Source of the DNA: a virus | Length of the DNA: 21,462 nucleotides | Reading direction: 5' to 3' (one strand) | Virus record (IMG/VR): IMGVR_UViG_3300044953_000348 | Coordinates: 1 to 21,462 of that record | In this document: piece by piece, positions 1 to 21,462 of the stretch | Numbering within the stretch: position 1 is the first letter of the stretch | How the letters are laid out: every line of letters starts with the position of its first letter | Position numbers and translations under genes: made by a program | The notes under the pieces: model-generated | The model's input: only the letters and a program-made list of their open reading frames with translations | Database searches by the model: none | Told to the model about the DNA's origin: nothing

Positions 1-312
1 ATTGTTTTGAATGGCCACTCCTCCCACCACCACCAAGGCAGCAGTGAAAAATGAACTTGCTGCGGTGTTGTCGGTGATGTTCACTGTAGAATTCAAAACT
101 GATGCGCCATCCACGGTCAAAGTGCCCTGCAATTCCGTGGTATTAGTCACTGTCAAATCTGGCAGGATGCTTGTGCCTGTGGAAGTGATAGCATTGGCAA
201 TAATATTGTTGACTGTGATGTTGTTGGCCACTAGATTGCCTGCGGCATTCACACTGAATGAAGGGCTCTGAAAGCCATACAACGATTTCAATGGATTATT
301 GACTACTGGCAT
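1..312 (-). CDS. Tail-fibre-like structural protein, N-terminal part (runs off left edge)
   Basis: This reading frame opens with ATG at 310-312 and stays open for 104 codons to the window edge, so the protein is incomplete. It starts MPVVNNPLKSLYGF and continues with short Asn/Val/Thr-rich beta repeats (NLVANNITVNNI, TVTNTTELQGTLTVDG). It reaches a segment reading TAALVVVGGVAIQNN, which resembles the GALVV.GGVGI..NL motif that recurs in fibres of marine T4-like phages. I infer a trimeric beta-structured fibre or adhesin whose C-terminal part lies outside the window. A late-promoter-like word lies 15 bases upstream of the start, and the preceding gene ends 43 bases away. No good Shine-Dalgarno sequence is visible. 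The exact fibre type cannot be told from this fragment. Confidence 0.75.
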   Translation of the reverse strand, partial: MPVVNNPLKSLYGFQSPSFSVNAAGNLVANNITVNNIIANAITSTGTSILPDLTVTNTTELQGTLTVDGASVLNSTVNITDNTAASSFFTAALVVVGGVAIQNN

Positions 313-326
313 AAATGTCTAATTTT

Positions 327-338
327 AGTGTATTTATC
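327..338 (-). promoter_or_regulatory. T4-type late promoter word GATAAATACACT
   Basis: On the minus strand the sequence reads GATAAATACACT, ending 14 bases before the ATG at 312. The same 12-mer occurs before the gene starting at 5193, and close variants precede the genes starting at 8569 and 15009. T4-like phages read late genes from TATAAATA-type -10 elements with no -35, using a phage sigma factor (gp55) and sliding clamp. The assignment comes from position and recurrence. No transcript start is known. Confidence 0.7.
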
Positions 339-355
339 TAAGGCCAGCTGGTATT

Positions 356-760
356 TTAGCGTGTGATGGGATTCAAAGTTTCAAAATAGGTAGCTTGGAA
401 TATGCATTTGGAACCATTGTATGCGCTTTGGGCTGCGGTGGCTCTCAGTTCCACATATGAGTCATTCACGGTGGCTGTGAGATTGATCAGTTCGTTGCCA
501 AGATTTCCTCGACCATAGATGGTCACTGTGGCAGTGCTTGGGCCACCCAGTAGCAAACATCTTATGATTTCTTTGTTGTCGGTATCATGGTCTATCATTA
601 TGGTGTATTCAGCAGCTGACACAGACGTGAATTGCCACTTGTCTATTAGGGTGTTTGATTGAACGGTTGTGAAGGGTCCCCCCACTGAAAAATTCAAACC
701 ATTTTTTAACAGTAGAGTATTTTTGACGCCTTTGCCAAACAAATTGTTTACATTGAACAT
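356..760 (-). CDS. Small virion protein of T4-like marine phages (134 aa), function unknown
   Basis: This 134-residue protein has no signal peptide, membrane segment or catalytic motif that I can see. It is mostly predicted beta-strand, with the phrases WQFTSVSAAEYTIMIDHDTDNKE and VTIYGRGNLGNELINLTATV. From memory, this arrangement (a strand pair built around SSAEYTI, then an IYGR strand) is common in small structural proteins beside fibre genes of marine T4-like phages. It starts 23 bases after the second glycosyltransferase ends. AGG about 10 bases before the ATG is the only ribosome-binding-site candidate. A TAAATACAAG word overlaps this leader but is too close to the ATG to act as the usual late promoter. 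It could be a virion decoration or fibre-attachment protein; that is inference from context. Confidence 0.7.
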   Translation of the reverse strand: MFNVNNLFGKGVKNTLLLKNGLNFSVGGPFTTVQSNTLIDKWQFTSVSAAEYTIMIDHDTDNKEIIRCLLLGGPSTATVTIYGRGNLGNELINLTATVNDSYVELRATAAQSAYNGSKCIFQATYFETLNPITR

Positions 761-783
761 GCTTGTATTTACCTGTGACTGGT

Positions 784-1734
784 TTATTTTTTATTCTTTT
801 TGTAGCCGTGCTTGATCATGCTGTTGACTGATTGCACGATCCTATTTTCCACTGCTGTGTCCATCTGCATGGCGTTTTCGTTGGCTCTGTCAGCATATTC
901 GTCCATGGTAATACGTATGGGACTGTAAATTCTGCTGTCCTTATTCATATCGATGATATCAAATTTATTGTTGTCCGGATATGAAACATTTTTCGGAAAA
1001 GTAGATCCAAACACCACAGTGGCAGTTTTATCAAACGCATAGGCTAAATGCTGTCCTAGACTGTCACAACCTAAAAAATGATCGCACATTTTAACAACTG
1101 CGCTCCAGATTCTCACATGTATGTTTTGCGGCACAGCCACAGGAAAATTTATCTGATGTTTGTTCAGATCAATGTGATACTGTGACATCAACATCACCGC
1201 GTGTTGCTTGCCCAACTGTCTAATAATACTCACAATATTTTCCAATTCAAAACTTCTGCCACTCACATCTATAAAACTATCACTGTCTTTTTTGGATACT
1301 CTACCAAAAGGTTGAAACACTACTAATTTCTCTTTTTTAGTGGTTTGTCTTATCTCTTTTATCATCTGTCTAGCCATGATCAACTCTTCTTTGGATAGAT
1401 AAATTTTAGGTTTTTGCAGTGTGCGGAGCCCTTTGCCATTGATTTCTATATCATAGGCCTGAGCAATGTTGCATTGTTGATTGTAGTATTCCCAAACTCT
1501 GTAAGGTTCAGGAGTAATCAGTTGTCTATCTTTCAAGTATTCATTAAAGAGGTTTTTGTGCCATACGTCATAAGCTCTAAAATGTAATTTAGGATGGCCT
1601 TTGTAAAAATCAGTGCCTCCCTCGCAAACAATTATAAAGTCGTCTTCTGGGTGGTCAATAGCGTAATTTTCCAGTGCTGGAACAGAACATAGAGTCCTGC
1701 CTGCACCACCATTGATAAAGAATGCTTTATTCAT
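784..1734 (-). CDS. Glycosyltransferase family 9-like protein (GT-B fold), second copy
   Basis: This 316-residue protein resembles the ADP-heptose:LPS heptosyltransferase family (GT9). The N-terminal domain has the glycine loop GGAGRTLCSVPALENY (residues 9-24), the equivalent of the family's G.GD....P.L, and ends its sensor-like segment with KGHP (45-48). The C-terminal domain has the donor-binding signature CDHFLGCDSLGQHLAYAF (217-234) followed by TATVVFGSTFP (237-247), matching the family's D.G..H.A......T..VFG.T.P. It is a paralogue of the protein at 3534-4475: both share VWEYYNQ.CN..QA.DI.IN.KG.R.L.KP in the same place. It starts one base after the carbamoyltransferase stop, so the two are probably translationally coupled. 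Donor sugar and acceptor cannot be read from sequence. Intracellular transfer to a fibre protein or a surface glycan are both possible. Confidence 0.8.
   Translation of the reverse strand: MNKAFFINGGAGRTLCSVPALENYAIDHPEDDFIIVCEGGTDFYKGHPKLHFRAYDVWHKNLFNEYLKDRQLITPEPYRVWEYYNQQCNIAQAYDIEINGKGLRTLQKPKIYLSKEELIMARQMIKEIRQTTKKEKLVVFQPFGRVSKKDSDSFIDVSGRSFELENIVSIIRQLGKQHAVMLMSQYHIDLNKHQINFPVAVPQNIHVRIWSAVVKMCDHFLGCDSLGQHLAYAFDKTATVVFGSTFPKNVSYPDNNKFDIIDMNKDSRIYSPIRITMDEYADRANENAMQMDTAVENRIVQSVNSMIKHGYKKNKK
1477..1506 (-). repeat. 30-bp direct repeat, copy in second glycosyltransferase
   Basis: This 30-base stretch is identical to 4212-4241. Both copies encode the peptide PYRVWEYYNQ in the same position of the two paralogous glycosyltransferases. 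The surrounding DNA has diverged, so the patch stands out. The copies lie in the same orientation about 2.7 kb apart and flank the carbamoyltransferase. Confidence 0.9.
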
Positions 1735-1735
1735 T

Positions 1736-3541
1736 TTAATTAGGCACGTAGATTAATTTTTTATATTCGGGCAGGTAAAGATATTCTATTTTAGAGTTTT
1801 GCAGAGTGCGCACTGCGTCTTCCAATGTTTCTACCAATGGTTCTCCACCCAGATTGAAGGAGGTATTAAAGATCACTGGAATTCCGGTTTTTTCATGGAA
1901 AGTTTTAATTAGATTGTAATAATTTTCATTCTGTTCTTTGGTAACTGTTTGTATTCTACAAGTGCCGTCCACATGTATTATGGCTGGTATTTTTTCAGCC
2001 ACTCCATCTCGACAATTCACTGCGTACATCATGTATGGAGATTCCTCCATGCCTCTTAAATCGAACCAATCATGCACATATTCCTTCAGTATGCTTCCAG
2101 CGAATGGTCTGAAATATTCTCTCTTTTTCACTAAATTTACAAAATCTTTGCCATCTTTAAAAGTTGGATCGAACAATAATGATCTATTGCCCAAAGCTCT
2201 TGGGCCATTTTCAGATCTGCCTTGAAACACGGCAACAATATTTTTTTTGACCAATAATTCTGTTATCTCAGCATCATTGAAATCTTTGCATATGGTTTTT
2301 TTGCCGTCGCACAACTTTTCTATGTCTGCAACGCTGTATTTTCTTTCTGGTCCTAGATATAGACCATGACTGTTTAAGGGAGTTTTGTGTGCAAATATTT
2401 GATGATAAAAGAGAAGAGCAGCACCCATGGCAGTGCCTGCATCATTGCTGACTGGCTCCACGTATAATTCTATTCCGTCTTTTTGCAAGTGTTCTAGATA
2501 TGAATAGTTGGCCACACAGTTCAGACCATAGCCTCCTGACAAAACAACTTTTTTCTTCTGGCTCATCTGCACTGCCTTGTATATTAACTTCAGCACTTGG
2601 GCCTGTGTCTCCATCTGACAGGCGTAAGCCATATCTCTACGATTTTGTAACCTGGTCACGTCATCATATAAACTACCATCAGGATCTTGCAGGAATTCAA
2701 ACAATTGTCCATTCACTAGAGCTGCATTGGGATATGTGGGTATGATTAAATTTCTATTAGATAATGGTATCAAACTGTCATTTTCAAATAATTTAGGAAT
2801 CTTATCATTGGCCTTGCCATAAGGAAATAATCCCATGGTCTTGCCGGCTTCAATGGGCATGAATCCGCAGTATTGGGTCACTGCTTCATAAACTTTAACA
2901 ATGCCAGCCCTGTCACTGAACACCGCTTCGTGCGTCTTTGCGGGCTCGTCGGTGATTTCTGATGGAAAATTTTTCAACACAGCACCAAGCACTGGATCCC
3001 TAGTGCCATAGTGTTTGTACATAGATTTAAATTCTGCAGGGTAATCACAATCTATAATGGATTCTACTTCCCACACTGTGGTAGGACCTTGAATGTTGTT
3101 GTTGATTCCTATGAATGTGCCAGCACCATCAACTATAACGCTCACAGCGCTGTCAAAACCGCTGCGATAAAAAGCACAAGCTGAGTGTAATTTGTGATGT
3201 ATGTGACTGAGATCGATCACTTGTGGATGGTTGTGTGAGTCAGCCTGTCTGTCAATCAGTCCTAATTTTCTTGCCAATCCTGTGTACACATCATCGCCTG
3301 AGAAATCCACTCTGCCTGCTGTGTCTTTGATTTTTTGCGTGTGTGCCACCACCAGATAATCTATTTTATCAGTGTGTTTCAGTATTTCTATCATGGAGGC
3401 AAAAGGACCTCCGTCATATTTTTGTCTGCTTAATCTCTCTTCCTCAATGGAGAAAACTATTTTTCCATCTTTCAACAAGCAAACTCCTGCATTGTGTCCT
3501 CTGGCAATAGCAGCAATATAACCTGAAAGTTTTTTACTCAT
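1736..3541 (-). CDS. Carbamoyltransferase, NodU/CmcH/TobZ family
   Basis: This is a two-domain O-carbamoyltransferase of 601 residues, close to the family's usual length. It would use carbamoyl phosphate and ATP to add a carbamoyl group to a sugar hydroxyl. The Kae1-like N-terminal domain shows GHNAGVCLLKDGKIVFSIEEERLSR (residues about 15-39), the metal-binding HHKLH (115-119), VDGAGT (137-142) and GKTMGLFPYGK (233-243). A nucleotide-binding stretch reads SGGYGLNCVAN (335-345) with DAGTAMGAAL after it. The C-terminal domain has GRSENGPRALGNRSLL (441-456), KREYFRPFA (472-480), HVDGTCRIQ (523-531) and NTSFNLGGEP (559-568), all hallmarks of the family. I chose the ATG at 3541 because GGGAAGAA lies 6 bases upstream and it overlaps the previous gene's stop (ATGAGTAA). 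An in-frame ATG at 3565 would add eight residues but has no ribosome binding site. The acceptor is unknown, probably the product of the flanking glycosyltransferases. Confidence 0.92.
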   Translation of the reverse strand: MSKKLSGYIAAIARGHNAGVCLLKDGKIVFSIEEERLSRQKYDGGPFASMIEILKHTDKIDYLVVAHTQKIKDTAGRVDFSGDDVYTGLARKLGLIDRQADSHNHPQVIDLSHIHHKLHSACAFYRSGFDSAVSVIVDGAGTFIGINNNIQGPTTVWEVESIIDCDYPAEFKSMYKHYGTRDPVLGAVLKNFPSEITDEPAKTHEAVFSDRAGIVKVYEAVTQYCGFMPIEAGKTMGLFPYGKANDKIPKLFENDSLIPLSNRNLIIPTYPNAALVNGQLFEFLQDPDGSLYDDVTRLQNRRDMAYACQMETQAQVLKLIYKAVQMSQKKKVVLSGGYGLNCVANYSYLEHLQKDGIELYVEPVSNDAGTAMGAALLFYHQIFAHKTPLNSHGLYLGPERKYSVADIEKLCDGKKTICKDFNDAEITELLVKKNIVAVFQGRSENGPRALGNRSLLFDPTFKDGKDFVNLVKKREYFRPFAGSILKEYVHDWFDLRGMEESPYMMYAVNCRDGVAEKIPAIIHVDGTCRIQTVTKEQNENYYNLIKTFHEKTGIPVIFNTSFNLGGEPLVETLEDAVRTLQNSKIEYLYLPEYKKLIYVPN

Positions 3542-4475
3542 CTTCATTTCTTCCCATGATGCCATTTATGATAAATTGTTCAATTTCTTCATTCATTTGC
3601 ATTAACAATTCATTTTTCCTACTGATTCTTTCATCCATGGTGATTCTTATGGGATCGTATTCCCTGTCAATTTCTCCAAGATCCATTATGTTGAAATATT
3701 CACAGTCAGGATAGCTGGTATTGATGGGATATGTTGGGCCCAACACCACAGTGCTGGGCGTTTCCATGATATAGGATAGATGTTGCCCCACACTGTCACA
3801 ACCAAAGAAATGATCTGCATGTTTGATCATTGAGGCCCATTGACGCAGATTTAAACCTTCTGGGAAAGCCACCTCATCTGTATATTTTTGATCTTTAAGA
3901 TCTAATCCAAATTCTGACATCAATATTACCCCAAAGTTTTCTTTTTGTAATCTTCTGATCAAGCTCTTGACATTTTTGTATTCTATGCTGCGACTGGTTT
4001 TGTCAATCAAGGTTTGGTCTATGTGTTCTATGCCTCTGCCGAATGGCTGAAATATAATTGTTTTATCTTTTTTTATTTTGTTTTTGATTTCGTCGATCAA
4101 TTTTTTGCCTTGGATGATTTCTTCTTTGCTGAGTATCACTGTAGGTTTGGGCAGAGCTCTTATTCCTTTGTTGTTGATCAAGATGTCAAATGCCTGTGAA
4201 AGGTTACACTTTTGATTGTAGTATTCCCAAACTCTGTAAGGCTCCAAAGTAATCACATCTCTGCTTTGCAGTTTGGAATGAAATAAATTTTTATGAAATA
4301 TGTCGTATGTTTTTTGATCCAGCAGAGGATGGCCTTTGATTATGTCCACTGCTCCCTCACAGATCACCAAGAAATCTTTGTCGCTCGATTCTTCTGCATA
4401 TTTTTCCAGTGCAGGAATGGCACACAAGATTCTGCCTATGCCACCGTTGAGGAAAAATGCTTTGGATCTGATCAT
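3534..4475 (-). CDS. Glycosyltransferase family 9-like protein (GT-B fold), first copy
   Basis: This 313-residue protein has the GT9 layout. A glycine loop reads GGIGRILCAIPALEKY (residues 11-26) and GHP (48-50) sits at the end of the next strand-helix unit. In the C-terminal domain QPFGRG (143-148) is followed by ADHFFGCDSVGQHLSYI (220-236) and TPSTVVLGPTYP (239-250), the nucleotide-sugar-binding region. It is the first gene of a three-gene cassette and overlaps the carbamoyltransferase start by about 8 bases. The promoter upstream (4497-4526) is of host sigma70 type rather than phage late type. The paralogue at 784-1734 is clearly related but not near-identical, so the pair may act on different acceptors or successive sugars. 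Assignment to the GT9 superfamily is firm; heptosyltransferase activity itself is not. Confidence 0.8.
   Translation of the reverse strand: MIRSKAFFLNGGIGRILCAIPALEKYAEESSDKDFLVICEGAVDIIKGHPLLDQKTYDIFHKNLFHSKLQSRDVITLEPYRVWEYYNQKCNLSQAFDILINNKGIRALPKPTVILSKEEIIQGKKLIDEIKNKIKKDKTIIFQPFGRGIEHIDQTLIDKTSRSIEYKNVKSLIRRLQKENFGVILMSEFGLDLKDQKYTDEVAFPEGLNLRQWASMIKHADHFFGCDSVGQHLSYIMETPSTVVLGPTYPINTSYPDCEYFNIMDLGEIDREYDPIRITMDERISRKNELLMQMNEEIEQFIINGIMGRNEDE
3548..3555 (-). promoter_or_regulatory. Ribosome binding site deciding the carbamoyltransferase start
   Basis: GGGAAGAA on the minus strand lies six bases before the ATG at 3541, a normal Shine-Dalgarno distance. The upstream ATG at 3565 has only AT-rich sequence before it. 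This favours the shorter 601-residue protein and start-stop overlap with the preceding glycosyltransferase. Confidence 0.6.
4212..4241 (-). repeat. 30-bp direct repeat, copy in first glycosyltransferase
   Basis: This is the partner of 1477-1506, identical over 30 bases and encoding the same PYRVWEYYNQ peptide. Recombination between the copies would keep reading frame, fuse the two glycosyltransferases and remove the carbamoyltransferase. Confidence 0.9.
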
Positions 4476-4482
4476 ATAAATG

Positions 4483-4495
4483 CTGTCTTGGACAG
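4483..4495 (-). promoter_or_regulatory. 5-bp inverted repeat at the expected transcript start
   Basis: CTGTC and GACAG flank a 3-base spacer directly downstream of the -10 box of the cassette promoter. The repeat would span the transcript start and form either a small 5' hairpin or a short operator. A 5-bp palindrome can arise by chance, so I rank this low. Confidence 0.3.
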
Positions 4496-4496
4496 T

Positions 4497-4526
4497 ATTA
4501 TATATCAGCTAATTGTTTTGTGTGAA
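4497..4526 (-). promoter_or_regulatory. Sigma70-type promoter of the glycosyltransferase/carbamoyltransferase cassette
   Basis: On the minus strand TTCACA (4521-4526) matches the -35 consensus at five of six bases, and TATAAT (4497-4502) is a perfect -10 box. They are 18 bases apart, within the normal range. The pair sits in the 61-base gap before the first glycosyltransferase. In T4-like phages such promoters serve early genes read by unmodified host RNA polymerase, whereas the neighbouring virion genes carry ATAAATA late words. No late word occurs in this gap. Confidence 0.65.
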
Positions 4527-4536
4527 TTATTCGTGA

Positions 4537-5193
4537 TTAGTATTGTGGTACTTCGTGTTTAAATGGAATCTTCCAATGCTCCACATCGGCGTACTTGGTT
4601 GGTATGTTTTCCAGCCATGTCTTATAAGTTTCTAATTTGGTTCTGTTGGCGTCACTGATATTTTCATTGGTTTCCAATGCTCTGCCGATGTTGGCTGCTT
4701 GAACCGCCATGCTGTCTAAAAAACTCTGTCTGGTCAAGGCATGCACTCGGAATCTTGGTCGCACGTATGCACCGTTTTCAAATTTTAAATCTAAACCAAA
4801 GTACTGCTGTGCAATCATGCCGGTGTACTGATCCCAAACGTATTCCCAAGTTTCAGGTTGACCTGCTGCATCCAAAGTGCCCAATTCGCAAGTGAATGGA
4901 GCCACAGCACCAGTGTCATACATGCCAGTCACATAGGCTGCTTCAAATGTGTTCACTGTGGCATCCAACACTGTGTATGACTTGCCTGGTTCTTGCACAT
5001 ATGAATTAAAGCTGTTCATTTCAGTAATGCTGTCTGAGGTAAACACAATTTTTTCCACATATCTACTGGCCGTATCGTATTGTAGTCTGATGTATCTTGG
5101 CCCATTGTAGGTGGCTGTGTAAGTTTTGTTCTGTGTGGTGTCGTTAAGATAAGGCTCATCTGTTAAAGGTATTGTGAAATTTCTTGTGATCAT
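4537..5193 (-). CDS. Virion-associated protein with tail-fibre-assembly-like C-terminus (218 aa)
   Basis: The 218-residue protein is largely beta in its first 150 residues (ATYNGPRYIRLQYD, YVEKIVFTSDS, GKSYTVLDATVNTFEAAYVTG). It ends in a helical stretch, RQSFLDSMAVQAANIGRALE then ISDANRTKLETYKTWLENIPTKY, followed by HWKIPFKHEVP. This tail recalls phage tail-fibre assembly and chaperone proteins, which finish with a helix, a YR..LRD.P turn and a WP motif. The resemblance is by eye and weak. Its position directly after the three Cys-rich proteins would suit a chaperone or attachment factor for them. It has its own late promoter word (5218-5229) and a GAGGAA ribosome binding site upstream. It could equally be a structural protein of unknown role. 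Confidence 0.6.
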   Translation of the reverse strand: MITRNFTIPLTDEPYLNDTTQNKTYTATYNGPRYIRLQYDTASRYVEKIVFTSDSITEMNSFNSYVQEPGKSYTVLDATVNTFEAAYVTGMYDTGAVAPFTCELGTLDAAGQPETWEYVWDQYTGMIAQQYFGLDLKFENGAYVRPRFRVHALTRQSFLDSMAVQAANIGRALETNENISDANRTKLETYKTWLENIPTKYADVEHWKIPFKHEVPQY

Positions 5194-5217
5194 ATCCTGT
5201 GTTCCTCTGCTTTATTT

Positions 5218-5229
5218 AGTGTATTTATC
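5218..5229 (-). promoter_or_regulatory. T4-type late promoter word GATAAATACACT
   Basis: This 12-mer is identical to the one at 327-338. It lies between the last Cys-rich gene and the 218-residue gene, 24 bases before the ATG at 5193, leaving room for a transcript start and the GAGGAA ribosome binding site. Confidence 0.75.
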
Positions 5230-5240
5230 AACATATCCTG

Positions 5241-6203
5241 TTAAGAAGCAATAAATCTGATACGAATGCCACCCCAGCCGCCTCTGATACCGTGATCTCT
5301 CACGTTGGGACATGCTTGTGGGGGCAGCCCGCCTGCTCCAATGGGCAAGTACGGTGAACATCCCTGCATCTCATAGCATCCGCAGGATCTGTCTGATCTC
5401 CAGCAATGACTGTTGGGTGCTCCTCTTTGAGGAGATTTGGTCATGCCTGCCAATGCGGCAAAATATGGCATCAATTGTGATCCAGCCATACCGTCTGTGT
5501 GTCTATTACCGTCTGTGGTGTTCACTGCCACTCTTGCGCCTTTTTCCGCAAACATGTATGAAGGCAGTGGAGCATAATGATAAAATTGACATGGGCATAC
5601 CGGTTGACAACCTAAGAAAGCTGAACAGCCAATGATGCCGCAACAGTTGATTTCGCCACCGTAGGCCAGTGCTTCCCAGCCTCCTGAACAATGATTGCAG
5701 ATGATACCGCAGTTGTCATTGATGGGTCCAAATCCACAGAATCCATTGGCGTAGAAACAACACCACATGCTGGAGCCGGTGCTGCAGAAAGAGGTGCCAC
5801 CTCTGCCACCCCTGGAACACATGCAACCGTTGCTAGTGGTGCTGGTCCAACATATCATGGTGGGGTCACCGCAACCTGAAAAACACAAGTCATGTGCGTA
5901 GCGAGGAAAGCCCACGCAGCCACACACAAAGTTGGCAGTGGTCACTGAAAAAGATCTTCTCGAATATCCTCCCGCGTTGCCTGGCAAACCTGAACCGCAG
6001 CAGCACATGCGAGAACCAGATCCTCCTGCTCCCCATGCCTCCACAATCACACAGCCAGAAGCCGGTGGCTTCCAACACAATCCATTACAGTACTGGGTGT
6101 AGAATGTGCCGGGGCAGAAGGCGTAGATAACACCTGTCTCCAGATTGTTCTCTGTGATTTCGTAGGTTACTCTGTTCGATAATATGCTTTTCAATCCTGG
6201 CAT
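5241..6203 (-). CDS. Cysteine- and glycine-rich adhesin-like protein, third tandem copy (320 aa)
   Basis: The 320-residue protein contains 32 cysteines by my count. An N-terminal strand region ends in CVIVEAWGAGGSGS, matching the glycine-rich-domain signature V.VWGAGG.G seen in phage tail-tip adhesins. It is followed by MCCCGSGLPGNAGGYSRR, GCMCSRGGRGGTSFCST, WCCF..GFCG, NDNCGIICN, ALAYGGEINC and CPC. The end is CGCYEMQGC.PYLPIGAGG..PQACPNVRDHGIRGGWGGIRIRF, where the GG.G.IRI strand closes the domain as in other Gly-rich modules. I infer a tail-tip receptor-binding or surface-exposed virion protein with a polyglycine core stabilised by disulphides or metal. Its ATG overlaps the stop of the preceding copy (TAATG). 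This copy differs most from the other two in the segment near residue 215-245. Confidence 0.75.
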   Translation of the reverse strand: MPGLKSILSNRVTYEITENNLETGVIYAFCPGTFYTQYCNGLCWKPPASGCVIVEAWGAGGSGSRMCCCGSGLPGNAGGYSRRSFSVTTANFVCGCVGFPRYAHDLCFSGCGDPTMICWTSTTSNGCMCSRGGRGGTSFCSTGSSMWCCFYANGFCGFGPINDNCGIICNHCSGGWEALAYGGEINCCGIIGCSAFLGCQPVCPCQFYHYAPLPSYMFAEKGARVAVNTTDGNRHTDGMAGSQLMPYFAALAGMTKSPQRGAPNSHCWRSDRSCGCYEMQGCSPYLPIGAGGLPPQACPNVRDHGIRGGWGGIRIRFIAS

Positions 6204-7201
6204 TAGTTTAACCCCAATATTCCTGTTCCTGTGTATTTAATCCTGATCATTCCATGACCACCACGATAGGCGTGATCTCTCACGTCAGGACATGGATGTG
6301 GTCCTGATCCTGGGTGTCCTGGTGGTGAGTATGGTATACATCCATTGGCCTGATAACATCCGCAGTATCTAAATCCTGTCCAACATGCTGAATAGTTTCC
6401 TCCGCCTGTGGGATTCCTTCCGGCCAATCCCAAAGTGTGCAAATATCCGTATATTGATCCACCGCTCCAGTTGTAGGCTCCATTGTCCCCATCATTGGTG
6501 TAGGTGATCCAAGCTCCGCAATCAGCAAACATCTTGGGTGGAGTTCTCAAGTGATACCAGAATGCGCAAGGGCATGTGGGGTAACAGCCAAAATAGCTCA
6601 CGCAGCTGAATCCTCCGGCCATGTTGCAGGTGCCACCGTAGGCCTGAGCTTCATGTATGGCACAGCCAGCTCCCCTGTAGTTGCACACGATGCCGCAGTT
6701 GTCGCCAGCGCACTTGGTGCTGCAGAAACCACCGGCTGTGAAACAACAGTAGGCAGATGGCGTGGTAGAACAATAACTGAATCCACCCTGACCACCTTCC
6801 GCACACATACAACCTGTGGTGCCGTTGCCTTGCCAGCACACTCCGGTGCTTTCAGATCTGCCTCTGTAACATAAGTCCTCTGTGTTGCCGCAGCTCAATC
6901 CCACGTTGCCCCTTATGCAGCAGTTCACTGTGACTGAAACTGTCCTGCTGGAATAAGCACCTGGATTGCCCGGCAGTCCATATCCGCAGCAGCACATCTC
7001 AGCTCCGGATCCACCCGCTCCCCAGATCTCAATCAATGCTGTGCCTGTGCCTGGTGATCTCCAACACACGCCGCAACAGAAGTTTGTGCCCTGTGCTGTG
7101 CCCGGAGTGTAGGCCCATATTCTGCCTTCCTCAAGGTTGGTTTCCAAGCCCTGTAATTGGAATGCTAATTTAGTTTCTAACAATGATCTAAGCGTTGGCA
7201 T
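6203..7201 (-). CDS. Cysteine- and glycine-rich adhesin-like protein, second tandem copy (332 aa)
   Basis: This is the longest of the three paralogues, with 32 cysteines in 332 residues. The shared landmarks occur in order: ALIEIWGAGGSGAEMCCCGYGLPGNPGAYSSR, GCMCAEGGQGGFSYCST, YCCFTAGGFC, DNCGIVCN, AQAYGG, CPCAFWYH, NDGDNGAYNW, SACW....YCGCYQANGC, then SGPHPCPDVRDHAYRGGHGMIRIKY. It starts three bases after the preceding copy and overlaps the next by one base, so the three are one transcript with coupled translation. It carries ten extra residues after the IRIKY strand (TGTGILGLN). No signal peptide or membrane segment is seen. The role is inferred as virion surface or tail-tip adhesin. Confidence 0.75.
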   Translation of the reverse strand: MPTLRSLLETKLAFQLQGLETNLEEGRIWAYTPGTAQGTNFCCGVCWRSPGTGTALIEIWGAGGSGAEMCCCGYGLPGNPGAYSSRTVSVTVNCCIRGNVGLSCGNTEDLCYRGRSESTGVCWQGNGTTGCMCAEGGQGGFSYCSTTPSAYCCFTAGGFCSTKCAGDNCGIVCNYRGAGCAIHEAQAYGGTCNMAGGFSCVSYFGCYPTCPCAFWYHLRTPPKMFADCGAWITYTNDGDNGAYNWSGGSIYGYLHTLGLAGRNPTGGGNYSACWTGFRYCGCYQANGCIPYSPPGHPGSGPHPCPDVRDHAYRGGHGMIRIKYTGTGILGLN

Positions 7202-7204
7202 AAT

Positions 7205-8188
7205 TTAATAATCCGATATCCATTTGATTCTGATTGCTCCACCTCCACCGCTCATGGCGTGATCTCTCACTCCGGGACATGGATGTGGTCCTGATGCCGG
7301 AAAGCCTGGTGGTAAAAGAGTGGTACAGCCTTCGTTCTCGTAACAACCGCAGTTGAGACTACCGTTCCAGCAGGCCGAGAAAGGTGCGCCGTACTGCGGA
7401 AGTCTAGAAGCTCCCGCCAATGCTTGTAAATATTGACCACGACCCTGACCTGACCAGTTGGCGAAACCATTGCCGTCGTCATTGTTGAAACTCACCACCA
7501 CTCCGCATTTGGAATAATATCCTGCAGGACCTTGAATGTGCCAGTGTGTAGCACAGGGACATGAACTGCCTGAATCTCCCAGGAAGCTCACGCAGCTGTA
7601 TCCACCTGGACAATTGATTTGGCCGCCATAGGCCTGAGCACACCATCCACCTGAACAACATCTGTTGCAAACAATGCCGCAGTTTCCGTTGACTCCCAGT
7701 GTGTGATGAAATCCGTTTGCTGCGAAACAACAGTAGGCATTTGTGCCTGTGGAGCAGATTGAAACTCCTCCCCGGCCACCTTGAGCGCACATACATCCAT
7801 CATTGGTAAGCCCGTTGCCATAATAGGTTATGCCTGTGGCATTACCACAGCCTCTGAAACATAAATCTGCAGCATTACGACAACTCATTCCCACCTGACC
7901 TTCGATGCGCCCGCAGCAGGTCAGTGAGATTGTTCTTCTTGCATAGGCTCCTGGATTGGCCGGCATTCCAAATCCGCAGCAGCACATATGAGCACTGGAT
8001 CCACCCGCTCCCCAGATCTCCACAATGGCAGTGCCGGATACGCAGGGTTTGAAACAGATACCAAAATAATATGCGTCAAAGTTGGGACTGGTGTGGTACA
8101 TGTAGATCTGACCCGACTCAACATTGGTTTCTGTGACCTGTGGAAAGTCATTCTTCTTTGTAGCCGTAAGTGTTTTTAAACTTGCCAT
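7205..8188 (-). CDS. Cysteine- and glycine-rich adhesin-like protein, first tandem copy (327 aa)
   Basis: This is the first of the three paralogues, with 30 cysteines in 327 residues. It shows TAIVEIWGAGGSSAHMCCCGFGMPANPGAYARR, DLCFRGCGN, GCMCAQGGRGGVSICST, YCCFAANGF, GNCGIVCNRCC, AQAYGGQINC, SCPC, NDDGNGFANWSGQG, SACW....NCGCYENEGC and SGPHPCPGVRDHAMSGGGGAIRIKW. The N-terminal 50 residues (MASLKTLTATKK...) are less conserved and may attach the protein to the tail or particle. AAAGGA sits eight bases before the ATG. No late promoter word is visible in its 48-base leader, so it probably depends on the promoter at 8591-8600. Confidence 0.75.
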   Translation of the reverse strand: MASLKTLTATKKNDFPQVTETNVESGQIYMYHTSPNFDAYYFGICFKPCVSGTAIVEIWGAGGSSAHMCCCGFGMPANPGAYARRTISLTCCGRIEGQVGMSCRNAADLCFRGCGNATGITYYGNGLTNDGCMCAQGGRGGVSICSTGTNAYCCFAANGFHHTLGVNGNCGIVCNRCCSGGWCAQAYGGQINCPGGYSCVSFLGDSGSSCPCATHWHIQGPAGYYSKCGVVVSFNNDDGNGFANWSGQGRGQYLQALAGASRLPQYGAPFSACWNGSLNCGCYENEGCTTLLPPGFPASGPHPCPGVRDHAMSGGGGAIRIKWISDY

Positions 8189-8236
8189 ACTTTCAAATCC
8201 TTTTTGATCAGTCCGCTGTGAATCTAATGAATTAAA

Positions 8237-8569
8237 TTACACTGCGCCAACGATCCAACCAGTACCCGCTCCTACGTAGATCAGTGTCACGATAGCCTGA
8301 TTCAAATCAATGGTTAAATTGTCAGCTGCTCCGTTGATCAATGCACCGTTTCTAGCCACTGTGATGTTGTTGGTAGCTGCATAATTGCCAACATCTATGA
8401 TTTGAATGGTGTCATTGTCCAACAAACTGGTGCTGATTGGTAGAGTGATAGTGAAAGCTCCCGCAGTGGAGTTAGCCAATATCCTATCATTCACCACTGC
8501 TTGATATGTGGTCGTCACGCTTCTGATCACTATGCCAGCGGTTCCGGTTGTTGATATGTATCTTCCCAT
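8237..8569 (-). CDS. Small beta-rich virion protein (110 aa)
   Basis: The 110-residue protein is almost entirely short strands: TTYQAVVNDRILANSTAGAFTITLP, DNDTIQIIDVG, NNITVARNGALINGAADNLTIDL and VTLIYVGAGTGWIVGAV. This is a recognisable phage module (Y.A..GDRI.ANT.GGAFTVTLP....GDTI.I.D.....NN.TV.RNG..I.G..ED...D.....VTLVY.G..W), found free-standing or as a fibre C-terminal domain in many tailed phages. It is probably a structural or head/tail decoration protein. It has a late promoter word at 8591-8600 and an AAGGA ribosome binding site. Confidence 0.75.
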   Translation of the reverse strand: MGRYISTTGTAGIVIRSVTTTYQAVVNDRILANSTAGAFTITLPISTSLLDNDTIQIIDVGNYAATNNITVARNGALINGAADNLTIDLNQAIVTLIYVGAGTGWIVGAV

Positions 8570-8590
8570 GTTTTAGTCCTTGTGTTTTCT

Positions 8591-8600
8591 TGTATTTATG
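8591..8600 (-). promoter_or_regulatory. T4-type late promoter word CATAAATACA
   Basis: The minus strand reads CATAAATACA in the gap before the gene starting at 8569. The flanking leader resembles that before the 2014-residue gene: both have GTTAGTA just upstream and an A/C-rich stretch ending in AAGGA downstream. Confidence 0.7.
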
Positions 8601-8615
8601 CTACTAACGGTATTA

Positions 8616-8936
8616 TTACAGCGTTGATGTTTCAATGCCGTAGACCACCGCACTAGCGTTGCCCCCCGATGCGTATGCCACTAATCTCTGTGTTGCTGCC
8701 AAAACTAGGCCGGTTCTTTCCAGCACTCCTTTGGCCAGTACTTCCACATCGAATTCAATGAACTCGCCAGCAGTTGGAGTGCCTGTGTCTGCCACAGCCA
8801 ATCTAAAAGTTTGAGCTTGATTGCCCCGATTAAGCAAGTTCACAGCAACTACTGCAAACGTATCGGCCGGACAGGTATACACTGTTGTAAGCGTAGCAGC
8901 GGGTAAAACCGATGCTCCCAATCTTCCTGTTGCCAT
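8616..8936 (-). CDS. Small virion protein (106 aa)
   Basis: This 106-residue beta-rich protein begins MATGRLGASVLPAATLTTVYTCPADTFAVVAVNLLNRGN, followed by a strand with GEFIEFDVEVLAKGVLERTGLVLAATQ and a closing AVVYGIETSTL. The LT.VYT.P......V.V...NR..Q pattern is typical of small beta-sandwich proteins next to fibre genes in marine T4-like phages. No enzyme motif is present. It has the best ribosome binding site in the window (AAGGAGAA at 8943-8950) and ends in tandem TAA stops. It follows the 2014-residue gene by 28 bases with no late promoter word between. I infer a structural role only. Confidence 0.7.
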   Translation of the reverse strand: MATGRLGASVLPAATLTTVYTCPADTFAVVAVNLLNRGNQAQTFRLAVADTGTPTAGEFIEFDVEVLAKGVLERTGLVLAATQRLVAYASGGNASAVVYGIETSTL

Positions 8937-8942
8937 TTACTG

Positions 8943-8950
8943 TTCTCCTT
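8943..8950 (-). promoter_or_regulatory. Strong Shine-Dalgarno sequence AAGGAGAA
   Basis: This lies six bases before the ATG at 8936 and is the closest match to the Shine-Dalgarno consensus in the window. It suggests the 106-residue protein is made in larger amounts than the giant fibre encoded just upstream on the same transcript. Confidence 0.6.
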
Positions 8951-8964
8951 TTGTTGTACTCTTG

Positions 8965-11900
8965 TTATCCTTGCAGGAACAAGCCCAATGCCACGGGCGT
9001 TCCTTTTATTCCAGCTGTGAAATTCACAGGTGAATCAAAGTTTATTGTCACCCCAGTGGTGGTCTCGATGATATTGCTGTATATCGTGATCAAACCTGCA
9101 GTGATCTGGTTCACGTTCAGACTGCTGGCTCCACCGCCGATCTGACTAGATATATATGTTCTAATCGCTCTCTGGGTGGGCACAATTTGGTCACTGTTGG
9201 CTGCCATCGTGCCATCCGTGGAGAATTCATTGATGGAAGCACTGCTGCCTCCCAATACCAATTCTCCCAACTGAAGTTCCTGTAATCCTGATATGTTGAA
9301 TGCGTCCGCGTTTAATGTGGCGATACCCGTGCTCTGCTCCACCGAGAACAGATCTCCCACTCGGAAGTTGCCGTCCTGATCAGTGCTGGTGAAGAACACA
9401 CGTCCTCCACCACCTTCCACGGTTTCGTTATCTGGGTTAGATGGTATCAAAGGTATGCCTGGGTAGTTGGTGTTCGTGAAATTGCCGGTGCCGACATCTA
9501 GGAAATCATGACCGGTCAATCTGATCTGCGAATATCTAATCTTGATTGAGACTGGATCACCATGTGCCGGAGCTTCTCCCACTGCTATTTCTGGACTCAC
9601 CTGCAACAGTGCAGTGAACGGATATTGTGTGCCCAAAAGATTCTGCACACTGACCAGTTTGTAATAATTGCCGGGGAGAGAGTCAAATTCCACATTGGAA
9701 CCTGCCTGAGGTATGCTGCTGAGGTTTTCTACCTGTATGAAGCTGCCGCTTTGCAAGCTGTTCCTGAATCCCCCAAATTCTGTCACTGTGCCAGTGGCTG
9801 GACCAATATAGGTGCCATAGCTGCTGGTATCCAATGGCACTGTCAATGCCGAGTCCACATACAGTGCGAAAGTGCTGGCGGTCAACACACTCACGTAATA
9901 CCAAACCCCACTGTTCAACTGGAATATGCCTGCCACATTTTCGAATTTTACCTTCTGCCCTGACGAAAAACCATGTGCTCCAGGGCTGCCACCACCAGAT
10001 GTGGTAGTGGTCGTGACCACTCCTGGGCTGGCGTTTGTCACTCCAAACACATATTTCAAGTTTCCTGTCATGGTGACAGTGGTCACTGCTGTGAGATTGG
10101 CCGTACCCCTGTTGGTGAAAGTGGGTTGACCCAGAGCTCCATCGCCAATGAAAACCTGCACTGGTGCTTCCACTGTGTTGCTGGGATCTACAATGGTCAC
10201 TGTGGGTGCAGACACATAGCCCGAACCTGGTTCAATAATTCTGATCGAAGATATTTTTTCAGTGGTCACCACTGCCCTTGCGAGGGTAGTGTAACCCGAA
10301 GGGGGTGCACTTACAACAATGCGCGGCACGTATTCATATTTGGTTGTGCCGTCAAGTGCGGGTTCAACCAATCGCACAGTCATGGTGCCTGCGGCTGTGC
10401 TGAGCGTGACTGCACTGCCTCCCAAAGTGGCACTGACTTTGAACTGCGTGGTGCCAGTGATATTGACCACATAGTATTGCGTGTATCGACTTATGCCACC
10501 AAATGTGGTACCGTCAAACTGCACTCCTGCGCCCACATACAACGCTGAATTGGAATCACAAGTGATCAGGTCCGTGGTCACTGTGGTATTGGTACAAGTG
10601 GGGTTAACAAGATAATCGAATCCTGCTTTATGCAGTTGCATGCTTCCCGCGCCGTCTGCAGTGATGTCTAGCACAGATCCACCAGGTGATGTGCTGATGG
10701 TAAATGTCGTAGCAGTGGGTTTGGCCAACACATAGTAAATGGTTGGGTTGGTGGCAGTGGTGGTCACTCCGCCGAATGCTGTGCCGCTGAACATGATCGG
10801 CATGTTGACGTCCAGCGTGCTGCTGTCCGCACAGGTGAATCTATCGTTTGATGCTGTGGCTGCTGTGACCGTTAAAGCGGTGAAAGAAGGTCGGGCGACC
10901 TTGGCGACTTTTGTGCCTGCGTTGAATCCCACAATGTATGCATACTGTCCCGCTCCCAATCCTTCCGTGATCCAGATTGCCAAACCGGTCAACTGACTGG
11001 CCAAAGATGTGTCAGTGTTGGAAATAGTGATGGTCTTGTCAGAGCCGCTCTGGGCCACGTTGGTGGCAGAAACATAGCCATCACCACCATAGTTGCTCTC
11101 GGGAGAAGTAACAGTTTCATCCAATCGGATTTCGTACACAGCACCGTTGCGGATGGTGGCAGTGGTGCCAGTGATGCCATATCCATCTCCTGATATGGTC
11201 AGTGTGGCTGCCGTGGTGTAATTGGTGCCGGCATTGGTGTATTCCATGGCCAGTATCCTGTTGCCATCTGTGAATGTGTTGCCTATGGTGGCATCTGTGC
11301 TTCTGTTGTCCACCTTGCATGTGATTGGTGTTTCAGTGACATCCCCACCTTCGGACACAGATCCAAATTTACCGTAGGAGTTGTTACCATTGGTTGCTCT
11401 CACCTTTCCGCCATTTTCAGCCAGATATCCAATGTGATTGTAGTAAGTGAACACAGAAACCAATTCTGATCTGCCTAGGTTGGTCACCCAGAATCCGATA
11501 CCGTCCGATAAAATTTGTGTGAAGTCGTTGGCTACCACCGAATCATTGCCTCCATTGTGCAATGCACCATCCACTTTCAATCCCACGCAACCTGTGCCGA
11601 ACGTGGATACGTTTTGCACGTACGGAGATTTATTGGTGATCCAGACGTCCTCATGTGCCGGTCCCCAACCTGGATCCAAAGATACATAGGATCCCGCTGT
11701 GGGTCTTTGAGTGCCATAAGCGTTGGCAGCTCCCAGTGTGCCTGACAATCCCTGCAGTGTGCAGTTCCTCAATCCTGTGCCGTTCCTCATGAGGAACATG
11801 TCGGATAGCACGCTGCCCGTCACTGCAACTTCATAATATTTGGCTGCCACTATAGACTTATAATTGCCAGTGTATATCAGATCGTGGCTGATGGCGTCCA

Positions 11901-14900
11901 CATATTCTCTCACATCTCGCTTGCAGCTCAGTTCGTTGGCTCCGGTGAAATATGTGATGAATGCGCCAGGATTGTTTTTCTTGGTGTGCTCCACCACTTC
12001 TGTGGCTATGAATTCTTTGTTCTCTATCAATCTCAACACAGCGTCAGTGTAGCCCACGGCAGTCTGCGGTAGATTGGAACCACTTACGATGGGTTCTGGG
12101 GTGCTGCTGTCACCTATCACATTGTAGTTGATGTAATAGTATATGTCGTCCGCGATGTTGACCGCAGCTGTAGCAGCCGCAGCTGAGCCTGCCGGAGCGT
12201 CAACATTTTGTGCTCCTGCCAATGCCACTGTGCCCGATCCCACCGTGCTCACAGTGAATGTGGTGGCCAAGCTGCTGCCCCCCAATAGTCCTGCAGCTAT
12301 GGTCAATGTGTTGCCCGCTGTGTAACCTGAGCCCGTGTTGCCGAGGCTGAATGACGTGATCACTCCCAAAGCATTCACAGTGGCGTTCACTGTGGCTCCT
12401 GTTCCTGAACCACCAGTCACTACCACGCTGGTATAGGTTCCAGCTGTCCTGTTCACATCTGCATTTGGGGTGGTCACGGTAAGGAGATATCCCGCTGGCG
12501 TGGGAGTGATTGCTGTGTTGGTAATTATGTCATCAATAATGGACCTCAATCTATCTATGCCATACAGAGAGTAGGGTACATCATAAGGATCCACGTAACT
12601 GGGAGCGGGTCTGATGTTGGTGCTGCGCAGCTCATCTCCCACGATCGCAGTGCTTTCACGCACGCGTATTGGCAGCACTTCTTCGAACACTCCAGTTTTT
12701 ACAAAAACTGTGTTGTTGGCAATTCTTTCAGCTGGCACGTCATCGATGTCGCCCGCTATGATCGCATCAATTATGATGTCCATCAGGGATTCGATCAATG
12801 CTTGCCCTTCAGGTTCTTCAACAATGTCGTTGTCGATCACTTGAGGCACAACCGCTTGCAGTGCTGAATATCCTGCATCATTGGATATGGCTGCATCTAT
12901 CACTGTCTTGGCAAATTCTATTGCTGCGCTGGTTTCGTTCTCTTGTCCAGACACGTAAGATCCGCTGCCTGTGTAATAAGATATAGCAGCCAATCTACTC
13001 TTTTCGTTGCCTCCATGTCCCACGTCCCAATGCACTGCATCAATGATCTGTCCCAAGTCTCTGATACACTTGACTGAATCATATTTCAATCTGACCACCA
13101 TGGTGCCGGAAGCGGTGCTGAGCGCGACTGCTGATCCGCCCGGGGTCAGACTCACTTGTATGGTCGTGGAAGATTTGGCCGTGATATAGTATGTGACTCC
13201 AGCACTGATGCCTCCAAATGTGGTTCCAGTAAATTCAACTCTCATGCCCACTCTAAGGTTCACTGTGCTGCTGCAGGTGATAAGATTGGTGCTAGCTGTG
13301 GTGTTGGTCACTGTGGCCTGATAGGTGGCGTCAATGTAGGCGATGGTTTCCCTCTGAATGAATGCTTTGTTTCTCAACAATAAATTTCTCGCGTTCGGAT
13401 ACAACGGTCCTTTGTCGACTTCTTTCAAGGCGTACTGGATGGTCTTCCATGGCTGGTTCAATGTGGCACCATAATCTGGTGCTGGCAGATCCACTCCTGA
13501 AGTGGCCACATACCATACGTTGTTGATTTTTCCAAAATAACCCCACTCAGGCAGTGTGCCCGCAGAGTTTACCAACAAGGTTTGACCCGAAAGTCCGATA
13601 GGCAGTCTTGTAGGGCCTGAAGGACCATACAACAAAAGATCTCCCTGTGTGGTCAATGCTGTGCTTTCAGCTCCTCCTGATAATAACTGCCAGTATGTGC
13701 CTGAGTCTACACCAGCTCCCGGTGCATAATCTGGCTGCGTGATCGTGGCAGGTCCCACGTTGTTGGATGTATGACCAAGTATGCAGATGTATGAATTGTT
13801 GGTGTTGATGATGCCTCGCACCACATCACCTTTGTCATACAGTGTGGCATTGGCCCAGTTGCCCTTCCAATAGATGCCTTCGTTGAGTTTGTCCCAATAG
13901 ACAGCATTGGGTGGCCTGTTGCCTGTGCTGTCCTCAATACAGATATAAGTGAATCCTCCCAAGCGCACCACGTCACCATTCAGATAGGCAGTGCCGTTGT
14001 TGTAGTCTCCCGTGAGACGGAACCCTGTGACGAATAAATCCCAATTCACGCCTGCAAATGTGTTGGGGTTCTTATTGATGCTGTTGGTCTTGGCTACATA
14101 GCCATAACCACCATAAGTGACGAAGTCACCTATTTGGTAATTGGTGGCTGAACTCCATGAATCCTCAAATTCTAATCCTGGCACAAACACTGCCCAGTTG
14201 GCCTCATCCGCGGTCAGTGTTGTGGTTGAAGTGTGATATGTGGTACAGATCCATAGACTTGGTCCCCACTTGACCACATCATTTATTTTGTATCTAGTTG
14301 TGCCTGCCCAATCATTTTTGTATTCTATTCCTTTGTGTAGATAATCCCATTTGCCCTGATCCGCCTCCAATCCCAAAGCTGCTGTGGCAGCTGATGTGTG
14401 ACCAAGGTTGTTTACATATAATTGTCCACCATATCGTACGACGTCTCCTAATTTATATCTAGTATCCACTGTCCAAGCGTTCAACCAGTTGAATCCTTTG
14501 GAGAAAACTTCCCAGCTGGCAAGGTTGCTCTCTAAACCTAAAGCGGTGGTGGCAGCTGACGTGTGCGGAGCGATACAGGTGTAGATGTAAGCGCCATATT
14601 TCACCAGATCATTCAATTTGTATCTGGTGGACACTGCCCAATCTGATTTGTAATCGAAACCTTCTGAAAATAGATCCCATTTGGCCTGATCTGCTTCCAA
14701 TCCCAAGGTGAGCGTGGCAGCTGATGTGTGACCTTCGTTGGCAATGTACAGGTACCCGCCATATTTCACTATGTCATTGGGTTTATATGTGGTGTTCAGC
14801 GACCAGTCGTCTTTCCACTCCTGACCATCGCTCATCAGGTTCCATTTTAAAGCATCATAATCTGTTTGGAAAACTCCGCTGGTGTGTCCCACCACGCATA

Positions 14901-15009
14901 TATAGGTACGGCCACCATATCTTATCACGTCATCGATAAAATACTCAACGGCAGTGATCCAGGCACCCTTCCAAATGAACCTAATCCTACCTAATTTAAA
15001 CTCAGCCAT
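8965..15009 (-). CDS. Giant modular fibre/adhesin-like structural protein (2014 aa)
   Basis: Residues 1-446 hold eight units of about 50-60 residues of the form W....Y..GD.V.YGG..Y.C...HTS, like CBM5/12-type carbohydrate-binding modules. A linker follows with TQGDLLLYGPSGPTRLPIG (about 454-472). From about 495 a pectate-lyase-like right-handed beta-helix begins (WKTIQYALKEV, then TVFVKTGVFEEVLPIRV...TAIVGDELRST at 767-797). It continues through GLRNCTLQGLSGTLG and WITNKSPYVQNVSTFG...HNGGNDSVVANDFTQ (1079-1164) to NGNNSYG (1207-1213). Two inserts, roughly residues 536-764 and 803-1070, contain a duplicated helical module. Three copies of a TTFGGIS beta-module and a GSGY..AP.VTI repeat follow. 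The C-terminus has TMAANSDQIVPTQRAI and closes with a short beta tail. It is paralogous to the 1793-residue neighbour. The likely role is a host-binding fibre or baseplate-attached protein. A late promoter word and AAGGAAA precede it. Confidence 0.85.
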   Translation of the reverse strand: MAEFKLGRIRFIWKGAWITAVEYFIDDVIRYGGRTYICVVGHTSGVFQTDYDALKWNLMSDGQEWKDDWSLNTTYKPNDIVKYGGYLYIANEGHTSAATLTLGLEADQAKWDLFSEGFDYKSDWAVSTRYKLNDLVKYGAYIYTCIAPHTSAATTALGLESNLASWEVFSKGFNWLNAWTVDTRYKLGDVVRYGGQLYVNNLGHTSAATAALGLEADQGKWDYLHKGIEYKNDWAGTTRYKINDVVKWGPSLWICTTYHTSTTTLTADEANWAVFVPGLEFEDSWSSATNYQIGDFVTYGGYGYVAKTNSINKNPNTFAGVNWDLFVTGFRLTGDYNNGTAYLNGDVVRLGGFTYICIEDSTGNRPPNAVYWDKLNEGIYWKGNWANATLYDKGDVVRGIINTNNSYICILGHTSNNVGPATITQPDYAPGAGVDSGTYWQLLSGGAESTALTTQGDLLLYGPSGPTRLPIGLSGQTLLVNSAGTLPEWGYFGKINNVWYVATSGVDLPAPDYGATLNQPWKTIQYALKEVDKGPLYPNARNLLLRNKAFIQRETIAYIDATYQATVTNTTASTNLITCSSTVNLRVGMRVEFTGTTFGGISAGVTYYITAKSSTTIQVSLTPGGSAVALSTASGTMVVRLKYDSVKCIRDLGQIIDAVHWDVGHGGNEKSRLAAISYYTGSGSYVSGQENETSAAIEFAKTVIDAAISNDAGYSALQAVVPQVIDNDIVEEPEGQALIESLMDIIIDAIIAGDIDDVPAERIANNTVFVKTGVFEEVLPIRVRESTAIVGDELRSTNIRPAPSYVDPYDVPYSLYGIDRLRSIIDDIITNTAITPTPAGYLLTVTTPNADVNRTAGTYTSVVVTGGSGTGATVNATVNALGVITSFSLGNTGSGYTAGNTLTIAAGLLGGSSLATTFTVSTVGSGTVALAGAQNVDAPAGSAAAATAAVNIADDIYYYINYNVIGDSSTPEPIVSGSNLPQTAVGYTDAVLRLIENKEFIATEVVEHTKKNNPGAFITYFTGANELSCKRDVREYVDAISHDLIYTGNYKSIVAAKYYEVAVTGSVLSDMFLMRNGTGLRNCTLQGLSGTLGAANAYGTQRPTAGSYVSLDPGWGPAHEDVWITNKSPYVQNVSTFGTGCVGLKVDGALHNGGNDSVVANDFTQILSDGIGFWVTNLGRSELVSVFTYYNHIGYLAENGGKVRATNGNNSYGKFGSVSEGGDVTETPITCKVDNRSTDATIGNTFTDGNRILAMEYTNAGTNYTTAATLTISGDGYGITGTTATIRNGAVYEIRLDETVTSPESNYGGDGYVSATNVAQSGSDKTITISNTDTSLASQLTGLAIWITEGLGAGQYAYIVGFNAGTKVAKVARPSFTALTVTAATASNDRFTCADSSTLDVNMPIMFSGTAFGGVTTTATNPTIYYVLAKPTATTFTISTSPGGSVLDITADGAGSMQLHKAGFDYLVNPTCTNTTVTTDLITCDSNSALYVGAGVQFDGTTFGGISRYTQYYVVNITGTTQFKVSATLGGSAVTLSTAAGTMTVRLVEPALDGTTKYEYVPRIVVSAPPSGYTTLARAVVTTEKISSIRIIEPGSGYVSAPTVTIVDPSNTVEAPVQVFIGDGALGQPTFTNRGTANLTAVTTVTMTGNLKYVFGVTNASPGVVTTTTTSGGGSPGAHGFSSGQKVKFENVAGIFQLNSGVWYYVSVLTASTFALYVDSALTVPLDTSSYGTYIGPATGTVTEFGGFRNSLQSGSFIQVENLSSIPQAGSNVEFDSLPGNYYKLVSVQNLLGTQYPFTALLQVSPEIAVGEAPAHGDPVSIKIRYSQIRLTGHDFLDVGTGNFTNTNYPGIPLIPSNPDNETVEGGGGRVFFTSTDQDGNFRVGDLFSVEQSTGIATLNADAFNISGLQELQLGELVLGGSSASINEFSTDGTMAANSDQIVPTQRAIRTYISSQIGGGASSLNVNQITAGLITIYSNIIETTTGVTINFDSPVNFTAGIKGTPVALGLFLQG
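11800..12603 (-). other. Insert 2 in the 2014-aa protein (helical module plus Gly/Ala-rich beta stretch)
   Basis: Between IVGDELRSTNIRPA and MFLMRNGTGLRN this protein has about 265 residues. The 1793-residue paralogue joins the equivalent positions with about eight. The insert contains LRSIIDDIITNTA, a GSGTGATVNATVNA...GSGYTAGN beta stretch, an Ala-rich segment, and VLRLIENKEFIATEVVEHT...CKRDVREYVDAISHDLIYTGNYKS. Boundaries are approximate. Confidence 0.7.
12718..13404 (-). other. Insert 1 in the 2014-aa protein (helical module with nested beta-module)
   Basis: About 230 residues separate the start of the beta-helix from the TVFVKTGVFEEVLP strand; the 1793-residue paralogue lacks them. The insert holds NLLLRNKAFIQRETIAYI, a nested TTFGGIS beta-module, then VKCIRDLGQIIDAVHWDVGHGGN and SRLAAISYY, and helices up to DDVPAERIANN. 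Its first and last helical parts match insert 2. Confidence 0.7.
13672..15009 (-). repeat. Eight tandem CBM5/12-like repeats encoding the N-terminus of the 2014-aa protein
   Basis: Eight coding units of about 150-180 bases share W....Y..GD.V.YGG..Y.C...HTS and end in E.D.A.W..F..G. Units 2-4 are the most alike in protein and also keep short identical DNA runs, such as GGTCACACATCAGCTGCC (minus strand) near 14385 and 14715. This points to recent unit duplication or gene conversion. Trp, Tyr and His at fixed positions fit sugar-stacking residues, but binding is inferred. Confidence 0.8.
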
Positions 15010-15032
15010 TGCTATGATTTCCTTGTTGTGTT

Positions 15033-15042
15033 GTTATTTATC
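15033..15042 (-). promoter_or_regulatory. T4-type late promoter word GATAAATAAC
   Basis: This sits in the 36-base gap before the 2014-residue gene. The leader (GTTAGTATGATAAATAACAA) parallels that before the gene starting at 8569. The second giant gene can therefore be expressed independently of the first. Confidence 0.7.
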
Positions 15043-15045
15043 ATA

Positions 15046-18000
15046 CTAACTGCCATATCCGTTGCTGGGGTCATTCAAACTCACGGCATCGCCTTCATCC
15101 AACTCGGTGGATGCCACTCCCCCCAAGAAATAGTTCAACGCCAGCAAGGACCCCTTGACTGGTCTGTTGAAAGACACAGGTACCTCCATCCTGATTTCTT
15201 CGCCCCCCACATTGAATATCGTATCAGTTTGCAACTGCACAGCACCCGCTCTCAAGACGGACACATTCAAAGTAGATCCTCCACCTGAAATTCTGCTTTG
15301 TATGTAGGCTATGATGGCCTTTTGCGTGGGCACGATGTTGTCGCTGTTGGCAGCCATAGTCACATCTGTGCTGAACTCACGTATAACTGCACCAGATCCA
15401 CCTAATACCACGCCACCCAGTGACAATTCGGTCAATCCCTCCAATTGGAAGAAATCTGCAGCCAAGGTCACTATACCACTCGACTGTTCCACTTCGAACT
15501 GTTCTCCAACTCGGAAGTTGCCATTTTGATCCGTGCTGGTGTAAAACACACGTCCTCCGCCGGACTCCACCACTTCGTTGAATGGTTGTGGTTCATAGCC
15601 AGACGTAAATCCTACTGTATATAATTGTGGGTAGTTGGTGTTCGTGAAATTGCCGGTGCCGATATCCAAGAAGTCATGACCTGTCAATCTCACTTGACTG
15701 TAATTTTGTCGTATGGTGATATCTACCTCATGACCTGGCGACAGGTAAGCATCCACTCCTGGTCCTATTCTCAATGTGCCATATATGTTGGGTTCCACGC
15801 CACCCAAGGAAACGAAATTGCCCAATTTGAAAATTTCGTTTGGTATGTTGGCGAACTCCACGTTATCACCTGGGCTGGGCAATCTGGATAAATTTTTTAT
15901 TCTTAAAAATTTTCCTGTCTGATATTTGTCGGCTAATCCGTCCCCGCTGATCGTGGCCGCCACGTTAAGAAATCCAGTTCCTCTGTTGGTAAACGTGGGT
16001 TGGCTCACGGCGCCGTTATTGATTCTTACATCAAACAAAGCTTCTATTATGTTGCTATTATCCACTATGGTCATGCTGGGCGTACTTGAATATCCGCTGC
16101 CTGGTTCGATCAGCTCCACTATGCTCATCCTTCCAGAGGAGGTTCTTGCTCGACCCAAAGCTCTCGCTCCGTATCTTATAACCTTGATCTGATTGGTGCT
16201 GGCATCCTTGAGCGGAATGTAACAAGGTCCGTTGACCGATCCACCCGTTATGGATGTCCAGACGCCCCCACCAGATGGCAGCTGAGTGCTCAACACTTTC
16301 CAATGCTTGCCGTCTATGCTTTCTGCTAGATCTCCTGATTCAGTGATTGCCACAAAACATCCTTGGCTGTAACTAATCTTATATGCATCTGCCTCAGGAG
16401 GCAGCTCGCTTGGTTGCCACACAGTGATAGCTGATGCAGCCACGCTGGCTTGGTTGGCCAAAGTGTAGTAGAATCTGTTGCTCAAGGTGCTGGAGTCATA
16501 AGGGTTGTCATTGCAGGCCGCAACGAATCTATTGTTGCCGTAAATCAGATCCTGCACATTTATTCCCGCGCCGCCGATGTCGGGTCCTGGGTTCCAAGTG
16601 ACACCTAAGTTGGAACTTTCATAAGTTTGCCCCAGGTCATCACACACAATGAATAAGCCAGATCCACCAGCCGAATGTGTAAGTGCCGGAGTAGAACCGT
16701 CATAGTTGGCTACTAAGAATGCAGTCCAAGATGATCCGTTGTTTGCGGAGCGCAGCACGTAACCTTGATTGGTGGTGATAATAAAAATATCCTGTTCACA
16801 GGTCATGCTGGTAAAATTTCCGTATCCTCCTGGGGTAGTCAGTCCTGTCCAAGTGGACCCCGTGGTGGTGCCTGATATGGCATTGGTGGAGGCCGCTAAC
16901 AAATGTGTGCTGCTGCGAGCAGTGTAAAGATAGTTCACTGAGGCCAATCCTGTGCAGGCTGTAAAAGTGCTGCCATTGGTGGTAAAATATCCACCGCTGG
17001 CGCTGAGCACCACAGTGACATTGCTGCCGCTGAATCTAGCAGATCCCACGCTGCCCCAGGCGGCGCTGATAGGCAGGACCACAGTGTTGGCCGCATATGG
17101 TGGATCAGAAAATGTCAGCAAAGGTTCAATGCTGTATTTGGTTGATCCATCCAGGATGGACTCAATGGCTAATCCCCCCAATAGATGTTCAAAGCCAGGC
17201 TGTGAATCAAACTGTCTCACCACATCTATCTCTTTCAGTGGGTGATCATAGTATGAAATCACTGCAAATTGTCCTCGACCGGTGCCTTCTAATATTTGAA
17301 TTCGTTGGCCCACTATCTCCGCAGACACAAAATATGCCGAGCCTGTTGCCGTGCTCAAAGTCAGCACTCCACCGCCTTGGGTGGCACTGATTTTAATTGT
17401 GTTGGCAGACACCAGCGAGTGTACATAGTATATGGTGTCCGGACTGATGCCGCCAAACATGGCACTTGGGAAAATTATTGCGTCACCCACTTGCATGTTT
17501 ATAATGTTTTGAACAGTGATAGTGTTGACTGGATTGCCCAGAGTGGCCGTGCATGTTTTTTCATACTCTGGTTCATATTGATTGGCCAGCAACAATGAAA
17601 TATCATCTCCACCTCGAGAATTGCCTGTGATGGATGTGTATCCTACTCCACCGGTGATGCCACTGTCCAAAGGATCAGTCATTCTTACTTGGCTTATGGA
17701 TTGATATCTAGTGTTTTCATAATCTATGTATGCAGCTGCTCCAGCGCCCGAACCTGTGATGCTCACTGTGGCAGCAGTATAGTCCTGACCTGTGTGAGAA
17801 TATCCAAAACAAAATATCTGATTTTCGTCATTGTACACAGTGTTGACCGAGGCTTCTGTTGATTGATTGTCCACTTCGGCAGTGATGGGAGTTTCTACTA
17901 ATGAATATCCTTCGGCCACTGACCCATATGTTCCATAAGAGTTATTGCCGTTGGTGGCACGCAATTTTCCTCCATCTTCTGCCAGGTAACCGATGTGACA

Positions 18001-20427
18001 ATAATAAGTGAACACAGACACCAGCTCTGATTTACCTTCACCTATTGCCCAATAGCCTATGCCATCCGAAATAATCTGTGTGAAATCGTTGGCCACTATG
18101 GATTTGTTCCCACCATTGTGTAGATTTCCATCTATTTTCATGCCCACGCAACCATCACCAAACGTGCTGACATTCTGCACGTAGGGAGATTTGTTAGTGA
18201 TCCAAGCTGTATTGTCCGATGGTGAATTGCCTGGATTTAAAGATACAAATGCTCCGCCAGAGGGTCTTTTGGTCAAATATTGATTAATTGGTCCCAATGT
18301 GCCATACAAACCTTTCAAGGTCATGTTTCTGATGCCAGATCCGTTGTTGACATAGAACATGTCCTCGTCGGCATAACCGTTTGCTGGTTGAATCGTGGTG
18401 CTGCGCAATTCATCTCCCACCAGCGCGGTGTCATAGGGCACATTTATGGGCAATATCTCCTCATATATGCCGGTCTTGATGAATATGGTGGCCGGAGTCC
18501 TGTTGGGCTTGTCTGCGTTGACAAAGTCACACGCAAATTTTACAGTTCTAAATGCTGTTTGTATTGTTGTTCCTCTGGTGAGTGAGTCAATACCTTCCAT
18601 GGACACATAGTAAACTTTGTTGATAGTGTCTTGAGGACGCCAGTCAGGTGTGCTGTTGCTGATCTGCAGTGATTCCCCAGCTGATCCGATAGGCACAGCA
18701 AAGGCCACACTGTCATCACCCATGGTCTTGATATCTCCCACGTGCTCCAACACATTGCCCGTCCCACCCTGAATCAATTTGACCCATAATGGACCCACTG
18801 CTTCGCTCTCCAAATCCAAGGTAGGTTTGGCAGCTGATATGTGAGCTTCGTGATATTCCACACAGGCAAAAGTGGTGCCTGCCACGGTGACCACATCACC
18901 GGGATAATAAAATCTGTGCGTGCCAGTGATGGGATCAACCTCATACCATGGTCCTCGCCATTTTTTACCAGTGACCAGCAATTGCCAAGGATAGGGTGTG
19001 TCTGTGCCCACGTCATAGGCTGTCTCCTCCAATGGCAGTTGACCAGCATTGTCTCGCACCGCTATGTATAGATTGCCGCCGCTGCGCACCACGTCACCTG
19101 TTAGATACTGTGTGGCCGGAGTGCTGTCATCATCCTGCCAGTCACCACGCAATCTATAACCAGGCACTATCAATTCCCAAGCACTGCTGCTGTCCTGCGC
19201 CACAGTGGGCAAAATGTTAATGTTGGATATCAAACACACATAGCTGTATCCACCATACATCACCACGTCACCAACTTGATAATAGGTGGTGTCACTCCAT
19301 ACTGTTTCGTATCCTAAGCCGGGCAACCAGATGTCCCACTTGGCTTCATCCAGCACAGTGGTGTCAGCAAATGCTCCAGCATTCAGCGCATCGGTGCAGA
19401 TCCAAAGACTGGATCCTCCATACTTCACTATGTCATTCTTTTTGTATCTGGTGTACTGTGTGTAATTGCCTTTGTATTCGATGCCGCTGATCACCGTTTC
19501 AAATTTTAAAATGTCTGCCTCCAAACCGTCAGCAATGACCAAAGCAGTGCCGGAACCTGAAACAGTGAGTATGGCCCCATCGGTCTCCACGCTGAGGATG
19601 CCAATGACCAAATCATTGCCAGGAGTGACTCCACCCAACTGCGTGCCCAGCACTGTGAACTGTTCAGATTCTGCGTAGTCTATCCCCGGATTGGTTACCT
19701 GCACATGATAAGTGGCGCCAACTCTGTGTATTGTGAAGGCAGCGCCCGTGCCTGCCAATGTGTTTGTGGTGCTGCTTGGATCCACATAGACGTTGCTCAC
19801 AGCGCTCTGATGTCCTGTGACCACTCTGTAGACTATTCCACCATACTTGACTATATCATCTGGTTTGTATCTGGTGTTGGCACTCCATTCGATCCTATAG
19901 TCTAAATTTCTTGTGTACAAGGTCCAGTTTGGTAGGTTCAATTCCAGTCCTTCCAGAGCCGTGCCGCTGATGTGATATATGCTGCACAGATACATCTGCC
20001 CACCATAGCTCACCAAATCTCCTTTGTTGTATGCAGTGGCTGGCTGCCACAAACCACGCCAGTTTTCGCCTTCAGCAAATTCAGTCCATTTGGCCTCATC
20101 ACCACTCAGTCCATCATTTGCATCAGCGTTGGAGGTGTGCCCTTCCAGACATATCCATACTGTGGAACCTAATTTGGCTAGGTCATTGATTTTGTAAAAT
20201 GTGCTGGGCGTCCAATCACCTGCCCAACTCTGGCCATCCAGCATTTGGCTCCATCTGGGTATGGCTAGGTTCAAATCTGAGTAAAAATTTGCACTGGCAG
20301 TGTGGGCCACTTGACAAACATATATTTTGGCCCCAAACCTGACCACATCGTCCTTGATGTAGACAGTGGTGGCAGTCCATTCATTCCTCCATCGAAAACG
20401 TATGCGTTCAATCTTGAATTCTGGCAT
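15046..20427 (-). CDS. Giant modular fibre/adhesin-like structural protein with beta-propeller (1793 aa)
   Basis: Eight CBM5/12-like repeats occupy residues 1-555; the fourth is interrupted by a beta insert at about 213-300. A linker with DIKTMGDDSVAFAVPIG leads into a beta-helix from about 605 (RTVKFACDFV, ATIFIKTGIYEEILPINV, ALVGDELRSTTIQPA, GIRNMTLKGLYGTLG, WITNKSPYVQNVSTFG, NGNNSYG at 828-832). One MFGGIS beta-module (about 958-1034) follows. Residues about 1120-1420 form a BNR/Asp-box beta-propeller. Then come GSGYSSTPSMTIVD and a C-terminal region shared with the 2014-residue protein (QVRLTGHDFLDIGTGNFTNT, GGGRVFYTSTDQNGNFRVG, TMAANSDNIVPTQKAI). It ends with a private 20-residue acidic tail. 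It starts one base after the 120-residue gene and is probably coupled to it. I infer a host-range fibre or baseplate protein. Confidence 0.85.
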   Translation of the reverse strand: MPEFKIERIRFRWRNEWTATTVYIKDDVVRFGAKIYVCQVAHTASANFYSDLNLAIPRWSQMLDGQSWAGDWTPSTFYKINDLAKLGSTVWICLEGHTSNADANDGLSGDEAKWTEFAEGENWRGLWQPATAYNKGDLVSYGGQMYLCSIYHISGTALEGLELNLPNWTLYTRNLDYRIEWSANTRYKPDDIVKYGGIVYRVVTGHQSAVSNVYVDPSSTTNTLAGTGAAFTIHRVGATYHVQVTNPGIDYAESEQFTVLGTQLGGVTPGNDLVIGILSVETDGAILTVSGSGTALVIADGLEADILKFETVISGIEYKGNYTQYTRYKKNDIVKYGGSSLWICTDALNAGAFADTTVLDEAKWDIWLPGLGYETVWSDTTYYQVGDVVMYGGYSYVCLISNINILPTVAQDSSSAWELIVPGYRLRGDWQDDDSTPATQYLTGDVVRSGGNLYIAVRDNAGQLPLEETAYDVGTDTPYPWQLLVTGKKWRGPWYEVDPITGTHRFYYPGDVVTVAGTTFACVEYHEAHISAAKPTLDLESEAVGPLWVKLIQGGTGNVLEHVGDIKTMGDDSVAFAVPIGSAGESLQISNSTPDWRPQDTINKVYYVSMEGIDSLTRGTTIQTAFRTVKFACDFVNADKPNRTPATIFIKTGIYEEILPINVPYDTALVGDELRSTTIQPANGYADEDMFYVNNGSGIRNMTLKGLYGTLGPINQYLTKRPSGGAFVSLNPGNSPSDNTAWITNKSPYVQNVSTFGDGCVGMKIDGNLHNGGNKSIVANDFTQIISDGIGYWAIGEGKSELVSVFTYYCHIGYLAEDGGKLRATNGNNSYGTYGSVAEGYSLVETPITAEVDNQSTEASVNTVYNDENQIFCFGYSHTGQDYTAATVSITGSGAGAAAYIDYENTRYQSISQVRMTDPLDSGITGGVGYTSITGNSRGGDDISLLLANQYEPEYEKTCTATLGNPVNTITVQNIINMQVGDAIIFPSAMFGGISPDTIYYVHSLVSANTIKISATQGGGVLTLSTATGSAYFVSAEIVGQRIQILEGTGRGQFAVISYYDHPLKEIDVVRQFDSQPGFEHLLGGLAIESILDGSTKYSIEPLLTFSDPPYAANTVVLPISAAWGSVGSARFSGSNVTVVLSASGGYFTTNGSTFTACTGLASVNYLYTARSSTHLLAASTNAISGTTTGSTWTGLTTPGGYGNFTSMTCEQDIFIITTNQGYVLRSANNGSSWTAFLVANYDGSTPALTHSAGGSGLFIVCDDLGQTYESSNLGVTWNPGPDIGGAGINVQDLIYGNNRFVAACNDNPYDSSTLSNRFYYTLANQASVAASAITVWQPSELPPEADAYKISYSQGCFVAITESGDLAESIDGKHWKVLSTQLPSGGGVWTSITGGSVNGPCYIPLKDASTNQIKVIRYGARALGRARTSSGRMSIVELIEPGSGYSSTPSMTIVDNSNIIEALFDVRINNGAVSQPTFTNRGTGFLNVAATISGDGLADKYQTGKFLRIKNLSRLPSPGDNVEFANIPNEIFKLGNFVSLGGVEPNIYGTLRIGPGVDAYLSPGHEVDITIRQNYSQVRLTGHDFLDIGTGNFTNTNYPQLYTVGFTSGYEPQPFNEVVESGGGRVFYTSTDQNGNFRVGEQFEVEQSSGIVTLAADFFQLEGLTELSLGGVVLGGSGAVIREFSTDVTMAANSDNIVPTQKAIIAYIQSRISGGGSTLNVSVLRAGAVQLQTDTIFNVGGEEIRMEVPVSFNRPVKGSLLALNYFLGGVASTELDEGDAVSLNDPSNGYGS
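16168..17070 (-). other. BNR/Asp-box beta-propeller region of the 1793-aa protein
   Basis: Four or five Asp-box-like turns occur at about 40-90-residue intervals: TTNGSTF, TTTGSTW, SANNGSSW, SSNLGVTW and SIDGKHW. Between them are blade strands such as FIITTNQGYVLRS, LFIVCDDLGQTYE, NRFVAACN and CFVAITESGDLAES. This is the architecture of sialidase-like and Ycf48-like propellers. I cannot identify the arginine triad and other residues a sialidase needs, so a binding rather than hydrolytic role is favoured. The paralogue has only a short linker here. Confidence 0.75.
18763..20427 (-). repeat. Eight tandem CBM5/12-like repeats encoding the N-terminus of the 1793-aa protein
   Basis: Eight units align one-to-one in order with those of the 2014-residue protein; for example unit 6 ends VPGYRLRGD here and VTGFRLTGD there. 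The whole array was therefore present before the two genes diverged. Units here are more divergent from one another than units 2-4 of the paralogue. Confidence 0.75.
19528..19791 (-). other. Beta-module nested inside CBM-like repeat 4
   Basis: Repeat 4 begins normally (WSANTRYKPDDIVKYGGIVYRVVTGH) and its end (GLEADILKFETVISGIEYKG) is intact. About 90 residues lie between, including GTGAAFTIHRVGATYHVQV, GIDYAESEQFTVLGTQLGG and NDLVIGI. This FTI.R.G..Y.V.V...G..Y......I.GT.LGG.TP.NDL.I pattern is a phage structural module. It is absent from the matching repeat of the paralogue. Confidence 0.7.
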
Positions 20428-20428
20428 G

Positions 20429-20791
20429 TTATACTCCTATCGGATATGTGTATGGTTCGTTCACTCTCAGCACCAACTGGCCATCTGAGTCAATGTAATA
20501 CAAAATGTTTCTGCTGTCCCAACGAAACTGTTCATAATTTAAATTATCGTACACTTTGGTGTGCTCCGCATCTCTGCCTTCTAAAAAATCCACTCCTCTG
20601 GTAAAACTGGGTAAATTTTCAGTGGGATCACCCGGCAGATTGATTTGCAGCGCGTCACTGCTTTCAGTGCTCATAAGATCCACTTTGCCCAGATACAATT
20701 CGCCGGCGTCAGTTCTTCTCAATCCATAAAAGTATCTGCTGGCGCCCAGTGTGTCTTCAATCTGTTGTATGTAGTCACTGTTGTCAATCAT
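20429..20791 (-). CDS. Conserved T4-like marine phage protein (120 aa), function unknown
   Basis: The 120-residue protein begins MIDNSDYIQQIEDTLGASRYFYGLRRTDAGELYLGKVDLM and ends with a segment of paired aromatic residues and strands: VDFLEGRDAEHTKVYDNLNYEQFRWDSRNILYYIDSDGQLVLRVNE. The YFYGLRR...GELYLGKVD pattern is, from memory, widespread in marine T4-like phages just before large fibre genes. There is no catalytic motif or membrane segment. It lies three bases after the preceding gene's stop and one base before the 1793-residue gene, so it is likely made in step with that fibre. I infer a small baseplate or fibre-connecting protein. Confidence 0.7.
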   Translation of the reverse strand: MIDNSDYIQQIEDTLGASRYFYGLRRTDAGELYLGKVDLMSTESSDALQINLPGDPTENLPSFTRGVDFLEGRDAEHTKVYDNLNYEQFRWDSRNILYYIDSDGQLVLRVNEPYTYPIGV

Positions 20792-20794
20792 ATG

Positions 20795-21462
20795 TTATGT
20801 TACCACGTTGATAGTGTTTCCCATGCTGGAGTGTATTGTGCACTGATAATACAGTGTGCTGGGGGCGTCCATGGGCACTGTGAAAGTTATCGTCGCAGTG
20901 CCGGAGCCGGACACACCATTGGTGTATGCAGCACCTCCTGATCCTACTCTGATTTCTAAAGGATGCGCAGCATGAGATGCGTTGCTGAAAATATATGTGG
21001 TGCCCCTGGTAAGATACAAAACCGGATCGGCGGTGGAGGCATAGAAACCTGGACCTGTGAACAAGTAGTCAGAAGAACCACTGTTGCTCAAAGAGAATCT
21101 GATGATGGGACCATTCTGTTTGATCCAGCTGGTGCCATTGTAATACAGCACATCACCCACTGCGGGCGAGGATATTACCACGTCGCTTAGATCGTCCAAT
21201 GTGGAAGGGATCGACACAGTGGCGAATTCCAAGGCAGTTGCGCCCGCATTTACTTTCACAAATCTACCACCCGCTGATGTGTAAGCGTTAGGTGTGTCTG
21301 TCAATGCAAGGAAAGTGGTAATTATGGTGGGCGTGTTGGTCAAGTTGTTGTAATTTAAAAAATATGTGCTGTCTAAATTATCCAAGGTATCAGCATTTGT
21401 CCCACCTCCGCCTGATGTGTTGTCAGCTGCTGGTGTCCAGTTGTTTCCATTCCATTTTAAAA
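20795..21462 (-). CDS. Structural protein with C-terminal cupredoxin-like domain (runs off right edge)
   Basis: The frame is open to the window edge, so only the last 222 or so residues are seen. A TTG at 21383-21385 could be taken as a start, but coding sequence clearly continues upstream (LKWNGNNWTPAADNTSGGGG). The visible order is a W-rich fibre-like repeat, TLDNLDSTYFLNYNNLTNTPT, LDDLSDVVISSPAVGDVLYYNGTSWI (a common phage fibre module), then a domain of about 103 residues. That domain reads YLFTGPGF..STADPVLYLTRGTTYIFSN..H.AHPLEI and closes with LYYQCTIHSSMGNTI. It matches cupredoxin folds, and all four type-1 copper ligands (His, Cys, His, Met) appear present. It is probably a fibre or baseplate protein; the copper role is unproven. 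Confidence 0.8.
   Translation of the reverse strand, partial: LKWNGNNWTPAADNTSGGGGTNADTLDNLDSTYFLNYNNLTNTPTIITTFLALTDTPNAYTSAGGRFVKVNAGATALEFATVSIPSTLDDLSDVVISSPAVGDVLYYNGTSWIKQNGPIIRFSLSNSGSSDYLFTGPGFYASTADPVLYLTRGTTYIFSNASHAAHPLEIRVGSGGAAYTNGVSGSGTATITFTVPMDAPSTLYYQCTIHSSMGNTINVVT
20798..21106 (-). other. Cupredoxin-like domain with type-1 copper ligand set
   Basis: Candidate ligands are His (codon 20963-20965, in AHPLEI), Cys (20840-20842), His (20831-20833) and Met (20822-20824). The last three are spaced C-x2-H-x2-M, the short ligand loop known from amicyanin (plastocyanin has C-x2-H-x4-M). Known blue copper proteins place the first His about 40-50 residues before the Cys, and here the gap is 41. 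Confidence 0.65.

Follow-up and report, generated by a model that had tools for sequence, protein, structure and literature searches.

A conserved three-gene set of cysteine-rich, TNF-like/glycine-rich proteins among tail-fibre genes of T4-like phages: a possible hetero-oligomeric fibre tip

The window examined here, which is the whole stretch of 21,462 bases, carries on its minus strand three adjacent cysteine-rich genes. In order of transcription, these encode copy A, a Cys-rich TNF-like/glycine-rich protein (7205..8188, 327 aa, 30 Cys, 9.2%), followed by its Cys-rich paralogues copy B (6203..7201, 332 aa, 32 Cys, 9.6%) and copy C (5241..6203, 320 aa, 32 Cys, 10.0%). The genes are tightly packed, with a gap of 3 nt between A and B and an overlap of 1 nt between B and C, while their products are 44-50% identical to one another over the whole length and contain 16-18% Gly. 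In the 12 other minus-strand ORFs of the window that were tested, Cys accounts for 0-1.6% of residues, and a protein search of the window recovered exactly A, B and C as members of the family. A preliminary description made from the letters of the DNA had reported three neighboring paralogues of 320-332 aa with 30-32 Cys each, which the ORF positions and residue counts confirm. The sequence blocks it had singled out (MCCCG.G.P.N.G.Y..R, GCMC..GG.GG.S.CST, NCGI.CN, CPC and CGCY...GC) all prove to be invariant columns across the three proteins. Each protein also matches phrog_4205 (A 3e-06, B 2.5e-05 and C 6.8e-06).

The surrounding genes, all encoded on the same minus strand, place the triplet among tail-fibre functions. 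Immediately upstream are two small, conserved tail-like proteins, one of 110 aa with weak tail-protein profile matches (8237..8569) and the other of 106 aa with a tail-fibre profile match (8616..8936), which are preceded by two long tail fibre proteins matching phrog_9851, one of 2014 aa (8965..15009, 4.8e-206) that is a possible carrier of a tip and one of 1793 aa (15046..20427, 2.1e-181). Downstream is a conserved partner of 218 aa (4537..5193), a candidate assembly chaperone judging by its adjacency and its AF2 model, as well as two further conserved neighbors recognized by profile matches and considered here solely as context, a phrog_8954 protein (3534..4475) and a carbamoyltransferase (1736..3565). 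This gene order is largely common to the cultured phages S-CAM1, S-CAM3 and P-SSM2, and in S-CAM1 the Cys-rich set lies in the block leading to gp13-gp18. Likewise, 150 of 175 homologues of the 218-aa partner are found directly downstream of the last Cys-rich copy, making the context a conserved one by computation. A second homologue of this partner occurs further downstream in L022, L025, L026, L028, L029, L039, L041, L042, L045 and L047. The 2014-aa fibre protein (8965-15009) has four matches to the CBM_5_12 carbohydrate-binding module. The ORFs at 784-1734 (316 aa) and 3534-4475 (313 aa), which flank the carbamoyltransferase gene, are of similar size and alike by eye. In addition to phrog_8954, the product of the latter faintly matches LPS heptosyltransferases, and heptose genes are located near the S-CAM1 and P-SSM2 loci, so that synthesis or modification of a sugar is a possible function of the downstream cassette.

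Relatives of A, B and C are present in more than 150 viral contigs, with the same layout recurring in more than 100 loci. Among cultured phages, the family is encoded by S-CAM1 and S-CAM3 with three copies each and by P-SSM2 with two (PSSM2_304 and PSSM2_306), and the contig AG-345-F15 also carries two. The S-CAM1 homologues contain 8.4-11.6% Cys; no other ORF of 230 aa or longer in that genome exceeds 3%, the median being 0.9%. This singularity, together with the recurrent layout, argues that the triplet is not a product of chance. The S-CAM1 and AG-345-F15 members match phrog_4205 and/or phrog_35878, two families catalogued without function, and neither the copy-number rule nor the Cys content appears in those records as displayed. 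The relatives in cultured phages were detected solely via the B, S-CAM1, S-CAM3 and AG-345-F15 queries; tblastn searches of phages with copy A and one further relative gave no match at 1e-5, and megablast of the whole window gave none. Among open-licence papers, we found no description of the Cys-rich family. The longer relatives are T4-like, as both gp20 and gp23 are present. A gp23 fragment from the contig of a near relative (L004) and a gp20 from that of a farther one (L009) are closest to those of jumbo T4-like phages, including Phosso, Atu_ph07, Vibrio phage 2.275.O and Serratia phage BF. The psbA gene, a sign of a cyanobacterial host, is found in S-CAM1 and S-CAM3 and in 0 of 16 long contigs. 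The seawater setting assumed in the preliminary description finds no footing in the window, which holds nothing pointing to a marine origin.

Several individual loci merit separate mention. At the end of the L004 contig (L198), an ORF beside gp23 resembles by eye the delta-aminolevulinate dehydratase HemB. The Cys-rich genes of L092 reside on contig PAOW01000006.1 of a metagenome-assembled genome (MAG) named Euryarchaeota, where they are surrounded by a phage gene order; this is probably a phage contig binned in error. L165, L168 and L170 each hold more than three Cys-rich relatives, most of them lower in Cys (about 6-9%). In L016, we disregarded a mechanically called Cys-rich ORF (2-1633) that overlaps an annotated gene of larger size.

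One of the key features of the family is its copy number. Exactly three copies are encoded in 52 of the 57 distinct complete loci, the others having one (n = 2), two (n = 2) or four (n = 1); these are loci with complete flanks and with near-duplicates removed, drawn from the best 80 matches per query and not from the whole collection, with L165 and L170 left out as lying too near a contig end. Before near-duplicates were removed, three copies were counted in 131 loci, one copy in 3 and two copies in 4. The exceptions are P-SSM2-type loci with two copies, L078, L079 and L088 with one, and a few others with four or more. The copies are also orthologous by position, as the tree contains nearly one clade per gene position, requiring 5 label changes versus a mean of 54 for shuffled labels, and a tree with more S-CAM-type loci exhibits the same tendency. 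The lineage of L070, L072 and L080-L082 is a departure from this pattern, since the correspondence between gene position and the three orthologue groups is not a simple one there. A long branch separates the two main branches, window-type and S-CAM-type, and fits either one ancestral triplication or two. The single-copy loci L078 and L088 nest within the window-type branch and have a different gene context, and therefore look derived. With the number fixed and the tree branches following gene position, each copy has thus long kept a role of its own.

The fold of copy A was computed with AF2 from a 105-sequence alignment (pLDDT 82.5, pTM 0.82), and the predicted model was compared using Foldseek and VIA-align. 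The best match is the fibre of cyanophage Pam3 (Z 14.9 over 193 aligned residues, rmsd 3.1 A; Foldseek E 1.1e-05), followed by the tail tip of Bxb1 (Z 11.5) and the glycine-rich (TG) domains of ALK/LTK (Z 7.8-9.5), all other rows scoring 4.6 or less. The ALK/LTK domains are of the same fold class, but they belong to animal receptor ectodomains and exhibit no sign of close kinship. Among viral models, the S-CAM3 homologue ranks first and many proteins with glycine-rich domains come next; P-SSM2 Q58M49 and Syn9 gp38 are also included among the matches. Sequence-profile searches of the PDB yielded no relative of the Cys-rich proteins, and Gly_rich_2 (PF21722) had no match to A, B or C at E values up to 1. 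The same profile is passed at its curated cut-off by S-CAM1 copy 3 (40.4 bits vs 24.3) and likewise by S-CAM3 copies 2 and 3, and a profile-to-profile comparison of the window family with the alignment holding these proteins gives an E of 2.3e-21. The model matches and the Gly_rich_2 passers bear out the glycine-rich tail-tip scaffold that had been proposed from the DNA. It had also been stated that such domains normally lack Cys, and they can indeed do so, as an ordinary P-SSM2 Gly_rich_2 protein has 2 Cys in 485 aa (0.4%), this being one control only. That B and C would share the fold of A rests on their 44-50% identity to it. The N-terminus of A is modeled as a short helix (4-9) with low-confidence stretches up to residue 21; in the AG-345-F15 and P-SSM2 members, the N-terminal extension is longer.

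The receptor-binding fibre gp24 of Pam3 is a trimer and occurs in a 3:3 complex with the phage-encoded chaperone gp25 (PMC9608196). Like copy A, the gp24 structure (PDB 7YPX/7YFW) has a TNF-like domain that continues as a glycine-rich lattice, it belongs to a tailed phage, and in both cases a chaperone or candidate chaperone gene is near by. However, gp24 is a homotrimer encoded by one gene, it has a long N-terminal helical stalk, and neither Cys nor disulphides are mentioned in PMC9608196, whereas the window encodes three proteins with about 10% Cys and no long stalk is seen in A. The 218-aa partner shares the general plan of gp25, since its AF2 model (pLDDT 96) begins with a beta-rich part and has a hairpin of helices at the C-terminus; it has no significant PDB match and no Pfam match above the cut-off. 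The matches of a chaperone-like query were confined to proteins of other phages annotated for tail fibre assembly, and this query was set aside. By analogy with Pam3, the 218-aa protein may be the assembly chaperone of the Cys-rich copies.

Based upon these features, we interpret the triplet as a conserved three-gene, Cys-rich variant of the TNF-like/glycine-rich phage adhesin that would form an obligately hetero-oligomeric fibre tip, in the simplest case a 1:1:1 heterotrimer, and we assign this reading a probability of roughly 0.5. In such a tip, A, B and C would be distinct subunits of a single host-binding structure on the T4-like phage tail fibre, each presumably a TNF-like jelly roll extending into a glycine-rich lattice. 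The obligate A:B:C hetero-oligomer would be supplied by equal amounts of protein made from the three tightly packed genes. The 218-aa protein encoded downstream would probably assist its assembly, and the products of the upstream fibre genes would be its carriers. The cysteines would probably stiffen exposed loops, their thiol chemistry being completed outside the cell, most likely as disulphides and possibly as metal thiolates. Virion presence is something we infer for these proteins; we found no virion proteomics for a family member in the literature (PMC3037559 analyzed S-SM1, with recourse to S-PM2 and Syn9). Several observations weaken the hetero-oligomeric reading. Three is not a universal number, given the two-copy P-SSM2-type loci, the one-copy L078, L079 and L088 and the loci with four or more; the long N-terminal stalk of the Pam3 type is unseen in A and the 218-aa partner lacks a significant PDB match; the Cys residues yield no parity or co-change signal of pairing (see below); and the lineage of L070, L072 and L080-L082 breaks the positional mapping. 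In a bolder version, an obligate C1q-like A:B:C heterotrimer on the glycine-rich scaffold would bring about 90 Cys together in one tip, which disulphides or metal thiolates would lock only once the phage is released; such a redox-armed receptor-binding tip would have been maintained in cyanophages as well as in jumbo-like T4 relatives. This version is more tentative and, in our view, rather doubtful.

The same genes could also encode three separate homotrimeric tips that are all needed together but differ in their receptor or in their baseplate site. The best fold match, Pam3 gp24, is itself a homotrimer, an orthologue group for each gene position would equally be expected of specialized proteins, and two-copy (P-SSM2) and one-copy (L078/L088) loci exist. 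Yet independent adhesins would be expected to come and go singly, unlike the constancy of three in 52 of 57 loci, and the tight gene packing speaks against them as well; we regard separate homotrimers as possible, though on the unlikely side. The preliminary description had offered either a hetero-oligomeric tip or a receptor-switching set. Of these, it is the former that is favored by the fixed number and the positional orthology. A set of three interchangeable tips, one in use at a time, would be in keeping with tandem paralogues beside tail-fibre genes, but we consider it very improbable, as there are 0 inverted repeat pairs of at least 16 nt in 4400-9000, the divergence is old and even (44-50% identity over the whole length), and position, order and number have long been kept. 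It is similarly improbable, if less so, that these are not virion proteins at all but secreted or intracellular Cys-rich proteins with a borrowed fold, which might, for example, bind metal or host thiols during infection. The glutaredoxin genes of S-CAM1 would suit such a role, as would the negative outcome of the search for virion proteomics, whereas the fold matches phage fibres and tail tips and the genes are encoded among tail-fibre genes, next to gp13-gp18 in S-CAM1.

The cysteines themselves raise a further choice. In the window-type family, 22 alignment columns are at least about 90% Cys, and about 11 Cys columns are common to the two main branches, of about 30 Cys per protein; thus, a high Cys content has been kept while many of the positions differ. 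Cys counts exhibit no even-number bias (187 even vs 173 odd), among 137 independent close pairs a difference of one Cys is seen in 33 and a difference of two in one direction in 9, and no co-change of Cys column pairs on the trees survives correction for pair number. Variable Cys therefore seem to come and go mostly singly, which speaks against their obligatory pairing, although these tests reach only the variable Cys, and invariant Cys or inter-subunit bonds would escape them. In the copy A model, loops show no excess of Cys relative to strands and helices (p 0.84). Disulphides, metal thiolates and free thiols are each possible, the first two having been suggested, as bonds formed after lysis or as metal clusters, in the preliminary description. 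Phage proteins fold in the reducing cytoplasm, which is one consideration in favor of metal-binding thiolate sites instead of disulphides, on a scaffold and assembly that may be the same as in the hetero-oligomeric reading. The CCC, CC and CxC motifs kept across the window-type family and the lack of even-number bias or paired Cys change are further points for metal, but no known metal-binding family was matched in Pfam or NCBIfam and no metalloprotein fold match stood out, leaving it a rather unlikely alternative. For disulphides there is a precedent in Agrobacterium phage Milano, the virion of which is disulphide-linked, including its receptor-binding proteins (PMC10811340). We rank disulphides first due to this precedent and the presumed outside setting of an adhesin. 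In Milano, structural proteins average 2.1% Cys and the bonds have been mapped in sheath, tube and baseplate (PMC10811340), whereas the triplet combines about 10% Cys with a tip-like fold, known here from sequence and model.

Judging by Pam3, a phage adhesin of this fold consists of one kind of protein assembled into homotrimers. If the hetero-oligomeric reading is true, a tip composed of three fixed paralogues, each with about 10% Cys, would mean that tail fibres can be assembled on a principle new to them, and phage attachment would depend directly on redox state or metal supply. Given how frequently the family occurs in viral contigs, and its presence in the cultured phages S-CAM1, S-CAM3 and P-SSM2, these ideas are testable now, and protein families that presently have no listed function would acquire a probable one.
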